Assembly (NCBI GenBank): GCA_035063765.1
Contig: JAPSFT010000017.1
Span: 1-64,000 of the forward strand
From: Deltaproteobacteria bacterium
GTDB lineage: Bacteria > Myxococcota_A > UBA9160 > PR03
Reading direction: 5' to 3'
Length of the DNA stretch: 64,000 bases
The notes under the pieces are model-generated. The model was not told the origin of the DNA, did no database searches, and saw only the letters and a list, made by a program, of their open reading frames with translations. Positions 1 through 64,000 of the stretch are shown here, piece after piece (the first letter of the stretch is position 1; the number at the start of each line of letters is the position of its first letter). The translations under genes were made by a program, and so were the position numbers.

Positions 1-2
1 TC

Positions 3-275
3 ACGCCGCGGCTTTGGAAGCAGCACTTCGCCCAGGCCCCGCTGCGCTCGCTCCTCGACCGCACCTGACCCAGCCGCCTTCCGCTCGCCCGCGCAAGGAC
101 GCCTCAGGCTGGCCGGTTACGCCTTTACCCCTTCCCGTCCAAGAAGGCGCGAGACGAGTGGGTGGCCGGGGGCGAAGCGGCCGGCGAGATACGGCGAGGG
201 GTGAAGGCGAACGAACTTCCCGCCGGGTGGCAAACGCAGTGGGCGCGAAATTCCGAGACCGAAGAGCTCTACTGA
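3..275 (+). other. RMF-like protein remnant, low confidence
   Basis: Reading in the frame that ends at the stop at 273-275, the translation includes LYPFPSKKARDEWVAGGEAA at 123-182. This resembles the short (C/N)PYP...R..W..G(W)..A motif of ribosome-modulation-factor-like proteins that are common in phages and accessory DNA. The frame has a stop at 66-68 and no convincing ATG or GTG with a ribosome-binding site ahead of the motif, so if it is related it is a broken remnant. The rest of bases 1-300 shows no convincing gene on either strand. The similarity is a visual impression of one motif, so treat this as a hint only. Confidence 0.22.
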
Positions 276-301
276 CCGGCGGCCCCAACCGCGGGATCAC
301 G

Positions 302-838
302 CTATGGGGTACAGCGCCCCATCACTCGCTTCGGATCGCCACTCGGGAAGCGCTGCTTGAACTCCCACATCATTGCGGTGGCGGCTTCCGTGCAGGTTCG
401 TTCTGTGAGCGAGTCGCCCGAGGCGACCGCGCGGGTCAAGAGCGCCGAAGTCATACAGAGGCCGTTCTCGATCTGCGAGTCCGAGTAGTCGCGCAACGCG
501 CCCTGGCGCGCGACTTCGGCCGTCGTGATGCAGAATACCTCGAGCGATCGCAGGACCGGGTTGTCCCCCTGGGCCTGCGCTCCGCCGCCCAAGGCGATCC
601 CTAGCAGCGCCGCGACGGCGCCGAGCCGCTTCGTCCACTCATGGAACACGCGACTCAGCTCGGCCTTCAGAGCTTGGCACTCGAACTCGGCCCCGGCGCT
701 GCCGTGCACCTTCATGTGGTCGCGCATCTCGATGCACCGCAGGCTGGCGTCGGTTCCGATCTTCGTCTTGAAGCTACTGCGGCCGGTCGGGACCATCTGC
801 ACGACGGCGCCGCACTTCGGGCACGTGACGGCGGGCAT
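302..838 (-). CDS. Zinc-ribbon protein with internal signal-anchor segment
   Basis: A hypothetical protein of 178 aa, read from the ATG at 838. An upstream in-frame start at 862 adds 8 residues and looks less likely. The N-terminal part starts MPAVTCPKCGAVV, a CxxC knuckle, with further cysteines near residues 35 and 54 that could complete a zinc ribbon. Residues 69-90 are KR followed by a hydrophobic stretch ending AQA-Q, which looks like a signal peptide or signal anchor. The C-terminal about 90 residues carry four scattered cysteines and match no family I know. It could be a membrane-anchored protein with a cytoplasmic zinc ribbon and an external domain. It could also be two genes, the second starting at the in-frame GTG at 649. 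The surrounding DNA seems less GC-rich than the rest of the window. Confidence 0.55.
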   Translation of the reverse strand: MPAVTCPKCGAVVQMVPTGRSSFKTKIGTDASLRCIEMRDHMKVHGSAGAEFECQALKAELSRVFHEWTKRLGAVAALLGIALGGGAQAQGDNPVLRSLEVFCITTAEVARQGALRDYSDSQIENGLCMTSALLTRAVASGDSLTERTCTEAATAMMWEFKQRFPSGDPKRVMGRCTP

Positions 839-1032
839 GGCGCATCCCCTCCCGGTGGGCACCGTAGCAGGCAGCGACGCGCCAGCGCGTAACCACGCGC
901 ACCAGCCGGCCGTGGTCTAAGGTAGGAACCGCGCGCGCCCTCCTGGGCTTTCAGCAGCCACCTCCATCGGACCTCTCTCAAGCGGATCGCACGGAGGCCC
1001 AGGATGGCGTAAGTAGCCGGATTCCTTGGATT

Positions 1033-1109
1033 GCCCCGGTAGCTCAGCCGGATAGAGAAGCGGATTTCTGATCCGCGGGTCGGGGGTTCGAGTCCCTCCC
1101 GGGGCGCCA
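1033..1109 (+). tRNA. tRNA-Arg (UCU anticodon)
   Basis: A 77-base cloverleaf. The acceptor stem GCCCCGG (1033-1039) pairs fully with CCGGGGC (1099-1105), followed by discriminator G and an encoded CCA at 1107-1109. The anticodon stem GCGGA/TCCGC (1060-1064, 1072-1076) encloses the loop TTTCTGA with T33 and anticodon TCT at 1067-1069. The T arm contains GGTTCGAGTCC. The D stem (GCTC/GAGA) has one non-canonical closing pair. It reads AGA, a rare codon in a genome this GC-rich. Confidence 0.95.
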
Positions 1110-1115
1110 GCCTTT

Positions 1116-1163
1116 CGTGCGTTCGGCGTTGCGTGCGTTCGGCGTCTCGTGTGTCCGGCGCGG
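1116..1163 (+). repeat. Three-unit 16-bp tandem repeat after tRNA-Arg
   Basis: Seven bases after the tRNA CCA end there are three 16-bp units. Units 1 and 2 (1116-1131, 1132-1147) share CGTGCGTTCGGCGT exactly, and unit 3 (1148-1163, CGTGTGTCCGGCGC...) is degenerate. It overlaps the earliest possible starts of the following exonuclease gene, which is one reason to prefer a later start for that gene. Confidence 0.75.
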
Positions 1164-1174
1164 ATGGAGGGTCC

Positions 1175-2077
1175 TTGGCGCCGCCGGCCTGCGTCCATCT
1201 CGTGGACGCCACCTACGAGCTGTTCCGGGCCTGGTTCGCGCTGCCCTCGTCGAAGGCGCCCGACGGGCGCGAGGTCGGGGCCGTGCGGGGGCTCCTGTCG
1301 ACGCTCCTCGCCCTGCTCCGCGACGAAGGGGCCACCCACGTCGCGTGTGCGACCGACCACGTCGTGCGCTCGTTCCGCAACGATCTCTACGCCGGCTACA
1401 AGACCGAGGCGGGGGTGCCCGAGGACCTGCTGGCCCAGTTCCCGCTCGCCGAGGAGGCGATGGCCGCGCTCGGGCTGGTGGTCTGGCCGATGGTCGAGTT
1501 CGAGGCCGACGACGCCCTCGCGACGGGCGCCGCCCGCTTCGCGGCGCAGGCCGGGCAGATCGTGATCGCCTCGCCCGACAAGGACCTGGCCCAGTGCGTG
1601 CGGGGCCGCCGCGTGGTGCTCCTCGACCGCCGCCGGAAGCGCACGGTCGACGAGGACGGCGTACTCCAACGCTTCGGCGTGTCGCCGGCCTCGATCCCGG
1701 ACTGGCTCGCGCTGGTGGGCGACGCGGCCGACGGCTACCCGGGCCTGCCGGGCTTCGGCGCGCGCTCGGCCGCCGCGCTGCTGGCCTGCTATGGGCACCT
1801 CGAGGCGATCCCGGCGTCGGCATCGGCCTGGACGCCGGAGGTCCGCGGGGCCGCGCGGCTGGCCGCGACGCTCGCCGAGCGGCGCGAGGAGGCCCTCCTC
1901 TACAAGCGCCTCGCGACCCTTCGCGAGGACGTCCCGCTCGCCGAAGCGCTCGGGGACCTCGCGTGGCACGGCGCGCGGCCCGAGCTGCGCGAGCTCTGCG
2001 CCCGGATCGGCTTCGCGTCGTTCCCGGAGCGGGTCCAGCGCTGGCGTGGATTCCAGAGGGCCAGCGGGAAGTTGTAG
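1175..2077 (+). CDS. Stand-alone 5'-3' exonuclease (FEN/PIN type)
   Basis: About 300 aa, a homologue of the 5'-nuclease domain of DNA polymerase I with no polymerase part. Such proteins cut flap structures and RNA primers. Visible metal-binding motifs are VHLVDATYELFRAW (first Asp), EFEADDALA, ASPDKDLAQ, and GDAADGYPGLPGFG leading into the helix-three-turn-helix ARSAAALLACYG. The acidic set looks complete, so it should be active. Start: I choose TTG 1175 because GGAGGG lies 3-4 bases before it and conserved sequence begins a few residues in. GTG 1133 and GTG 1151 are in frame but fall inside the tandem repeat and lack a ribosome-binding site. The gene is about 100 bp upstream of the kinase gene on the same strand. 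Confidence 0.88.
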   Translation: MAPPACVHLVDATYELFRAWFALPSSKAPDGREVGAVRGLLSTLLALLRDEGATHVACATDHVVRSFRNDLYAGYKTEAGVPEDLLAQFPLAEEAMAALGLVVWPMVEFEADDALATGAARFAAQAGQIVIASPDKDLAQCVRGRRVVLLDRRRKRTVDEDGVLQRFGVSPASIPDWLALVGDAADGYPGLPGFGARSAAALLACYGHLEAIPASASAWTPEVRGAARLAATLAERREEALLYKRLATLREDVPLAEALGDLAWHGARPELRELCARIGFASFPERVQRWRGFQRASGKL

Positions 2078-2179
2078 AATCGCGCCTCGCGAGCGGCCCG
2101 GGCAGCCCTCGTTCGAACGGCAGCGTGCGAGCGGCGGAGCTGGCATGCTCCCTGCTGCAAGGGGTCGCGGGAGGGCCGC

Positions 2180-4354
2180 GTGACGGGCCGACGCCCCGGA
2201 GACCCCCCGACGCACCTGGTGCAGTTCTACGAGGACGACGAGGCCCTGCTCCGCCCGCTTGCCCGCTTCGCGGGCGGCGGCCTCGGCGCCGGCGACTCCT
2301 TCCTGGCGATCGCGACGAAGGAGCATCTCGACGAGCTGGAGCGGCGGCTCAGCGCGAACGGGCTCGACGTCGCGGCCGCGCAGGCGAGCGGCCGTTTCCA
2401 GCGCTTCGACGCCGCCGCGACGCTCGGCGCGATCCTGCGCGAGGGCCGTCCCGATCGGGAGCGCTTCGCCGAAGTGGTGGGCGGCGCGCTCCGCAAGGTG
2501 GCGGCGCGGGGCGCCCCGGTCCGCGCGTTCGGGGAGATGGTGGCCCTCCTGTGGGCCGAGGCGAGGGCCGAGGCCGCGGCCGAGCTCGAAGCGCTGTGGA
2601 ACGACCTCGTCGCCGAGCTGCCGTGCACGGGGCTCTGCGCCTATCCGCTCGCGGGCTTTGCCGGCGCGAGCCGGGAAGCGCTGCGACGCATCTGTGCGGC
2701 GCACTCGGAGGTCGTGCTGGCCGAGGACGGCGACGTCCCGCTCGGCCCGGCCGGGCGCGCGGTCACGCTCGACCGGCTCGAGGAGCGGACCCGGGCGCTC
2801 GAGAGCGCGCTCGAGCGCAGCCGCGAGGTCGCGGAGTCGCGCTCGCGGCTGGCAGCGATCGTCGAGGGCTCTGGTGACGCGATCATCGGCAAGACGCTCG
2901 AGGGTGTCGTCACGAGCTGGAACTCGGCCGCGGAGCGCATCTTCGGGTACCGTGCCGAGGAGATGATCGGCCAGCCCACCGCCCGGCTCATCCCCGCCGA
3001 TCGCCCCGACGACGTGAGCGCGATCCTCGGCGCGATCCGCCGCGGCGAGCGCGTCGACCACTACGAGACCGAGCGGATCCGGAAGGACGGCACCCGCATC
3101 CAGGTCTCGCTCTCGGTGTCGCCGATCCGGGACGCGAGCGGCGGCGTCACGGGCGCCGCCAAGATCGTGCGCGACGTGACGGCGCGCCGCGCGCTGGAGG
3201 CGCAGCGCGAGCAGCTCCTCGGCGTGGCACAGCGCGCCCGCGCGGAGGCCGAGGCGGCGAGCCGCTCCAAGGACGAGTTCCTGGCGATGCTGAGCCACGA
3301 GCTGCGCAACCCGCTGGCCGCGCTCCGCAACGCCGTCTACTCCGCGCGGCTCGATCCCGGCCGGCGCGAGCGCGCGCTCGAGATCGCGACCCACCAGGCC
3401 GAGCAGCTCGGCCGGCTCGTCGACGACCTGCTCGATCTCTCGCGGATCACGCAGGGCGCGATCCGCCTGAGCAGGCACCGGGTCCCGCTGAACGAGCTGG
3501 TCGAGCGCGCGGCTGCGACGGCGTACCCGCTCTTCGAGGCGCGCGGCCACCGGCTCTCCGTGTCGGTCCCGCCCGAGCCGCTCCTCTGCGAGGGGGACCC
3601 GGTGCGCCTCGAGCAGGTGGTCGGGAACCTGCTCGACAACGCGGCCCGCTACACGAACGCCGGGGGCCACATCGAGCTCCACCTCGAGCGCTGCGGCGAC
3701 GACGCCGTCCTGCGCGTGCGCGACGACGGGATCGGAATCGCCCCCGAGGCCCTGCCCCGGATCTTCGAGCTCTTCGTGCAGGCAGGGCAGCAGCCGGAGC
3801 GCGCGGTCGGCGGGCTCGGGATCGGGCTCGCGGTGGTGCGCGACCTGGTGGCCCTGCACCGCGGGCGGGTCGAGGCGCACAGCGAGGGTCCCGGCCGGGG
3901 CGCCGAGTTCGTCGTCTTCCTGCCCTGCGTCGGGGGGACGTTCCGCACGGAGCCGGACGCCGGAGGGGAATCGCCGGCAGCGCCGCAGCCGGGCGGGCTG
4001 CGGGTGCTGATCGTCGAGGACAACGCGGACGCCGCCGAGGGCCTGATGATGCTGCTCGAGGTGTTCGGCCACCAGGTGCGCGTTGCGCGCGACGGGCCGA
4101 GCGCGCTGGAGGCGGCGCGCGGCGATCCCCCCGACGTGATGCTGGTGGACATCGGCCTGCCCGGGATCGACGGCTACGAGGTGGCCCGGCGCGTGCGGGA
4201 GACACCGGCGCTCGGCGAGGTGCCGCTCGTCGCGCTGACCGGCTTCGGGCTCGAGGACGACCGCCGGCGCGCGCTCGCGGCCGGCTTCGACCACCACCTG
4301 ACCAAGCCGGTCGATCCGGCGCGCCTGCGGAAGCTCCTCGCGCGCTTCGCCTAG
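2180..4354 (+). CDS. Hybrid histidine kinase: MEDS-PAS-HisKA-HATPase-receiver
   Basis: 724 aa from GTG 2180. Residues 1-190 match the MEDS sensor fold (HLVQFYEDDEALLRPLARF near the start), known from methyl- and halomethane-responsive regulators such as DcmR and from kinases. A PAS domain follows at about 222-335 (AIVEGSGDAIIG...). The HisKA H-box is FLAMLSHELRNPL with phosphorylatable His373. The HATPase domain has its N-box NLLDNAARYTN near 485 and the DDGIGIAPEAL and GGLGIGL boxes. A C-terminal receiver (607-724) has Asp657 in MLVDIGLPGIDGYEV and the Lys in LTKPVD. There are no membrane segments, so it is a cytoplasmic sensor. No separate output regulator is adjacent. The ligand is unknown. 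Confidence 0.93.
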   Translation: MTGRRPGDPPTHLVQFYEDDEALLRPLARFAGGGLGAGDSFLAIATKEHLDELERRLSANGLDVAAAQASGRFQRFDAAATLGAILREGRPDRERFAEVVGGALRKVAARGAPVRAFGEMVALLWAEARAEAAAELEALWNDLVAELPCTGLCAYPLAGFAGASREALRRICAAHSEVVLAEDGDVPLGPAGRAVTLDRLEERTRALESALERSREVAESRSRLAAIVEGSGDAIIGKTLEGVVTSWNSAAERIFGYRAEEMIGQPTARLIPADRPDDVSAILGAIRRGERVDHYETERIRKDGTRIQVSLSVSPIRDASGGVTGAAKIVRDVTARRALEAQREQLLGVAQRARAEAEAASRSKDEFLAMLSHELRNPLAALRNAVYSARLDPGRRERALEIATHQAEQLGRLVDDLLDLSRITQGAIRLSRHRVPLNELVERAAATAYPLFEARGHRLSVSVPPEPLLCEGDPVRLEQVVGNLLDNAARYTNAGGHIELHLERCGDDAVLRVRDDGIGIAPEALPRIFELFVQAGQQPERAVGGLGIGLAVVRDLVALHRGRVEAHSEGPGRGAEFVVFLPCVGGTFRTEPDAGGESPAAPQPGGLRVLIVEDNADAAEGLMMLLEVFGHQVRVARDGPSALEAARGDPPDVMLVDIGLPGIDGYEVARRVRETPALGEVPLVALTGFGLEDDRRRALAAGFDHHLTKPVDPARLRKLLARFA

Positions 4355-4405
4355 GATCTCGGAGGCGACGCGAGGGTGCGTACCTCCGCCGCACCCGATC
4401 GGCGA

Positions 4406-6886
4406 TCATCGGCTGGCGCCGGCCTCGTTGCCTTCCGGGGCTTGCTCCCCTTCGACCGCCGGCACGAACTGCAGCGCGTAGAGCGCCGCGCCGCGCATGC
4501 GCACCACGAGCTGGACGGTGCGGCCGGCCAGGCTCGAGACGTCGTGGCCATGGCCGAGCCACTCGACCGGATGCGCCACGGAGCTCGCGTTCACGTAGAC
4601 GCAGTCGTCGGCGCCGAAGCCCGGCACCGGCTGCCCGCGCTCGTCGAGGAAACCCACCTGCGCGTAGCCGGTGGCGCCGGTGTCGACGTTGAGCACGAGC
4701 CGCCCTCCGGCAAAGCGCAGCGGGTGCGTGACGAGCAGGGCCTCGCGCTCGTAGGGTGCGTCGGCCGACACGAAGCCGTCGAGGCGTTGCACCAGGCGGT
4801 GGAGCACCGGCGGGTGCGGCGCCGCTCCGTGCGGGCTGTGGTACGACGAGCGCGTGTAGGAGTACTGCCAGATCTCGTCGCCGCGCCGGACCATGCCGGA
4901 GGCCAGGTAGGGGCGGCGGATCGGGTAGCCCGCGTGGTCGCCGACCGGGACGTAGGCCGGGCGCGGGTGGCGCGTCCAGCGCAGGCCGTCGCGGCTCACG
5001 GCGAGCTGGGCCTCGACGAGCCCGCTGCCGAGCCCCCGCTCGGGCGCCGCCAGCGCCTGGCGCGCTGCCGGGCCGTCGTGCTCGTAGTGGAAGTACCAGA
5101 GCGGGAAGGCGAGGTAGGCGTCGGGCGCCCAGGGGTACTTGAGGGCGCGCAGGTTGTAGAGATCGGTGGCGACGGGGTCGAGCTCGCGGTCGTGCGCCAT
5201 CGCGATCGGGAGCTCGAGGCTCGGGCCGGCGGGTGCGAGCGGCCCGTTGTCGAGCCACCAGGGATCGAGGATCTCGCTCGCGAGGCGCATCCGGCGCGCC
5301 GCCGCGGCGCGCTGCGCCGCGCTCGCGGGCGCGAACGGCCACGCGTGCAGCGGGTCCCCGGTCTCGGCTCGGACCGCGAAGCGCGAGGTCGCGCCGGCGG
5401 GGGTGCGGCCGTAGTCGCTGCGCAGGTGGGCGACGTAGAGCCGGCGCTGGTCGTCGTAGAAGAGGGTCGGGGCGGAGCCGGCGGCGAAGGGCAGGGCGGT
5501 CGCGTCGCTGCGCTCGAAGGCGAGGCCGTCGGGCGACGTGTAGAGGAAGAGGCCGCGCTCGGCCGAGCCGCCGAGGAGCTTCCAGCGCGCGGCCGGCCCG
5601 GCGTTCGGATCGAGCAGGACCGAGGCGCGGCGGGCCGGGTCGGCCGCCACCAGGTTGCCGCGCCCGCCGGGGAGGTCGGGGGCCTCGAAGCGGAGGCCGT
5701 CGCGCGAGAGCCAGACGCAGGTTCCGCCCGGGCACTCGCCGTAGAGGCGGATCCCGCCCTCGCCGTCGTCGACGACCGTGCTCCAGCCGGGGTCGGCCGC
5801 GAGGGCCGCGGCCTCGAGCCGGGGCGGGTGGGCGGTGAAGGTGACGTGGTCGCTGCGGGCGAGGAGGGCGCCGTCGAGGAAGAGGTGCTTGCGCCCGCCG
5901 AGCTCGATCGTGCGGGGCGGCGAGCGGCCGTCGGGGAAGAGCAGCGGCGGGCCCTCGGGCAGCGCGGGCGCGGGGCCGGGGTGGCGGGCGAAGCTCGCGG
6001 GTACGGCGAAGTCCCCGGCGTAGACCTGCGCGTCCGAGAGGCGCAGCTCGTCGAGCGCTCCCGCGAGGGGCCGCTCCCAGCGGCCGTCGCGCCCGACGCT
6101 CAGGTAGTCCTCGTCGCCCGGCGGCAGGGGTGCGAGCCGGCCCGCCACGGGCTCGCCCTGCCGGCGCCCGCCGGCGTAGTGACGCAGCTCGCCGCGCGCC
6201 GCGTCGTAGACGAACGCGTGGTGCACCCAGCCGCCGGCGGCGAGCGCCGCGGCATCGGTCGGAAGCGAGAGGCGCGCGCCCGAGGGCTCGTTCCACAGCT
6301 CGAAGCGCGCCTCGGCCGGGTGGAGCGAGAGGCGGGTCACGTGCTCGCTTCCGCCGTGCGGCCCGCTGCCGAGCTCGAGGAGCACGCCCTCGCCCTGGGC
6401 CGTCGGGTCCGCGCGCAGCCAGAACTCGATCGTGAAGTCGCCGCCCCCGAGGTTCAGCCGGCCGGCCGTCGGGTGGAGGAGCGGCGTGCCGCGCAGGTGC
6501 GTCTCGCCGTGGACGAGCGCGGCCGCGAAGGTCGCGCTCGCCCAGGTCATCGGCTCGACGCCGCGCCCGGGGCGGGCCGGCGGCGGGCGCAGGCCGATCG
6601 CGACCGCGTCCTCCGGATCGAGCGCTGCGGCCGCCGGTGCGAAGGGGCCCGGCTCGACGGGGCGCAGCGCGCGGCCGAAACGCCCGGCCTCGAGCCGGCC
6701 GCCACGCCCGAGGTTCAGGAAGGCCCGGTCGGGGCCGGCGTCGTTCAGGACGGAGCCGGGGTAGACCCCCTCCTGCTCGTCGAAGAGCCAGAGCGCCACC
6801 GTGTCGGCGCGCGCAGCCCCGGCCAGTCCCGCGGCGATCAGCGCGGCAGCCCGCACGACCCCGATCGCGATCCGAAGCCTCCTCAC
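4406..6886 (-). CDS. Secreted LamG-domain protein with beta-propeller-like C-terminus
   Basis: 826 aa with a signal peptide (residues 1-27, hydrophobic core, cleavage after ARA). Residues about 25-295 look like a LamG/concanavalin-type jelly roll: VALWLFDEQEG at the start, then FTIEFWLRADP, GGWVHHAFVYDAARGELRHY and LDELRLSDAQVYAGDF, which are typical LamG phrases. The remaining roughly 500 residues contain repeats such as LYGECPG, WKLLGGSAERGLFLYTSPDGLAFERSD and PTLFYDDQRRLYVAHLRSDYG, as in the five-bladed propellers of glycosidase clans. It is probably an exported carbohydrate-binding or carbohydrate-cleaving protein, but the catalytic residues cannot be assigned with confidence. It is convergent with the kinase gene across a 51-bp gap. 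Confidence 0.8.
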   Translation of the reverse strand: MRRLRIAIGVVRAAALIAAGLAGAARADTVALWLFDEQEGVYPGSVLNDAGPDRAFLNLGRGGRLEAGRFGRALRPVEPGPFAPAAAALDPEDAVAIGLRPPPARPGRGVEPMTWASATFAAALVHGETHLRGTPLLHPTAGRLNLGGGDFTIEFWLRADPTAQGEGVLLELGSGPHGGSEHVTRLSLHPAEARFELWNEPSGARLSLPTDAAALAAGGWVHHAFVYDAARGELRHYAGGRRQGEPVAGRLAPLPPGDEDYLSVGRDGRWERPLAGALDELRLSDAQVYAGDFAVPASFARHPGPAPALPEGPPLLFPDGRSPPRTIELGGRKHLFLDGALLARSDHVTFTAHPPRLEAAALAADPGWSTVVDDGEGGIRLYGECPGGTCVWLSRDGLRFEAPDLPGGRGNLVAADPARRASVLLDPNAGPAARWKLLGGSAERGLFLYTSPDGLAFERSDATALPFAAGSAPTLFYDDQRRLYVAHLRSDYGRTPAGATSRFAVRAETGDPLHAWPFAPASAAQRAAAARRMRLASEILDPWWLDNGPLAPAGPSLELPIAMAHDRELDPVATDLYNLRALKYPWAPDAYLAFPLWYFHYEHDGPAARQALAAPERGLGSGLVEAQLAVSRDGLRWTRHPRPAYVPVGDHAGYPIRRPYLASGMVRRGDEIWQYSYTRSSYHSPHGAAPHPPVLHRLVQRLDGFVSADAPYEREALLVTHPLRFAGGRLVLNVDTGATGYAQVGFLDERGQPVPGFGADDCVYVNASSVAHPVEWLGHGHDVSSLAGRTVQLVVRMRGAALYALQFVPAVEGEQAPEGNEAGASR

Positions 6887-6947
6887 CGCGCGGGCGAGCC
6901 TATCCCGGATCGCCCGCGACCGCCGCGCAGCGAGACGCAGCGATCGG

Positions 6948-7700
6948 CTAGAACTCGAGGTCCATCGTCAGGCCGAACTCCTTCTCGGCGCCGTAGGCGT
7001 TCAGCCGGAAGCGGTGGTCGAGGAGGTGGCCCTTGAGCTGCAGGCCGAGGCCGGGGCCGCCGGGCACGATCGGGCCGTAGACCCGCATCTGGAGCTTCCG
7101 ATCGCCGCCGCCGGCGGGCCACTCCTGCCGGTACTCGAGGCCGCGCACGAGGCTCATCCGGAAGCGGCTCTTCCAGGACTCGCCGAGCACGACCGGGTCC
7201 GGGGTGGGGTCCTCGAGGCCGAACAGGAGCTTCGGACCGGAGCTGCGCCACTCCTCGTCCCGCTCCTGGTCCCGCTTCCGGTTCCGATCCCGGTCCCCGC
7301 CGCGATCGCGCGCCTCGTCGTCCTCGTCGCGGAAGGGGTTCCAGTCCTTGCTCTTCTGGTTGAGGCGCTGCTCGAGCCGCTCGAGCCACTCCTCGGCCAC
7401 CATCCGCCGGGCCCGCTCGGGATCGTCGAAGTTGCCGTAGCGATCGCCGCCGCGGCCGCCGCGGAACAGGACGGGGTCCGGTGCGTCCTGGTTGCCGAAG
7501 AAGAGCTCGGAGCGGTACCGGGCGTGATCGTCGATCGCTTCCATGAGCTGGCCGGCCGAGATCCGCCCCTGGTACTCGTCGTCCTCGTCGTCGTCGCCCC
7601 CCGCCCGGGCGGGCGGAGCGGCGGTGATCAGGAAGGCGCCGAGCAGGATCTCGCCGAGCAGGACCGTGTCGAAGGAGACCGAGCGCCTGGAGAAGGGCAT
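6948..7700 (-). CDS. Exported charged protein, possible outer-membrane C-terminus
   Basis: 250 aa. The ATG at 7700 is preceded by a strong Shine-Dalgarno sequence (GGAGGT). The N-terminus has a hydrophobic signal segment ending PPARA-GG, followed at once by an acidic tract (DDDEDDEYQG). A middle stretch (about residues 120-150) is almost entirely R, D, E and K. The last 80 residues alternate polar and hydrophobic residues and end GLTMDLEF, with a terminal aromatic like the beta-signal of outer-membrane barrels. I do not recognise a family. A short outer-membrane or envelope protein is the best reading. It lies divergent from the phosphodiesterase gene. Confidence 0.6.
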   Translation of the reverse strand: MPFSRRSVSFDTVLLGEILLGAFLITAAPPARAGGDDDEDDEYQGRISAGQLMEAIDDHARYRSELFFGNQDAPDPVLFRGGRGGDRYGNFDDPERARRMVAEEWLERLEQRLNQKSKDWNPFRDEDDEARDRGGDRDRNRKRDQERDEEWRSSGPKLLFGLEDPTPDPVVLGESWKSRFRMSLVRGLEYRQEWPAGGGDRKLQMRVYGPIVPGGPGLGLQLKGHLLDHRFRLNAYGAEKEFGLTMDLEF

Positions 7701-8009
7701 CGCCTGCGACCTCCTCTCCTCTCTCCTCCCCACCGAGCTGCCCGTCTTCCGGTGCAATCCACGTGCCGCAGTATGGTGTCGAATCCAGCGTCTGCGGGCG
7801 CTCGGCGTGCGCTGCCCGGCGCTCCGGCCGAGCAGCGCGTTGCGACGCTGTGAAGAGTTTTTCCCAGAAGGGATCGCGCACGAGCGATGTTGCCGGCCGC
7901 CTGCCGATGCGTGCGGGTGTGGCGTTGCAGTCCGCCATCCGCACGCTCGACACCAGGTGCGTCTGCTGGACACTCCACCAGAGGGAGGGGCGCGAAGGAC
8001 AGCCGATCC
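7701..8009. promoter_or_regulatory. 309-bp divergent intergenic region
   Basis: The gap separates the start of the exported protein (minus strand) from the start of the EEP phosphodiesterase (plus strand), so it must hold both promoters. Ribosome-binding sites are visible at each edge: GGAGGT next to 7700, and GAGGGAGGGG plus AAGGA before 8010. I see no clear -10/-35 pair, repeat or small ORF in it. Confidence 0.4.
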
Positions 8010-8969
8010 GTGACGCACGCGTACTTGCTCGCTCGACGCACCGCGGCTCGCATCCTCTTCACGCTGGCCGCGCTGCTCGCGCTCTCCGTCCCCGCACCGA
8101 CCGTTCGATCGGCTCCTTCCGCCCGCGCAGCGGCGAGCAGCGAGCCGGCCCACGCCGTCGAGCTCGACGTCCTGTCCTACAACATCAAGGGCCTGCCGCT
8201 CATCACCGACCTCGACCGGCTCGCGCGGATCGGCGAGATCCTGGCCGAAAGGCGCCGGCGCGGCGACGAGCCCGACGTGGTCGTGCTCCAGGAGGCCTTC
8301 GTCCGCGAGTCGGCGCGGGTGCGCCGCCGGGCGGGCTACCCCTACGCGCTCCGCGGCCCCGACGACGGCGGCCCGTTCGCCAACGACAGCGGCCTCGAGG
8401 TGCTCAGCAACCACCCGATCGTCGCCCACTACGAGCGGGCCCTGAACGACTGCGCCTTCCCCGAGTGCTGGATCCGCAAGGCAGTCGTCGGTGTCGAGCT
8501 CGAGCTGCCGGGGGTGCCGGGGCCGATCCAGGTCTTCACCACCCACCTCCAGGCCGATACCCGCAACGAGCCGGTGCGCCGCAACCAGATCGACGACCTC
8601 GCGGTGTTCCTGCGCCGGATCCCGTTCGGTACCCACCCGGCCGTCTTTGCCGGCGACTTCAACTTCAAGCCGAAGCATCCGAGCTACCACAAGTTCCTGC
8701 GCGAGATGCCCTTCGCCGATGCTGGCTTCGACTGCCTCGGCGCACCCGACACCTGCCAGATCGTGGTCGGCAGCGACGGCCGGACCGACTGGACGGACGT
8801 CTGGAAGACCGCCAACGACCGCCAGTTCTACTACCAGCCGGCCGGAAGCCCCGTGCGCATCGAGCCGATCGAGGTGATCCGCAACTTCACCGAGCCCTTC
8901 GCCGGCGGGGAGGACGGTGCCCTCTCCGACCACTGGGGCTACGAGGTGCGCTACCGGATCCGCTGGTAG
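8010..8969 (+). CDS. Exported endonuclease/exonuclease/phosphatase-family phosphodiesterase
   Basis: 319 aa from GTG 8010. Upstream in-frame starts exist, but this one has AAGGA in position and leads straight into a basic then hydrophobic signal sequence (RRTAARILFTLAALLALSVP). EEP-fold motifs follow in order: LDVLSYNIKGLP, VVLQEAF (metal Glu), TTHLQAD, FAGDFNF (catalytic Asp and Asn) and the terminal SDHWGYEV (Asp-His). This family includes neutral sphingomyelinases, DNases and inositol phosphatases. The secreted form with the TTHLQAD motif is most like bacterial sphingomyelinase-type phosphodiesterases, but the substrate is not determined. Confidence 0.85.
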   Translation: MTHAYLLARRTAARILFTLAALLALSVPAPTVRSAPSARAAASSEPAHAVELDVLSYNIKGLPLITDLDRLARIGEILAERRRRGDEPDVVVLQEAFVRESARVRRRAGYPYALRGPDDGGPFANDSGLEVLSNHPIVAHYERALNDCAFPECWIRKAVVGVELELPGVPGPIQVFTTHLQADTRNEPVRRNQIDDLAVFLRRIPFGTHPAVFAGDFNFKPKHPSYHKFLREMPFADAGFDCLGAPDTCQIVVGSDGRTDWTDVWKTANDRQFYYQPAGSPVRIEPIEVIRNFTEPFAGGEDGALSDHWGYEVRYRIRW

Positions 8970-9113
8970 GGGGCGGGCGGGCGGAATCGCGCCTCGGGCG
9001 GTGCGGGTCGGGCGGCCGCCGCGCCGCGCGCCCGCTCGAAGAGCTCGCGCGCAGCACCGCGGGGCCTCGCGGGCGCCGGTGAAGGCCCCGTCCGGACGCT
9101 ACGTTCAGCGCCC

Positions 9114-9920
9114 ATGTTCGGACGCCGACCCGATGGAACCCTGGTCACCGACCTCTCGGCGATGCGGCGCTTCATGCCCTTCGTCTCGCCGCGGCGCAAC
9201 GACTCGCTGGTCTACTTCGCGCAGGAGGTCGACGCCGAGCCGGGCCTCGCGTTCCTCGCGCGGATCAACGCGGACCGCCCGCCCGAGCGCCAGGTCACCT
9301 ACTTCCATCTCGTGCTGCGCGCGCTCGCGCGCTGCTTCGCCGAGCGCCCGCGCCTGAACCGCTTCGTCGCAGGTGGGCGGCTCTACCAGCGCGACGGCAT
9401 CTGGCTGACCTTCAGCGCCAAGCGCGCCTTCACCGACGACGCGCCGATCCTCACCGTGAAGCGCCGCATGGACACGGATGCGGGGCTCCTCGAGATGGTG
9501 GACGGGATCCTCGACAAGCTCGGCGCCGGCCGCCGCGGCGCGCGCACCAGCTCGGACAGCGAGATGGACCTGCTCCTGCGCCTGCCGCCGCCGCTGATCC
9601 GGCTCCTGCTGCAGGCGGCGCGTGGTCTCGACGCCCTCGGGCTCCTGCCGCGTGCGATGATCGACGCCGACCCGCTCTTCGCCTCCGGCTTCATCGCGAA
9701 CCTCGGCTCGATCGGCATCGACGCCGGCTACCACCATCTCTGGGAGTGGGGCAACTGCCCGGTCTTCGGCGTGCTCGGCCGGATCGCCGCAGGCCCCGAC
9801 GGCCGCCGGCGGGTCACGATCAAGTGGACCTACGAGGAGCGCATCGAGGACGGCTTCAACGCGGCACTCGGCCTCGGCCTGGTGCGCGAGGGACTGGAGC
9901 AGCCCGAGAAGCTGATGTGA
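9114..9920 (+). CDS. 2-oxoacid dehydrogenase E2-like acyltransferase domain, catalytic His absent
   Basis: 268 aa. It resembles the CoA-dependent acyltransferase domain of lipoate E2 subunits and chloramphenicol acetyltransferase (RFMPFVSPRRNDSLVYFAQEVD at the N-terminus, TYFHLVLRALARC, FIANLGSIG, GYHHLWEWGNCPVFGVLG). It has no lipoyl or peripheral-subunit-binding domain. The C-terminal active-site motif, normally HRxxDG, reads EERIEDG (residues 241-247), so the catalytic histidine is Glu242. The protein may be non-catalytic or have a different chemistry. It overlaps the downstream GST gene by 4 bases and both are presumably co-translated. Confidence 0.75.
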   Translation: MFGRRPDGTLVTDLSAMRRFMPFVSPRRNDSLVYFAQEVDAEPGLAFLARINADRPPERQVTYFHLVLRALARCFAERPRLNRFVAGGRLYQRDGIWLTFSAKRAFTDDAPILTVKRRMDTDAGLLEMVDGILDKLGAGRRGARTSSDSEMDLLLRLPPPLIRLLLQAARGLDALGLLPRAMIDADPLFASGFIANLGSIGIDAGYHHLWEWGNCPVFGVLGRIAAGPDGRRRVTIKWTYEERIEDGFNAALGLGLVREGLEQPEKLM

Positions 9921-10588
9921 GCGGACGCAAGATCGTCGTCTATGGGCCGCCGGGATCGCCCTTCGTCGAGAAGGTGTTCCTGGGCCTCGCCCTCAAGGGC
10001 TTCGGAGACGCCGAGCTGATCGCGCCGCAGAGCCCCGAGGACTACCGGCGCTGGAGCCCCGAGACGGGCATGCTGCCGCTGATGGATTTCGAGGGGACGC
10101 GCGTGCCGGACTCGAGCGGCATCCTCGACTGGCTCGACGCGCGCTTCCCGGATCCGCCGCTCGTGGCACGCGACGCGTGGGTCGCGCGCCAGCAGCGCCA
10201 GCTCGAGTCGTGGATCGGCGAGACCTTCTTCTTCTACTGGGTGCGCTGGCTGCGCGCGAACGTGGCGCCGGCGGATCCCGGCGCGGGCTCGGGAAGCGAG
10301 CTCGCCCGGCTCGGAGTCCTGGGCCGGATCGCCGAGCTGATGACGGGGCCGCCCGAGCGCGCCGGCGAGTTCGACCCCGGCTTCGAGCGACGCCTCGACG
10401 ACCTGGTGGGCTTCCTCGGCGCGCGTCCCTTCTTCCACGCCGACCGCCCGAGCCGCGCCGACCTCACCGCGACGGCCTTCCTCGGCACCCTCGAGGCGGG
10501 GAGCGTGCCGGGCGGACCACGGCTCCTGCGCGCGCGGCCCGCACTCGTGGCGCTGCGCCAGCGGGTGCGGGAGGCAACGGGCCGCTGA
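9917..10588 (+). CDS. Glutathione S-transferase-family protein
   Basis: 223 aa. The GTG start at 9917 overlaps the upstream stop (GTGA), a translational-coupling arrangement. The N-terminal thioredoxin-like half begins KIVVYGPPGSPFVEKVFLGLALKG and has the ESxG-like element DSSGILDWLDARF. The C-terminal half is helical with FFHADRPSRADLTATAFLGTL, the usual GST D-x-x-x-A-D pattern. The family conjugates or reduces substrates with glutathione or acts as a binding protein. Pairing with a defective acyltransferase is unusual. Confidence 0.82.
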   Translation: MSGRKIVVYGPPGSPFVEKVFLGLALKGFGDAELIAPQSPEDYRRWSPETGMLPLMDFEGTRVPDSSGILDWLDARFPDPPLVARDAWVARQQRQLESWIGETFFFYWVRWLRANVAPADPGAGSGSELARLGVLGRIAELMTGPPERAGEFDPGFERRLDDLVGFLGARPFFHADRPSRADLTATAFLGTLEAGSVPGGPRLLRARPALVALRQRVREATGR

Positions 10589-10636
10589 GCTCCGCGCTTG
10601 CGGCCCGGCCGCGGGCTAGCGCATCCTCGCCGGGCC

Positions 10637-11290
10637 ATGGAGTCCCCCGCGCGCGTCGCCCGGCCGCCGCTGCGGCCCGATGACGGCCGGCTGGTGCGCG
10701 GGCGCGCCAGCCGCGAGCGGATCCTGGCGGCAGCGCGCGAGCTGTTCCGCGAGCACGGCTTCGACGGCGCCACGCTGCGCGCGATCGCCGGCCGCTGCGG
10801 AATGGGCGCGAGCTCGCTCTACCGGCACATCCGCTCGAAGGAGGAGCTGCTGGTCGAGGACCTGGCCGTCCGCCAGGAGGAGGCCTGGCGGCGCTTCCGC
10901 GCCGAGGACGAGCGCGCGCGGCCGGCCCGCGAGCGCCTCGAGCGCTTCTTCGCCCACCAGCACCAGCTCCTCTCCGAGGACCCCGACCTCACGATGATCG
11001 CGCTGCGCGCCCTCACGCACCCCGAGGCGCGCGTCGCCCGTCGCGTGCTGGCGCTCCACGACCGCACGATCGGCCTGCTCGCCGAGATCCTGCTCCAGGG
11101 CCGCATGCGCGGCGACCTGGCCCGCGACGCCGACGTGATGCTCGCCTCGCGCGCGCTCTTCCACGCCGCGCTCGGCGCGCGCATCTCGTGGGCGAACGGC
11201 CTGCTCTCCGCCGACGGCTGCGCCGCGGCGATCGACTCCTCGCTCGAGCTGCTCTTCCGGGGCGTCGCGCGGGCGCCGGCGCCGGGCTGA
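10637..11290 (+). CDS. TetR-family transcriptional regulator
   Basis: 217 aa from ATG 10637. The helix-turn-helix lies near residues 33-75 (SRERILAAARELFREHGFDGATLRAIAGRCGMGASSLYRHI...KEELL), with a variable helical ligand domain after it. It is monocistronic, 48 bp after the GST gene. The target is unknown. It may control the upstream acyltransferase/GST pair or the convergent GH15 gene. Confidence 0.9.
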   Translation: MESPARVARPPLRPDDGRLVRGRASRERILAAARELFREHGFDGATLRAIAGRCGMGASSLYRHIRSKEELLVEDLAVRQEEAWRRFRAEDERARPARERLERFFAHQHQLLSEDPDLTMIALRALTHPEARVARRVLALHDRTIGLLAEILLQGRMRGDLARDADVMLASRALFHAALGARISWANGLLSADGCAAAIDSSLELLFRGVARAPAPG

Positions 11291-11296
11291 CGCGCG

Positions 11297-11327
11297 GATC
11301 CCCCGGCCCGATCCGGGGCGGGGGATC
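11297..11327. terminator. Bidirectional hairpin terminator
   Basis: 13-base arms (GATCCCCCGGCCC and GGGGCGGGGGATC) with 12 of 13 paired around a 5-base loop. It sits between the convergent tetR gene and the GH15 gene. There is no U-tract. Confidence 0.6.
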
Positions 11328-11334
11328 GTCGCTC

Positions 11335-13145
11335 TCAGGTCGCCTCCTTGCGGTGGCGCGCGGGGCCGACGGCTTCGCTCAGGTTCGAGGCCGTGCTGAC
11401 GAGCCCGATGTGGGAGAAGGCCTGCGGGAAGTTGCCGAGCATCCGCCGCTGCACCGGGTCGTACTGCTCGGCCAGCAGTCCGACGTCGTTGGCGAGCCCG
11501 AGGAGCCGCTCGAACAGGGCCGTGGCCTCGTCGGTCCTGCCCGACAGGGCGAGGGCATCGGCCAGCCAGAAGGTGCACAGGAGGAAGGCCCCTTCCCGGC
11601 CCGGAAGCCCGTCGACCGACCTCCCGTGCTCGGTGGGATAGCGCGCGACGAAGCCGTCGACGGAGAGCTCGTGGCGAACGGCGTCGATCGTTCCCCGGAC
11701 GCGTGCGTCGCGCGGATCGAGGAAGCCGACCATCGGGATCATCAGCAGGCTCGCGTCGAGCTCGGTCGAGCCGTAGGACTGGGTGAAGGTGCGCCGGGCG
11801 TCGTTCCAGCCGCGCTCGCACACCTCGCGGTGGATCTCGTCGCGGAGCGCGCGCCAGCGCCCGGCCGGCCCCGCGAGCCCGAAGCGCTCGACGGCGCGGA
11901 CGGCGCGGTCGAACGCGACCCAGCACATCACCTTGGAGTGGACGAAGTGCCGCGGCGTCCCCCGGATCTCCCAGAGCCCGGAGTCGGGCTCGCGCCAGCC
12001 CGACTCCAGCCACTCGACGAGGACGCTCTGGACCTCCCACGACTCGGCTTCGGGCGGAATGCCCGCACAGCGGGCCTGGTGGAGGGCGTCCATGACCTCG
12101 CCGTAGACGTCGAGCTGGCGCTGGGTGGACGCGGCGTTCCCGATCCGGACCGGCCGGCTGCCCTCGTAGCCGGCGAGCCAGGGCAGCTCGAGCTCCGGCA
12201 GCCGGCGCTCGCCCGCCACGCCGTACAGGATCTGGAGCTTGGACGGGTCCCCGGCGACGGCGCGCAGCAGCCAGTCGCGCCAGGCCACCGCCTCGCCCTC
12301 GTAGCCGGCCGCCAGCAGGGCCTGCAGGGTGAAGGTCGCGTCGCGCAGCCAGCAGTAGCGATAGTCCCAGTTGCGCACCCCCCGAGCACCTCGGGGAGCG
12401 AGGTCGTCGCCGCGGCGACGATGCCGCCCGTCGGTGCGTAGGTCAGCGCCTTGAGCGTCACGAGGGACGCGCGCACCGTCTCCTGCCAGCGCCCGTGGCT
12501 GACGCAGCGATCGGACCACTGCTCCCACCACGCTGCGGTGTCGTCGACGGCACGATCGGGATCGGCGTGTGCGGGCGCCGGCTCGTTCGACGCGTGCCAG
12601 GTGAGGACGAAGGGGATCCGGTCGCCCGGCCGCACCGTGAAGGTGGCCCGGGTCGACAGGTCGTCGCCGTGGACGGGGACACCGCTCACGAGCTCGAGGG
12701 CGTCCGGACCGGCGACGAGCGAGAGCGTGCCGTCGAGCCGGCGGACCCAGGGCACCGTCGACCCGTAGTCGAAGCGGACGACCAGATCCAGCGTCATCGG
12801 CACGGCGCCGCGCACGCCCTCCACCACCCGCACCAGGTCGGGAGCCGTCCCGCGTACCGGCATGCAGTCCGTGAGGCGGACGCTGCCTTCGTCGCTGTGG
12901 AAGGTCGTCTCGAGGACGAGCGTGCCGGGCCGGTAGCGCCGCTCGACCCGCAGGCCGCCGCGGCCCGGGCCGTCGGCCGCCGCCGGCGCGATCTGCCAGC
13001 GTCCGTTCGAGCGATCGCCGAGCAGCGCGGCGAAGCACGCACCCGAGTCGAAGCGGGGCAGGCACAGCCAGTCGATCGAGCCGTTGCGCCCGACGAGCGC
13101 GGCCGTCTGGGTGTCTCCGATGAGCGCGTAGTCCTCGATCCGCAT
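11335..13145 (-). pseudogene. GH15 glucoamylase/trehalase-like gene with a one-base frameshift
   Basis: The two frames together encode about 603 aa, normal for GH15 (glucoamylase, trehalase and related alpha-glucosidases). From ATG 13145, frame 1 gives [19 protein letters not shown]... to ATTSLPEVLGG. The conserved continuation VRNWDYRYCWLRDATFTLQALL is in the next frame. The switch is at the cytosine run 12378-12383 (six C on the plus strand), and a seventh base would restore the family sequence LGGVRNWDYRYCW. Downstream of the break the gene is intact, including the WEIRGTPRHFVHSKVMCWVA segment and EQYDP near the C-terminus. No other lesion is visible, so this is either a recent mutation, phase variation or a sequencing/assembly error in the homopolymer. 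Confidence 0.85.
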
Positions 13146-13263
13146 GCTGCCTACCCTGCCCCAGGACGCTGGCCGGGGAGCGCCGGGAACGCGCTCGGCC
13201 GCGGGGCGCCCGCTACCCGAGCTCCGATCCGGGTGCGCCCGGGTCCGTCCTGCGCCGCGGTGC

Positions 13264-13923
13264 TCACGTTGCCGGTGCATCCTCCCGGAAACGTTCCCAG
13301 TGCAGGCACTCGTCGACGGAGCGGCGCGGCGGCCGGCCGTAGCGGCCGAGCGGCCAGCCGATCGGGAGCAGGGCGCAGCTCGGGCGGTCCTCCGGGAGAC
13401 CCAGGAAGGCGTCGATCTCGTCTCCGAAGGCGCGGTGCATCGTCGTGAGGCAGGCGCCGAGCCCGACGGCACGGCACGCGAGCAGGACGTTCTGGATCGC
13501 GGGGAAGAGCGCCTGCGTCTGCTCCTGGCCGCGCCGCAGCCAGCCGGCCACGAACAGGTGCACGGGCGCCTCGTGCAGGTGCTCGGCCAGGTGCACGGCC
13601 GAGCGCACGGTGCGCCGCTGGCGCTCGGAATGGCCGGGAGCCTCCAGCGCGGCGAGAGCCGGCGCGATGTAGGCCGAGAACGCGCGCCGGTAGCGCTCCG
13701 CCACGAACGCGCGCCGCTCGGGCTCGGTCACCGCCACGAAGAGCCAGGGCTGCCGGTTGCCGCCGCTCGGCGCGAAGGTGCCGGCCTCGCAGACCTTGCG
13801 GATCAGCGCCGGCGGCACCGGATCGGGGCGCAGCCGGCGGATCGCGCGGGTCGTGCGGATGCCCTCGAGGAGCGGCACCTCCTCGCCGATCGCCGCCACG
13901 TCGATCCCGTCCGGGTGGGACAC
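13264..13923 (-). CDS. Nitroreductase-family FMN oxidoreductase
   Basis: 219 aa. The N-terminal [38 protein letters not shown] pattern is the FMN-binding signature of the nitroreductase fold, and the [20 protein letters not shown] segment is the second signature. The family reduces nitro compounds, quinones or flavins with NAD(P)H as a cytoplasmic homodimer. It is transcribed away from the quinone oxidoreductase gene that starts 62 bp further on. Confidence 0.88.
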
Positions 13924-13984
13924 GCGCCGAGGATACCCCGCCCGGGCCCGGCGCTAGCATCGGGGATCGCCGAGGAGGGCGGAC

Positions 13985-14959
13985 GTGCGCGCGATCGTGG
14001 TGGACCGCTGGATGGAGCCGGCCGAGCTCACGGTGTCCGAGCTGCCCGAACCCGTCGTGGGCCCCGGCCAGCTCGGCGTCGAGGTGCGCGCCGCGGGCTG
14101 CAACTTCTTCGACATCCTGCTCGTACAGGGCCGCTACCAGGTGAAGCCGCCCTTTCCCTTCGTCCCGGGCGGCGAGGTGGCGGGCGTCGTGCGCGAGGTG
14201 GGAGCAGGAGTCAGCGGCTTCGCCCCCGGCGACCGCGTGCTCGCCGCGGTGCCGATCGGAGGCTATGCCGAGCGCATCGCGATGCCCGCGGCCTTTGCGC
14301 ACCGCATGCCCGAGGGCATGTCCTTCGCGGAGGGCGCGGCGTTCCCGATCGTGTACCCGACCTCCTACGCCGGCCTCGTGCTCCGCGCAGGCCTCCAGAG
14401 CGGCGAGACCCTGCTCGTGCACGCCGCCGCGGGCGGCGTGGGCCTCGCGGCGGTGCAGATCGGCAAGGCGCTCGGCGCGCGCGTCCTCGCGACGGCGGGC
14501 GGCGCCGGGAAGGTGCGCGTCGCGCTCGAGGCCGGGGCCGACGAGGGCATCGACTACGCGAGCGAGGACTTCGTCGCGCGCGTGAAGGAGCTGACCGGCG
14601 GGCGTGGCGCGGACGTGATCTACGACTCGGTCGGCGGCGATGTCTTCGACCGCTCGCTCAAGTGCATCGCCTGGAACGGCCGCCTGCTGGTGATCGGCTT
14701 CGCGGGCGGGACCATCCCGTCGGTCGCGGCGAACCGGATCCTGCTCAAGAACGTCGCGGTGGTGGGCCTGCACTGGGGCGCGTACCTGAAGCACGAGCCT
14801 GCTCGGGTGCCCGAGACCTACCGGGCGCTGTTCCGGCTCTACGAGGAGAAGAAGATCCGGCCGGTGATCTACCGCGGCTATCCGCTCGAGGAGGCATCGG
14901 CCGCACTCGCCGCGCTCGGCTCGCGGCGGACGCATGGCAAGGTGGTGCTGGAGCCGTGA
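13985..14959 (+). CDS. Zinc-independent NADPH:quinone oxidoreductase (MDR family)
   Basis: 324 aa from GTG 13985, with GAGGAGGGCGG upstream. Medium-chain dehydrogenase fold: GroES-like N-terminus with [17 protein letters not shown], then Rossmann nucleotide site [22 protein letters not shown]. The zinc-ligand cysteines of alcohol dehydrogenases are absent, as in quinone oxidoreductase and crotonyl-CoA-reductase-like branches. Its stop overlaps the start of the acetoacetyl-CoA synthetase gene by 4 bases (GTGA), suggesting a joint role in short-chain acyl or keto metabolism. Confidence 0.9.
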
Positions 14960-16938
14960 GCGACGCGCCGCTCGGGCGCCCGGCGGCGGCGCCGCCGCTC
15001 TGGCAGCCGTCGCCGGGCCGCGCACGCGCTGCGCAGATGAGCGCCTTCCGCGCGTGGTGCGAGCCGCGCGCGGGGCGCGCCCTCCCGGACTCGCGCGCGC
15101 TCCACGCCTGGTCGGTCGCCGAGCGCGGCGCCTTCTGGAGCGCGCTCTGGGAGTGGTGCGGGGTCGTGGGCGAGCCGGGCGAGCGCGCGCTCGTCGCCGG
15201 CGAGCAGATGCCGGGCGCGCGCTGGTTCCCGGACGCGAGGCTCAACTTCGCCGAGAACCTGCTCCGACGCCGTGACGTGTCGCCGGCGCTGGTGGCGCGG
15301 GACGAGCGCGGCCGGCGCCGGGTGCTCACCTGGGGCGAGCTCCACGCCGAGGTGGCGCGCGTTGCGCGCGGACTGCGCGGGGCCGGCGTCGGCCCGGGCG
15401 ATCGGGTGGCGGGCTACCTCCCGAACGGCCCCGAGGCCGTGATCGCGATGCTGGCGGCGGCGAGCCTCGGCGCGCCCTGGTCGTCGTGCTCGCCCGATTT
15501 CGGGGCCCGCGGCGTCCTCGACCGCTTCGGCCAGATCACGCCCCGCGTGCTCTTCGCGGCCGACGGCTATCCCTACGCCGGCAAGCTCCACGACGTGCGC
15601 GAGCGCGTGGCCGAGATCGCCCGCGCGCTCCCGAGCGTCGAGCGCGTGGTGATGGTCGCGGGGCTCGGGGAGACGCCGGCGCTGGCCGGGATCCGCGACG
15701 CCTGCGCCTGGGAGGCGCTCGGCGCGGGGGCCACGCCCGGCGCGCCCGAGTTCGTGCGCCTGCCCTTCGACCATCCCCTGTACGTGCTCTACTCCTCGGG
15801 CACCACCGGCCCCCCCAAGTGCATCGTGCACGGGGCCGGCGGCACGCTCCTCCAGCACCTGAAGGAGCAGCGCCTCCACGCGGACCTGCGCGCCGGCGAC
15901 CGCTTCTTCTACTACACGACGACCGGCTGGATGATGTGGAACTGGCTGGCCTCGGGGCTCGCGTCGGAGGCGACGCTCGTGCTCTACGACGGCTCGCCCC
16001 TGCACCCGGGCCCGGCGGCACTCTTCGATCTCGCGGAGCAGGAGCGCACGGCGCTCTTCGGCGTCTCGGCGAAGTTCCTCGACAGCGTGCGCAAGGCCGG
16101 CGTGAGGCCGCGCGACACCCACGACCTGGGCTCCATGCGCGTGCTCCTCTCGACCGGCTCGCCGCTCGCGCCCGAGGGCTTCGACTGGGTCTACGACGCG
16201 GTCTCGCCCGAGGTGCAGCTCGCCTCGATCTCGGGCGGCACCGACATCGTCTCCTGCTTCGTGGGCGGCGATCCGACCGCGCCCGTCTGGCGGGGCGAGT
16301 GCCAGATGCCGGGCCTCGGCATGGCGGTCGACGTCTTCGACGAGGAGGGCCGCCCGGCCGGTGCGGGCCAGGCCGGCGAGCTGGTCTGCACGCGCGCCTT
16401 CCCCTCCATGCCGGTCGGCTTCTGGAACGACCAGGACGGCGCGCGCTACCGCGCCGCCTACTTCGGGCGTTTCCCCGGCGTCTGGCACCACGGCGACTTC
16501 GCCGAGTGGACGGCGCACGGCGGCATCGTGATCCACGGCCGCAGCGACGCGACCCTGAACCCCGGCGGCGTCCGCATCGGCACGGCCGAGATCTACCGCC
16601 AGGTGGAGACCCTCGACGAGGTGCAGGAGGCGATCGTGATCGGCCAGCCCTTCGCGGGCGACGTGCGCGTGGTGCTCTTCGTGCGCCTGCGCGAGGGGCT
16701 CGCGCTCGACGACGCCTTGCGCGAGCGGATCCGCGCCCGCATCCGCACCCACACGACGCCGCGCCACGTGCCCGCACGCATCGTCCAGGTGTCCGACATC
16801 CCGCGTACCCGCAGCGGCAAGATCGTGGAGCTGGCCGTGCGTGACGTGGTGGCCGGCCGCGCGGTGCGCAACCGCGAGGCGCTCGCGAACCCCGAGGCGC
16901 TCGCCCTCTTCGCCGACCACCCGGAGCTGCGCTCCTGA
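14956..16938 (+). CDS. aacS: Acetoacetyl-CoA synthetase
   Basis: 660 aa from GTG 14956, the full family length. The N-terminal acetyl-CoA-synthetase-like cap ([11 protein letters not shown]...[14 protein letters not shown]) is characteristic of acetoacetate-CoA ligases. The AMP-binding P-loop is [15 protein letters not shown]. The motifs [12 protein letters not shown] and [11 protein letters not shown], followed by the C-terminal catalytic Lys in [15 protein letters not shown], complete it. It activates acetoacetate to acetoacetyl-CoA in the cytoplasm. That is the expected fate of the product of an acetone-type carboxylase, a candidate for which is encoded at 54.7-59.6 kb. Confidence 0.93.
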
Positions 16939-16950
16939 GCCCGGCCCGGC

Positions 16951-17433
16951 TCAGGGCTCGAGCGTGACGCGATCCCCCGGGCCGATGCCCAGCGCGGCGA
17001 AGCGCCCGCCCGCGAGCTCGATGGCGTAGCGGGCGGGGCCGGCGCTCGGGTAGCCCGGCAGGCGGCGCTCGTAGGCGGCGTCGCTCTCGCCGGGCCGGCG
17101 CGGTGGCTCGGGCTGCATCGTGTGGACGTTGAGGACGCGACCCTGCGCGTCGAGGAAGGCGACGTCGATCGGTACCGGGCAGTCGCGCATGACGAAGGCC
17201 AGTGGGCCGGGGGCGGGATAGACGAAGAGCATGCCGCCGTTCGGGGGGATCACGCGGCGGCCGCCGAGGCCGCGGTGCATGGCCTGCGGATCCGCGGCGA
17301 CCTCGAGGCGGAAGCGCTCGCCGCCGAGCAGGATCTCGCGCGTGGGCAGGCCGCCCTGGGCGCGCGCGGGCGAGGCCAGCGTGCCGAGCGCGAGCGCGGC
17401 GAGCAGCGCGAGCCGGCGCGCCCGCGGGCCCAT
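16951..17433 (-). CDS. Exported DUF192-family protein
   Basis: 160 aa from ATG 17433. Signal peptide at residues 1-26 (cleavage after PARA). The body has the DUF192 hallmarks: DPQAMHRGLGGR, GGMLFVYPAPGPLAFVMRDCPVPIDVAFLD and the C-terminal YAIELAGGRFAALGIGPGDRV. The family is small, periplasmic and of unknown function. It is convergent with aacS across 12 bp, and starts 2 bp after the stop of the dehydrogenase gene on the same strand. Confidence 0.9.
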   Translation of the reverse strand: MGPRARRLALLAALALGTLASPARAQGGLPTREILLGGERFRLEVAADPQAMHRGLGGRRVIPPNGGMLFVYPAPGPLAFVMRDCPVPIDVAFLDAQGRVLNVHTMQPEPPRRPGESDAAYERRLPGYPSAGPARYAIELAGGRFAALGIGPGDRVTLEP

Positions 17434-17435
17434 GC

Positions 17436-18446
17436 TCAGGCCACCTCGTTGCGCAGCGGCTCGCCGCGTGTGAAGCGGCCCAGGTTGTCGAGGAAGATCT
17501 CGCTCGCTCGCACCAGGTTGCCGGGCGTGTCGCCGGAGGCATGCGGGGTCACGATGACGTTCGGGAGGCTCCAGAGCGGGCTCCCGGGCGGCAGCGGCTC
17601 GGTCTCGAAGACGTCGAGGCCGGCGCCGCCGAGGCGGCCCTCCTGCAGCGCCGCGACGAGCGCCGGCTCGTCCACCAGCGCACCGCGGCCGACGTTCACG
17701 AGCCACGCTCCGCGCTTCATGCGCGCGAGGCGCGCGGCGTCGAAGAGGTGGCGGGTGTCGCCGGTGAGCGGGAGCGCGAGCACGATCGCGTCGGCGCGTG
17801 CGCACAGCTCGTCGAGGCGCGCGAGTGGCCAGGTCTCGCAGGGCTCGTCGCCGCGGGGCGTGCGGCGCACGGCCAGGGTGTGCATCCCGCACGCGATCCC
17901 GAGGCGCGCCACCTCGAGCCCGATCGGGCCCAGCCCGACGACGCCCAGCACGAGGTCCTGGAGGTCGGTGATCTCGTGGCGCTCCCAGGTGCGCCGGCGC
18001 TGCGCGTCGAGCCAGGCGGGCAGACCGCGCGAGAGCGCGAGCAGGTAGAGCAGCACCGTCTGCGCGATCGGCACGGCGTGCGCGCCCGACGAGGTCGTGA
18101 GCCGCACGCCCCGCGCCCGCAGGGCCTGGAACCACGGATGGTCGACGCCCGCGCTGAAGGTGTGCAGCCAGCGCAGGCGCGGCGCGGCGCCGAGCGCCCG
18201 CACGACGTCGCGCACGTGGTCCGGGTAGCAGTCGCCGGAGAGATAGGCGAGCTCCACGGTGGCCGGATCCCCGCGCAGTACGGCGCCGGTCTCCGCGCCC
18301 GGGCTCCCCGGGCGCTGCGGCGCGAGCACCACCCGCGGAACGCCGGGCGCCGCCGCGTCCAGCGCGGCGGCGTAGCGCGCCTCGACCCACGACGAGACGA
18401 GCAGCGCGCCGCCCGAGGGCTCCCCGGGGCTTCGCGGCGCGCTCAG
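17436..18446 (-). CDS. D-2-hydroxyacid dehydrogenase, probable CTG start
   Basis: About 336 aa. NAD-binding motif VVGLGPIGLEVARLG, catalytic Arg in VNVGRGALVDEPAL, Glu in LDVFETEPLP and His in VTPHASGDTP are all present, so it should oxidise or reduce a D-2-hydroxy acid. The first beta-strand (GALLVSSWVEARY) lies upstream of any in-frame ATG, GTG or TTG. The only start that keeps it is the CTG at 18446, which overlaps the stop of the LLM gene as CTGA and has AAGG seven bases ahead. The next GTG would remove about 35 residues of the fold. It is translationally coupled to the upstream monooxygenase. Confidence 0.85.
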   Translation of the reverse strand: MSAPRSPGEPSGGALLVSSWVEARYAAALDAAAPGVPRVVLAPQRPGSPGAETGAVLRGDPATVELAYLSGDCYPDHVRDVVRALGAAPRLRWLHTFSAGVDHPWFQALRARGVRLTTSSGAHAVPIAQTVLLYLLALSRGLPAWLDAQRRRTWERHEITDLQDLVLGVVGLGPIGLEVARLGIACGMHTLAVRRTPRGDEPCETWPLARLDELCARADAIVLALPLTGDTRHLFDAARLARMKRGAWLVNVGRGALVDEPALVAALQEGRLGGAGLDVFETEPLPPGSPLWSLPNVIVTPHASGDTPGNLVRASEIFLDNLGRFTRGEPLRNEVA

Positions 18447-19645
18447 GCGGCGCCCTTCTCGGGCCCGGCCTTCTCCCGCTGCTCGGCGAAGTGCTTCTGG
18501 ATCTCGGCGTTGATCGCGTTGCCCATCGCGCCCATGAAGGTCGGCCGGTTCTGCGCGGCCCAGGCCATGCTCGCATCGCGGTTGCGGTTCAGGTGCTGGA
18601 AGCGCGGCATCACGTAGCGGGCGAAGAGCTCGTAGCTGCGCCGCGTCTCCGCCCAGTCGGCCCAGTTGTGGGCCATGTGCAGGAAGCAGCCGAAGCCACC
18701 CGACTGCTTCTCGAGCCGCTCGAGCTGGGCGATCGCGTCGTCGGGATCGCCGATCACGGCGAGGCCCGAGGCGATCAGCGCGTCGATCGCGTTGTCGACC
18801 GAGCCGGGCGGCGCGAGCGGCAGCGCGGCGATCTCCTGGAAGTAGTAGAGCCAACGCTCGAGACCGAAGCGCACGTTCTCGCGCGCCTTCTCCTTCGTCT
18901 CGGCGACGTGCATCGGGCCCACCAGCCGCCAGGCGCTGCGCTCGACCGTGCGGCCGTGCTCCGCCGCCTTGTCGGTGCAGATCTTCCAGTTCCTGGCGAG
19001 CGCGTCGAAGCCGCCGGTCGAGGTGGCACCGATCGAGAGCAGCCCGAGGCCGTGCTTGCCAGCCGCGCGCGCACCCGCCGGCGACACCTGCGAGGCCACG
19101 CAGATCTCGATGTGCGGGCGCGTGTAGGGTGCGAGCTGGAGGCGGGCGTCCCGGAGCGTGAACCAGTCGCTCTCGTGCGTCACCGTCTCGCCGCGCAGCA
19201 GCGGCACCAGCACGCCGATCGCCTCGTCCATGCGATCGCGCTGCGCCGCCACCGGGATGCCCATCATGAAGGCGTCGCTCGGCAGCGCGCCGGGGCCCAC
19301 CCCGAACATCGCGCGGCCGCGGGTCTGGTGGTCGAGCTGGTGGATGCGGTCGGCGAGGATCAGGGGGTGATGGTAGGGCAGCGAGGAGACGCCGGTGCCG
19401 AGCTTGATGTGGCGGGTGCGCTCGGCGGCGGCGGCGATGAAGAGCTCGGGCGAGGCGATGAGCTCGTAGCCCGCGGAGTGGTGCTCCCCGATCCAGGCCT
19501 CGTCGTAGCCGAGCTGGTCGAGCCATTCGACGAGCTCGAAGTCCCTCCGCAGGGCCAGCTCCGGGTTCTCGCGCACGGGGTGGAACGGGGCGACGAAGGC
19601 ACCGAAGCGCATCCGGGGGCCGAAGCCTTGCTCGCGGGGGGGCAT
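18443..19645 (-). CDS. LLM-class flavin-dependent monooxygenase
   Basis: 400 aa luciferase-like TIM barrel. It starts MRFGAFVAPFHP after a short leader and has DEAWIGEHHSAGYE, RTRHIKLGTGVSSLPYHHPLILADR and RAMFGVGPGALPSDAFMMG, patterns of FMN-dependent alkanal or limonene-monooxygenase-like members. It uses reduced flavin from a separate reductase to insert oxygen. It is first in a tight operon: LLM, dehydrogenase (4-base overlap), DUF192 (2-base gap). An oxygenase followed by a 2-hydroxyacid dehydrogenase suggests oxidation of an organic substrate, but the substrate is unknown. Confidence 0.9.
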   Translation of the reverse strand: MPPREQGFGPRMRFGAFVAPFHPVRENPELALRRDFELVEWLDQLGYDEAWIGEHHSAGYELIASPELFIAAAAERTRHIKLGTGVSSLPYHHPLILADRIHQLDHQTRGRAMFGVGPGALPSDAFMMGIPVAAQRDRMDEAIGVLVPLLRGETVTHESDWFTLRDARLQLAPYTRPHIEICVASQVSPAGARAAGKHGLGLLSIGATSTGGFDALARNWKICTDKAAEHGRTVERSAWRLVGPMHVAETKEKARENVRFGLERWLYYFQEIAALPLAPPGSVDNAIDALIASGLAVIGDPDDAIAQLERLEKQSGGFGCFLHMAHNWADWAETRRSYELFARYVMPRFQHLNRNRDASMAWAAQNRPTFMGAMGNAINAEIQKHFAEQREKAGPEKGAA

Positions 19646-19856
19646 GGGCTCTCCTGGGCTGGTGCCGGCTCTCCGTCGATTCCGGAGTCAGGCGCCGCGG
19701 CAAGGTAGCGTGCGATCGACGCCGACCTGCCCGGAAGAGCGGGCCGGGCCGGCCGGTCGCGGCTGGTCCTTCGATCCCCCGAGGGAAGATCGATTGTGCT
19801 CGGCCGCCGTGCCCGCTTCCGGGTCCGCGCTCGGCGGGCCGCCAGGGTCGCCGCGC

Positions 19857-19886
19857 TTGCAGTTGCACATTGCGCGGTGGTAATCT
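19857..19886 (+). promoter_or_regulatory. Putative sigma-70 promoter of the PEP-CTERM gene
   Basis: TTGCAG (19857-19862) and TAATCT (19881-19886) are 18 bp apart. They are followed by a leader of about 35 bases and AAGGA at 19912-19916 before ATG 19927. Confidence 0.4.
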
Positions 19887-19926
19887 GCGCGACACCCACG
19901 GCTCGAGCCACAAGGAATCGATCCAA

Positions 19927-20541
19927 ATGCGGAAGCTGTTCTTGTCCCTCGTCGCGTCTGCCGGCCTGCTGTACGCGGGCCCCGCCGCTGCTCTCTCCTA
20001 CTGGTACGCCGACGTGCAGACGTCGAGCATGCTCGGCAACGTCCACGGTACGGTGACGCTGCCGACCAACCCCGGCAGCCTCCACGCGCTGATCGCCGGC
20101 GGCGATCTCGACTACCTCGGCACGGGACTCGGTGCTTCCCGCGTCGACGCGGGAAACCCGATCGTGACCACCCACACGTTCTCCCCGGACGTGCCGGTCT
20201 CCTCGGTCGTGAGCGCATGCCTGGTGGTCTCGGTGATCGACGACTTCGACCTGGAGTCCGAGGAACTGCTCATCTCGATCGACGGCAGCGCGCTCGACGG
20301 AGACCGGAGCCACTTCCTGGCCGGCTTCTTCGGCGGCAGCGTCTCGGGCTGGATCGACAGCGCGGGCGACTCGGTCGAGGTCACGATCGCTTCGGTCGGA
20401 CGCGGCGACTTCCGGGTCGCGTTCAGCGCGTTGGCGGTGAACTTCGAATCCGCCGGCGGTGGGGGCCCGACGATCCCCGAGCCGTCGGCCGCGCTCGTCT
20501 TCGCAGCGGGCCTGCTGGTCGCCTCGCGCCGCCGGCGCTGA
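19927..20541 (+). CDS. PEP-CTERM sorting-domain protein
   Basis: 204 aa. ATG 19927 has AAGGA upstream and leads into a signal peptide (MRKLFLSLVASAGLLYAGPAAA). The C-terminus is a complete PEP-CTERM tripartite signal: IPEPS, a hydrophobic helix AALVFAAGLLVA, then SRRRR. Known biology: such proteins are processed by an exosortase during export and usually accompany exopolysaccharide production. The 150-residue body is beta-rich, low in cysteine and of no recognised family. No exosortase gene is in this window. Confidence 0.88.
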   Translation: MRKLFLSLVASAGLLYAGPAAALSYWYADVQTSSMLGNVHGTVTLPTNPGSLHALIAGGDLDYLGTGLGASRVDAGNPIVTTHTFSPDVPVSSVVSACLVVSVIDDFDLESEELLISIDGSALDGDRSHFLAGFFGGSVSGWIDSAGDSVEVTIASVGRGDFRVAFSALAVNFESAGGGGPTIPEPSAALVFAAGLLVASRRRR

Positions 20542-20577
20542 GCGGCGCGCCCGGCCCTCGAAGCGGCAACGTTCGGC

Positions 20578-20616
20578 GCGACGGCGATCCCGAGGGTCCC
20601 TCGGGGTCGCCGTCGC
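20578..20616. terminator. Strong bidirectional hairpin terminator
   Basis: Two 18-base arms (20578-20595 and 20599-20616, GCGACGGCGATCCCGAGG against CCTCGGGGTCGCCGTCGC) pair fully with one G-U wobble around a 3-base loop. It lies between the convergent PEP-CTERM and RND genes. Confidence 0.75.
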
Positions 20617-20686
20617 GCGCTCGCTTCGCGAGCCGGCCTCATGGGCTTCGCTCGGCTTCGCCTCGCTGCGCGCTCGCTTCGCGAGC
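20615..20686. repeat. Duplicated 19-bp palindrome-containing element
   Basis: GCGCGCTCGCTTCGCGAGC occurs identically at 20615-20633 and 20668-20686. Each copy contains the hairpin GCTCGC-TTC-GCGAGC. The first abuts the terminator and the second lies inside the last codons of the RND gene. Confidence 0.7.
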
Positions 20687-23600
20687 TTGCGAGCCGATCC
20701 GGCTCACCGCGCGCTTGATCGTGTCCGCGGCGTCGTCGAAGAGCAGGTAGAAGACCGGTACCACGAGCAGCGTCAGCAGCATCGACGAGAACATGCCGGC
20801 GGCGCTCGCGACCGCCATGGGGGCGCGCGTCTCGGAGCCGGGGCCGATGCCGATCGCCGCGGGCAGCACTCCGAAGATCATCGAGATGGCCGTCATCAGC
20901 ACCGGGCGCAGCCGCACCGGTGCGGCGGTGCGCATCGCCGTGAGCTTGTCCATGCCCTCGCGCCGTAGCTGGTTCGCATAGTCGACGAGCAGGATCGAGT
21001 TCTTCGTCACGAGCCCGAAGAGGAGCAGGATCCCGATCATGCTGAAGAGATTCAGCGTGTGGCCGGTGACGAGCAGGCCCAGGATTGCGCCCACCATCGC
21101 GAGCGGCAGTGCCAGCATCACCGTCAGCGGGTGCACGAGGCTCTCGAACTGCGCGGCCAGCACCATGTAGATCACGAGGATGCCGAGCCCGAGCGCGAGC
21201 GCGAGCTGCCCGGCGCCCTCCTGCATCGCCTGGGCCTGCCCGGACAGTCCCAGTGCGACGCCCTCGGGCAGGATCTCGTCCGCGATGCGCCGGGCGTCCT
21301 CGATCGACGGCCCGAGCTTGCGGCCGTCGGCGAGGTTCGCGCCGATCGTCACCGAGCGCTGGCGGTTGGTCCTTGTGATCGCCGACGGTGCCGCCCCGGT
21401 CTCGATGCGGACCAGGTTGCGCAGCTCGACCACTTCGCCCGCTCCGGTGCGAACGTAGAGCTGGCCGATCTGGGCCGGGTCGCGGCGGTCCTCTTCGTCG
21501 AGGCGCATGCGGATGTCGTAGCGGCGTCCGGCCTCCTTGAAGATCCCGACGTCCTGGCCGCCGACCATCACCCGGATCGCCTGCGCCACGGTCCGCGCGT
21601 CGACGCCGAGCGCCGCCGCCTTCTCGCGGTCCGGCACGATGCGGACCTCGGGAAGCCCCAGCTTGAGACTCGACGAGAGGTCGACGAAGCCGCCGAGCGC
21701 GTCGAGCCGGCGGATCATCTCCTGCGCCAGGCGGTCGAGCTCGACGAGCTCCAGGTTGCCGAGGATCTCGACCTCGAAGGAGCCCTGGTTGGCACCCGCG
21801 GTGATCATCTCGCTCGGGTTGAAGATGCGCAGCTTGCGCCCGGGGATCGCGGAGAGCTCGGCACGCGCGTCGGCGATCAGCTCGTGCACGCTGCGCTCGC
21901 GCTCGTCGCGCGGCTTCAGGGTGCCGAACACCATCCCCATGTTGGTCTCGGCCTGGCGCGCAGCCTCGTTGCCGCCCCCGCTCGAGCCCGCCGCCGAGAA
22001 CAGGCCCGCAAGCTCCGGTTGCCGAAGGAACCACTGCTCGTCGGCCTTCAGGTACTCGTCGGTCGCCTCGAGCGAGGTGCCTGGCGCGGCCTCGAGGCGC
22101 GCGAAGAAGATCCCTTCGTCGGCGGCCGGGAAGAACTCGCTGTCGAGCTGGGTCGAGAGCCCGCAGGCGCCCAGGAAGCTCGCCAGCGCGACGAGGACGG
22201 TCGCCAGCCGGTGCGCGAGCGTCCAGTCGAGGATCCGGCGGTAGCGCTCCTCGATCCACTCGAAGCCCTGCTCGAGCCGGTGGTAGACGCTCCCGTGCTG
22301 GCGCTCCGACGGCGGCGGCATGCGCGCAGCGAGCATCGGCGTCAGCGTGAGGGCGACGAAGAGCGAGAGGAGGACCGAGCCCGCGACGGTGAGCCCGAAG
22401 TCGCGCAGGAAGCTGCCGACCAGACCCTCGACGAAGAGCACCGGGAGGAAGACGGCGGCGACCGAGAAGGTGGCCGCCGTGGCTGCGAAGGCGATCTCAC
22501 GGGTGCCCTTGCTGGCGGCGTCCCAGCCGCTCTCGCCACGCTCGCGGTGCCGCTCGATGTTCTCGAGCACCACGATCGCGTCGTCGATCACGACGCCCAC
22601 CGCGAGCGCCATGCCGAGCAGGGTCATGGTGTTGAGCGTGAAGCCGGCCACGTAGACGAGCCCGAAGGTCGCGATCAGCGAGACCGGGATGGCCAGCGCG
22701 ATGATGAAGGTGGGGCGGGCGCGGCGCAGGAACACCCAGACCGTGAAGACCGCCAGGAGCGCGCCGAAGAGCAGGGCGAACTCGGTCTCCGAGACCGCCT
22801 CGCGCACGCCCTTCGAGAAGTCGATGTAGCCGCTCGTGGCGTGCAGGCGGATGCCGGCCGGGAGCACCGCGGCCACCTGATCGAGGCGCGAGAGGACCTC
22901 GTCCACGATCGCCACCGTGTTGCCACCGCTCTGCTTGCGGATGCCCATCCCGACGGAGGGCTCGCCGTTGTAGCGGACGACCATGGCCGGGTCCTCGGCG
23001 CCGTCCTCGACCCGCGCCACGTCGCGCAGCAGCACCGGCGCGCCGTCGCGGTGCGCGACGACGAGCGTCTCCATCTCGGCGACGGTGCGGAACTCGGCGT
23101 CGGTCTTCACCGAGTAGTCGACGCGGGCGCTCTCGACGGAGCCGCCCGGCATCTCCACGTGCTCGCGCTGGAGCGCCGCCAGGACGTCGCCGGCGGCGAG
23201 GCCGCGAGCGCGCAGCTCGTCGCCGTCGAGCCAGATCCGGATGTTGCGGTCGCGGCGGCCGAACATCGCGACGCCGGCCACGCCTGGGATGGTCTGGAGG
23301 TAGGGACTGATCTGCCGGCGCACCGCCTCGCTGGTGGCGACCACCGAGCGCTGGCTGTCGAGCGGGATCCACAGCACCGGCATGTCGTTCGGGTCGAAGG
23401 TGCCCACCACCGGCGGGTCGAGCTCGGGCGGCAGGTCCACGCGCGCCAGCGAGACCTTGTCGCGCACGTCCTGGGCGGCGACGTCCAGGTTCTTGCCGAG
23501 CTCGAACTCGACGATCAGGATCGCGGCGCCCTGGTACGAGGTGGAGCGGATCGAGCGCACGCCGCTGATCGTGTTGAGGTACTCCTCGAGGATGTCGGTG

Positions 23601-23788
23601 ACGTCCTCCTCCATGCCCTCGGGCGTCGCGCCCTCGAGCACCGCCTGGACGGTGAGGACCGGGAAGTCGAGGTTCGGGAACTGGTCGACGCCGAGGCGCA
23701 GGAAGCCGATCGTGCCGAAGACGATCAGCGCGAGCGTCATCATCCAGGTGAGGATGGGGCGTTGGATCGCGACATCGGAGAGCGTCAA
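20639..23788 (-). CDS. RND (HAE1/AcrB-type) efflux permease
   Basis: 1049 aa, normal length for an inner-membrane RND pump. The N-terminus (SDVAIQRPILTWMMTLALIVFGTIGF) is the first transmembrane helix, followed by a large periplasmic loop (YLNTISGVRSIRSTSYQGAA...). The TM4 proton-relay motif VGVVIDDAIVVLENIERHRE is present, and the second half repeats the topology (LFGLVTKNSILLVDYANQLR). The pump exports hydrophobic drugs, solvents or metabolites in a complex with the adjacent adaptor and an outer-membrane channel. No TolC-like gene is in the window. It ends the TetR-adaptor-permease operon, 9 bp after the adaptor. Confidence 0.96.
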   Translation of the reverse strand: MTLSDVAIQRPILTWMMTLALIVFGTIGFLRLGVDQFPNLDFPVLTVQAVLEGATPEGMEEDVTDILEEYLNTISGVRSIRSTSYQGAAILIVEFELGKNLDVAAQDVRDKVSLARVDLPPELDPPVVGTFDPNDMPVLWIPLDSQRSVVATSEAVRRQISPYLQTIPGVAGVAMFGRRDRNIRIWLDGDELRARGLAAGDVLAALQREHVEMPGGSVESARVDYSVKTDAEFRTVAEMETLVVAHRDGAPVLLRDVARVEDGAEDPAMVVRYNGEPSVGMGIRKQSGGNTVAIVDEVLSRLDQVAAVLPAGIRLHATSGYIDFSKGVREAVSETEFALLFGALLAVFTVWVFLRRARPTFIIALAIPVSLIATFGLVYVAGFTLNTMTLLGMALAVGVVIDDAIVVLENIERHRERGESGWDAASKGTREIAFAATAATFSVAAVFLPVLFVEGLVGSFLRDFGLTVAGSVLLSLFVALTLTPMLAARMPPPSERQHGSVYHRLEQGFEWIEERYRRILDWTLAHRLATVLVALASFLGACGLSTQLDSEFFPAADEGIFFARLEAAPGTSLEATDEYLKADEQWFLRQPELAGLFSAAGSSGGGNEAARQAETNMGMVFGTLKPRDERERSVHELIADARAELSAIPGRKLRIFNPSEMITAGANQGSFEVEILGNLELVELDRLAQEMIRRLDALGGFVDLSSSLKLGLPEVRIVPDREKAAALGVDARTVAQAIRVMVGGQDVGIFKEAGRRYDIRMRLDEEDRRDPAQIGQLYVRTGAGEVVELRNLVRIETGAAPSAITRTNRQRSVTIGANLADGRKLGPSIEDARRIADEILPEGVALGLSGQAQAMQEGAGQLALALGLGILVIYMVLAAQFESLVHPLTVMLALPLAMVGAILGLLVTGHTLNLFSMIGILLLFGLVTKNSILLVDYANQLRREGMDKLTAMRTAAPVRLRPVLMTAISMIFGVLPAAIGIGPGSETRAPMAVASAAGMFSSMLLTLLVVPVFYLLFDDAADTIKRAVSRIGSQAREASAQRGEAERSP

Positions 23789-23797
23789 GACGGGGCC

Positions 23798-24946
23798 TCA
23801 GCGGATCACGGGCTGCGCCACGTCGCGCTGCCCGGCCGGGAGGGTCGCGTCCGCGACGGGCTGGCCGGCCGTGTCGCGCTCCGACACCGCGGCGCCGTCC
23901 ACCAGCTCGGATTGCCCGCGCACGATCACGCGATCGCCGGCCGCGAGCCCGCTGCGCACCTCGACGCGGCCGTCGCGGATCACGCCGAGCTCGAGCCGGC
24001 GCCGCTCGACGCGGCCTCCGCCCACGAGACGGAAGGCCACCGCACCGTCCGCGCGCTGGAGCACGGCCTCCTCCGGGATCATCGGCACGCCTTCGCGCAC
24101 CGCGATGCCGAGGTCGGCGCGCGCAAACAGGCCCGGGCGCAGGCGGCCGTCGGGATTCGCGAGCACGGCCTTGACGCGCAGCGTGCGGGTCGTCGGGTCG
24201 ATGGTGGGGGAGACCACGGTCACCTGCGCGTCGAAGACCTCGTCCGGAAACGGCGCCACGCGCACGGCCACCGGCGCGCCCTCGGCGACGCGGCTCGAGT
24301 CGCGCTCGGCCAGGTGGAACTCGACCTCGATCGGATCGAGGGCCACGAGGTCGAAGAGCTTCTGCCCGGGCGCGACGAACTCGCCCTCGCTCACCCAGCG
24401 GCGCGCGACGAGCCCGGCGAAGGGCGCGGTCACGCTCGAGTCGCGCACCGAGCGCTCGGCCATCCCGAGCTGCGCGGCCAGCGACTCGCGGCTCGCACGC
24501 GCCGCGTGCAGCGCCGTGCGCACCTGATCGAGCTTGGCGTCGGCCGCGACGCCCTCGGCGTGGAGCTTCTCCATGCGCCCGAGCTCGCGTGCCGCTTCGG
24601 CGGCCTGCGCGTCGGCCTGCGCCAGCATCGCGCGCGCGCTGTCCGCCTCGAGCTGGCGGCGCTCGGGGTCGATCTCGATCACGAGCTCGCCCTCGGCGAC
24701 CTCGTGGCCCTCGTCGCGCACGATGCGCGTCACCTGCCCGCCCACCTGCGCGGCTACGGCTGCCTCCGATTGCGCCAGCAGCTGACCGGTGGCCTCGATG
24801 CGGTCTTCGATCCGGAACGCCTCGACCGGGCTCGCCATCACGGGCGGGGCCGAGACCGGCGCGGTGGCCGACTCCCCGCCACAGCCCGACGCGACCGCGA
24901 TCGCGAGCGACGCGGCGAGTCCGATCCGCGCGCGGTGGAAGCTCAT
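23798..24946 (-). CDS. RND periplasmic adaptor (membrane fusion) lipoprotein
   Basis: 382 aa from ATG 24946. A lipobox ends in ASGC near residue 20, so it is a lipid-anchored periplasmic protein. The lipoyl/barrel-sandwich half (EATGQLLAQSEAAVAAQVGGQVTRIVRDEGHEVAEGELVIEID), an alpha-helical hairpin (residues about 95-160) and the second half (SVTAPFAGLVARRWVSEGEFV) then a beta-barrel are in the family order. Its start overlaps the tetR stop by 4 bases (ATGA), so regulator, adaptor and pump form one transcript. Confidence 0.95.
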   Translation of the reverse strand: MSFHRARIGLAASLAIAVASGCGGESATAPVSAPPVMASPVEAFRIEDRIEATGQLLAQSEAAVAAQVGGQVTRIVRDEGHEVAEGELVIEIDPERRQLEADSARAMLAQADAQAAEAARELGRMEKLHAEGVAADAKLDQVRTALHAARASRESLAAQLGMAERSVRDSSVTAPFAGLVARRWVSEGEFVAPGQKLFDLVALDPIEVEFHLAERDSSRVAEGAPVAVRVAPFPDEVFDAQVTVVSPTIDPTTRTLRVKAVLANPDGRLRPGLFARADLGIAVREGVPMIPEEAVLQRADGAVAFRLVGGGRVERRRLELGVIRDGRVEVRSGLAAGDRVIVRGQSELVDGAAVSERDTAGQPVADATLPAGQRDVAQPVIR

Positions 24947-25581
24947 GCGGGCGACTCCTCTCCGTCGGGTGCGGCGGCGCCGTCGCGCCCCGGTTGGATC
25001 AGGCCGCGCAGCAGCGCGTCGAGGCCGGTCTCGAGGACGCCCGGCTCCCAGGCGTAGTCGGGCCGCGCCGCACGCAGCAGGATGTGCCCGTGCAGATAGG
25101 CCCAGATCGCCTGGCCGGCGGCCTCGACCCCGGCCGGCACGCGCCCCTCGGCGCCGAGCTTCTCGAGCGGACCCTGCAGGAGGCCGCGCGCCGCCTCGGC
25201 CGACGGCGGCGGCGGGCGCTCCTCTTCGAGCGGCATCGAGAGCAGGCGGTAGAAGGTGGGGTAGCGCCGCCCGAAGCGGACGAAGGCGAGGCACATCGTG
25301 CGGACGTTCCCGATCGGGTCCGCGCCGAGTGCCACCCGCTCGAGCCCGCGCAGCAGGACCCGGCAGCGCTCCTCGACGAGCTCGTCGATCAGGGTCTGCT
25401 TGTCGCCGAAGTAGTGGTAGATGGTCGGCGCGGTGTAGCCGCAGCGCTCCGCCAGCCGGCGCATCGAGAAGGCCTGGAGGCCTCCCTCCACGAGCAGCGC
25501 CTCGGTCGCGTCCAGGATCGCGCGACGCGCCTCGGCGCGGTTCTGGAGCCGCCGCCGCTCCGCGGGCTGGAGGGATCGCAT
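24943..25581 (-). CDS. TetR-family regulator of the RND operon
   Basis: 212 aa. DNA-binding domain at residues 18-65 (ARRAILDATEALLVEGGLQAFSMRRLAERCGYTAPTIYHYFGDKQTLIDEL), with a C-terminal ligand domain containing a WHG-like helix (AIWAYLHGHILL). It is the first gene of the operon, directly downstream of two palindromic sites, and so probably represses its own operon until a pump substrate binds. Confidence 0.93.
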   Translation of the reverse strand: MRSLQPAERRRLQNRAEARRAILDATEALLVEGGLQAFSMRRLAERCGYTAPTIYHYFGDKQTLIDELVEERCRVLLRGLERVALGADPIGNVRTMCLAFVRFGRRYPTFYRLLSMPLEEERPPPPSAEAARGLLQGPLEKLGAEGRVPAGVEAAGQAIWAYLHGHILLRAARPDYAWEPGVLETGLDALLRGLIQPGRDGAAAPDGEESPA

Positions 25582-25606
25582 CGTCGTACTCGTCGGATCG
25601 GGTTCG

Positions 25607-25634
25607 AACGCCGTTCGGGCGCTTTAACGGCGTT
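25607..25634. promoter_or_regulatory. Tandem palindromic operator for the efflux TetR
   Basis: Two 11-bp palindromes, GAACG-C-CGTTC and TAACG-G-CGTTA, are centred 19 bp apart and together form a 9-bp perfect inverted repeat AACGCCGTT/AACGGCGTT (25607-25615, 25626-25634). They lie 26-53 bp upstream of tetR. Spacing of about two helical turns suits two TetR dimers. Confidence 0.65.
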
Positions 25635-25754
25635 AGACGAGCAGATCTTTAGCGAAGGCGGGAGGGGCCGTGCAAGGCCGTCCGTCGTGTCACGGGGCGG
25701 CCTGCGGCGCCCGGGTCCGAGGATCGGGGTCCCGGGCGCCGCGTCGGCGCGCCG

Positions 25755-26717
25755 TCACTCCGCGAGGCCCACCTCACGGTACTTGGAACGCGTGCGGTCC
25801 GTGATCAGGCCGAGCCGCTCGAGCTGCGGATAGGCGTACTCCCGGAAGGGGTTCGGCTGGGTCTTCACGTACTCCGGATCCGCCATCCGCGAGATGATCT
25901 CGGAGTTCGCCCGTGCCGGGTCGATGCCGAGCTCGGCGTAGATCTGCTCGAAGGGATCGACCCGCTTGTCGCCCTCCATCTGGGGCGTCGTCGCGAGCAT
26001 CGTCATCGCCGCGAAGGCGAAGTCCTCGAGGCGATCGCGGTCGGGCTCGCTCATCTTCGGGATCGCGTCCTTCATGTAGATGAGGCCGTAGGACACGTGG
26101 CGCGCCTCGTCCTGGGAGGTGAGCTCCAGGATCTTCTTGAAGACCTCGTCGTGGGTGATGCCGCGCATGATCTTGAACGAGCCCATCGCGATGCTCTCCG
26201 CGATCACCTGCATCCCCACGCACTTCATCTGCCACATGTCGGCCTGCAGCACCGCGTTGAGCAGGTTCTTGAGCCCCGTCATGATCGGGTAGGTGCGGTC
26301 GAGGCGCTGGATGTAGCGATAGAAGACCTCGACGTGGCGCGCCTCGTCGATCACCTGCGTCGAGGCGTAGAGCTTGGCGTCCATGTCGGGCACCACCTCG
26401 ACGAGCTGCCCGCAGATCATCATCGCGCCCTGCTCGCCGTGCAGGAAGTTGGAGAGCAGGTGGGCGGAACGCCGCTTGGCGAACTCGATCTGCTTGTCCT
26501 TGGGCAGCGCCTTCACGAAGTCGTAGGGCTCGGCGTTGGGCGCGCTCATGTCGCCGACGGTGGCCGGGTCGGTCTTGATGTCCCAGGGGACGTCGAGCGC
26601 CGCGTTCCACTGCTCCTTCTTCGCCACCTCGTAGAGGTCGCGGAGCTGCTTGATGTTCGAGTCGTAGTCGAAGCGCCAGAGCGCCTGGACCGCCGTGTCG
26701 ATCGTTTCGAACTTCAT
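25755..26717 (-). CDS. Ferritin-like diiron oxygenase, specific role unknown
   Basis: 320 aa, almost all helical. A full set of diiron ligands of the ferritin/R2-like fold is visible: Glu95 (FLHGEQGAM), Glu125 and His128 (VIDEARHVE), Glu174 (VIAESIAMG), Glu204 and His207 (SQDEARHVSYG). This E / ExxH / E / ExxH pattern belongs to oxygen-activating non-heme enzymes related to N-oxygenases and hydroxylases. The gene is 3 bp downstream of a ferredoxin gene, the likely electron donor. A divergent TetR gene suggests induction by a substrate. I cannot say whether it hydroxylates, desaturates or N-oxidises. Confidence 0.85.
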   Translation of the reverse strand: MKFETIDTAVQALWRFDYDSNIKQLRDLYEVAKKEQWNAALDVPWDIKTDPATVGDMSAPNAEPYDFVKALPKDKQIEFAKRRSAHLLSNFLHGEQGAMMICGQLVEVVPDMDAKLYASTQVIDEARHVEVFYRYIQRLDRTYPIMTGLKNLLNAVLQADMWQMKCVGMQVIAESIAMGSFKIMRGITHDEVFKKILELTSQDEARHVSYGLIYMKDAIPKMSEPDRDRLEDFAFAAMTMLATTPQMEGDKRVDPFEQIYAELGIDPARANSEIISRMADPEYVKTQPNPFREYAYPQLERLGLITDRTRSKYREVGLAE

Positions 26718-26720
26718 GGC

Positions 26721-27023
26721 TCAGTTCTCCAGTTCCGTCAGCGTGGAATCGGCCGGCATGGAATCTCCAGCCGGAGCGAAGGCCGATCGGTCGTGGCTCC
26801 CCAGGGACGGGGCGTCACCGACCTCCTTGTTCTTGTGGAGCGCGCCCATCGGGCAGTACTCGGCAGCCTCGCGAACGGCTTCCTCCTCCTCCGCGTTCGC
26901 GGGCTGGTGGAAGACGCGCGCGACGCTCGCACCCTCCGGGATCTCGAGGTTCTCCGGCGCGCGCTCGACGCAGAGCCGGCAGCCGATGCAATCGTCTTCG
27001 ATGACCTCGTATTCGCGCGGCAT
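26721..27023 (-). CDS. Single-cluster ferredoxin, probable donor to the diiron enzyme
   Basis: 100 aa from ATG 27023. The cluster motif CIGCRLCVERAP with a distal CPMG (residue about 55) fits one [4Fe-4S] cluster as in short bacterial ferredoxins. The C-terminal 40 residues are an acidic and serine-rich tail that is not needed for the fold. It is first in the operon with the diiron oxygenase. Confidence 0.9.
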   Translation of the reverse strand: MPREYEVIEDDCIGCRLCVERAPENLEIPEGASVARVFHQPANAEEEEAVREAAEYCPMGALHKNKEVGDAPSLGSHDRSAFAPAGDSMPADSTLTELEN

Positions 27024-27074
27024 AGGATGGAAGCCTCCCGGCGGGTCGTGGCCCGCGGTGCCCTGGACCACGGT

Positions 27075-27102
27075 TTTATATCACACTAATCGAAGAGTCG
27101 AA
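27075..27102 (-). promoter_or_regulatory. Putative promoter of the ferredoxin-diiron operon
   Basis: Read on the minus strand, TTCGAC (27097-27102) and TATAAA (27075-27080) are 16 bp apart, about 52 bp before ATG 27023. It lies in an AT-rich island (about 27073-27175) that contrasts sharply with the rest of the window. An imperfect inverted repeat, TTGTATAGTAATCT at 27110-27123 and AGATACTTACAA at 27151-27162, may be a site for the divergent TetR. Confidence 0.5.
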
Positions 27103-27204
27103 GCCAGTTTTGTATAGTAATCTAAATTTCTTAAAAAGTTCCGTTTCTACAGATACTTACAATGATAAGATGCGTCACCCGGATATCGCCTGGAGGCTCG
27201 ACCG

Positions 27205-27855
27205 ATGGGTCAGGATGCTAAGGTTGCCCGCGTGAAGGCGGATCCCACCACGAAGCCTGCGATGCCGAGCCGGCTCGCGAAGCGCAAGCTCGAACGGCGC
27301 CTGCGCATCTACGACGCCGCCGTCGACCTCTTCCGCAGCCAGGGCTTCGAGCGCACGACCGTGAGCCAGATCGCCGAGGCGGCCGACGTCGTGCCCGCCA
27401 CCTTCTTCAACCACTTCCCGAGCAAGAACGCGGTGCTCGGGCAGATGGCCGGCGAGGTCGTCGGCGTCATCGAGCTGCTCCTGAAGAGCCAGCTCGTGAC
27501 GGAGGAGTCGACCCGGGACCGCCTCATCGGCTTCACCAAGGTGGCCGCCGAACAGATCGCCGAGACCCGCGGCCTCGCCCGCGACGTGCTGCTCGAGCTG
27601 ATGCGCACCGAGTCGGAGCTGGGCAAGCAGCCCCCCTACCTCGGACGCATCCACGAGCCCTTTGCCGCGATGTTGCGCGAGGGTCAGGAGCGCGGCGACG
27701 TGCGCGCCGACCAGGATCCCGCGTTCCTCGCGGAGATGGTGGTCGGCATCCTGAACGCGGCGATCACCAACTGGCTCGCGAACGCCGACTATCCGATCGA
27801 GCAGAGGCTGCGACAGGCCGCCCAGTTCGCCTGGGAGGCGATCCGAAGCCAGTAG
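27205..27855 (+). CDS. TetR-family regulator divergent from the diiron operon
   Basis: 216 aa from ATG 27205. A basic N-terminal arm (LAKRKLERRLRIYDAAVDLF) precedes the helix-turn-helix TTVSQIAEAADVVPATFFNHFPSKNAVL. The ligand domain is acidic and helical. The divergent arrangement with the ferredoxin-diiron operon suggests it controls that operon. It is also the regulator nearest to the CGTATGACCC palindrome 104 bp downstream of its stop, so it is a candidate regulator of the KstD-like operon. Confidence 0.9.
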   Translation: MGQDAKVARVKADPTTKPAMPSRLAKRKLERRLRIYDAAVDLFRSQGFERTTVSQIAEAADVVPATFFNHFPSKNAVLGQMAGEVVGVIELLLKSQLVTEESTRDRLIGFTKVAAEQIAETRGLARDVLLELMRTESELGKQPPYLGRIHEPFAAMLREGQERGDVRADQDPAFLAEMVVGILNAAITNWLANADYPIEQRLRQAAQFAWEAIRSQ

Positions 27856-27958
27856 GCCCGCGCGCCGCGCCGGGCGACCCGCAGCCTGCCCGGCACCCGT
27901 CGCATCCCTCGCTGGACGGCCAACCACACCGCTCGCTACGGTTGCGCCGATCGGCGGT

Positions 27959-27978
27959 CGTATGACCCCAGTCATACG
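27959..27978. promoter_or_regulatory. Palindromic operator, site 1 of a shared motif
   Basis: CGTATGAC-CCCA-GTCATACG is a perfect 8-bp inverted repeat with a 4-bp spacer, 87 bp upstream of the KstD-like gene. It shares 17 of 20 positions with the site at 38210-38229. Confidence 0.7.
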
Positions 27979-28065
27979 CGCGGGAGAGCCGCGTCGCATC
28001 CTCGCGGGTCCACCGGCGCCTGGCCCTGAGCGTGGCCTGTAGCCGGGACGTGGCGGAAGGAGGAG

Positions 28066-29790
28066 ATGGTGGCAGGGAGCGAGGCGGGGACCGGGGCCTG
28101 GGATCACGCGGTGGACGTGGTCGTCGTCGGCTCGGGCGCCGGCGCACTCACCACCGCGATCGCCGCCCACGACGCCGGCGCGAGCGTCCTCGTCCTCGAG
28201 AAGTGCGACCGCTACGGAGGCTCCTCCGCGATGTCGGGGGGGAGCCTGTGGATCCCGAACAACCATCTGATGACCGAGGCCGGTGTCAACGACACGCCCG
28301 AGGACGCGCTGCTCTACCTGCAGCGTGCCACTGCCGGCACGAGCTCCGAGGAGCGGCTGCGCACCTACGTCGACACCGCTCCGCGGATGCTCCAGTGGAT
28401 GGTCGAGCGCACGCGTCTCGCGCTGCTGCCGCTGCCGACCTACGCGGACTACTACCCCGGCCTGCCGGGCGCGCGGCCCGGTGCGCGTTCGGTCGAGGTC
28501 GACTACTTCGACGGGCGGCTGCTCGGCGACGAGCTGCGAAGGCTGCGCGAGCCGAGCGTGCAGACGCTGATCTTCGGCCGGGTGGCAATGACCGCTCGCG
28601 ACGCCCGCACGATGCTGGTCCGCTCGCGTGGCTGGGTGCGGCTCCTGGTCCGCCTGATGCTGGGCTATGCGCTCGACGTGACCGGACGCCTGCAGTCGAA
28701 GCGTGACCGCAACCTCACCATGGGCAACGCGCTCGTCGGCATGCTGCGCCTCTCGATGCTCGACCGGGGCATTCCCCTCTGGCTCGAGAGCCCGACCCGC
28801 CGCCTGATCGTCGAGGGCGGTCGCGTGGTGGGCGTCGAGGCGGAGCGCGCGGGGCGCCGGATGCGCATCCGGGCGCAGCGCGGCGTGGTCCTCGCCACCG
28901 GTGGCTTCGAAGGCAGCCAGGCCCTGCGCGAGCGCTGGCTGCCGCAGCCGACGCGCGCCGAGTGGTCGGCCGCCCACAAGGGGAACACGGGCGACGCGAT
29001 CGCGATGGCGACCGAGGTGGGCGCCGGCCTCGACCTGATGGACGCGGCATGGTGGGGCCCGACCACGCTCGTCCCGGGCGAAGAGCACGCCCGGATGCTC
29101 GTGATCGAGAAGGGCCTGCCCGGCAGCATCCTCGTCGACAAGGGCGGCGAGCGCTTCGTGAACGAGGCCGCTCCCTACGTCGACGTCGTGGACGCGATGT
29201 ACAAGCGCAATGCCCCCGCGACCCCGTGCGTGCCCGCGTACCTGGTGTTCGACGCGGCCTACCGGCGCCGCTATCCCTTCGGCCCGATCCTGCAGTCGAC
29301 GCAGCAGCCGGACTGGGTGCTCCCGCGCCGGCTCACCGACGGCTACCTGCGCAAGGCCGACACCCTGGCGGGCCTCGCCGCCGCGCTCGGCATCGACCCG
29401 GCCGGGCTCGAAGCCACGGTGCGGCGCGTGGGTGAGTTCGCGCGGAGCGGCCAGGATCTCGACTTCCACCGCGGCGAGAACATCTTCGACCGCTACTACG
29501 GCGACCTCAAGGTCAAGCCCAACGCGTGTCTGGCGCCGCTCGAGACGCCACCCTTCTACGGCATCGAGGCCTTCCCCGGCGAGCTCGGCACCAAGGGCGG
29601 CCTGCGGACCGACGCCCGCGCGCGGGTGCTGAACGAGGCGGGTGAGCCGATCCCCGGCCTGTGGGCGACCGGGAACTGCACGGCGTCGGTGATGGGGCGC
29701 ACCTATCCCGGAGCCGGCTCGACGCTGGGCCCGGCGATGACCTTCGGCTGGATCGCAGCGCACGATGCGAGCCGGGAGCCCGCGGCCTGA
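28066..29790 (+). CDS. KstD-like FAD-dependent dehydrogenase
   Basis: 574 aa. The FAD dinucleotide site is VVVVGSGAGALTTAIAAHDAGASVLVLEK near the N-terminus. The C-terminal GLWATGNCTASVMGRTYPGAGSTLGPAMTFGWIAA holds the TYPGAG segment that in 3-ketosteroid-delta1-dehydrogenases carries the catalytic Tyr and Gly. It belongs to the fumarate-reductase/KstD flavoprotein family that introduces a double bond next to a ketone. It heads an operon with an LLM oxidoreductase (coupled) and a crotonase. A steroid or other cyclic ketone is a plausible substrate by family only. Confidence 0.88.
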   Translation: MVAGSEAGTGAWDHAVDVVVVGSGAGALTTAIAAHDAGASVLVLEKCDRYGGSSAMSGGSLWIPNNHLMTEAGVNDTPEDALLYLQRATAGTSSEERLRTYVDTAPRMLQWMVERTRLALLPLPTYADYYPGLPGARPGARSVEVDYFDGRLLGDELRRLREPSVQTLIFGRVAMTARDARTMLVRSRGWVRLLVRLMLGYALDVTGRLQSKRDRNLTMGNALVGMLRLSMLDRGIPLWLESPTRRLIVEGGRVVGVEAERAGRRMRIRAQRGVVLATGGFEGSQALRERWLPQPTRAEWSAAHKGNTGDAIAMATEVGAGLDLMDAAWWGPTTLVPGEEHARMLVIEKGLPGSILVDKGGERFVNEAAPYVDVVDAMYKRNAPATPCVPAYLVFDAAYRRRYPFGPILQSTQQPDWVLPRRLTDGYLRKADTLAGLAAALGIDPAGLEATVRRVGEFARSGQDLDFHRGENIFDRYYGDLKVKPNACLAPLETPPFYGIEAFPGELGTKGGLRTDARARVLNEAGEPIPGLWATGNCTASVMGRTYPGAGSTLGPAMTFGWIAAHDASREPAA

Positions 29791-30860
29791 GCTTCCGGGT
29801 CGAAACGGTGATCCTCGGTCCCGAGACCGAGCAGTACGCCGGCGGCGCGCAGCGCCCGTGGAGCCTCGCGCGCATCGCCAGCGAAGCGCGGCGCTGCGAG
29901 GATCTGGGCTTCGACGGCATCACGAGCGCGGAGGCCGGGCACGATCCCTTCCTGCCTCTCGCCGTGGCCGCCGGGCACACGACGCGCGTGACGCTCGGCA
30001 CCAACGTCGCGATCGCCTTCCCGCGCAGCCCGATGGTGAGCGCACAGCTCGCCTGGGACCTCCAGCAGCTCTCGGGCGGCCGCTTCCAGCTCGGCCTCGG
30101 CACGCAGGTGAAGCCGCACGTCGAGCGGCGCTACGGCGCGACCTGGAACGCGCCCCCCGGTCCGCGCCTGCGCGAGTACCTGCAGTGCCTGCAGGCGATC
30201 CTCGCGACCTTCGCGGAGCCGGACGCGCCGCGCTGGTTCCGCGGCGAGCACTACCAGTTCACGCTGATGTCCCCGTTCTTCCATCCCGGCCCGATCGAGC
30301 ACCCCGCGCCGCCGGTCTACCTCGCCGCCGTGAACCCCTACATGGCGCGGCTCGCCGGCGAGCTGTGCGCGGGCCTGCGCCTGCACCCGATCGCGACCTT
30401 CCGCTTCGCCCGCGAGGTGGTGCTGCCCGCGGTCGAGGCCGGGCTTCGCAAGGGCGGCCGCGAAGGCGGTGGCATCGACCTCGTGGGAGCCCCGTTCCTG
30501 GCGCTCGGTGCCGACGACGCCGGGCTCGAGGCCGCGCGGCACGCGCTCAAGCAGCACATCGCCTTCTACGGCTCGACGCCGACCTACCAGTCGGTTCTCG
30601 ATCACCACGGCTGGCAGGACGTCGGCCGGGAGCTCCACCGGCTCTCGCGCGAGGGTCGCTGGACCGAGCTGCCGGGGCTGATCAGTGACGCCATGCTCGA
30701 CGAGTGGGCGATCGTCGCGCGCGACGAGGAGCTCGTGCCGAAGCTGCGCGAGCGCTGCACCGGGCTCTTCTCCACCCTGCTCCTCGATCTGCCGCCGCGC
30801 CTGCGGCGCGACGAGGAGCGGGTGCGCGAGATCGTGGCGGCGCTCCGGGCGCCCGGCTGA
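29787..30860 (+). CDS. LLM-class flavin/F420 oxidoreductase, probable CTG start
   Basis: About 357 aa TIM-barrel protein: FRVETVILGPETEQYAGG, DLGFDGITSAEAGHDPFLPLA, TRVTLGTNVAIAFPRSPMVSA, QLSGGRFQLGLGTQVKPHVERRYG. This is close to the F420-dependent-type LLM branch, though FMN use is equally possible. The first strand needs a start at the CTG at 29787, which overlaps the upstream stop as CTGA and has GGGAG eight bases before it. The next possible start, GTG 29808, lacks a ribosome-binding site and cuts into the first strand. Confidence 0.86.
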   Translation: MSFRVETVILGPETEQYAGGAQRPWSLARIASEARRCEDLGFDGITSAEAGHDPFLPLAVAAGHTTRVTLGTNVAIAFPRSPMVSAQLAWDLQQLSGGRFQLGLGTQVKPHVERRYGATWNAPPGPRLREYLQCLQAILATFAEPDAPRWFRGEHYQFTLMSPFFHPGPIEHPAPPVYLAAVNPYMARLAGELCAGLRLHPIATFRFAREVVLPAVEAGLRKGGREGGGIDLVGAPFLALGADDAGLEAARHALKQHIAFYGSTPTYQSVLDHHGWQDVGRELHRLSREGRWTELPGLISDAMLDEWAIVARDEELVPKLRERCTGLFSTLLLDLPPRLRRDEERVREIVAALRAPG

Positions 30861-30891
30861 GCGCCGCCGGCGGCAAAGGGGAAGGCGAGCC

Positions 30892-31713
30892 ATGGCAGAC
30901 ACGAGCGGGGTCCTCTTCGCCGTCGAGGACGGGATCGGCGTCATCACGCTGAACCGCCCCGAGCGGCTCAACGCCGTCACCTGGGACCTGGCCGCCGAGC
31001 TCGTCGAGCTGCTGCGCGAGCTGCGCACGCGCGACGAGGTGCGCGTGATCGTGCTGACCGGCGCCGGGCGCGGGTTCTGCTCGGGCGGCGACGCCGAGTG
31101 GCTCTCGGGAGACGCCGCACGCGGCATGCCCGGCCTCTCCGAGCAGCCCCTCGAGCGCTACCAGCGCAAGACCCCCGCCGGCCCGATCGCCGAGCTGGTG
31201 CGCATGATCGTCGAGGTCGAGAAGCCGGTGATCGCGGCGCTCCACGGGCCGGTGATGGGCGTGGGGCTCGCCTTCGCGCTCGCCTGCGACCGCCGCTTCG
31301 CCGACCCCACCGTGCGCATGTGCGCGGCGATGGTGCGGCTCGGCTTCGCGCCGGACTGCGGGATCACGTGGCTCCTGGCACACGTGGCGCGCCTGCCCAC
31401 CGCGCTGATGATGGTCACCACGGGCCGCATCCTCGAGGCCGACGCGTGCCTGCGCGAGGGTCTCGTCGACGAGCTCGTGGAGCCCGGCCAGGATCTCGAG
31501 GCGGCGCTGGCCTACGCGCGCGAGCTGGCGCGCGGCCCGAGCGTGGCGATCGACCTCGCACGCCGCTTCGTCTGGAAGTCGCTCCGCGCGAGCCTCGACG
31601 AGATGCTCGACTACGAGGCCGTCGCCTCCACCCTGTCCGCCCACACCGAGGACGCGCGCGAGGGCACCCGCGCCTTCGTGGAGAAGCGCAAGCCGGTGTT
31701 CCGGGGGCGCTAG
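30892..31713 (+). CDS. Enoyl-CoA hydratase/isomerase (crotonase) family protein
   Basis: 273 aa from ATG 30892, preceded by AAAGGGGAAGG. Crotonase motifs: ITLNRPERLNAVTWDL, the oxyanion-hole GRGFCSGGDAEWL and ALHGPVMGVGLAFALACDRRFA. The first catalytic Glu of classical hydratases is not visible (MCAAMVRLGFAPDCGITWLL), and an Asp lies in PDCG. That pattern is commoner in isomerase-type members. It is third in the KstD/LLM operon and probably acts on a CoA ester made from their product. Confidence 0.86.
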   Translation: MADTSGVLFAVEDGIGVITLNRPERLNAVTWDLAAELVELLRELRTRDEVRVIVLTGAGRGFCSGGDAEWLSGDAARGMPGLSEQPLERYQRKTPAGPIAELVRMIVEVEKPVIAALHGPVMGVGLAFALACDRRFADPTVRMCAAMVRLGFAPDCGITWLLAHVARLPTALMMVTTGRILEADACLREGLVDELVEPGQDLEAALAYARELARGPSVAIDLARRFVWKSLRASLDEMLDYEAVASTLSAHTEDAREGTRAFVEKRKPVFRGR

Positions 31714-31754
31714 CGGGGCCGGGCGATGGGAGGCTCGGAGGGCCCTCCGTCGGA

Positions 31755-32243
31755 CTACACGTCGGAGTCCTGACCGGACCCGCAGCCGGGTGCGTCCGTG
31801 ACCACGGCCGATCCGACGAAGCGGTAGCCGCGCCTCGGCACCGTCTCGATGAAGCTCGGGTGCGCCGGGGAATCGCCGAGCGCCCGGCGAAGCTTCCGCA
31901 CGACCGTGTTGAGCCCGTGTTCGAAGTCCACGAAGGTCCCCGCGGGCCACAGGCGCTCGTACAGGCTCTCGCGCGGGAAGACGCGCCCGGGCTCACGCAC
32001 GAGGATCGTGAGGAGCTTCCAGGCCTGCTGCTGGATCGGAACGCGCTGGCCGTTGCTCACGAGCACCTCCGCCAGGGCGTCGATCTCGTACCCGCGGCCG
32101 AGCGACAGGCGGGGGCCAGCCAGCCCGACCGGCGGTGGGCGGACTCCGCCTCGCTCCCACAAGGACTCCGGTACGGCCGAAGGGGACCTCATCATGCGAC
32201 CATCTACCGCCAGCGCACGGCCGATTGCTATGAACCAGATCAC
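31755..32243 (-). CDS. Stand-alone OmpR/PhoB-type winged-helix regulator
   Basis: 162 aa from ATG 32243, or 146 aa from the internal ATG at 32195. The C-terminal 100 residues are a Trans_reg_C winged helix: ALAEVLVSNGQRVPIQQQAWKLLTILVREPGRVFPRESLYERLWP, then FEHGLNTVVRKLRRALGD and the wing ETVPRRGYRFV. There is no receiver or sensor domain, so activation cannot be by standard phosphorylation. It is divergent from the GST gene 84 bp away and may control it. Confidence 0.82.
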   Translation of the reverse strand: MIWFIAIGRALAVDGRMMRSPSAVPESLWERGGVRPPPVGLAGPRLSLGRGYEIDALAEVLVSNGQRVPIQQQAWKLLTILVREPGRVFPRESLYERLWPAGTFVDFEHGLNTVVRKLRRALGDSPAHPSFIETVPRRGYRFVGSAVVTDAPGCGSGQDSDV

Positions 32244-32326
32244 AGGAGGCCCCGGGGGCGGGGCCGATCCCGGCGCCTCCGCGAGTCGATCCAGGGTCGG
32301 CCGCTCCCTGCACAGAGGAGATCACG

Positions 32327-33184
32327 ATGTCCGGCTCGTCCTCCGCCTCGCCGCCGGCCTACACGCCGCCCCGGGTCTGGAAGTGGGACGCCGAGAGCGG
32401 TGGCCGCTTCGCGCGGATCAACCGCCCGGTCGCAGGGTCCACCCACGACCAGGAGCTGCCCGTCGGCCGCCATCCGTTGCAGCTCTACTCGCTGGCGACG
32501 CCCAACGGCGTGAAGGTCACCATCCTCCTCGAGGAGCTCCTGGCCCTCGGCCGGACGGGCGCGGAGTACGACGCCTGGCCGATCGACATCGGAGCGGGGG
32601 AGCAGTTCGGAAGCGGATTCGTCGCCGTCAACCCCAACTCCAAGATCCCGGCCCTGCTCGATCGCAGCGCTGCGCCGCCGATCCGGGTCTTCGAGTCCGG
32701 CGCCATCCTCGTCTACCTGGCGGAGAGGTTCGGCGCGTTCCTGCCGACCCAGCCGGACGCGCGCGCGGAGTGCCTGTCCTGGCTGTTCTGGCAGATGGGC
32801 AGCGCGCCGTACCTGGGCGGCGGCTTCGGTCACTTCTACGCGTATGCCCCGGAGAAGTACGAGTACCCGATCAACCGCTACGCCATGGAGGTGAAGCGCC
32901 AGCTCGACGTCCTCGATCGCAACCTCGCCGAGCGCCGCTTCCTGGCCGGCGACGACTACACGATCGCCGACATCGCGACCTTTCCCTGGTACGGCGCGCT
33001 CGTGCTGGGCCGGCTCTACGACGCCGCGGAGTTCCTCGACGTCCGGTCCTATCGCCACGTCGTCCGGTGGGCCGAGGAGATCGCCGGGCGGGACGCCGTG
33101 CGGCGCGGTGAGCGCGTGAACAAGGTCTGGGGGCCCGAGGAGCTGCGGGTCCCGGAGCGTCACGACGCCACGGACCTCGGGTGA
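32327..33184 (+). CDS. yghU: YghU-type glutathione S-transferase
   Basis: 285 aa from ATG 32327 with GAGGAG upstream. The long N-terminal extension (YTPPRVWKWDAESGGRFARINRPVAGSTHDQELPVGRHPLQLYSLATPNGVKVTILLEEL) and the FVAVNPNSKIPALLD and FESGAILVYLAERFG elements are typical of the YghU/GstB class, which binds two glutathiones and reduces organic disulfides or peroxides. The C-terminal domain ends RFLAGDDYTIADIATFPWYG. It is monocistronic. Confidence 0.9.
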   Translation: MSGSSSASPPAYTPPRVWKWDAESGGRFARINRPVAGSTHDQELPVGRHPLQLYSLATPNGVKVTILLEELLALGRTGAEYDAWPIDIGAGEQFGSGFVAVNPNSKIPALLDRSAAPPIRVFESGAILVYLAERFGAFLPTQPDARAECLSWLFWQMGSAPYLGGGFGHFYAYAPEKYEYPINRYAMEVKRQLDVLDRNLAERRFLAGDDYTIADIATFPWYGALVLGRLYDAAEFLDVRSYRHVVRWAEEIAGRDAVRRGERVNKVWGPEELRVPERHDATDLG

Positions 33185-33203
33185 AGCCCGGCTGCGAGGA
33201 GGC

Positions 33204-33219
33204 CCCGGCCGCGGCCGGG
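33204..33219. terminator. Possible hairpin between convergent GST and thiolase genes
   Basis: CCCGGCCGCGGCCGGG is a perfect 16-bp palindrome in the 90-bp convergent gap. The stem is GC-only with a very tight loop, so function is uncertain. Confidence 0.35.
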
Positions 33220-33274
33220 CATCGACGGGCCGCCTCGGAAGGCAGTCCAACCTCGAAGCCGCTGGACGGTGTCC

Positions 33275-34453
33275 CTAGCGCGAAAGCACCACCGCGGTCC
33301 CGTTCCCGCCGAGACCGAGGGTCTGGGCGAGACCGATGCGGGCGTCCGGCACCTGGCGCGGCCCGCACTCGCCGCGCAGCTGCGCGGTGAGCTCGCAGAT
33401 CTGGAACAGGCCCTGGGCGGTGGTGGCCTCGCCGAAGCAGAGGAAGCCGCCGCTCGGGTTGATCGGGAGCCGCCCGGTCGGCAGCGTCTCGCCGGCCGCC
33501 ACCATGCGCTCGGACTCGCCGGGCTCGACCAGCCCCCACTCCTCGGGAAACGCAAGCTCGTAGTAGACGGTGTTGTCCTGCAGCTCGACGAGATCGACGT
33601 CGCGCGGGCCGACGCCGGCGGTCTCGAGCGCCTCGCGCACGGCCCGTGCGGCCTCGCTGTGCAGGGTCGGGCCGTCCGGGACGACGCTCGCGAGCCCGCG
33701 CGGGATGCCGTCGCCGAAGCGGGCCGTGGCGACGGCGCTCGCCGCCACCCGGATCGGCCGGCTCGTGTGCCGGCGTGCGCGCTCGGCCGAGGCGAGCACC
33801 ACCGCTGCGGCGCCGTCGCTCACCGGGCAGATCTCGTAGAGGTGGAGCGGATCGGCAACGAGCGGGGAGGCGAGCACCTCCTCGAGCGTGAACTCCTTGC
33901 GGAAGCGTGCGTTCGGGTTGTGCTTGCCCACCTGGTGCGCCTTGACGGCCACGGCGGCGAAGTCGCGCTCGGTCGTGCCGTGCTCCTCCATGCGGCGCCG
34001 GGCGAGGAACGCCCAGAACGCGGGCCCCGGCATGCCGACACAGAGCTGGCGCAGGTACTCGGGGTCGTTCAGGTCCTCGACGCCGGAGGTCTGGATGAAG
34101 CCCTTCGGGAGCTTCTCGCCACCCACCACCACCACGAGGTCGTGGGCCCCGCTCGCGACCAGGAGCCTCCCGATCGCGAAGGCGTTGCCACCCGCCGCGC
34201 AGCCGGCCGACAGGTTGTAGACGGGGACCCCCGTCGAGCCCAGGTCCTCGACGACGTCGTTGCCGCTGAGCCCCCAGCCCTTGCCGCCCGAGAAGCGCGA
34301 GCTCGCGGCCGCGACCGCCTCGACCTCGCGCCAGGCCACGCCGGCGTCGGCCAGCGCTGCCGACACGGCATCGCGACACAACGCCGTCACCGACTTGCTC
34401 TCGAACTTGCCCCACGGATGCATGCCCGCACCGAGCACCACGACGTCTCTCAT
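33275..34453 (-). CDS. Thiolase (SCP2-type), catalytic Cys present
   Basis: 392 aa. The nucleophile is Cys85 in YNLSAGCAAGGNAFAIG. The C-terminal motifs NPSGGFLCFGEATTAQGLFQICELTAQLRG and LGLGGNGTAVVLSR complete a thiolase fold of the lipid-transfer/SCP2 type. It is expected to cleave or form a 3-ketoacyl-CoA. It is last in a minus-strand operon after a DUF35 protein and EtfA. A DUF35 partner next to a thiolase is a known functional pairing. Confidence 0.9.
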   Translation of the reverse strand: MRDVVVLGAGMHPWGKFESKSVTALCRDAVSAALADAGVAWREVEAVAAASSRFSGGKGWGLSGNDVVEDLGSTGVPVYNLSAGCAAGGNAFAIGRLLVASGAHDLVVVVGGEKLPKGFIQTSGVEDLNDPEYLRQLCVGMPGPAFWAFLARRRMEEHGTTERDFAAVAVKAHQVGKHNPNARFRKEFTLEEVLASPLVADPLHLYEICPVSDGAAAVVLASAERARRHTSRPIRVAASAVATARFGDGIPRGLASVVPDGPTLHSEAARAVREALETAGVGPRDVDLVELQDNTVYYELAFPEEWGLVEPGESERMVAAGETLPTGRLPINPSGGFLCFGEATTAQGLFQICELTAQLRGECGPRQVPDARIGLAQTLGLGGNGTAVVLSR

Positions 34454-34490
34454 CCGCAGGTCTCCCGTTCGCGCGCGCCTCGCGGCGGCG

Positions 34491-34922
34491 TCAGGCCGGC
34501 TCGAACTGCCAGGTCAGGAGCTCGCCCCGGCTCGCGTCGCGGCACAGGGGCGCGAGCACGAGCGAGACCGCCATCCCGGCCCGAAGCCTCGCCGGGTCGG
34601 CGCTGCGCAGGCGCGCGAGCACGCGCAGGCCTTCGGCGAGGTCGACGAGCCCGAGCGTGTAGGGGCTGTAGGGCTCGTCGTAGCGAGCGGGCGGCGGCGG
34701 CGGGTAGTTCTGGACCGCCCAGCTCCACAGCGTGCCCGCGGGCCCGAACGCGGCGCTCTCGAGCGTGCCGCCGGGACACTCGGGATGGTTGCAGACGGAG
34801 GCGCGCGGGAAGTACGGCGTGCCGCAGCCGCTGCAGCGCGAGCCGAGCAGGCGGGGGCCGTCCGCCGTCTGCGCGAAGAGCCCCTCCACCACCGGGGTTC
34901 CGCCCGTCGCGTCCTGGGCCAT
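34491..34922 (-). CDS. DUF35 zinc-ribbon/OB-fold partner protein
   Basis: 143 aa. A rubredoxin-like zinc ribbon (LLGSRCSGCGTPYFPRASVCNHPEC) is followed by an OB fold (GTLWSWAVQNY...YTLGLVDLAEGLRVLARL). DUF35 proteins bind CoA-thiolase partners. The gene overlaps etfA by one base (TGATG) and sits 37 bp upstream of the thiolase. Confidence 0.9.
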   Translation of the reverse strand: MAQDATGGTPVVEGLFAQTADGPRLLGSRCSGCGTPYFPRASVCNHPECPGGTLESAAFGPAGTLWSWAVQNYPPPPPARYDEPYSPYTLGLVDLAEGLRVLARLRSADPARLRAGMAVSLVLAPLCRDASRGELLTWQFEPA

Positions 34923-35914
34923 CAGCGCGCCCGCGCCGCCCGGATCAGCTCGGGCAGGAGCTCGAGGCAGTCGCCGACGACACCGAAGCGGGCGTAGCGG
35001 AAGATCGCGGCGTCCGGATCACGGTTCACGGCGACGATCGTCTTGGCCGCCGAGCAGCCGGCCATGTGCTGGCTGGCCCCCGAGATCCCGATCGCCACGT
35101 AGAGCTCCGGCCGGGTGATGCGGCCGGTGAGGCCCACCTGGCGCGCGGCGTCCACCCAGCCCTCGTCCACGATCGGGCGCGAGGCGCCCGCCATCCCGCC
35201 GAGCGCCGCGGCGAGCTCCTCGACGAGCTTGAAGTTCTCGGCCGACCCGAGCCCGCGCCCGCCGGAGACGACGACGCGCGCCTCCTCGAGGCGCGGCCCC
35301 TCGCGGCGCGCCGGCTCGAGGACGCGGACCCGCTCGTCCACCGCGGCGAGGTCGACCGCGACCCGGCGCAGGACCGGAGCCGTCTCCGCGACCTCCTCGG
35401 CCGCCCCGCGCGGGGCCGAGGGCGACGCGCCGAGCACGGGGGCCGCGGCGCCCGCGAGCGCGTACACCACGCGCGTGTCGCCGCCGTAGGCGGTGGCCGT
35501 CACCTGCAGGCTGCCGTCCGCGGCCGCCTCGACCTCGACGACGTTCATCGACACCGCGGCGCCGGTCCGCGCGGCGAGGCGCGCCCCGACGACCCTGCCG
35601 TCGCCGCCCTGCGGCACGACGAGGAGCCGCGGCGCCTCCTGCGCGCAGGTCTGGGCGAGCGCCGCGACGAGCAGGTCGGGCGTGGCCGGCCGGCCGCCGA
35701 GGTCGACGTGCAGGAGCTCGGCGGCGCCGAGCCGCGCGGCCACCGCGCGCGCGGCCTCCGCCGCGCCCGCGTCGCTTCCGAGCACGAGAGCGTGGAGCGG
35801 AGCGCCGAGCGCGCGGGCCGCACGGCGGGCGAGCCCGAGCGCCTCCTCGAGGCTGCGTGCCCCCTCCGCCCCTTCCTTCCAGGCGCAGGCCACCACGGCA
35901 TTCCGCGCGCTCAC
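34922..35914 (-). CDS. etfA: Electron transfer flavoprotein alpha subunit
   Basis: 330 aa. The C-terminal FAD-binding signature is intact: VVSGGRGLGSAENFKLVEELAAALGG, ARQVGLTGRITRPELYVAIGISGASQHMAGCSAAKTIVAVNRDPDAAIFRYARFGVVGD. It accepts electrons from acyl-CoA or other flavin dehydrogenases and hands them to a membrane quinone oxidoreductase. The start overlaps the end of etfB by 4 bases (ATGA). Confidence 0.96.
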   Translation of the reverse strand: MSARNAVVACAWKEGAEGARSLEEALGLARRAARALGAPLHALVLGSDAGAAEAARAVAARLGAAELLHVDLGGRPATPDLLVAALAQTCAQEAPRLLVVPQGGDGRVVGARLAARTGAAVSMNVVEVEAAADGSLQVTATAYGGDTRVVYALAGAAAPVLGASPSAPRGAAEEVAETAPVLRRVAVDLAAVDERVRVLEPARREGPRLEEARVVVSGGRGLGSAENFKLVEELAAALGGMAGASRPIVDEGWVDAARQVGLTGRITRPELYVAIGISGASQHMAGCSAAKTIVAVNRDPDAAIFRYARFGVVGDCLELLPELIRAARAR

Positions 35915-36729
35915 GTCGCCAGCACTCCTTCCTCACGCAGCCGGCCGACGAGGCGCTCGGCCACCTCTGCGGCGCTCGCGCCCTCGACGAGCTCGCAGCG
36001 GCCGTGGAGGGCGGGCACGAACTGCCGCACGATCCGCACCCGCGGCGCCCAGTCCCCGGCGGCGAGTCCGAGCTCGGCGGGGGTCACCACGGCGGGCTTC
36101 ATGCGCCGCGCCTGGAGCTTGCGGGCGGCGGTCGGATAGCGCACGGCGCCGAGCTCGTTGCTCACCGTGACGACGGCCGGGCCCGGCACCTCGACCCGCT
36201 CGTCCCCGTCCGGGGTGGCGCGCGTGACACGCGCCACCCCGGCGCCCCCCGCCTCGCTCCATTCCACGGCGCGCGCCACGGTGACGACGGGCAGGCCGAG
36301 GCGCTCGCCGAGCAGCGCCGGCACGACCCCCTGATCGTCGTCCGAGGCCTGGCGGCCGCAGAGCACGAGATCCGCACCGCCGGCGTTCCGGATCCACGCT
36401 GCGAGCAGGCACGCCACCGCGTGGGGATCGAGCGCATCGGCCTCGACCTGGATCGCAGCCAGCTCGTCGGCGCCGAGCGCCGCCGCGTGCCGCAGCACGC
36501 TCTCGCTGCCTCCGCCCACCGAGACCACCGCGATCGAGCACGAGACGCCGGCGTCTCGGATCCGCAGGGCCGCCTCGAGCGCCTGCTCGTCGAAGCCGTT
36601 CATGAGCGTCGGGATCGTGTCCTGGACCAGCGTGCGGCCGTCCCCGGCGAGCTGCAGGCGCCCCGCGAGCGCGAGGCTGTTCACCGCGTCGGGGTCGAGC
36701 ACCTCCTTCACGCAGACGACGATACGCAT
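35911..36729 (-). CDS. etfB: Electron transfer flavoprotein beta subunit
   Basis: 272 aa. MRIVVCVKEVLDPD at the N-terminus, the NGFDEQALEAALRIRDAG helix and the LVLCGRQASDDDQGVVPALLGERLGLP loop are ETF-beta signatures. The C-terminal ARKLQARRMKPAVVTPAELGL region is also typical. It forms the AMP-containing half of ETF with EtfA. Its placement inside a catabolic operon points to a dedicated ETF for local dehydrogenases such as the KstD-like enzyme. Confidence 0.96.
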   Translation of the reverse strand: MRIVVCVKEVLDPDAVNSLALAGRLQLAGDGRTLVQDTIPTLMNGFDEQALEAALRIRDAGVSCSIAVVSVGGGSESVLRHAAALGADELAAIQVEADALDPHAVACLLAAWIRNAGGADLVLCGRQASDDDQGVVPALLGERLGLPVVTVARAVEWSEAGGAGVARVTRATPDGDERVEVPGPAVVTVSNELGAVRYPTAARKLQARRMKPAVVTPAELGLAAGDWAPRVRIVRQFVPALHGRCELVEGASAAEVAERLVGRLREEGVLAT

Positions 36730-36765
36730 GGTCCTCCCGGTCGCTCCCGGCGTTCGCAGCCGTGC

Positions 36766-37029
36766 TCACTCGCCCTCGAGGAAGAGGCTCCCCGATTCGC
36801 ACCACACCGCGTCCGGGTGACCTTCGGGTTTGCGCGTGAGATCCGCAAGGAGGTACCAGCGCCAGGGCGGATCGCCGTGGTCCACGTAGTCCCCGGTGAG
36901 CACGCCCGCGAACTCCTCGCGGCCCGCGTAGCGCGTGCCGGGGATCGCCCGCCCGCCGTCGCACTCCGCGCGGCGGCCCGCCAGCCGGGCGTCGAAGCCG
37001 GCGCGCGCTGCCGGGATCCGCTCGCTCAC
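36766..37029 (-). CDS. Small hypothetical protein between NMO and etfB
   Basis: 87 aa from GTG 37029, 24 bp after the NMO stop and 36 bp before etfB. The sequence (ATRYAGREEFAGVL-like middle, WRWYLLADLTRKPEGHPDAVWCESGSLFLEGE end) is not low-complexity and has one cysteine in CESGS. I do not recognise a family. Its position inside the operon is the main support. Confidence 0.5.
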   Translation of the reverse strand: MSERIPAARAGFDARLAGRRAECDGGRAIPGTRYAGREEFAGVLTGDYVDHGDPPWRWYLLADLTRKPEGHPDAVWCESGSLFLEGE

Positions 37030-37053
37030 GTGGCTCCCGCTCCCCGCGCCCGC

Positions 37054-38160
37054 CTACGCGTCCGCGCCCGCGAAGCCCACGCGCTCGAAGGTGTCGAGTG
37101 CCTCCTCGACGAGGTCGAAGAGGATCTGGCGCGCCGGCTTGAGCGAGGTGACGAAGCCGACGCCCTGCCCCGCGGCCTCGGTCATCAGGTCGGCGCGGCG
37201 GTGGTCGTTGGCACCCTGGATGTAGTCGGCGCTGAGCAGCATCTGGTAGGGAGCCGGCAGGACCGGCGGGGCGTCGGGCTTCGCCCAGGCCTCCGTCCAC
37301 GGGCACTCGAGCACCCGCATCGTCATGCCGGAGATGCTCTTCGACCACGAGGTGTCCGCGGCCGAGGCGGCGATCAGCTTCTCCTTCACGATCATGTCGG
37401 CGTCGGACTCGCGCGACGCGAGCCAGAGGGTGCCGGTCCACACGCCGGAGGCTCCCAGGCAGAGCGCTGCCGCGAGGTGACGCCCGGTGGTGACGCCGCC
37501 CGCCGCGATCACCGGGGTGTCGCCGGCGATCGAGGCCACCTCGGGCACGATCGAGAAGGTGCCCATCGCGCCGGTGTGCCCGGCCGCGTCGAAACCCTGG
37601 GCGATCACCGCGTCCACGCCGGCCTCGATCTCCTTGCGGGCCTGGCGCGTCTTGCCCACCAGGCCGAAGACCTTGATGCCGCGCGCGCGGGCGGCGTCGA
37701 GCAGGAAGGCCGGGTTGCCGAGGCCCGAGGCGATCACCGGCACGCGCTCCTCGAGCAGCACCTCGAGCTGCGCCCGCGCCATCGCCTGGTTGAGGCCGCC
37801 CCACTGGTGGAGCGCCACGGGCCCCTTCGGGTCGGGGACCTTCCACTCCTCCTTGATGCGGCGCGCGAAGGCCCGGTGCGTCTCGGGGATCTGGGCCTCG
37901 AGCTCGTCGAGGGTTCCGGCCGGCGGCACCGAGGCGGGCAGCACCAGGTCGATCCCGAACGGCCGCTCGCCGACCCGCCCGCGGATCCACGCGATGTCGG
38001 CGGCGATCGTCTCGGGCGGGTGCATCGCCTCGCCGAGCACCGCGAAGCCGCCGGCGTTGATGACCGCGACGGCCACGTCCTTGCAGTGCGTGAACGCGAT
38101 GACCGGGTATTCGATCCCCAGCATGTCGGTGAGCTTCGTTCGCAGCGGATCCTTGCGCAT
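37054..38160 (-). CDS. Nitronate monooxygenase/2-nitropropane dioxygenase family
   Basis: 368 aa from ATG 38160. TIM barrel with FMN phosphate site: VIAQGFDAAGHTGAMGTFSIVPEV (catalytic-type His), then TPVIAAGGVTTGRHLAAALCLGASGVWTGTLWLAS. N-terminal LGIEYPVIAFTH is usual for the family. Known members oxidise alkyl nitronates, but many relatives are enoyl or ketone reductases. It heads the operon NMO, small protein, etfB, etfA, DUF35, thiolase, and starts 50 bp from a palindromic operator. Confidence 0.88.
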   Translation of the reverse strand: MRKDPLRTKLTDMLGIEYPVIAFTHCKDVAVAVINAGGFAVLGEAMHPPETIAADIAWIRGRVGERPFGIDLVLPASVPPAGTLDELEAQIPETHRAFARRIKEEWKVPDPKGPVALHQWGGLNQAMARAQLEVLLEERVPVIASGLGNPAFLLDAARARGIKVFGLVGKTRQARKEIEAGVDAVIAQGFDAAGHTGAMGTFSIVPEVASIAGDTPVIAAGGVTTGRHLAAALCLGASGVWTGTLWLASRESDADMIVKEKLIAASAADTSWSKSISGMTMRVLECPWTEAWAKPDAPPVLPAPYQMLLSADYIQGANDHRRADLMTEAAGQGVGFVTSLKPARQILFDLVEEALDTFERVGFAGADA

Positions 38161-38206
38161 CGACTCCTGTCCCTCGGGTCGGCCGAAGATGACGGCTTTC
38201 CACCGA

Positions 38207-38232
38207 TTCCGTATGACCCGTATCATACGGAA
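38207..38232. promoter_or_regulatory. Palindromic operator, site 2 of the shared motif
   Basis: TTCCGTATGA-CCCGTA-TCATACGGAA has perfect 10-bp arms. It is in the divergent gap between the NMO operon (start 38160) and the CaiB-type gene (start 38344), so one site could govern both. The core CGTATGACCC is identical to site 1. Confidence 0.72.
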
Positions 38233-38343
38233 CATCGCTCGCCCCTGGAACGTTGGCCCGGACCCGCGCGGCGGGACGTCCGGCGCTCGGGCAGCGGGGA
38301 CGAAGGGGGGAGCCGTGGGGAGAGCGGTGTGGGGGGAGTGGAG

Positions 38344-39555
38344 ATGAGCGAAGGGGCGCTCGCCGGGATCCGCGTCCTCGAGCTCGGCGAGGCCGTCTCG
38401 GCGCCCTACTGCGCGAAGCTCTTCGCCGACTACGGCGCCGAGGTGATCAAGATCGAGCCCCCGGGCGGCGAGGTGGCGCGCCGCTGGGGGCCCTTTCCGG
38501 GCGACCGCCCGCACCCGGAGAAGAGCGGCCTGTTCCAGTTCCTCAACACGAACAAGCAGGGCGTCACCCTCGACGCCGGCCGGCCGCAGGGCCGCGCGCT
38601 GCTCGGCGCCCTCGCGCGCGGCGCGGACCTGCTGATCGAGAACCAGCCGGCCGACCGCGCGCGCGCCTTCGACCTGCGCTGGGAGGCGCTCGCCGAGGCC
38701 AACCCCGGCCTCGTGATGGTCTCGATCACGCCCTACGGGCGCAGCGGCCCCTACGCCGACTGGCGGGGCTGCGACCTCAACGCCTTCCACCTCTCGGCGG
38801 CGGGCCATCGCTACTGCGGGCGTCCCGGCGAGGCGCCGCTCGAGCAGGGCACCTTCGCGGCCGACTTCTTCGGCGCGGCGGCGGCCGCGGCGTGGGGCCT
38901 CGGCGCGCTCTTCGGCCGCGAGGTCGCGGGTGGCGGTCAACACCTGGACGTGTCGTGTGCCGAGGCGATCGCTGCGGCCTTCGTCGGCGGCCAGAACATC
39001 GGCGCCTATGCGCAGGACGGCAAATGGGAGCACCGCACCGGCGTCGGCATGCCGCTCGGGGCTCCGGCGACGATCCTGCCCTGCAAGGACGGTCACGTCT
39101 GGATGCTGGCGCTCGAGCCCGGCCAGTGGGACGGGCTCGTCAAGGTGATGGGCGAGCCGGAGTGGGCCCAGCTCGAGATGTTCCGCGACATGTTCGTGCG
39201 CGCCCAGAACGCCGACCTGATCTACCCGCTGATCCAGGAGTGGGCCGCCGGCTACGGGAAGGCCGAGATCATGGAGCGCTGCCAGGCCGCGGGCGTGCCG
39301 GTGACCGCCGTCTTCGACGTGGCCGAGGCCGCGTCGCACCCGCACCTGCGCGAGCGCGGCTACCTGGTCGAGGTGGAGCACCCGGTGCTGGGCCGCCTGC
39401 GCGACCTCGGGGCACCCTTCCGGCTGCCCGCGTCGCCGGGCGGGCCGCGCACGGCGGCCCCGCTCCTCGGCCAGCACAACGACGAGGTGTACGGCCGGCT
39501 GCTCGGGCTCGGCCCGGACGAGCTCGCGGCGCTGCGCGCCGAGGGCGTGATCTAG
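38344..39555 (+). CDS. CaiB/BaiF-type (class III) CoA-transferase A
   Basis: 403 aa from ATG 38344. GIRVLELGEAVSAPYCAKLFADYGAEVIKIEPPGG is the class III N-terminus, and the catalytic aspartate equivalent is in FAADFFGAAAA. Members move CoA between carboxylates by a mixed-anhydride mechanism, and some act as racemases or eliminases. It is divergent from the NMO operon and followed 22 bp later by a second transferase. Confidence 0.93.
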   Translation: MSEGALAGIRVLELGEAVSAPYCAKLFADYGAEVIKIEPPGGEVARRWGPFPGDRPHPEKSGLFQFLNTNKQGVTLDAGRPQGRALLGALARGADLLIENQPADRARAFDLRWEALAEANPGLVMVSITPYGRSGPYADWRGCDLNAFHLSAAGHRYCGRPGEAPLEQGTFAADFFGAAAAAAWGLGALFGREVAGGGQHLDVSCAEAIAAAFVGGQNIGAYAQDGKWEHRTGVGMPLGAPATILPCKDGHVWMLALEPGQWDGLVKVMGEPEWAQLEMFRDMFVRAQNADLIYPLIQEWAAGYGKAEIMERCQAAGVPVTAVFDVAEAASHPHLRERGYLVEVEHPVLGRLRDLGAPFRLPASPGGPRTAAPLLGQHNDEVYGRLLGLGPDELAALRAEGVI

Positions 39556-39577
39556 CCCGCGCGAGAGGAGAAGGACG

Positions 39578-40798
39578 GTGACGCAGGCGCTTCCGCTCGC
39601 CCGGATCCGGGTCGCCAACTTCGGCTGGGTGTGGGCCGGCCCGGTGGTCGGCCAGACGCTCGGCTTCCTCGGCGCCGAGGTCTACAAGATCGAGTCGCGC
39701 GCGCGCGTCGACATGACGCGCACGCTGCCCCCCTTCGCCGGGGGCGTGCGCGATCCCGATCGCAGCCTCTCGAACCACGCCTGCTGGGCGGGCAACGGCA
39801 GCGTCACGCTGAACCTGAAGAAGCCCGAGGCGCGCACGCTCGCGCGCGAGCTCGTCGCGCGCTGCGACGTCGTGATCGAGAACTTCGGCCCGGGCGTGAT
39901 GGAGGGGCTCGGCCTCGGCTTCGAGGACCTGCGCGCGGTGCGTCCCGACCTCGTCATGTTCTCGATGCCCGCCGCCGGGCTCTTCGGCCCGCTCAAGGAC
40001 ATCCGGACCTACGGCCTCTCGCTCACCAGCACGACGGGGCTCGACAGCGTGACCGGCTACGCCGGCGGTCCTCCGATCCCCTTCGAGAACGCCTTCTCCG
40101 ACCCCTACAACGGCATCCTCGGCGCCTTCGCGATCCTGGCCGCGCTCCACCACCGCAACCGCACGGGCCGCGGCCAGCACGTCGACTACTCGCAGCAGGA
40201 GGCCGTGATGCAGATGGTCGGACCGGCCTTCATGGACTGGGTGCTGAACGACCGCGTGGCGGGCCCCCTCGGCAACCGCCATCCGGCGGGTGCGGCGGCC
40301 CCGCACGGCGTCTTCCCGTGCGCCGGCGACGACCGCTGGATCAGCCTCGCGGTGTTCGGCGACGAGGAGTGGCGCGCGCTCGTGGCCGCGATGGACGACC
40401 CGGAGTGGGCCCGCGCCGCGGCCTACGCGAGCCACGAGGGTCGCCTGGCCGCCCTCGACGCGCTCCACGAGCAGCTCGCGGCCTGGACCGCGGGCCACGA
40501 GGCGCGCGCTCTCGCCGAGCGCCTGCAGGCGCGCGGGCTGTGCGCCGCGCCGGTCCTCGGGATCGCGGACCTGCTCGACGACCCCCACTGGCGGGCACGC
40601 CGGACCTTCGTCGAGGTCGAGCACCCGCTCGGCTTCCGCGAGACGATCTACGGCGCCTACGTGAAGCCGAGCCGCAGCGAGCCCGCCGTGCGCCCGGGCC
40701 CCGCGATGGGGCAGGACAACGAGCGCGTCTTCCAGGGGCTCCTCGGCCTCGCGCCCGAGCGCTACGCGCAGCTCGTCGAGGAGCAGGTGATCTACTGA
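39578..40798 (+). CDS. CaiB/BaiF-type (class III) CoA-transferase B
   Basis: 406 aa from GTG 39578 with GAGAGGAG upstream. RIRVANFGWVWAGPVVGQTLGFLGAEVYKIES at the N-terminus. The catalytic Asp lies in ENAFSDPYNGILGAFA. It is paired with the preceding transferase. Two adjacent family members often form a heteromeric or substrate-pair system, as in aromatic and benzylsuccinate-type pathways, but that is inference here. Confidence 0.93.
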   Translation: MTQALPLARIRVANFGWVWAGPVVGQTLGFLGAEVYKIESRARVDMTRTLPPFAGGVRDPDRSLSNHACWAGNGSVTLNLKKPEARTLARELVARCDVVIENFGPGVMEGLGLGFEDLRAVRPDLVMFSMPAAGLFGPLKDIRTYGLSLTSTTGLDSVTGYAGGPPIPFENAFSDPYNGILGAFAILAALHHRNRTGRGQHVDYSQQEAVMQMVGPAFMDWVLNDRVAGPLGNRHPAGAAAPHGVFPCAGDDRWISLAVFGDEEWRALVAAMDDPEWARAAAYASHEGRLAALDALHEQLAAWTAGHEARALAERLQARGLCAAPVLGIADLLDDPHWRARRTFVEVEHPLGFRETIYGAYVKPSRSEPAVRPGPAMGQDNERVFQGLLGLAPERYAQLVEEQVIY

Positions 40799-40867
40799 TC
40801 CCGGGCGCAGGCGGGTCCGCTCTGGCAGGCGCGGCGAGCGCTCGGGTAGAGTGCCGGGCCGCTGGGG

Positions 40868-42769
40868 GTGGCGGAGCCGGAGGCCTTCGAGATGTCGGGC
40901 GTGCGTACCCTCGGCCCTGCTTCGCCCGCGCGGCGCCTCGTCCTCTGCGTCCTGCTGGCTTCCTTCGCGGTCGCAGCCCTTCCGGCCATCGCGGGCGCCC
41001 AGGCCCCGTTCGGCCATGCGTGCACGGCGCAGGAGGGCGTGCGCTTCTGCCCGACGGTCGAGCTTGCCGACCGGGTCCCGAGCTGGGACGGTACGCCGAT
41101 CGACGTCGACGTGACGATCCCCGCGCAGCGCCCCGGGCCGTATCCGGCGATCGTGATGATCCACGGCTGGGGCACGAACAAGACGCAGTACGAGGCGACC
41201 AGCCCCGGCGGCTACGACAACCTCAGCTTCGCCAGGCGCGGCTACCTGGTCGTGAACCTCTCGATGCGCGGCTTCGGGCGGTCGTGCGGCCGCTACGAGA
41301 ACGCGGACACCAGCACCAGCCCGGGTTGTACGAAGGGCTGGCTGCATCTTGCCGATCCTCGCTACGAGGCCCGCGACGTGCAGTACCTGCTCGGGCTGCT
41401 GGCCGACGAGGGCCTGATCCGCGGACCGGTCGCCACGACCGGCGGCTCGTACGGCGGCGCGACGAGCCTGGAGCTCGCCTACCTCCGCGACCGCATCCGC
41501 CTGCCCGACGGCAGCTTCCGCCGCTGGCGCAGCCCCGGCGGCCATCCGATGCGGATCGCTGCCGCGTGGGCGATCGCGCCCTATTCGGACCTCGTCAGCG
41601 CGCTGGCTCCGAACGGGCGCTTCCTCAGCGACCGCCCCTGGACCGGGTGGCTCAGCCGTTTCCCGATCGGTGTGCCGCAGAAGAGCGTCACGAGCGGGCT
41701 CTACCTGGCGGGGCTGTTCACTGCCTTCCTGGCACCGGTCGGTGTCGACCCGAGCGCGGACATCACGACCTGGTACGGCGCGATCATGGCCGGGGAGCCG
41801 TGGCCCGCCGAGATGGCGGGCTACGTGAACGAGGTCTATCGCCACCACGGCGCGTTCTCGATCCCGGATGCGCACCCGGCGCCGATGCTGCTCCAATCGG
41901 GCTGGACCGACGACGTGTTCCCGCCGCGCGAGTCGCTGCGCCCCTACGTCACGCTGCGGCAGCGTTTCGGACCGGGGGTTCCCGTCTCGCTCCAGCTCGG
42001 CGACGTGGGGCACTCGCGTGGCTCGAACCGCGTCGAAGCCAGCACCTACCTGCGCGACGAGGGCGTGGCGTTCATCGACCACTGGATGCGCGGCACGCGA
42101 GGCGGTCCGAAGCCCGGCGCCGTCACCGCCTTCGCGCAGACCTGCCCCCCGGACCCGGAGGCGGGTCCGTTCCACGCCCGCTCGTGGGAGCGGCTCGCGA
42201 ACGGGTCGATCGGCTTCGGTGCCCGCGCTTCGCGCACGATCGTGTCGACGGGCGGTGATCCGGCCCTCGGGCAGGCCTTCGACCCGGTGTTCGGGACCCA
42301 GGATGCGTGCAAGACGGTCGCCGCGGAGATCGCGCCGGGTACCGCAACCTACGATCGGGAGAGCCCCGGTGTCCTGATGCTCGGGCTTCCCGAGGTGGAG
42401 GCCCGGATCCGCACGGACGGCGACGGCGGCATGATCGCCGCGCGTCTGTGGGACGTGATGCCCAACGGCCAGATGCGTCTGGTGAGCCGCGGGGTCTACC
42501 GACTGCTCGAGGACCAGTGTGGCTGGATCCGCTTCCAGCTCAACGGGAACGGCTACCGCTTTCCGATTGGCCACACGATCCGGATGGAGCTCGCGCCCAA
42601 CGACGCGGACCACTACCGGAAGAGCAACCTGGCGTTCCGCGTAGAGGTCTCCCACGTGCGCATCACGTTGCCGACGCGCTCCGGGTCGAGCACCCTGCCG
42701 GCGCGGCGGGGAGGAGCCCACGGGGGATCGCGTCCGCACGCGGGCTCTCCGTGGGGCCGGAGCCGCTAG
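40868..42769 (+). CDS. Exported CocE/NonD-family (X-Pro dipeptidyl-peptidase-like) hydrolase
   Basis: 633 aa from GTG 40868. Signal peptide at residues about 20-45 (RRLVLCVLLASFAVAALPAIAGA). The alpha/beta-hydrolase triad is visible: Ser194 in GGSYGGATS, Asp348 or Asp349 in WTDDVFP, His382 in GHSRGS. A C-terminal jelly-roll domain follows (VLMLGLPEVEARI...GNGYRFPIGHTIRMELAPNDADHYRKS). The family cleaves esters, amides or X-Pro peptides. Being exported, it may release the substrate for the downstream pathway. Confidence 0.9.
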   Translation: MAEPEAFEMSGVRTLGPASPARRLVLCVLLASFAVAALPAIAGAQAPFGHACTAQEGVRFCPTVELADRVPSWDGTPIDVDVTIPAQRPGPYPAIVMIHGWGTNKTQYEATSPGGYDNLSFARRGYLVVNLSMRGFGRSCGRYENADTSTSPGCTKGWLHLADPRYEARDVQYLLGLLADEGLIRGPVATTGGSYGGATSLELAYLRDRIRLPDGSFRRWRSPGGHPMRIAAAWAIAPYSDLVSALAPNGRFLSDRPWTGWLSRFPIGVPQKSVTSGLYLAGLFTAFLAPVGVDPSADITTWYGAIMAGEPWPAEMAGYVNEVYRHHGAFSIPDAHPAPMLLQSGWTDDVFPPRESLRPYVTLRQRFGPGVPVSLQLGDVGHSRGSNRVEASTYLRDEGVAFIDHWMRGTRGGPKPGAVTAFAQTCPPDPEAGPFHARSWERLANGSIGFGARASRTIVSTGGDPALGQAFDPVFGTQDACKTVAAEIAPGTATYDRESPGVLMLGLPEVEARIRTDGDGGMIAARLWDVMPNGQMRLVSRGVYRLLEDQCGWIRFQLNGNGYRFPIGHTIRMELAPNDADHYRKSNLAFRVEVSHVRITLPTRSGSSTLPARRGGAHGGSRPHAGSPWGRSR

Positions 42770-43543
42770 CTAGCGCCCCCGGAAGCGGGGCGGGCGCTTC
42801 TCGGCGAAGGCGCGCGGACCCTCGCGCGCGTCCTCGGAGGCCAGCACGCGCGCGCCGAGCGCCTTCTCGAGCACGAAGCCGGGCTCGAGGGCGAGGGCGC
42901 GGACGGCGATCTCCTTGGCGGTGCGGACGGCGAGGGGGCCGTTGCGGCAGATCTGCTCGGCGAGGGCGAGCGCCGCCGGCAGGAGCTCCGCCTGGGGGAC
43001 GACGCGGTTCACGAGGCCGACCTCGTAGGCGCGCCGGGCGTCGATGCGCTCGCCGGTGAGGAGGAGCTCCATCGCGACGGCCCAGGGGACCTGGCGCGGG
43101 AGGCGCACGTGCGAGCCGCCGAGCGGGACGAGGCCCCAGCGCACCTCGCCGAGGCCGAAGCTCGCGTGCTCGGCGGCGACGCGCAGGTCGGTCCCGAGCA
43201 CGAGCTCGAGGCCGCCCGCCACGCAGTAGCCGTTCACCGCCGCGACGACCGGCTTGAAGACGTCGGAGAGCTGCCTCTTGGTGGTGTCGGAGAAGCCCAT
43301 GTCGTCGCCCGCCGTGAGCTGCTGGGCGTCGCCCTTCAGGTCCATGCCGGTGCAGAAGGCCTGCTCGCCGGCGCCGGTCAGGACCGCGACGTGGAGCTCC
43401 GGATCCGCCTGGAACGCGGCAAAGGCGGTCTCGAGGCCGACCAGCATCTCGCGCGTGAGCGCGTTGCGTGCCTCGGGGCGGTCGAGGGTGACGAGGGCGA
43501 TCGCGCCGCGCCTCTCGAAGCGGATGGTGGACGGCAGCTCCAC
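42770..43543 (-). CDS. Enoyl-CoA hydratase/isomerase family protein
   Basis: 257 aa from GTG 43543, 2 bp after the DUF35 stop. IALVTLDRPEARNALTREML, GEQAFCTGMDLKGD (oxyanion hole), VNGYCVAGGLELVLGTDLRVA, and GLGEVRWGLVPLGGSHVRLP, which keeps the first catalytic Glu but has Gly/Ser at the second. It is the last gene of the amidohydrolase-thiolase-DUF35 operon. Its stop abuts the stop of the convergent hydrolase gene with no gap. Confidence 0.9.
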   Translation of the reverse strand: MELPSTIRFERRGAIALVTLDRPEARNALTREMLVGLETAFAAFQADPELHVAVLTGAGEQAFCTGMDLKGDAQQLTAGDDMGFSDTTKRQLSDVFKPVVAAVNGYCVAGGLELVLGTDLRVAAEHASFGLGEVRWGLVPLGGSHVRLPRQVPWAVAMELLLTGERIDARRAYEVGLVNRVVPQAELLPAALALAEQICRNGPLAVRTAKEIAVRALALEPGFVLEKALGARVLASEDAREGPRAFAEKRPPRFRGR

Positions 43544-43545
43544 GT

Positions 43546-43995
43546 TCAACCTCCTGCTTCCCGGCCGGCGCCCGCCGGCACGGCGCGCCGGAACTTCGGC
43601 AGCGTGACGCCCTCGGCCACCTCCTGGAAGACCACCACGACCGGAAGATCGATCCGGAGCTCCTCGACGGGGCAGTCCACCACCTCGCTGAGGATCCGCA
43701 CGCCCTCCTCGAGCTCGATGACGGCCGGCGCATAGGGGACGCGCGCCGCGAAGCCCGGGTGCATGGCGCGCGTCACGATCGTGTAGGTGAAGACGCGCCC
43801 GCGCCCGCTGGACGGCGTCCAGGTGAAGGCCGGCGAGCCGCAGGCCGCGCACAGTGCGCGCGGCACGTGCCGCCAGGCGCCGCAGGCGCTGCAGCGCTGG
43901 AAGCGCAGCTCGCCGCTCCGGCACGCCTCGTAGAACGCCCCGGCGAAGCCGTCCCGCCCGGGCAGGGGGAGGGCGCTCGCGTCGGCCGCCGTCAT
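43546..43995 (-). CDS. DUF35 zinc-ribbon/OB-fold protein, partner of aldolase-type thiolase
   Basis: 149 aa. Zinc ribbon CSACGAWRHVPRALCAACGS then OB fold (GRVFTYTIVTRAMHPGFAARVPYAPAVIELEEGVRILSEV). In steroid side-chain degradation the DUF35 part of ChsH2 and the cysteine-less thiolase Ltp2 form a retro-aldolase. Here the neighbouring thiolase also lacks the cysteine, so the same complex is likely. It lies 19 bp downstream of that thiolase. Confidence 0.9.
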   Translation of the reverse strand: MTAADASALPLPGRDGFAGAFYEACRSGELRFQRCSACGAWRHVPRALCAACGSPAFTWTPSSGRGRVFTYTIVTRAMHPGFAARVPYAPAVIELEEGVRILSEVVDCPVEELRIDLPVVVVFQEVAEGVTLPKFRRAVPAGAGREAGG

Positions 43996-44014
43996 CGCCG
44001 GACCTCCGTTGCGC

Positions 44015-45181
44015 TCACGCGCTGCGCCCGAGGATCGCGATGCTGCCGTCCCCGAAGTCGCCCCAACCGGTCACGACCCCGAGCTCGGCGCCGGCCACCT
44101 GCCGCTCGCCCGCCTCGCCGCGGAGCTGGCGCACCGCCTCGACCACGTGGCTCATGCCGAGCACGTGCGCCTCCGAGAGCAGGCCCCCGTGCGTGTTGAC
44201 CGGCAGCTCGCCGCCGAGCTCGATGCGGCCCCCCTCGACGAAGGCGCCCCCTTCGCCGCGCTTGCAGAAGCCGCACTCCTCGAGCTGCTGGAGCAGCTCG
44301 AAGGTGAAGCAGTCGTAGATCTGGGCGAAGTCGGCGTCCGCCGGGCGCACGCCGGCCGCCGCGAAGGCGCGCGGCGCCGCGGAGCTCAGGCCGGTGCGGA
44401 AGAGGTCGGCGCGCCCCGTGATCTCGTCGGCGGGATCGGGCTGCCCGCACGCCGCCCCGAGCACCGCCACCGGGGGTCGGCGCAGGTCGCGAGCGCGCTC
44501 GGCGCTCGTCACCACCACCGCGGCCCCCCCGTCGGTCTCGAGGCAGCAGTCGAGGAGCCGATACGGGTCCGAGAGCATCGGCGAGGCCAGGTAGTCCTCC
44601 ATCGAGAGCGGGCGCCCGTGCATCACGGCGCGCGGGTTGCGCTGCGCGTGCCGGCGCATGGCCAGCGCCACGGCGCCGAGCTGCTCGGGCCGGGTCCCGA
44701 ACTCGTGCATGTGGCGGCGCGCGAGGAGCGCGTACCACTGGAGCGGCGCCGTGAGCCCGTGCGGCAGGTAGTAGTCGCGCGCGATGGCGCCGCCGGGGAT
44801 CGACGCCACGTCCTGCGCGACGATCTGGCGCGTACGCCGGCCCGAGTAGCCGGCCCAGCCGGCCGGCAGCAGCACGCAGTCGGCGGCGCCCGCGCTGACG
44901 GCCAGCGCAGCCGTGCCGAGCGAGGCGACCGGCGCGGCGCCCCCCACGTGGTGGGTGGTCGCGAAGCGGAGCTCCGGGCAGCCCAGGTTGGCCGCCAGCT
45001 CCTCCGCGCTCACCAGGTTCGGGAAGGGCAGGATCGCGTCGACGTCGGCGCGCGCGAGGCCCGCGTCCTCGAGGGCGGCGAGCGAGGCCTCGAGCTGGAG
45101 CCCGAGCGCGGTCGGCGCGCGCGCCACGTCGCGCGTGTACGCCGTCTCGCCGACCCCGACGATGCAGGCGCCGCCCCGCAT
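44015..45181 (-). CDS. Ltp2/aldolase-type thiolase-fold protein lacking the nucleophilic Cys
   Basis: 388 aa thiolase fold. The loop that carries Cys in true thiolases reads THHVGGAAPVASLG (residues 76-89), with no cysteine. The C-terminal part has YDCFTFELLQQLEECGFC and NTHGGLLSEAHVLGMSHVVEAVRQLRG, as in the lipid-transfer-protein aldolases. Such proteins cleave 3-hydroxyacyl-CoA-type side chains by retro-aldol reaction with a DUF35 partner. I predict an aldolase or other C-C lyase rather than a thiolase. Confidence 0.85.
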   Translation of the reverse strand: MRGGACIVGVGETAYTRDVARAPTALGLQLEASLAALEDAGLARADVDAILPFPNLVSAEELAANLGCPELRFATTHHVGGAAPVASLGTAALAVSAGAADCVLLPAGWAGYSGRRTRQIVAQDVASIPGGAIARDYYLPHGLTAPLQWYALLARRHMHEFGTRPEQLGAVALAMRRHAQRNPRAVMHGRPLSMEDYLASPMLSDPYRLLDCCLETDGGAAVVVTSAERARDLRRPPVAVLGAACGQPDPADEITGRADLFRTGLSSAAPRAFAAAGVRPADADFAQIYDCFTFELLQQLEECGFCKRGEGGAFVEGGRIELGGELPVNTHGGLLSEAHVLGMSHVVEAVRQLRGEAGERQVAGAELGVVTGWGDFGDGSIAILGRSA

Positions 45182-45202
45182 GCCCGCGCCCCCGCCCGCT
45201 TC

Positions 45203-46183
45203 CTACTTCACGCGCTTGGTCGGCTCGATCCGGGCGAGCCGCGCCAGGTTGAGCCCGAGGATCCCCGCGCGGATCTCGTCGGTGATCTCCGGGTAGCCCC
45301 ACTTCTCGCGCAGCTCGTCGGGCATCCGGAGCGTGCGTACCCAGTCCACGACGCGACGGGTGTCGTCGAAGGGCAGGTCGAGCCCCATCACGATCTTCTC
45401 GTGCGAGACCCACTGCAGCGCGGTCCCGATCGCGTGGTAGCCGCGGTAGGGCGAGCGCTGGTACCAGCCGACGATGCCCGAGAGGCTCAGGTAGAGGTTG
45501 CGGTGCTTGCCGGCGAGCCCGATCAGCTCCTCCGTGCGCGGCCAGCCCATGTGGTAGGCGATCACCTCGAGCTCGGGGAAGTCGAGGAGCACGCGGTCGA
45601 GGGCGCCGGGCATGCTGTGGGCGCTCGGCTGGGGCACGACGTACGACATCCCGGTGTGGACCGTGAGGGGTACGTGCAGCTCGCAGGCCTTCTCGTAGAA
45701 GGGCCACAGGCGCCGGTCGTCGAGGGGGCCCAGGTCCTCGGGCGCGTACACCTTGCAGAGCCGCGCGTTGCGCTCCTTGACCAGGTACTCGAGCTCCCAG
45801 ATCGCGTGCTCGACCCCGCGGCGCAGGATCGGGCCCACGTTGCACTCGAGGTAGACCCGCTCCGGGTAGGGAGCGATCTGCTCGAGCACGAAGCCGTTGC
45901 TCGACAGGCAGGTGGCGCCTCCCGTCACGTCCATCATCGGCTCGCGCAGGGCGAAGGCCACGTCGACCCCCGCCTCGTCCATGTGCTTGACGAGCTCGGA
46001 GGCGATCGGCGCCGGCCAGTGGGCGTCCTCGCCGGTGAGGCCGCGCCCCGACCAGGCGCGCATGACCCCGTCGACGCTCCCCCACCAGCGCTGGACGCCC
46101 GGGTAGTAGGCGATCTCGGCGAGGGTCTGCGGGTTCATCAGGTGGCACTCGGAGAGTGCGACGAAGGGTTCGGGCCTGGCCAC
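45203..46183 (-). CDS. Amidohydrolase-family (ACMSD-like) metal-dependent hydrolase or decarboxylase
   Basis: 326 aa TIM-barrel. Metal and active-site candidates: SECHLMNP near the N-terminus (one His rather than HxH), LTVHTGMSY, VIAYHMGWPRTEEL and the distal Asp in IVMGLDLPFDDTRR. This is the amidohydrolase_2 group, which includes decarboxylases and hydrolases of cyclic compounds. It is first in the operon with the aldolase-type thiolase, DUF35 protein and crotonase, so ring or side-chain cleavage is plausible. Confidence 0.85.
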   Translation of the reverse strand: MARPEPFVALSECHLMNPQTLAEIAYYPGVQRWWGSVDGVMRAWSGRGLTGEDAHWPAPIASELVKHMDEAGVDVAFALREPMMDVTGGATCLSSNGFVLEQIAPYPERVYLECNVGPILRRGVEHAIWELEYLVKERNARLCKVYAPEDLGPLDDRRLWPFYEKACELHVPLTVHTGMSYVVPQPSAHSMPGALDRVLLDFPELEVIAYHMGWPRTEELIGLAGKHRNLYLSLSGIVGWYQRSPYRGYHAIGTALQWVSHEKIVMGLDLPFDDTRRVVDWVRTLRMPDELREKWGYPEITDEIRAGILGLNLARLARIEPTKRVK

Positions 46184-46196
46184 GGGGGTTCCTCCT

Positions 46197-48629
46197 CTAG
46201 AGCGGGCCGCCGGCCCCGGACGTCCGGGGCTCGCGCAGCAGGCGCCACAGGCGCTGCGGCGTCGCGGGAATCTCGGTTGCGCGCACGCCGAGCGGCGCCA
46301 GCGCGTCGTTGATCGCGCACAGCACGGCGGCGGGCGTGGTGTGGATCGCGCTCTCGCCGGCGCCCTTGGCCCCGAGCGGCGTGAAGGGCGAGGGCGTGAC
46401 CAGGGCCGCCTTCACGGTCTCGGGCACGTCGTGGATGGCGGGCAGCAGGTAGTCCATCAGCGAGGTCACGAGCGGCTGGCCCGACTCGTCGTACACGTAC
46501 TCCTCGAGCAGCGCCGCACCGATCCCCTGGGCGACACCGCCCTGGATCATCCCGTCGACGTTGGCGGGGTTCAGGCGGGTGCCGCAGTCGTCGACGATCC
46601 AGTACCCGCCGATCGTGACCAGCCCGGTCTCGCGGTCGATCTCGAGCTGGACGCAGTGGCAGGCGTTCGCGGCGGTGAGGTAGCTCTTGGCGCGGCCCTG
46701 CTCGTCGGCCGGGGTCCGGCCCGAGGCGGTCCAGGCGTAGGTGGCCTCGGGGCGCGGGTCGATCCCGGCCGGCAGCAGATCGGAGCGCGCGAGCATCGTC
46801 CCGGCCACCTGCGCGAGCGGCAGCTCGGCGCCAGCGACGCCCGGCACGAGGAGCCGCCCGTCGCGCAGCTCGACCTGTCCGGCGGGCACCCCGAGCAGGT
46901 GCGCTGCCACCCGGACGAGCTTCTCGCGCAGGCGGTCGGCGGCCCCGAGCACGGCGCCGGTCAGCGCCACGCCGAGCCGGCTCCCGCCCGGGCCGAAGTG
47001 GGGCGGCGCCGAGAGCGTGTCCTGCGGCACCACGCGCACGTCGCCGGGCTCGACGCCGAAGTAGTCGGCGAGCAGCTGCGCCGCCACCGTGTACTGGCCC
47101 TGGCCCTCGAGCGCGAAGCCCACCCGCACCACGATGCGCCCGAGCATGTCGATACCCACCGTGGCGCCCTCGGGCACGCCGGTGCCGGCCACGCCGACGA
47201 TCGCGTAGGCGTTCCAGTCGAAGACCCCGGGCTCGATCGTGCTCACGAGGCCGATCCCGACGAGCCGGCCCTGGGCGCGCGCCTCCGCCTGCTCGCGGCG
47301 CAGCCGCGCGTAGTCCGAGAGCTCGAGCACCCGGTCGAGGGCCGCGACGTAGTCCCCGCTGTCGTACTCGTTGCCGCTCGCGATCGTGTAGGGGAAGCGG
47401 TCGCTCGGGATGTAGTTGCGGCGGCGCAGCTCGCCCGGGTCGATCCCGAGATCGCGCGCCGCCACGTCCAGCATCTGCTCGAGGACGAGGTTGTGGGGCG
47501 GCGGGCCGAGCCCCCGATAGGGGCTCGTCGGGAGCTTGTGCGTGACCACCAGCGTGAGCCGGTACTCCGCCACCGGGATCGCGTAGCAGCCGGTGAAGCT
47601 CGCGAGCGGCTTGGCGGCCGAGAGCGCGCCGAAGTTCTCGCCGGTGGCGCCGATGTCCTCCACGAGCTCGACGCGCAGGCCGGTCACGAGGCCGTCACTG
47701 CGGACGGCGATCGACGCGTCGTAGTGTCGGTCCCAGGCCTGGCCGCCCCCGGCGATCAGGTACTCCGTGCGGTCCTCGATCCACTTGACCGGCGCCCCGC
47801 CCGCCTTGCGGGAGAGCAGCGTCGCGATGTCGGTGCCGCGCGCGCCGCCCTTGCCCCCGAAGCTCCCGCCGTGCGGCTGCGCGACGATCCGCACCCGGTT
47901 CGAGGGCAGGCCGTGGACCAGCGAGCGGCCGAGCGCCATGTGCGACGGGCTCTGGAAGCTGCCGTGGCAGGTGAGGCTGCCCTCGACCGGGTCCCACTGG
48001 GCGACGACGCCGAAGGTCTCGAGCGGGTTCGCCCCGAGGCGATGCCAGCGGAAGCGCTCGCGGTACACCCGGTCGGCCCCCGCGAAGGCCGCCTCGACGT
48101 CGCCCCAGGTGAAGGTGCGCTGCAGCACGACGTTGCTGCCCTGCTCCGGGAAGAGCAGGGCGGCGCCGGGTTGCATCGCCTCGAAGGGGTCCACGGCGGC
48201 CGGCAGCGGCTCGTAGTCCACGACGATCCGCTCGAGCGCGTCCTCGGCGAGGGCGCGGCTCGTGGCCGCCACCGCCGCGACCGGCTCGCCCACGAAGCGC
48301 ACCGTGCCGATCGCCAGGCAGGGCGCGCCCCAGCCCTCGGGCGCGCTCGGGCCGGGCTGGGTCCAGCGCCCGGCGTCCGTGCCGTCCACGACCGCGACCA
48401 CGCCGGGCAGCTCGCGGGCCGCGCTCGCGTCGAGCGAGGCGATCCGGGCGTGCGGGTAGGGGCTGCGCAGGATCGCGCAGTGCAGCATGCCCGGGAACGA
48501 GAGGTCGTCCACGAAGCGCGCGCGGCCGCTGAGCAGCAGGGGATCCTCGACGCGCGGCACCGAGCGCCCGATGAAGCGGGGCTCGCTCGCGGGCAGGTCC
48601 TCGATCCGCTTCGGGATGTCGGCCGCCAC
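46197..48629 (-). CDS. Molybdenum hydroxylase large subunit (xanthine dehydrogenase/CoxL family)
   Basis: 810 aa from GTG 48629. GRARFVDDLSFPGMLHCAILRSPYPHARI, HGGSFGGKGG, ALEGQGQYT and the C-terminal catalytic Glu in LGAKGAGESAI are family features of Mo-cytosine-dinucleotide enzymes. The CO dehydrogenase motif AYRCSFR is absent. The equivalent loop reads SPYRGLGPPPHNLVLE, so the usual YRGxGR arginine is Pro. It probably hydroxylates an aromatic or heterocyclic carbon. It is 1 bp downstream of the Fe-S subunit gene. Confidence 0.92.
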   Translation of the reverse strand: MAADIPKRIEDLPASEPRFIGRSVPRVEDPLLLSGRARFVDDLSFPGMLHCAILRSPYPHARIASLDASAARELPGVVAVVDGTDAGRWTQPGPSAPEGWGAPCLAIGTVRFVGEPVAAVAATSRALAEDALERIVVDYEPLPAAVDPFEAMQPGAALLFPEQGSNVVLQRTFTWGDVEAAFAGADRVYRERFRWHRLGANPLETFGVVAQWDPVEGSLTCHGSFQSPSHMALGRSLVHGLPSNRVRIVAQPHGGSFGGKGGARGTDIATLLSRKAGGAPVKWIEDRTEYLIAGGGQAWDRHYDASIAVRSDGLVTGLRVELVEDIGATGENFGALSAAKPLASFTGCYAIPVAEYRLTLVVTHKLPTSPYRGLGPPPHNLVLEQMLDVAARDLGIDPGELRRRNYIPSDRFPYTIASGNEYDSGDYVAALDRVLELSDYARLRREQAEARAQGRLVGIGLVSTIEPGVFDWNAYAIVGVAGTGVPEGATVGIDMLGRIVVRVGFALEGQGQYTVAAQLLADYFGVEPGDVRVVPQDTLSAPPHFGPGGSRLGVALTGAVLGAADRLREKLVRVAAHLLGVPAGQVELRDGRLLVPGVAGAELPLAQVAGTMLARSDLLPAGIDPRPEATYAWTASGRTPADEQGRAKSYLTAANACHCVQLEIDRETGLVTIGGYWIVDDCGTRLNPANVDGMIQGGVAQGIGAALLEEYVYDESGQPLVTSLMDYLLPAIHDVPETVKAALVTPSPFTPLGAKGAGESAIHTTPAAVLCAINDALAPLGVRATEIPATPQRLWRLLREPRTSGAGGPL

Positions 48630-48630
48630 C

Positions 48631-49125
48631 TCAGCCCCCCGCGGCCCCGGCCGCGCGCAGCTTCGCCGCCGCCAGCCGGACCGCCTCGAGGATCGCCTGG
48701 TAGCCGGTGCAGCGGCAGATCTGCCCGCCGAGGGCCTCGCGGATCGCCTCGTCGCTCGGCTCGGGGTCGTCGGCCAGGAGCTCGTGGATGGTGAGCAGCA
48801 TGCCCGGCGTGCAGAAGCCGCACTGGAGGCCGCGCGCCTCCCGGAAGGCCTCCTGGATCGGGTGCAGCTCGCCGTCGCGCGCGAGCGCCTCGACGGTGGT
48901 GACCTGCGCCCCGTCGGCCTGCACGGCGAGCATCAGGCAGGAGCGCACGGCGCGGCCGTCGAGCAGCACGTTGCACGCGCCACAGACGCCGTGCTCGCAG
49001 CCGACGTGGGTGCCGGTGAGACCCAGCGTGTGGCGCAGGAAGTCGGCCAGCGTGGTGCGCGGCTCGACGCGCTCCTCGCGGGCGGAGCCGTTCACGACGA
49101 CGCGGATCGCCACCGGCTCAGGCAC
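48631..49125 (-). CDS. Molybdenum hydroxylase [2Fe-2S] subunit
   Basis: 164 aa from GTG 49125, overlapping the FAD-subunit gene by 8 bases. Plant-type cluster GCEHGVCGACNVLLDGRAVRSC and the helical-domain cluster LQCGFCTPGMLLTIHELL...GGQICRCTGYQAI are both complete. It passes electrons from the molybdenum site to FAD. Confidence 0.95.
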   Translation of the reverse strand: MPEPVAIRVVVNGSAREERVEPRTTLADFLRHTLGLTGTHVGCEHGVCGACNVLLDGRAVRSCLMLAVQADGAQVTTVEALARDGELHPIQEAFREARGLQCGFCTPGMLLTIHELLADDPEPSDEAIREALGGQICRCTGYQAILEAVRLAAAKLRAAGAAGG

Positions 49126-50002
49126 GCGCCACCTCGCCCGCCCGCGCGGCCGCTTCGGCCAGCGCACGCGCCGCCACGACGCCCGCCAGGTGGCGCCGGT
49201 AGTCCGCGGAGGCGTGGACGTCCTCGAGCGGCTCCTCGATGGCCTCGGCCGCCGCGCGCGCGGCCCGCCCGAGGGCCTCGGCGTCGGGGCGCTGGCCCGC
49301 GAGCAGGCGCTCCGCGGCCTCGGCGCGCAGCGGCGTCGCGCGGACGCCGAACAAAACGAGCCGGGTCCGTTCCACGCTGCCGCGCGCGTCGAGCGCGAGC
49401 GTCGCCACGGCCCCGACCAGCGCGAAGTCGCCGTGCCGGCGCGCGATCTCCTGGATCGACCAGCCCGTGCGCGGCGCCAGCACGGGCCAGCGCGCCTCGA
49501 CGAGCACCTCGGCCGGTCCGAGCGCGGTGGTGAGCGGGCCCAGGAAGAAGTCGCCCGCGGCGATCGAGCGCGCACCGGCGGGGCCGAGCGCACGCAGCTC
49601 GGCGTCGAGCAGCACTGCCAGCGCGGGGTACTCGGCGGCGGGGTCGGCCTGGGCCAGCGAGCCGCCCACGGTCCCGCGGGTGCGGATCGGCGGGTGGCCG
49701 ATGAGCTGCGTCGCCGCGCGCAGGAGCGGCTGGCTCCGCGCCACGAGCTCCGAGCGCTCGAGCTCGCGTTTGGAGGTCATGGCTCCCACCACGAGCGTCT
49801 GCCCCTCCTCCCGGATCCCGACGAGACTTCCGATACGGCGCAGGTCCACGAGCAGCGCCGGCCGCGCGAGCCGCATGGCGAGCAGCGGCACGAGGCTCTG
49901 GCCTCCGGCCAGGAGCATCGCCTCGCCCTCTCCGCGCGCGAGCAGCGCCACCGCCTCTTCCACGGTGCCGGGTGCAGCATACTCGAAAGGGGGCGGCTTC
50001 AT
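49118..50002 (-). CDS. Molybdenum hydroxylase FAD-binding subunit (CoxM-type)
   Basis: 294 aa from ATG 50002 (a GTG at 50020 would add 6 residues). FAD motifs LLAGGQSLVPLLAMRLARPALLVDL and GTVGGSLAQADPAAEYPALAVLL are present, and the C-terminal domain is typical. It is first in the order FAD, Fe-S, Mo subunits. Its promoter must lie in the 112-bp gap shared with the divergent crotonase gene. Confidence 0.94.
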   Translation of the reverse strand: MKPPPFEYAAPGTVEEAVALLARGEGEAMLLAGGQSLVPLLAMRLARPALLVDLRRIGSLVGIREEGQTLVVGAMTSKRELERSELVARSQPLLRAATQLIGHPPIRTRGTVGGSLAQADPAAEYPALAVLLDAELRALGPAGARSIAAGDFFLGPLTTALGPAEVLVEARWPVLAPRTGWSIQEIARRHGDFALVGAVATLALDARGSVERTRLVLFGVRATPLRAEAAERLLAGQRPDAEALGRAARAAAEAIEEPLEDVHASADYRRHLAGVVAARALAEAAARAGEVARA

Positions 50003-50114
50003 GGATCCCCGGAGCGCCACGAGGAACGGCCGATCCCAACCACGCGCGACTGCGGCACCATGACGGGGATCTCAGGAAGGGCGGCGCTCCGCGGGCGCCG
50101 CCGGGAGGGGCAGT

Positions 50115-51002
50115 ATGTCGTGGAGCGAGTGGAAGCGCAACGAGGGGGAGGGGCTCGATTTCCGCGAGATCGTGTACGAGACGAAGCGCCACGACGAGCT
50201 CGGCGGCGGGGTCGCGCGCGTCACCCTCCACAAGCCCGACCGCTTCAACGCCATGACGCTCGAGACGGTCGAGGAGATGTTCCGCGCCTTCTATGACGCC
50301 AACCACGACGACACGATCGGGGTCATCGTGGTGGCGGGGGCGGGCAAGCACTTCGGGGTGGGCGGCGACGTGGAGTGGGAGAAGTGGGGCCTGCGCGCGG
50401 CCTTCTACCACCGCTACCCGCACAACCGCCTGATCCGCATCTCGCGCAAGCCGGTGATCGCGGCCGTGCACGGCTACTGCCTGGGCGGGCACAACCACAT
50501 GGCCTACTGCTGCGACTTCACGATCGCGGCGGACGACGCGCGCTTCGGTCAGGCCGGCCCGCGCGTGTCGAGCCCGGCCGACGGGTTCTTCGTCCCGTAC
50601 CTGACCAAGGTGGTCGGCGCCAAGAAGGCGCGCGAGATGTGGATGCTGTGCCGGCGCTACAGCGCCGAGCAGGCACTCGCGATGGGCCTCGTGAACGAGG
50701 TGGTGCCGCGCGCCGAGCTCGACGCGGCGGTGGACCGCTGGTGCGAAGAGCTGCTTGCCGTGAGCCCCGGCTGCCTCGAGATCCTGAAGGCCGCCTTCGA
50801 CCAGGAGATGGACGGCTACGCGGAGCTCGGCGTGATCTCGAGCCAGCTCTACCCGAACTGGTTCGACCTGCCCGAAGGGCGCGAGGGCGGGGCGGCCTTC
50901 ACGGAAAAGCGTCGCCCGCGCTTCTGGAGCCTGCGCGAACGCGAAGCGCGGCTGCGCCGCACCCTCGTCGAGGCATACGAGAAGGAATCGGAGCGCAAGT
51001 AG
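50115..51002 (+). CDS. BadI/MenB-like crotonase-family enzyme
   Basis: 295 aa from ATG 50115 with GGGAGGGG upstream. GVARVTLHKPDRFNAMTLETVEEMF, VAGAGKHFGVGGDVEWEKW, VHGYCLGGHNHMAYCCDFTIAA and GQAGPRVSSPADGFFVPYLTKVVGAKKAREMWMLCRRYSAEQALAMGLVN. The last segment is shared by naphthoyl-CoA synthase (MenB) and 2-ketocyclohexanecarboxyl-CoA hydrolase (BadI). With no menaquinone genes near, a ring-opening role on a cyclic 2-ketoacyl-CoA is favoured. It is divergent from the Mo hydroxylase. Confidence 0.85.
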   Translation: MSWSEWKRNEGEGLDFREIVYETKRHDELGGGVARVTLHKPDRFNAMTLETVEEMFRAFYDANHDDTIGVIVVAGAGKHFGVGGDVEWEKWGLRAAFYHRYPHNRLIRISRKPVIAAVHGYCLGGHNHMAYCCDFTIAADDARFGQAGPRVSSPADGFFVPYLTKVVGAKKAREMWMLCRRYSAEQALAMGLVNEVVPRAELDAAVDRWCEELLAVSPGCLEILKAAFDQEMDGYAELGVISSQLYPNWFDLPEGREGGAAFTEKRRPRFWSLREREARLRRTLVEAYEKESERK

Positions 51003-51009
51003 GCGCGCG

Positions 51010-52275
51010 TCAGCGCGCGGGCCCGGCCGGCGTGCGCGCCGGGCGTGGCGCCCCGGCCGGCGCGAGCGTCGCGGCGGCGCCCGAGGCGACGAGGCCGGCG
51101 ATCTCCTGCGCGGGGAGGCCGAGCTCCGCGAGGACCTCCTCGGTGTGCTCGCCGAGCCCCGGCGGGTGGCGCCGCACGCTACCCGGCGTCTCGCGGAGCT
51201 TGATCGGGACGCCGGTCACGCGCACGGAGCCGAGCGCAGGGTGCGGCAGCTCGACGATCATGCCGTTGTGCAGCACCTGGGGGTCGGCGACGACCTCGGG
51301 CACCTCCTGGATCGGCGCGCTCGGCACGTCGGCCGCCACGAGCCGCTCGACGAGCGCCTCGCGCGGGAGCGCGGCGGTCCGCTCGGCGAGCCGCCGCTCG
51401 AGCTCCTCCTGGTTCGCCTGACGCGCCTCGACGTGCGCGAAGCGCGGGTCGTCGGCGAGCTCGAGGTCGAGGGCGGCGCACAGGCGGCGGAAGAACTTGT
51501 CCGAGGGACAGGTGATCACGACGCTCTTCCCGTCGGCGGTCGGGAAGACGCCCGAAGGGGCGAAGTACTGGCTGCGGTTGCCGGTCCTGGGCGGCGGCTC
51601 GCCGGCGTTGAGCAGGCTGCCGAGGTTGCTCGCGTGGGCGTGTACGGCCGCGTCGAGCAGCGAGACGTCGATGCGCTGGCCCCGCCCCGTGCGCTCGCGC
51701 ACGAGCAGCGCCGCGAGGGCAGCGCTGCACACGTGCTGGGAGGTCATCACGTCGACGAGCGGGACGAGCACGCGCACGGGCGGGCGGCCGGGCTCGCCGT
51801 TCATGGCGAGCAGGCCCGAATAGCCCTGGGCGAGGAAGTCGATCCCGGGCCGCCCGGCATAGGGGCCGTCGGGGCCGAAGGCGGTGACACCGATCCAGAT
51901 CAGGTCGGGCCGGTGCGCGCGGAGCTGCTCGTAGGCGAGGCCCAGGCCCGAGAGCGCGGGCTCGCGGACGTTCGTGATCGCGATGTCGGCGGTCGCCACG
52001 AGGCGCGCGAAGACGGCGCGGGCCGCCGCCTCGCGCAGGTCGAGCACGAGCGAGCGCTTGTTGCGGTTCAGGCTCAGGAAGGCGGTCCGCTCCCGGCCGC
52101 AGCGCGGGCCGAGGCGGCGGCTCTCGTCGCCGCCGGGGGGCTCCACCTTGACGACGTCGGCGCCGAGGTCGCCGAGCAGCGTGGCGCCGTAGGGCCCCGC
52201 GAGCATGGTCGCGAACTCGAGGACGCGGATGCCGGCGAGCGGCCCCGGAGCGGCTTCGTGGGACGGGCGGGCCAC
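51010..52275 (-). CDS. CaiB/BaiF-type CoA-transferase C
   Basis: 421 aa. GIRVLEFATMLAGPYGATLLGDLGADVVKVEPPGGDESRRLGPRCG at the N-terminus. The catalytic Asp equivalent is present in VPLVDVMTSQH, 20 residues before the RTGRGQ motif. Its C-terminus has an extra Ala/Pro-rich tail. It is last in the carboxylase operon, 9 bp after the next CaiB gene. Confidence 0.92.
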   Translation of the reverse strand: MARPSHEAAPGPLAGIRVLEFATMLAGPYGATLLGDLGADVVKVEPPGGDESRRLGPRCGRERTAFLSLNRNKRSLVLDLREAAARAVFARLVATADIAITNVREPALSGLGLAYEQLRAHRPDLIWIGVTAFGPDGPYAGRPGIDFLAQGYSGLLAMNGEPGRPPVRVLVPLVDVMTSQHVCSAALAALLVRERTGRGQRIDVSLLDAAVHAHASNLGSLLNAGEPPPRTGNRSQYFAPSGVFPTADGKSVVITCPSDKFFRRLCAALDLELADDPRFAHVEARQANQEELERRLAERTAALPREALVERLVAADVPSAPIQEVPEVVADPQVLHNGMIVELPHPALGSVRVTGVPIKLRETPGSVRRHPPGLGEHTEEVLAELGLPAQEIAGLVASGAAATLAPAGAPRPARTPAGPAR

Positions 52276-52284
52276 GCATGGACC

Positions 52285-53493
52285 TCAGGGAATGGCGCCC
52301 TGCGCCTTGAGCTCGCCGATCTCCTCCCAGCTGTAGCCGAGGGTGTCGGCGAGCAGGAGCTCGGTGTCCTGCCCGAGCTCGGGACCGAGCGATTCGACAC
52401 GTCCCGGTGTCCGGCTGAGCCCGATCGGGAAGCCGCGGATCGCGACCTGGCGGTCGACCTCGTGGCAGTGGGTCTCGAGCAGGTAGTCGTTCTCCCAGGC
52501 CTGCGGGTCGCGCGCCGCGTCCGCGAGCGTGCCGATCGGGCTCGCCGCGATGCCGGCGCTCCGCCAGCGCTCCATCCACTCCGCCACGCTGCGTCCCGCC
52601 ACGGTCGCGTCGAGGCGCGCGACGAGAGCACGGGCGTGGGTGCGCCGCCCGTCCGCGCCGGCGAAGCGCGGATCCGCGCCGAGGGCGTCGTCCCCGAGCG
52701 TCCGGCACAGCTTCGCGAAGGCCTCGTCCTGGTTCGGGACGCACAGGAAGAGCCAGCCGTCGCGCGCGCGATAGCGGTTCCAGGTCGGGTTCTCCGGCTC
52801 CTCGCGCGAGCGCTGCTGCGCGAACTCGCGGCGTCCCGTGGCGAGGTAGGCCTGGAGCGTCGGCGCGGTCAGGAAGAGCTGCGCGCCGTAGAGCGACGCG
52901 TCGAGCATCTGCCCCTGTCCGGTCCGGTTGCGGTGGTAGAGGGCGAGCAGGATCCCGAGCGCGGAGAGCAGCCCGCCGTAGGCGTCGCCCGAGCCCATGC
53001 CGAGGTAGATCGGCGGCTGGCCCGGCTCGCCGAGCCGCGCCATCAGCCCCGTCAGCGCCTGCACCGTCATGTCGAAGGACGGCCGGTCGACCTGGCCAAA
53101 CGCGCCGTAGCCGGTGTTGGTGGCGTAGACGAGCTTCGGGTTGAGCGCCCGCAGCCGCTCGTAGCCGAGGTCCCAGCTCGCGAGCAGCTCCGGACCCAGG
53201 TTCGAGAGGAACACGTCGGAGCGTTCCACCAGCCGGTCGAGGACCGCGCGCCCGGCCGGCTTCTTCAGGTCGACGGCGAGGCTCTTCTTGTTGCGGTTGA
53301 TGACGAGGAAGTACTGGTTCCAGTCGCCCACCGGCACGGCCTTGATGCTGCGCACGCCACGCGCCTGGTCGCCGCCCTGGGGCCGCTCGACCTTGATCAC
53401 CTCGGCCCCGAAGTCGGCCAGGAACTGGGCCGCGACGGGGCCCTGGAACCAGACCGTGAGGTCGATCACCCGGATGCCGTCCAACGCTCCCAC
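52285..53493 (-). CDS. CaiB/BaiF-type CoA-transferase D
   Basis: 402 aa from GTG 53493, preceded by GGGGAGGAG. Class III N-terminus (GIRVIDLTVWFQGPVAAQFLADFGAEVIKVERP), catalytic Asp in GSGDAYGGLLSALG, and RNRTGQGQMLDASLYG. It is 20 bp after a third member that lacks the aspartate. The two may form a catalytic/structural pair. Confidence 0.92.
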   Translation of the reverse strand: MGALDGIRVIDLTVWFQGPVAAQFLADFGAEVIKVERPQGGDQARGVRSIKAVPVGDWNQYFLVINRNKKSLAVDLKKPAGRAVLDRLVERSDVFLSNLGPELLASWDLGYERLRALNPKLVYATNTGYGAFGQVDRPSFDMTVQALTGLMARLGEPGQPPIYLGMGSGDAYGGLLSALGILLALYHRNRTGQGQMLDASLYGAQLFLTAPTLQAYLATGRREFAQQRSREEPENPTWNRYRARDGWLFLCVPNQDEAFAKLCRTLGDDALGADPRFAGADGRRTHARALVARLDATVAGRSVAEWMERWRSAGIAASPIGTLADAARDPQAWENDYLLETHCHEVDRQVAIRGFPIGLSRTPGRVESLGPELGQDTELLLADTLGYSWEEIGELKAQGAIP

Positions 53494-53513
53494 GAACCCG
53501 ACTCCTCCCCTCG

Positions 53514-54719
53514 TCAGGCGACGACGCCGCGCTCCACGAGCTCCTGGATGCGTGCCTCGCCGAGCCCGAGCAGTCCGTGCAGGATCTCGGCCGAGTGCTG
53601 CCCCGCGCAGGGCGCGAAGCGATCGAGGCGCGCCGGCGTCTCGCTCATGAAGATCGGGAAGCCGAGCGTGCGGATCGTCCCGGCGCCCGGGCGCTCGAGC
53701 TCGAGCACGTAGCGGTTGCGGCGTGCCTGGGGATCCGTCGCGGGGTGCTCGAAGTCCTCGATCACGTCCGCGCTCAGCCGGGCCTCGACGAAGCGCGCCC
53801 GCCAGTGCTCCCCGTCGTGGCAGGCGAAACGCTCCTCGAGCACGCGGATCAGCTCGAGGCGGTACTCGCCGCAGCGCTTCTCGTGGCTGTCGAAGCGCGG
53901 GTCGTCGACGGCGAGGCCCATGACCCCGGCGAGCCCCGGCCACCAGCGGTCGGTGTCGGGCATCGTGAGGCACAGCCAGCGCCCGTCCTTCGCCGGGTAG
54001 AGGACGCCGCTCATCGGGTTCCCGGCGTCGGTGCGCGCCACCGGCTGGGTCAGCCGGTCGCCGCCCATCGCGAGGAAGGCCTGCAGGTCGAGGCTCGCCC
54101 CGTACAGGTTCCCCGAGTAGAGCGAGGCGTCGACCTCCTGGCCCTCGCCGGTCCGCTGGCGGTGGACGAGCGCCACGAGCGAGCCGAGGGCGAGCAGCGC
54201 TGCCGTGTAGAGTGGACCGGCGCCCGCGTAGACGGGCGGCTCGCCCGGCTGCGGCAGGATCGGCATCATGCCCGTGCGCGCCGCGGCGAGCTCGTCGAGC
54301 GGCGGGAGCTCGCGGTCGGGCCCCTTCGGCCCGAAGCCGCTGCCCCGGGTGTAGACCAGGTCCGCGCGCAGCCGCGTCGCACCCGCCGGGTCGAGCCCGA
54401 GCGCCTCGAGCCGGTCGGCGGGCCAGTCGGTGAAGAGCAGGTCGGCCTTCGCGACGAGCGCGTGCAGGAGCTCGCGCCCGCTCGGGTCGTCGAGATCGAG
54501 GGCCAGGCCCTGCTTGTTGCGCTGCACGAGATCGGCGTCGTAGTCGTAGCGCGCGTCGGGATGGAGCGCGCGCGGCGCGCGCGGCGCCACGCGGCCCCGG
54601 CCGAGATCCTCGACGCGGATCACGCGAGCGCCGAAGTCGGCGAGCAGCGCGGCCCCGAGCGAGCCCCAGTACTCCGTGGTGAGGTCGACCACCACCACGT
54701 CCGCGAGGGCTGCGCCCAT
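53514..54719 (-). CDS. CaiB/BaiF-like protein with catalytic Asp replaced by Pro
   Basis: 401 aa from ATG 54719, overlapping the gamma-subunit stop by one base (TGATG). The fold is clearly class III (VVVVDLTTEYWGSLGAALLADFGARVIRVEDLG; HRQRTGEGQEVDASLYSG). The catalytic aspartate is 20 residues before the (R)TG motif in the four sibling proteins. The same position here is Pro169 (GAGPLYTAALLALG). The protein is probably a non-catalytic partner, or it catalyses something other than CoA transfer. Confidence 0.88.
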   Translation of the reverse strand: MGAALADVVVVDLTTEYWGSLGAALLADFGARVIRVEDLGRGRVAPRAPRALHPDARYDYDADLVQRNKQGLALDLDDPSGRELLHALVAKADLLFTDWPADRLEALGLDPAGATRLRADLVYTRGSGFGPKGPDRELPPLDELAAARTGMMPILPQPGEPPVYAGAGPLYTAALLALGSLVALVHRQRTGEGQEVDASLYSGNLYGASLDLQAFLAMGGDRLTQPVARTDAGNPMSGVLYPAKDGRWLCLTMPDTDRWWPGLAGVMGLAVDDPRFDSHEKRCGEYRLELIRVLEERFACHDGEHWRARFVEARLSADVIEDFEHPATDPQARRNRYVLELERPGAGTIRTLGFPIFMSETPARLDRFAPCAGQHSAEILHGLLGLGEARIQELVERGVVA

Positions 54720-55291
54720 CACGCCTTCCGGCGTGGGGCGGGCGCGGGGTCGCGGCGCCAGCTCCGGACCACCTCGAGCGTGCGATCCTCGAAGGCCTGC
54801 GCGTCCGGCAGCGGGCGGCCCAGCCAGTCGCGGTAGAAGCTGTCGAGGTCGGGCAGGAACTCGAAGTCCGGCGGACAGCCGCGCGGCACCGCCTCGACCT
54901 CGAGCTGGCTGCCGCAGCCCGGGCACACGTACTCGCGCACCTGGATCCAGGCGGGGTCGGGCGTCTCGCGGCCCCGGTAGACCTCGCGCAGGCTCGCCTC
55001 GTCCGCGCGCACGTGGATCAGCGCGGCGAGCTTCCAGTTCACGCGGTAGTCGCCGAACTCGTGCCCGCAGCGGCACTTGACGATGCGCGCGCCGTCCTTC
55101 GCGACGATGAAGAGCGCGGGCGTCAGCGGCAGCAGGATCCGCTCCGGCCACGGGACGCGGCTCTGCAGGATCTCCACGTACTTGTCGAAGCGGTCGGGGT
55201 CCTTGGGGCTGCGCATCATGTCCTGGACCGCGGGCCAGGGCAGCACGCCGTCCAGGAGCTTCTCGACGTCCGACTTGTGGAACTCGGCCAC
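54719..55291 (-). CDS. acxC: Acetone carboxylase-type gamma subunit
   Basis: 190 aa from GTG 55291. The small third subunit of acetone carboxylase: HKSDVEKLLDGVLPWPAVQDMMRSPKDPDRFDKYVEILQ at the N-terminus, then two zinc-type cysteine pairs, CRCGHEFGDYRVNWKLAALIHVR and YVCPGCGSQLEVEAVPRG. Presence of this subunit separates acetone/ketone carboxylases from plain hydantoinases. It lies 23 bp after the alpha subunit gene. Confidence 0.9.
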   Translation of the reverse strand: MAEFHKSDVEKLLDGVLPWPAVQDMMRSPKDPDRFDKYVEILQSRVPWPERILLPLTPALFIVAKDGARIVKCRCGHEFGDYRVNWKLAALIHVRADEASLREVYRGRETPDPAWIQVREYVCPGCGSQLEVEAVPRGCPPDFEFLPDLDSFYRDWLGRPLPDAQAFEDRTLEVVRSWRRDPAPAPRRKA

Positions 55292-55314
55292 GGGGCCTCC
55301 TCGCTGGGAGCGGA

Positions 55315-57510
55315 TCAGAACTCGAAGTCGGAGGGCAGGTCCCAGAAGGCGCGCAGCTCGGCGCCGTAGTCGGGCGAGAGCGCCATCGAGCTGCGCCACA
55401 TCTGGAGGACCGCGGGGTCCATGTCCTGCCGGGCGGCCACCCGCTCGCGCTCCTGCTCCCACCACTGCCGGAAGGGGATCGCGCGCGCCCGGCGCTCGCT
55501 GCGGATCTGCTCGCGGCGGGCGCGGGTGGCGGCCTCGTCCACCTTCCACTCCACACCGTCCGGCTTCGCGACGACGCCGTAGACGTCCTCGGCCACCCAT
55601 GGCCGGGTCCAGCCCCGGTCGAGATCCGCCGCGACCGCCGCCGGATCGCGCTCGAGGGGGTCGCCCATCGACTGGGCGCCGGCGACGGGGTGGATGATCA
55701 GGTCGCCCTCGACGAGCGGCTCGGGCGTCACGAAGGGCGCGATCACGCCCGTCTCGAGGCGGGTCGCCCGGATGTTCCGGGCGAGGTCCGGATCGTCCGG
55801 GTCGCCGCGCTCGTGCACGAGCGGCAGCCGTTCCGCGATCCGCTCGTTCAGGTTCGTCTCGTGCGCGAAGGCCGGCCGATCGGGGAACGCCGGGTAGGCG
55901 CCGAACATGCCGTGGTTCGCGATGGTCTTGCTGCGGATGCCGGCGCAGCCGCACTGGTACTCGATGCCGGGGGTGCCGTGGACCAGCCACACCGCCGTAT
56001 GGCCGAGCCCGCCGCGGTGCTGGCCGTAGCCGGACGAGTCCGGCTCGATGTTGCGGCCGAGGAACAGGACCGGGTAGAAGAGCTCGGAGATCTCGGCGTT
56101 GCCGAAGTCGGCGTTGGCGGTGTAGATGCACCAGGCGCTGTTCTCGCCGTCCGCGAAGCCGCGCGCGGGCTGGCCGTTCGAGGCCTGCTCGAGGGTGAGC
56201 CCCGCCACGTACACGCCCTGCTGGTTGATCCCGGAGAACTCGGCGGTCATGGTCGTCGCCGCGCCCGCCGCCATCTCCTCGACGAAGCCCCGCGCGTGGT
56301 AGAGGCGCCCCATCACCTCGTAGAGACTGCTCACCCACAGCACGGCGGGTGCCCAGGCGACGCCCGAGGAGGCGCTGAAGTCCTTCGGGAAGGGATTCGC
56401 CCACGAGCCTTCGGGGGGCGTCTCCATCCGCCAGGCCGCGGTCGGGCCCGAGTTGAACATGTCGAAGCCGACCACGTGCGAGTAGCCGTTCAGGAGCCCG
56501 GACTTGAGCGCGACCGGGCTGATGTTCTCGCCGAAGGGGACGGTCCCGGAGGCGCCGCGCAGCGAGATGCGGATCGTCGCGTCGGGGCGCACCTCGAGCT
56601 CCATCGGCAGGTTGAACAGGCAGTCCACGTCCTGCTTCGGGAGCAGCACGCGCTTGCCCTTCATGGCCAGGTCCTTGAACTGCGACTTGCGCAGGCGGCC
56701 CGGCACCGCCTGGGTGCGGATCCGCGACACCGCGTAGCGGCGGCTGTCCTCCACGTACTCCCGGCTCGCCTCCAGGAAGAAGTCGAGGCCGTACTTCTCG
56801 ATCACGCGGGTCAGCCGCTCGCGGACGATGAGGCAGCCCGCCAGCCGCCCGCGCGCGTCGCCCATCACCCAGTCCGGGGTGCGCGTGCGCGAACGCATGC
56901 GCATCTCGTACCAGGGGAAGTAGCGGTCCTTCTCGCCCACCTTCTCCATGGAGATGCACACGCCGTCGGAGTAGCAGTCCGGGTTCAGGAACCCGATCGA
57001 GCCCGGCGTCACGGATCCGACGTCGTTGGCGTGGCTCACGGCGCTGGCCCAGGCGACGAGGCGGTCCTGGTAGAAGATCGGCATCGCCATGTCGAAGTCG
57101 GGCGCGTGGATGCCGCCGTAGTGCGGGTCGTTGTTCTCGAAGATGTCGCCCTGGTGGAAGCCCGGGTACTCCTCGTAGCCGAGCTCGATGAAGTGGCGGA
57201 TCATGTCCGAGATCAGCCCGGGGTGGGCCGTGATCCCGCGCGAGATGCAGATCGCCTCGCCGGTCGGCAGGTGGAGCGCCCAGAGCGCGTCGCCGCCCTC
57301 GGCCGCGATCGGCGACGAGGAGACCTTGCAGCCCGCCACCCACGCCGTGTTGCACACGCTCGAGAGGATCTGCCAGACCGCCTCGTAGGTGCCCGGGTCC
57401 GACTCCTTGCGGGCGAGCCGCTCCAGGCCGAAGAGGTGCCCGGTCCGGGCGAAGAGCTCGTCGTTGCGCCCGAGCTGTTCCTTCAGCGAAAGGATGCCAT
57501 CGGTCGTCAC
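55315..57510 (-). CDS. acxB: Acetone carboxylase-type alpha subunit (HyuB-like)
   Basis: 731 aa from GTG 57510, overlapping the beta gene by 4 bases (GTGA). The metal-site segment ENNDPHYGGIHAPDFDM is at residues 125-140, and GYGQHRGGLGHTAVWLVHG and the C-terminal VIHPVAGAQSMGDPLERDP follow. In acetone carboxylase the Mn-containing alpha subunit joins the phosphorylated enol of the ketone to carboxyl phosphate. The substrate ketone here is not set by sequence. Confidence 0.9.
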   Translation of the reverse strand: MTTDGILSLKEQLGRNDELFARTGHLFGLERLARKESDPGTYEAVWQILSSVCNTAWVAGCKVSSSPIAAEGGDALWALHLPTGEAICISRGITAHPGLISDMIRHFIELGYEEYPGFHQGDIFENNDPHYGGIHAPDFDMAMPIFYQDRLVAWASAVSHANDVGSVTPGSIGFLNPDCYSDGVCISMEKVGEKDRYFPWYEMRMRSRTRTPDWVMGDARGRLAGCLIVRERLTRVIEKYGLDFFLEASREYVEDSRRYAVSRIRTQAVPGRLRKSQFKDLAMKGKRVLLPKQDVDCLFNLPMELEVRPDATIRISLRGASGTVPFGENISPVALKSGLLNGYSHVVGFDMFNSGPTAAWRMETPPEGSWANPFPKDFSASSGVAWAPAVLWVSSLYEVMGRLYHARGFVEEMAAGAATTMTAEFSGINQQGVYVAGLTLEQASNGQPARGFADGENSAWCIYTANADFGNAEISELFYPVLFLGRNIEPDSSGYGQHRGGLGHTAVWLVHGTPGIEYQCGCAGIRSKTIANHGMFGAYPAFPDRPAFAHETNLNERIAERLPLVHERGDPDDPDLARNIRATRLETGVIAPFVTPEPLVEGDLIIHPVAGAQSMGDPLERDPAAVAADLDRGWTRPWVAEDVYGVVAKPDGVEWKVDEAATRARREQIRSERRARAIPFRQWWEQERERVAARQDMDPAVLQMWRSSMALSPDYGAELRAFWDLPSDFEF

Positions 57511-59645
57511 GTCCCGGTCTTCCTCTCGAGCCAGTAGATGTCGTGCGCGTCGATGCGCAGGCGCCACTCGGCGGGAACGAACAGCGTGGTGTTGGAGGCC
57601 TCGACGACCGCCAGCCCCTCGATCCGGTTGCCCGGCACGAGCGCCTCCATGCGCCAGATGTCGGCGTCGGCCCAGCGACCGTGCTGGAAGACGGGCCGCG
57701 TGCCCGCGAAGGCCTCCGCCGCCGGCGCCGGCGCCGCGAGCTCGTGCTTGTGCAGGCGGGGCTTCACGGTGTCGACCCGGGCGATCACGCACACCTCGGT
57801 GATCTGGACCGTGCCCCGGTCCGGCTTCGCCGCCAGCGTGAACATCCGGGCATAGAGCTCCTCGAAGCGGTCGAGGAGCTTCTGCAGGTCCGCCGGCGTG
57901 TCGAGCGCGGGGGACGGCGCGGCGACCTCGACATCCTCGAGCTGGCCGTAGTAGCGCGCGTAGGCCACCTGCTGGAGCTCGATCTGGTCGCGCCGGAAGC
58001 CCTCGGCGAGCAGCTCCCGGAGCAGCTCCGCCTCGAGCTCCCGCCAGGCAGCCGCCACCGGGCGCACGATCCCGAGCCGGGTCGGGCCGTCACCGCCGGG
58101 CGGCAGTACGACCGACACGGTCTTGTGGCGGCGATGCGCGTAGTCCATGCAGGCGCCGCCCCAGGCCGAGAACGCCCCGGCGTGCGGCACCGTGATCACC
58201 GCCTTCCAGGGGTGGTCGCCGGCGTAGCCGAGCAGGTGCATCGGGCCGCCGCCGCCGTAGCCGAGCAGCACGTACTCGCGCAGGTCGTGGCCGACCATGA
58301 GGTTGCGCACCAGGTGCTCGCGCATCATCACGTTGAGCAGCTCGAGGCAGGTCTCGGCGGCCACGTGGACGTCGAGACCCAGGGGATCGGCGATCTTCTC
58401 CCGGAAGGCCTGGTAGGCGGCGTCCTTGTTCACGTGGAGCTTGCCGCCCAGGTAGTTGCGCTCGTTCAGGATGCCGAGCAGCAGGTTCGCGTCGTTGATC
58501 GTGGGGGTCGTGTTGCCCGCCTCGAGGAAGGCGGGGCCCGGGGTGCCGCCCGCGCTGTCGGGGCCGAGGCGGATCCGGCGCGTCTGGGGATCGAGCCGGA
58601 TGTAGGTCCCGGTGCCCGCGCCGATCGAGGTGATGTCGAGCATGGGGACGTTCACGTACATGTCCTGGAAGCCGGGCTCGCGGTCGATCGGGAGCACGCC
58701 CGCGGTGATGGCGCCGGCGTCGAAGCTCGTCCCGCCCACGTCCGAGCAGACGATGTTCTCCTCGCCGATCACGGTGCCGAGGTAGCGCGCGCCCATGAGC
58801 CCGCCGACCGGCCCCGACATCGCGGCCTCGAAGAGGCGCGGGTAGCGGATGTTCGTGATGCCGCCGTAGCCGAGCACGGTCTTCAGGCTGCGCTCGTAGC
58901 CGATGCCCGCGAGCTTCTCCTCGATCCGGAACAGCTGCTTGCGGGCCGGGTCGGAGGCGTAGGCCTGGATGACCGTCGCGTTCGCGCGCGAGATCTCCCG
59001 CATCGTGGGCGCCACGCGGCTCGAGAGCTCGAGCGGCACCTCGCGGCCCGCTTCCGCCATCACCCGGCGCACGATCTCCGCGGCGCGGTCCTCGTGGGCG
59101 GCGTTGGTGAAGGACTGGAGGAAGACGATCGCGAGCGCCTCGCACTGCTCGTCGACGAGCAGCTCGCGCGCGCCCCGCTCCACCTCGTGCTCGTAGAGCG
59201 GGATCACGACCCGGCCGAACATGTCGATGCGCTCGGTCACCCCGCGCGCGAGCCGGCGCGGCACGAGCGGGATGCGCGGCCGGCGGTACTGCATGTGGGT
59301 GATCTCGGACCACTGCGCGCCGATGATCGTCTGGGCGCCGCGGCCCTGGGCGATGATGTCCTCGAAGCCGCGGGTCACCAGGAGGCCCGTGCGCAGGCCG
59401 TTCATGTTGATGACCGTGTTGAGCATCGAGGTGCCGGTGTAGATCGCGGTCTCGATCTGCCGGCCGAAGCCCGGCATCGCGAGCCCCATCTCCTCGAGGG
59501 CCTCCTCGAGGGACTCCATGTAGCCCTGGCTCTCGTCGTGGGGGGTCGTGGCCGCCTTGCCGATCACGGAGCGGCCGTGCTCGTCGACGACGATCACGTC
59601 GGTCATGGTGCCGCCGGCGTCGCAGGCGACGAGATAGCGGGACAT
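57507..59645 (-). CDS. acxA: Acetone carboxylase-type beta subunit (HyuA-like)
   Basis: 712 aa. N-terminal ATP-binding motif DAGGTMTDVIVVDE (residues 9-22), second phosphate motif CSDVGGTSFDAGAI and AYASDPARKQLFRIEEKL typify the HyuA/AcxA family. It uses ATP to phosphorylate the ketone and bicarbonate. It heads the operon beta, alpha, gamma, CaiB, CaiB, CaiB. A degenerate copy of the shared palindrome is 63-82 bp upstream of its ATG. Confidence 0.92.
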   Translation of the reverse strand: MSRYLVACDAGGTMTDVIVVDEHGRSVIGKAATTPHDESQGYMESLEEALEEMGLAMPGFGRQIETAIYTGTSMLNTVINMNGLRTGLLVTRGFEDIIAQGRGAQTIIGAQWSEITHMQYRRPRIPLVPRRLARGVTERIDMFGRVVIPLYEHEVERGARELLVDEQCEALAIVFLQSFTNAAHEDRAAEIVRRVMAEAGREVPLELSSRVAPTMREISRANATVIQAYASDPARKQLFRIEEKLAGIGYERSLKTVLGYGGITNIRYPRLFEAAMSGPVGGLMGARYLGTVIGEENIVCSDVGGTSFDAGAITAGVLPIDREPGFQDMYVNVPMLDITSIGAGTGTYIRLDPQTRRIRLGPDSAGGTPGPAFLEAGNTTPTINDANLLLGILNERNYLGGKLHVNKDAAYQAFREKIADPLGLDVHVAAETCLELLNVMMREHLVRNLMVGHDLREYVLLGYGGGGPMHLLGYAGDHPWKAVITVPHAGAFSAWGGACMDYAHRRHKTVSVVLPPGGDGPTRLGIVRPVAAAWRELEAELLRELLAEGFRRDQIELQQVAYARYYGQLEDVEVAAPSPALDTPADLQKLLDRFEELYARMFTLAAKPDRGTVQITEVCVIARVDTVKPRLHKHELAAPAPAAEAFAGTRPVFQHGRWADADIWRMEALVPGNRIEGLAVVEASNTTLFVPAEWRLRIDAHDIYWLERKTGT

Positions 59646-59707
59646 CGGTGTGCGTCGCCTCCGGTCGTCGGGTGGGGCAGGGATCTTGGGAGCCGGCGCG
59701 GCTGGTT

Positions 59708-59727
59708 CCTATGATGCCGGTCATGGA
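59708..59727. promoter_or_regulatory. Degenerate copy of the shared palindromic operator, site 3
   Basis: CCTATGATGCCGGTCATGGA matches site 1 at 13 of 20 positions and keeps TATGA and GTCAT at the right spacing. It is upstream of the carboxylase operon. Confidence 0.4.
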
Positions 59728-59758
59728 GCCGTCCGCGCCACGGCCCGCCGCGCCGGAC

Positions 59759-60355
59759 TCAGTCCGCCGGGTGGCCCCGCAGGCGGCGCCACCAGCGTCC
59801 GAGAGCGGAGCGGAGGGCGCGCCAGAGTAGCGGGAGGAGAGCCAGCGGCTCGTCCGCGGCCGGAAGGGGCGCCCGCTCGCCGGTCGCCGACACGCCCGCG
59901 CCGGAGACCTCGCAGTGCCGGCGCACGCGCTCGGCGAACTCGCGGAAGAGCTGCTCGCCGACGCCCTGGATCATGCCGCGGCCCATCTGCTGGATGCGCC
60001 CCGTGAGGTCGATGCGGGCGTCGGCCAGGACCTCGGTGCCGCCCTCGGGCAGGGCCACGAGCTGGCTCGTGAGCGCGCCGCGGGCCGTGCCGCCACCGGT
60101 CTCGCGCCCTTCGCCCTCGATGCGAACGCGGTGCTGCGCCTCGTCGACCTCCACGAAGCGGACGCGCCCCTGGTAGCGCGTGGTGATCGCGCCGAGCTTC
60201 ACCTGGACCGCGCCGAGCACGGTGTGCTCGTCCACCTGCTGCTCGAGCTTCGCCCCGGGCAGGCAGGTCACGACCTGGGCCGGATCGAGGAGCAGGCGCC
60301 ACACCGTCTCGACGGGGGCCGCCACCTGGAATCGCTGCTGGATCTCGATCGCCAC
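59759..60355 (-). CDS. CoxG-like SRPBCC protein (carbon monoxide dehydrogenase subunit G family)
   Basis: 198 aa from GTG 60355. The START/Bet-v-1 fold with FQVAAPVETVWRLLLDPAQVVTCLPGAKLE and VQVKLGAITTRYQGRVRFVEVDEAQHRVRIEGEG is the CoxG signature. A C-terminal basic/Trp-rich tail (ALRSALGRWWRRLRG) may bind membranes. CoxG proteins tether molybdenum hydroxylases to the membrane. It likely serves the Mo hydroxylase at 46-50 kb. Confidence 0.9.
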   Translation of the reverse strand: MAIEIQQRFQVAAPVETVWRLLLDPAQVVTCLPGAKLEQQVDEHTVLGAVQVKLGAITTRYQGRVRFVEVDEAQHRVRIEGEGRETGGGTARGALTSQLVALPEGGTEVLADARIDLTGRIQQMGRGMIQGVGEQLFREFAERVRRHCEVSGAGVSATGERAPLPAADEPLALLPLLWRALRSALGRWWRRLRGHPAD

Positions 60356-60375
60356 GTCCGTTCCACTCCCCGCGC

Positions 60376-61020
60376 TCAGGGTCTCGCGTCGGCTCTCTGT
60401 AGCGCTTGTCGATAGTCCTCGCGCGTGTCGAGGTCGGCGGGCGGCTCGCCTTCGACCTCCACCTCGAGCAGCCACTCCGGGTGCGCGGCGAACAGCGCCC
60501 GCGCGCCCTCGTCGCCGCGCAGGCCGGCGAGCGCGGGCCACAGGCGGCGCGCCAGCACGACGGGATGGCCAGGCGTGCGCGCGCCCCCCGGCGCGCCGTA
60601 GACGGGCCGCGCCGCGGGGGCATGGCCGGCCCGGAAGGCCGCCAGCACGCGCTCGATCAGCCCGGCGCCGACCCCCGGCTGGTCGCCGAGGAGCACGACC
60701 GCCGCCGCCGCCCGCGGGTCGGCCGCGCGCAGGCCGGCGCGCAGCGAGGCCGCCTGCCCGCTCGTGCAGGCGGGGTCGTCGACCACGCGCACGACGCGCT
60801 CGTGCGGCAGCCGGAGGGCCGGCCCGATCTCGGCCGCACGCGGACCGAGCACGAGCACGATCTCGTCGAGCCGGGCGGCGGCCGCGGCGTCGAGCACGTG
60901 CTGGAGCAGCGGCCGGCCGTGCAGGGGCAGGAGCTGCTTCGCGCTGCCCATGCGCGCCGAGGCGCCGGCCGCCAGCACGACTGCGCTCGCGAACGCGTCG
61001 CCCCGGTGCTCAGCCGCCAT
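60376..61020 (-). CDS. mocA: Molybdenum cofactor cytidylyltransferase (MocA-like)
   Basis: 214 aa from ATG 61020. VVLAAGASARMGSAKQLLPLHGRPLLQHVL is the nucleotide-binding start of the NTP_transf_3 fold, with GDQPGVG as the metal Asp motif. It adds CMP to molybdopterin to make the cytosine dinucleotide form that CoxL-type enzymes need. It overlaps the XdhC-like gene by 11 bases. Confidence 0.9.
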   Translation of the reverse strand: MAAEHRGDAFASAVVLAAGASARMGSAKQLLPLHGRPLLQHVLDAAAAARLDEIVLVLGPRAAEIGPALRLPHERVVRVVDDPACTSGQAASLRAGLRAADPRAAAAVVLLGDQPGVGAGLIERVLAAFRAGHAPAARPVYGAPGGARTPGHPVVLARRLWPALAGLRGDEGARALFAAHPEWLLEVEVEGEPPADLDTREDYRQALQRADARP

Positions 61021-62110
61021 GGATGGGTCCACTGCCGAGGCAGAGGGCGGCGCCCTCGTGCCCGTAGCGCACGGTCTGGATCTCCGCGAGGATCGCGAGT
61101 GCCACCTCGGCGGGCTCGCGGCCGCCGAGGTCGAGCCCGATCGGCGCGCGCAGGCGCTCCAGCTCGGTGTCGGAGAGACCCTGCTCGCGCAGGAGGTCGC
61201 GGCGCCGCGCGTCCGTGCGCCGGCTGCCGAGTGCACCGACGTAGCGCGCCCGCGAGCGCAGCGCGTGGACCAGCGCCGGCACGTCGAACTTCGGATCGTG
61301 GGTGAGCACGACCACGTATGCGCCCGCATCGAGGCGGGCGGCGGCGAGCGCCTCGCCGGGCCATTCGTGCACGAGCGCGGCCGCTTCCGGGAAGCGCTCG
61401 CGCGTCGCGAGCGCGGTCCGCGCGTCGATGATCGTCACCTGGAAGCCGAGCGCCGGCGCGATCCGCGACAGCGCCGCGGCGATCTGCGTGGCGCCGACCA
61501 CGTAGAGGCGCTCGGGTGGCCCGACGGCCTCGAGGAAGAGCTCCGCGACGCCGTCCCGCCACGGCAGCTCGACGACCCGCGTCCCGCCCGCTGCGAGCTG
61601 GCCCTGCGCCGCCGCCCGCGCCGGCTCGTCGAGCGCCGCGTCGATCGAGCCCGTCCGTCCGCCCTCCGCATCCACCGCGAGCCGGCGGCCGCGCAGCGCC
61701 GCGGGCGACAGCGCGGTCGCGAGCGCGACGGGCCGCTCGGCCTCGACCGCCCGCACGAGGGCACGCCACGCCTCGTCCGCCGCGAAGGGCTCGATCAGGA
61801 GCTCGATCGAGCCGCCGCAGGACAGGCCGATCTCGAGCGCCGTCTCGTCGGCGATGCCATAGCGCGCGCGCGCCGGCGCCCCCTCCCCGAGCACCTCGAG
61901 GGCGCGCAGGAAGACGTCGCTCTCGACGCAGCCGGGGCCGACCGAGCCCGCCATGCGGCCGCCGCGCGTGCAGGCCAGACGCGCGCCCGGCCCGCTCGGC
62001 GCCGAGCCGTCGACGCGAACGAGCGTCGCGAGGGCCACCTCCTCGCCCTCGCTCTGCCAGCGCCCGATCTCGCGCAGGAGCTCGCGCACGGGCGCTCGGC
62101 TGGAGGGCAT
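61010..62110 (-). CDS. XdhC/CoxI-family molybdenum enzyme maturation protein
   Basis: 366 aa from ATG 62110 (a start at 62152 would add 14 residues). N-terminal XdhC domain (LVRVDGSAPSGPGARLACTRGGRMAGSVGPGCVESDVF, SCGGSIELLIEPF) and a C-terminal Rossmann domain (LYVVGATQIAAALSRIAPALGFQVTIID, YVVVLTHDPKFD, YVGALGSRRTDARRRDLL). It inserts sulfurated molybdenum cofactor into xanthine-dehydrogenase-type enzymes. It works with the MocA-like protein, and both are located 10 kb from the structural subunits. Confidence 0.92.
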   Translation of the reverse strand: MPSSRAPVRELLREIGRWQSEGEEVALATLVRVDGSAPSGPGARLACTRGGRMAGSVGPGCVESDVFLRALEVLGEGAPARARYGIADETALEIGLSCGGSIELLIEPFAADEAWRALVRAVEAERPVALATALSPAALRGRRLAVDAEGGRTGSIDAALDEPARAAAQGQLAAGGTRVVELPWRDGVAELFLEAVGPPERLYVVGATQIAAALSRIAPALGFQVTIIDARTALATRERFPEAAALVHEWPGEALAAARLDAGAYVVVLTHDPKFDVPALVHALRSRARYVGALGSRRTDARRRDLLREQGLSDTELERLRAPIGLDLGGREPAEVALAILAEIQTVRYGHEGAALCLGSGPIHGG

Positions 62111-62182
62111 CGTCGCCTCGCGGGTCACGGGATCGGGCACTCGGGGTAGCATCGCGCGCCAGCGACGGCAAACTGGCGTCCC

Positions 62183-64000
62183 ATGACGGCGACGCGCGAG
62201 ATCTACTGGAACATCGAGGGCGGGGGCTGGATCTACCTGCTGGCCGCCCTCGCGGGCGTCGCGCTCGTGCTCGGGGTGCTGCGGCACGTGCAGCGGTGGC
62301 GGCTCGGCGCTCCGGCGGCGCGGTGGGATCGCCTGTGGGAGCGGCTGCGCGGCGTCGCGGTCGACGCCGTCGCGCAGCGGCGGCTGCGCGGGGTGCGCAT
62401 CCCGGGCGGCGCGCACTTCACGCTCTCGGTGTCGTTCGTGCTGCTCTTCGTGGCGTCGCTCCTGATCGCCGTCCAGGAGTGGAGCGGCTGGCACCTGCTC
62501 GCGGGCCCGTTCTATCTCGGCTATTCGCTCGTGAGCGACAGCGCCGGCCTCGTGGGCCTCGTGGCGCTCGGCGTCTTCGCGTGGCGCCGCGCCGTCACGC
62601 GCCCGGCGCACCTGCCCACCCGCCGCGGCGACTGGCTCGCGCTCGGCTTCCTCTTCGTCCTCTACGTGCAGGGCTTCCTCATCGAGGGGGCCCGCATCGC
62701 GGTGACCGAGCTCGGCCAGCCGCTGGCGTACTGGTCGCCCGGGGGCTGGCTCGCGGCGCACGCGCTCGCGGGCCTGCATCCCGGGACGCTTCGCGCGCTG
62801 CACCGCGCGGGCTGGTGGCTGCACGCGGCGAGCGCCTTCGTGTTCCTCGGCTGGATCGGCCACTCCAAGCTCGACCACCTCGTCTACGGGCCGCTCAACG
62901 TCTTCCTGCGCAACCTCGGCTCGAGCGGCACGCTCGCCCATCCCGACATCGAGGCGACGCTCGAGCGCGATCCCGACGCGCTGGCGACGCTCGGGGTCGG
63001 CCGGGTGGACGGCTTCTCGTGGAAGGATCTGGCGGATCTCGACGCCTGCACCCAGTGCGGGCGCTGCGAGGCGGTGTGTCCGGCGAGCCTGTCGGGCAGC
63101 GTGTTGAGCCCGCGCAAGCTGATCCTCGACCTGAAGCAGCACCGCGACGCCGTGGGCCCCTCGCTGCTGGCCGCCCGCAGCCGCGGCGACGACGCCGGGG
63201 CGCTGGAGCTGCCCCCGCTCGTGGGCGACGGCGCACCCGGGGCCGCCGCGCCGGCGGTGCTCGACGCGGAGCTCTGGGACTGCCGCACCTGCGGCGCCTG
63301 CCAGCAGGCGTGCCCGGTCCACATCGAGCACGTGCCGAAGATCGTCGACATGCGCCGCCACCTCGTGATGACGGAGTCGCGGCTCGGGGACGAGGCCCAG
63401 CAGATGCTGCGCAGCCTCGAGGACCGCGGCCATCCCTGGCGTGGCAGCTCGCTCGACCGGGAAGCCTGGCTCCAGGGCCTCGACGTGAAGCTCCTGCGCC
63501 GTGGCGAGCGCGCCGAGTGGCTGCTCTGGGTGGGCTGCACGGGCGCGCTCGTCGACCGCAACGTGCAGGTGACGCGCGCCCTGGTCCGGGTGCTGCAGGC
63601 GGCCGGCGTCGACTTCACGGTGCTCGGATCGGAGGAGCGCTGCACCGGTGACCCCGCGCGCCGCGTCGGGGACGAACTCACCTTCCAGTCCTGCGTCCGG
63701 TCCAACCTCGAGGCCTTCGTGCGCCACGGCGTCGAGCGGGTGGTCGCGTCCTGCCCGCACTGCCTCCACGCGTTCCGCAACGAGTACCCGGCCTTCGGTG
63801 CCCGCTTCGAGGTGCGCCACCACACGGAGCTGATCGCGGAGCTGATCGCGCAGGGCCGGCTCCCGCTGCGCCGGCGGATCGGCAGCGTCGCCTTCCACGA
63901 CCCGTGCTACCTCGGTCGACACAACGGCGTGTTCGACGCGCCGCGTGCCGTCCTCGACGCCGTCGCGGAGGAGGGGGCGCCGGTGGAGCTGGCGCGCAGC
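62183..64000 (+). CDS. EtfD/EMO-like membrane Fe-S oxidoreductase (partial, runs off window)
   Basis: 606 codons from ATG 62183 are open to the window end. The first 240 residues hold about six membrane helices ([49 protein letters not shown]) with histidines suited to heme b. Two [4Fe-4S] motifs follow: [12 protein letters not shown] from Cys289 and [12 protein letters not shown] from Cys367. Then a CCG (heterodisulfide-reductase-like) domain starts at Cys452 (WVGCTG...CPHC), and a second CCG copy ([11 protein letters not shown]) is cut by the edge. Proteins of this build are ETF:quinone oxidoreductases such as EtfD/EMO. It would connect EtfAB to the respiratory chain. Confidence 0.88.

Follow-up and report, generated by a model that had tools for sequence, protein, structure and literature searches.

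A ketone carboxylase gene set linked to CaiB-type and MenB/BadI-like crotonase genes in several phyla, with a possible role in opening alicyclic ketone rings

Ketone carboxylases of the Acx kind have been characterised for acetone and acetophenone. The locus studied here, located in a 64,000-nucleotide stretch of a Deltaproteobacteria genome (GCA_035063765.1; hereafter called the window), raises the question of which ketone such an enzyme would carboxylate when its genes are followed by genes for CaiB-type, family III CoA-transferases. An earlier interpretation made without database searches, which we refer to as the sequence-only reading, described genes for the beta, alpha and gamma carboxylase subunits followed on the same strand by 3 CaiB-type genes, and Pfam domains and gene calls agreed with this layout (Table 1). 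The interval given for the set, 53514 to 59645, included only the first CaiB gene, whereas the six-gene run on the minus strand covered positions 51010 to 59645 in the order beta, alpha, gamma, Cai1, Cai2 and Cai3. The spacings were -4, +23, -1, +20 and +9 bp, so that 4 of the 5 junctions were within the 20 bp previously claimed for all of them, with the +23 bp gap as the exception. The alpha gene started with GTG and overlapped the beta gene, which started with ATG, by 4 bp, and a search for terminator-like sites inside the run found none.

Table 1. Features of the window discussed in the text
Feature	Coordinates	Strand	Evidence
Carboxylase beta subunit, acetone-carboxylase type, ASKHA ATPase	57507..59645	-	Pfam Hydantoinase_A, Hydant_A_N, Hydant_A_C; 5M45_B 517 bits
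Carboxylase alpha subunit, Mn site	55315..57510	-	Hydantoinase_B; 5M45_A 353 bits, 32% identity
Carboxylase gamma subunit, four invariant Cys	54719..55291	-	PF08882 (acetone carboxylase gamma) 122.9 bits vs cut-off 21; 5SVB_C 154 bits
Cai1, family III CoA-transferase homologue without catalytic Asp	53514..54719	-	PF02515 CoA_transf_3
Cai2, family III CoA-transferase with catalytic Asp (GSGDAYGG)	52285..53493	-	PF02515
Cai3, family III CoA-transferase with catalytic Asp, separable from Cai1-Cai2	51010..52275	-	PF02515
MenB/BadI-like crotonase, candidate ring-opening hydrolase	50115..51002	+	NCBIfam MenB 228.5, BadI 216.5 bits, both below cut-off
CoxM-type FAD subunit of molybdenum hydroxylase	49118..50020 (start 50020 or 49963)	-	FAD_binding_5, CO_deh_flav_C
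CoxS-type 2Fe-2S subunit	48631..49113	-	Gene call and sequence; conserved between CoxM and CoxL
CoxL-type Mo-binding subunit	46197..48629	-	MoCoBD_1/2, Ald_Xan_dh_C; below every NCBIfam equivalog cut-off
Amidohydrolase_2	45203..46183	-	PF04909; conserved order in island
Thiolase/Ltp2-like protein	44015..45181	-	256 bits to lipid-transfer protein 6OK1, the top match among solved structures
ChsH2-like zinc-ribbon/OB-fold partner of thiolase	43546..43995	-	PF01796, PF12172
Enoyl-CoA hydratase-type crotonase	42770..43543	-	Sequence; conserved position
FabK/nitronate-monooxygenase-like flavoprotein	37054..38160	-	In many relatives, immediately next to beta in divergent orientation
Second thiolase, ChsH2-like protein, ETF alpha/beta	33275..36729	-	Carboxylase-linked in relatives
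AcmB/KstD-like 3-oxosteroid 1-dehydrogenase homologue	28066..29790	+	7P18 566.6 bits, 48.8% identity over 547 aa
CoxG, MocA-like, XdhC-like genes	59759..62089	-	Probably molybdenum-enzyme maturation
Acetoacetyl-CoA synthetase	15037-16938		TIGR01217 936 bits vs cut-off 521

Placement of the carboxylase

Sequence comparisons placed the alpha, beta and gamma subunits with the acetone carboxylases rather than with the hydantoinases or oxoprolinases. In the tree, the carboxylase formed its own clade with 100/100 support and a long stem on the acetone-carboxylase side, and the hydantoinases were placed across a 100/100 branch from it; the branching order among the Acx lines was weakly supported (88/34 and 89/36). 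All 3 subunits are encoded together, as expected for an enzyme of the Acx type, and the Mn ligands His150, Asp153 and His175 of the alpha subunit, together with His111, were conserved in 37 of 37 sequences. The beta motifs DAGGTMTD, SDVGGTSFD and GGTPGP were invariant or nearly so in 42 sequences, so that the ATP motifs DxGGTxTD and DVGGT and the adenosine motif of Acx enzymes are present, and Cys73, Cys75, Cys123 and Cys126 were present in all 32 gamma sequences. The fourth Mn ligand, Glu89, was replaced by Asp in each of the 37 module sequences, whereas Glu was retained in the 4 other Acx sequences and in 5M45. The replacement is a conservative acidic change. Matches to the curated models for acetophenone carboxylase were all below the cut-off, at 381 versus 1500 bits for ApcC, 139 versus 1500 for ApcD and 34 versus 250 for ApcB.

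The sequence-only reading had named a position in the hydantoinase/oxoprolinase clade as one result that would speak against it. The Pfam domains Hydantoinase_A and Hydantoinase_B are indeed held in common with ATP-dependent hydantoinases, oxoprolinases and lactamases that open cyclic amides, but the tree, the gamma subunit with its 4 invariant cysteines and the ligand residues, among them His111, which was kept across the module and missing in the hydantoinases aligned, place the carboxylase outside that clade and speak against such an identity. We regard this reading as largely refuted and very improbable. An operon for an ordinary carboxylase of acetone or butanone, located beside CaiB genes by accident, would account for the three-subunit layout, the ligands and the motifs; we nevertheless consider it improbable in view of the separate, long-stemmed clade and the conservation of the neighbouring genes across phyla, and the acetone-carboxylase-type loci of Shinella and of one further genome (G005) had no CaiB or crotonase neighbours.

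The CaiB-type genes, the crotonase and the surrounding island

The catalytic Asp, in the alignment column that we take to correspond to Asp169 of formyl-CoA transferase, was kept in Cai2 (34 of 34 orthologues) and Cai3 (29 of 29) but was missing from all 35 Cai1 orthologues, which mostly had Gln, Pro or Ser in its place. Furthermore, Cai3 was not adjoining Cai2, or was sited elsewhere, in 4 loci (L083, L084, L148 and L156). The trio had been described as 3 CoA-transferases, a description that we reject because the Asp occurs in none of the Cai1 orthologues and several loci have Cai3 relocated or not at all. From these residue patterns, Cai1 and Cai2 look like a single heteromeric transferase and would form the functional unit.

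The gene set was also found to extend beyond the carboxylase and CaiB genes, which the sequence-only reading had recognised, into a crotonase gene and a larger catabolic island that it had not linked to them. The crotonase belongs to the MenB/BadI branch, scoring 228.5 bits against the MenB model and 216.5 bits against the BadI model TIGR03210, for which the cut-off is 467.6 bits. It has an invariant S-P-A-D-G motif where MenB and BadI have S-x-D-x-G, and a Phe in the column of what is presumably the C-terminal catalytic Tyr, with an invariant Tyr246 and Asp251 close by; the roles of these columns are assumed to be those of MenB and BadI. A plain BadI name was thus rejected, and ring hydrolysis is not assured because 2 of the motif residues are replaced. 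The altered motif and the slightly higher MenB score would fit a ring-closing synthase or a hydratase in a biosynthetic island or another CoA pathway, a reading to which we give only a slight probability, since the surroundings, with an AcmB-like dehydrogenase, ETF, thiolases, hydratases and CoA-transferases, look catabolic. In tblastn searches of the crotonase and beta sequences against plasmids, only relatives with less than 60% identity were found.

The CoxL-type subunit had the motif SPYRGLG, which sets it apart from CO dehydrogenases of the AYxCSFR type; neither motif nor cut-offs supported a CO dehydrogenase reading of the CoxMSL genes. The AcmB-like protein showed full-length homology to the AcmB-type structure 7P18, and scored 615.8 bits against a curated equivalog cut-off of 789 bits. 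Single-family searches of this incomplete metagenome-assembled genome (MAG) identified one AcmB-like gene, one PF01144 gene and one short Rieske match, and found neither an IpdA and IpdB pair nor a large Rieske oxygenase, which is consistent with ring opening other than by the 9,10-seco route.

Conservation in relatives and a proposed pathway

The order beta-alpha-gamma-Cai1-Cai2, with or without Cai3, recurred in Myxococcota, Binatota, Chloroflexi and a Gammaproteobacterium. The neighbourhood comparison suggested in the sequence-only reading bore out the link between carboxylase and CaiB genes, in that roughly 20 genomes of the class, as well as members of other phyla, had the same order; since neighbouring genes from beta to Cai3 were moreover never on opposite strands, the set is not a chance arrangement. 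The crotonase gene travelled with Cai1 and Cai2, and was colinear with them in Gammaproteobacteria. One locus (L148) had the colinear order Cai3, beta, alpha, gamma, Cai1, Cai2, crotonase, thiolase and ChsH2-like gene, and 2 others (L228 and L229) had the portion from Cai1 to the ChsH2-like gene.

Across 91 genomes, which are related rather than independent and mostly MAGs, co-occurrence was observed for beta and crotonase (p = 1e-9), beta and Cai2 (p = 4e-12), crotonase and Cai2 (p = 9e-19, Fisher) and the AcmB-like gene and crotonase (p = 2e-15); the AcmB-like gene also co-occurred with Cai2. Among 18 genomes outside the class that were reached from beta loci, 14 contained a crotonase of at least 69% identity and 13 a Cai2 of at least 61% identity. 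In 2 genomes (G067 and G071) the module was present and the AcmB-like gene was absent at the threshold used.

Cai2 was found without a detected carboxylase in 9 genomes of the class (G074-G077, G028, G038, G052, G013 and G014), most of which retained the crotonase and the AcmB-like gene, and in 5 of them (G074-G077 and G028) the Cai trio directly followed CoxG. The CaiB genes thus have a closer link with the crotonase than with the carboxylase, in whose absence Cai1, Cai2 and the crotonase can function. The carboxylase of Acidimicrobiia was located inside a Mo-hydroxylase operon, with the Cai/crotonase block about 20 kb away on the same contig. These patterns, and the presence of an acetoacetyl-CoA synthetase gene in the window, speak for a reading in which a single catabolic island handles separate substrates, one for the carboxylase and another for the CaiB/crotonase genes: the carboxylase would take acetone or a released side-chain ketone, with the acid passed to the acetoacetyl-CoA synthetase, and Cai1-Cai2 would activate a ring acid of other origin, much as HIP is activated by FadD3, after which the crotonase would open that ring. 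The synthetase gene noted previously in the window is real (Table 1), but no close homologue turned up in the neighbourhoods of relatives. Further points against this reading are that the carboxylase clade is not nested within the acetone-type enzymes, that its Glu89-to-Asp change is invariant, and that the gamma-Cai1 junction, which in 22 loci had a median gap of about 18 bp, is tight and kept in several phyla. We consider separate substrates rather unlikely.

The best overall explanation, to which we give somewhat less than an even chance, is that a cyclic ketone is carboxylated, Cai1-Cai2 add CoA and the crotonase opens the ring. From the observed gene content, order, conservation, clade, residue patterns and co-occurrence, we infer the reactions, their order and the substrates as follows. 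A biotin-free, ATP- and metal-dependent carboxylase of Acx architecture would carboxylate an alicyclic ketone next to the carbonyl, and the resulting beta-keto acid would take CoA from a family III heteromer made of a catalytic Cai2 and a non-catalytic partner, Cai1, with Cai3 perhaps working on another acid of the pathway. The crotonase would then hydrolyse the bond that joins the keto carbon to its CoA-bearing neighbour in a reverse Dieckmann reaction, opening the ring without oxygen. The thiolase/ChsH2-like pairs, hydratases and ETF may carry the product to central metabolism, and the AcmB/KstD-like dehydrogenase and the molybdenum hydroxylase may condition the ring beforehand. Steroid-like or other polycyclic alicyclic ketones are the likeliest substrates; the steroid assignment is suggested by neighbour homology only, namely the linked AcmB-like homologue (49% identity to AcmB) and the Ltp2/ChsH2-like pairs. 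Menthone-type monoterpene carboxylation found no gene-level support in a literature search, and such compounds remain no more than a possible class of substrate. Carboxylation of a ketone that is not acetone, followed by CoA transfer, as suggested in the sequence-only reading, is still the leading idea because of the conserved carboxylase-CaiB link and a carboxylase outside the ordinary acetone group, although the 9 carboxylase-free genomes imply that the CaiB genes may act on something other than what the carboxylase produces.

Known ways of opening such rings include an oxygenase route (9,10-seco) and a hydrated-dione route (2,3-seco), and carboxylative opening would, if true, be a further one. 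The broader proposal, that uncultivated bacteria of several phyla open steroid-like or other alicyclic ketone rings without oxygen through CO2, Cai1-Cai2 CoA transfer and a separate MenB/BadI-type crotonase branch, is put forward as a speculative one. It would extend the ketone carboxylase family to cyclic ketones through a widely spread clade linked to CoA-transferase and crotonase genes, and would provide a testable oxygen-independent route for breakdown of sterol- and alicyclic-type organic matter in UBA9160-type Myxococcota, Acidimicrobiia and Chloroflexi, groups for which such pathways are for the most part genome-based guesses. In SAR202 Chloroflexi, CaiB expansions and steroid ketone breakdown have been proposed from genomes (PMC5395668). 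In literature searches we found no paper that connects acetone carboxylase with both CaiB and BadI, or with both steroids and a CoA-transferase, and none that describes this gene set, which is common to several phyla and whose chemistry is predicted here.

Comparison with known systems

The module resembles AcxABC of Xanthobacter and Aromatoleum (5SVB, 5M45) in its 3 subunits, Mn ligands, ATP motifs and gamma cysteines, with 32% identity in the alpha subunit, but differs in forming its own clade, in having Asp for Glu89 and in its conserved CaiB pair, crotonase and Mo-hydroxylase. Acetophenone carboxylase ApcABCDE and benzoylacetate-CoA ligase carboxylate a ketone and then make the CoA thioester within one operon (PMC5214803), a logic shared with the module; unlike Apc, the module has no adjoining second ASKHA (alpha') or epsilon subunit and has family III transferases in place of the ligase, and Apc opens no ring, in contrast to the proposed route.

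The crotonase is in the same branch as MenB and the 2-oxocyclohexanecarboxyl-CoA hydrolases BadI and MrcE, with a putative cyclic beta-ketoacyl-CoA substrate and 44% to 46% identity to plasmid-borne annotated BadI, but its motif Asp is shifted by one, its Tyr column contains Phe and it falls below both curated cut-offs. One MenB-branch crotonase, EchA20, cleaves ring D of steroids through a reverse Dieckmann hydrolysis, and IpdC is similar to FabK (PMC5380842). The island recalls this system of Mycobacterium and Rhodococcus in combining a MenB-branch crotonase with FabK-like, Ltp2/ChsH2-like and KstD-like proteins, and departs from it in the lack of a detected IpdAB pair or large Rieske protein in the window genome, in CaiB activation and in the presence of a ketone carboxylase. 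An AcmB-like dehydrogenase and a Mo enzyme of the xanthine-oxidase family also occur in the anaerobic 2,3-seco pathway (AcmB, AtcABC), for which the consulted passages of PMC6208644 name no ketone carboxylase or CaiB step. Finally, the predicted Cai1-Cai2 heteromer would resemble succinyl-CoA:benzylsuccinate CoA-transferase BbsEF, in which 2 gene products form a transferase that activates a pathway acid.

The six-gene run and its carboxylase

Codon-based gene calling combined with Pfam searches identified six consecutive genes on the minus strand, extending from beta to Cai3 (see table), in an assembly of 4.4 Mb that consists of 57 contigs and is 96% complete. The intergenic spacings from beta to Cai3 were, in order, -4, +23, -1, +20 and +9 bp, and no terminator-like sites were found within the run. 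The sequence-only reading had described an acetone-carboxylase operon fused to a trio of CaiB genes at positions 53514-59645; the arrangement is real and conserved, but this interval covers only the first of the CaiB genes.

Features of the carboxylase island and its surroundings, in window coordinates
Feature	Position	Strand	Basis
Beta subunit	59645-57507	-	Gene call + Pfam
Alpha subunit	57510-55315	-	Gene call + Pfam
Gamma subunit	55291-54719	-	Gene call + Pfam
Cai1	54719-53514	-	Gene call + Pfam
Cai2	53493-52285	-	Gene call + Pfam
Cai3	52275-51010	-	Gene call + Pfam
Crotonase	50115-51002	+	
Amidohydrolase (PF04909)	45203-46183		
Thiolase	44015-45181		
Second CaiB pair	38329-40798		
87-aa gene	36766-37029		
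AcmB-like flavoprotein	28066-29790	+	
AurF-like diiron protein	25755-26717		

The beta, alpha and gamma proteins matched the solved acetone carboxylase subunits with 517, 353 and 154 bits, respectively, and these matches outscored those to acetophenone carboxylase and hydantoinases. A tree was built from 56 beta-type proteins, of which the 42 belonging to the carboxylase module described here formed a single clade with 100/100 support. The acetone-carboxylase types grouped with this clade on a 100/100 branch, with the hydantoinases and ApcC on the opposite side; the branching among the acetone-carboxylase lines was weakly supported (88/34, 89/36), and several rows were long.

The manganese ligands of the acetone carboxylase alpha subunit are His150, Asp153 and His175 (PMC5543143), and these residues, together with His111, were invariant in all 37 alpha rows. 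The position of Glu89 was occupied by Asp in 37 of 37 module alphas and by Glu in four other Acx rows and in 5M45. The four gamma cysteines were invariant (32/32 rows), and the ATP motifs of beta were nearly so across 42 rows. Because ligands, cysteines and ATP motifs are conserved, the enzyme seems to have kept its catalytic apparatus, apart from one change near the metal that is specific to the clade. In the alignment used, the alpha rows from Sinorhizobium pSymB and Shinella (L196, L197) had Gln at the His150 position. It was also noted that locus L086 (G086:C146) is a different acetone-carboxylase-type locus, with a beta identity of 36% and the order alpha-gamma-beta; a CaiB-like gene of its own precedes it, and a crotonase gene lies downstream.

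The CaiB proteins and the crotonase

The column that we take to hold the catalytic Asp of family III CoA-transferases contained Asp in all Cai2 (34/34) and Cai3 (29/29) sequences and in none of the 35 Cai1 sequences, which mostly had Gln, Pro or Ser. In five loci (L083, L084, L156, L159, L164) the carboxylase was followed by Cai1 and Cai2 only, and in the gammaproteobacterial locus L148 Cai3 was located upstream of beta. From the Asp pattern and the gene placement in relatives, we infer that Cai1 and Cai2 form a heteromer in which all active sites are of one type, and that Cai3 is separate. Three CaiB genes are present, but functionally the trio would be a pair plus one. A second adjacent CaiB pair was identified in the window; its proximity to the crotonase gene is conserved in G022 and G090 as well as in Acidimicrobiia and Acidobacteria. 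Beyond the window, G000:C17:64266-66752 (L001:4267-6753) contains an 828-aa open frame with two tandem CaiB domains, the halves of which match as adjacent separate hits in G022 (L088).

The crotonase gene adjoins Cai3 on the opposite strand. MenB and BadI were the nearest models, yet the protein scored far below both cut-offs; it was 44% to 46% identical to plasmid-borne proteins annotated as BadI. The S-x-D-x-G motif common to BadI and MenB takes the form S-P-A-D-G in 33 of 33 family members, which have Phe in the C-terminal Tyr column and invariant Tyr246 and Asp251 close to it. The family looks like a separate branch. In Gammaproteobacteria the genes are colinear: locus L148 has the order ECH, Cai3, beta, alpha, gamma, Cai1, Cai2, crotonase, thiolase and ChsH2-like gene, and the last five recur in this order in one Halieaceae MAG and one Steroidobacteraceae MAG (L228, L229). 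Another enzyme that groups with MenB is EchA20, a hydrolase that cleaves ring D of steroids in a reverse Dieckmann reaction (PMC5380842). After carboxylation and CoA transfer, the natural third step would fall to a crotonase from the branch that opens rings. The earlier proposal of ketone carboxylation followed by CoA transfer was a reasonable start. The gene set extends further, and is more specific, than that proposal described.

Distribution and carboxylase-less loci

When each species was represented by one genome and scanned with the alignment of beta, 50 loci were recovered, labeled (MAG labels may be wrong) as Myxococcota/Deltaproteobacteria, Acidimicrobiia, Binatota, Acidobacteria, Chloroflexi/Dehalococcoidia, Gammaproteobacteria, Gemmatimonadales and others. 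Among the 91 genomes of the class, the beta clade was present in 29, the crotonase in 34, Cai2 in 35 and the AcmB-like gene in 34, with strong overlap in Fisher tests that ignore relatedness; the tightest pair was crotonase and Cai2, with 32 genomes in common. Outside the class, 14 of the 18 genomes reached from beta loci contained the crotonase at an identity of at least 69%, and 13 contained Cai2 at 61% or more.

Five genomes (G074-G077 and G028; L177, L178, L179, L183, L193) contained CoxG-Cai1-Cai2-Cai3 and the crotonase, and the carboxylase was missing from its usual place between CoxG and Cai1, which represents a natural loss (or pre-gain) state that lends itself to comparison. Cai2 without the carboxylase was also identified in G013, G014, G038 and G052. 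In Acidimicrobiia, the carboxylase shares an operon with the molybdenum-hydroxylase subunits CoxMSL, an amidohydrolase, a thiolase and a further gamma gene; the Cai/crotonase block is found elsewhere on that contig. This gamma gene is flanked by the thiolase and ChsH2-like genes of the operon (L130, L136, L144, L160, L161) and, in most of these loci, is present alongside the one adjacent to alpha. Given the carboxylase-less loci and the Acidimicrobiia layout, the carboxylase looks like an entry module to a core that the loci share, and Cai1-Cai2 need not act on what it produces. The PF04909 amidohydrolase in the window is conserved and adjoins the molybdenum hydroxylase; it had no NCBIfam match at 1e-20.

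Candidate substrates and known pathways

The linked AcmB-like flavoprotein, encoded by a single gene in the window genome, was 48.8% identical to the 3-oxosteroid 1-dehydrogenase 7P18, and the nearest structure to the thiolase was Ltp2 (6OK1); ChsH2-type partners accompany the thiolases, and the FabK-like flavoprotein of the island resembles IpdC (PMC5380842). Family searches of the window genome identified a single PF01144 gene, and hence no IpdA+IpdB pair; the sole Rieske match was short and lay within a frame of 174 aa, and hence no obvious KshA-type oxygenase was present. By association only, this favors oxygen-independent opening of steroid-like alicyclic ketones. G067 and G071 contained the carboxylase, Cai1, Cai2 and crotonase genes without an AcmB-like gene at the threshold used, and the module may therefore serve several ketones. 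Upstream of the island, the gene for an AurF-like diiron protein neighbors one of ferredoxin type. The 87-aa gene, which had zero Pfam matches, adjoins the gene for a FabK-like flavoprotein and is 58% to 78% identical across phyla.

The chemistry of the whole pathway is one that we infer throughout. The acetone-carboxylase-type enzyme would belong to a pathway for which we found no description in the literature.
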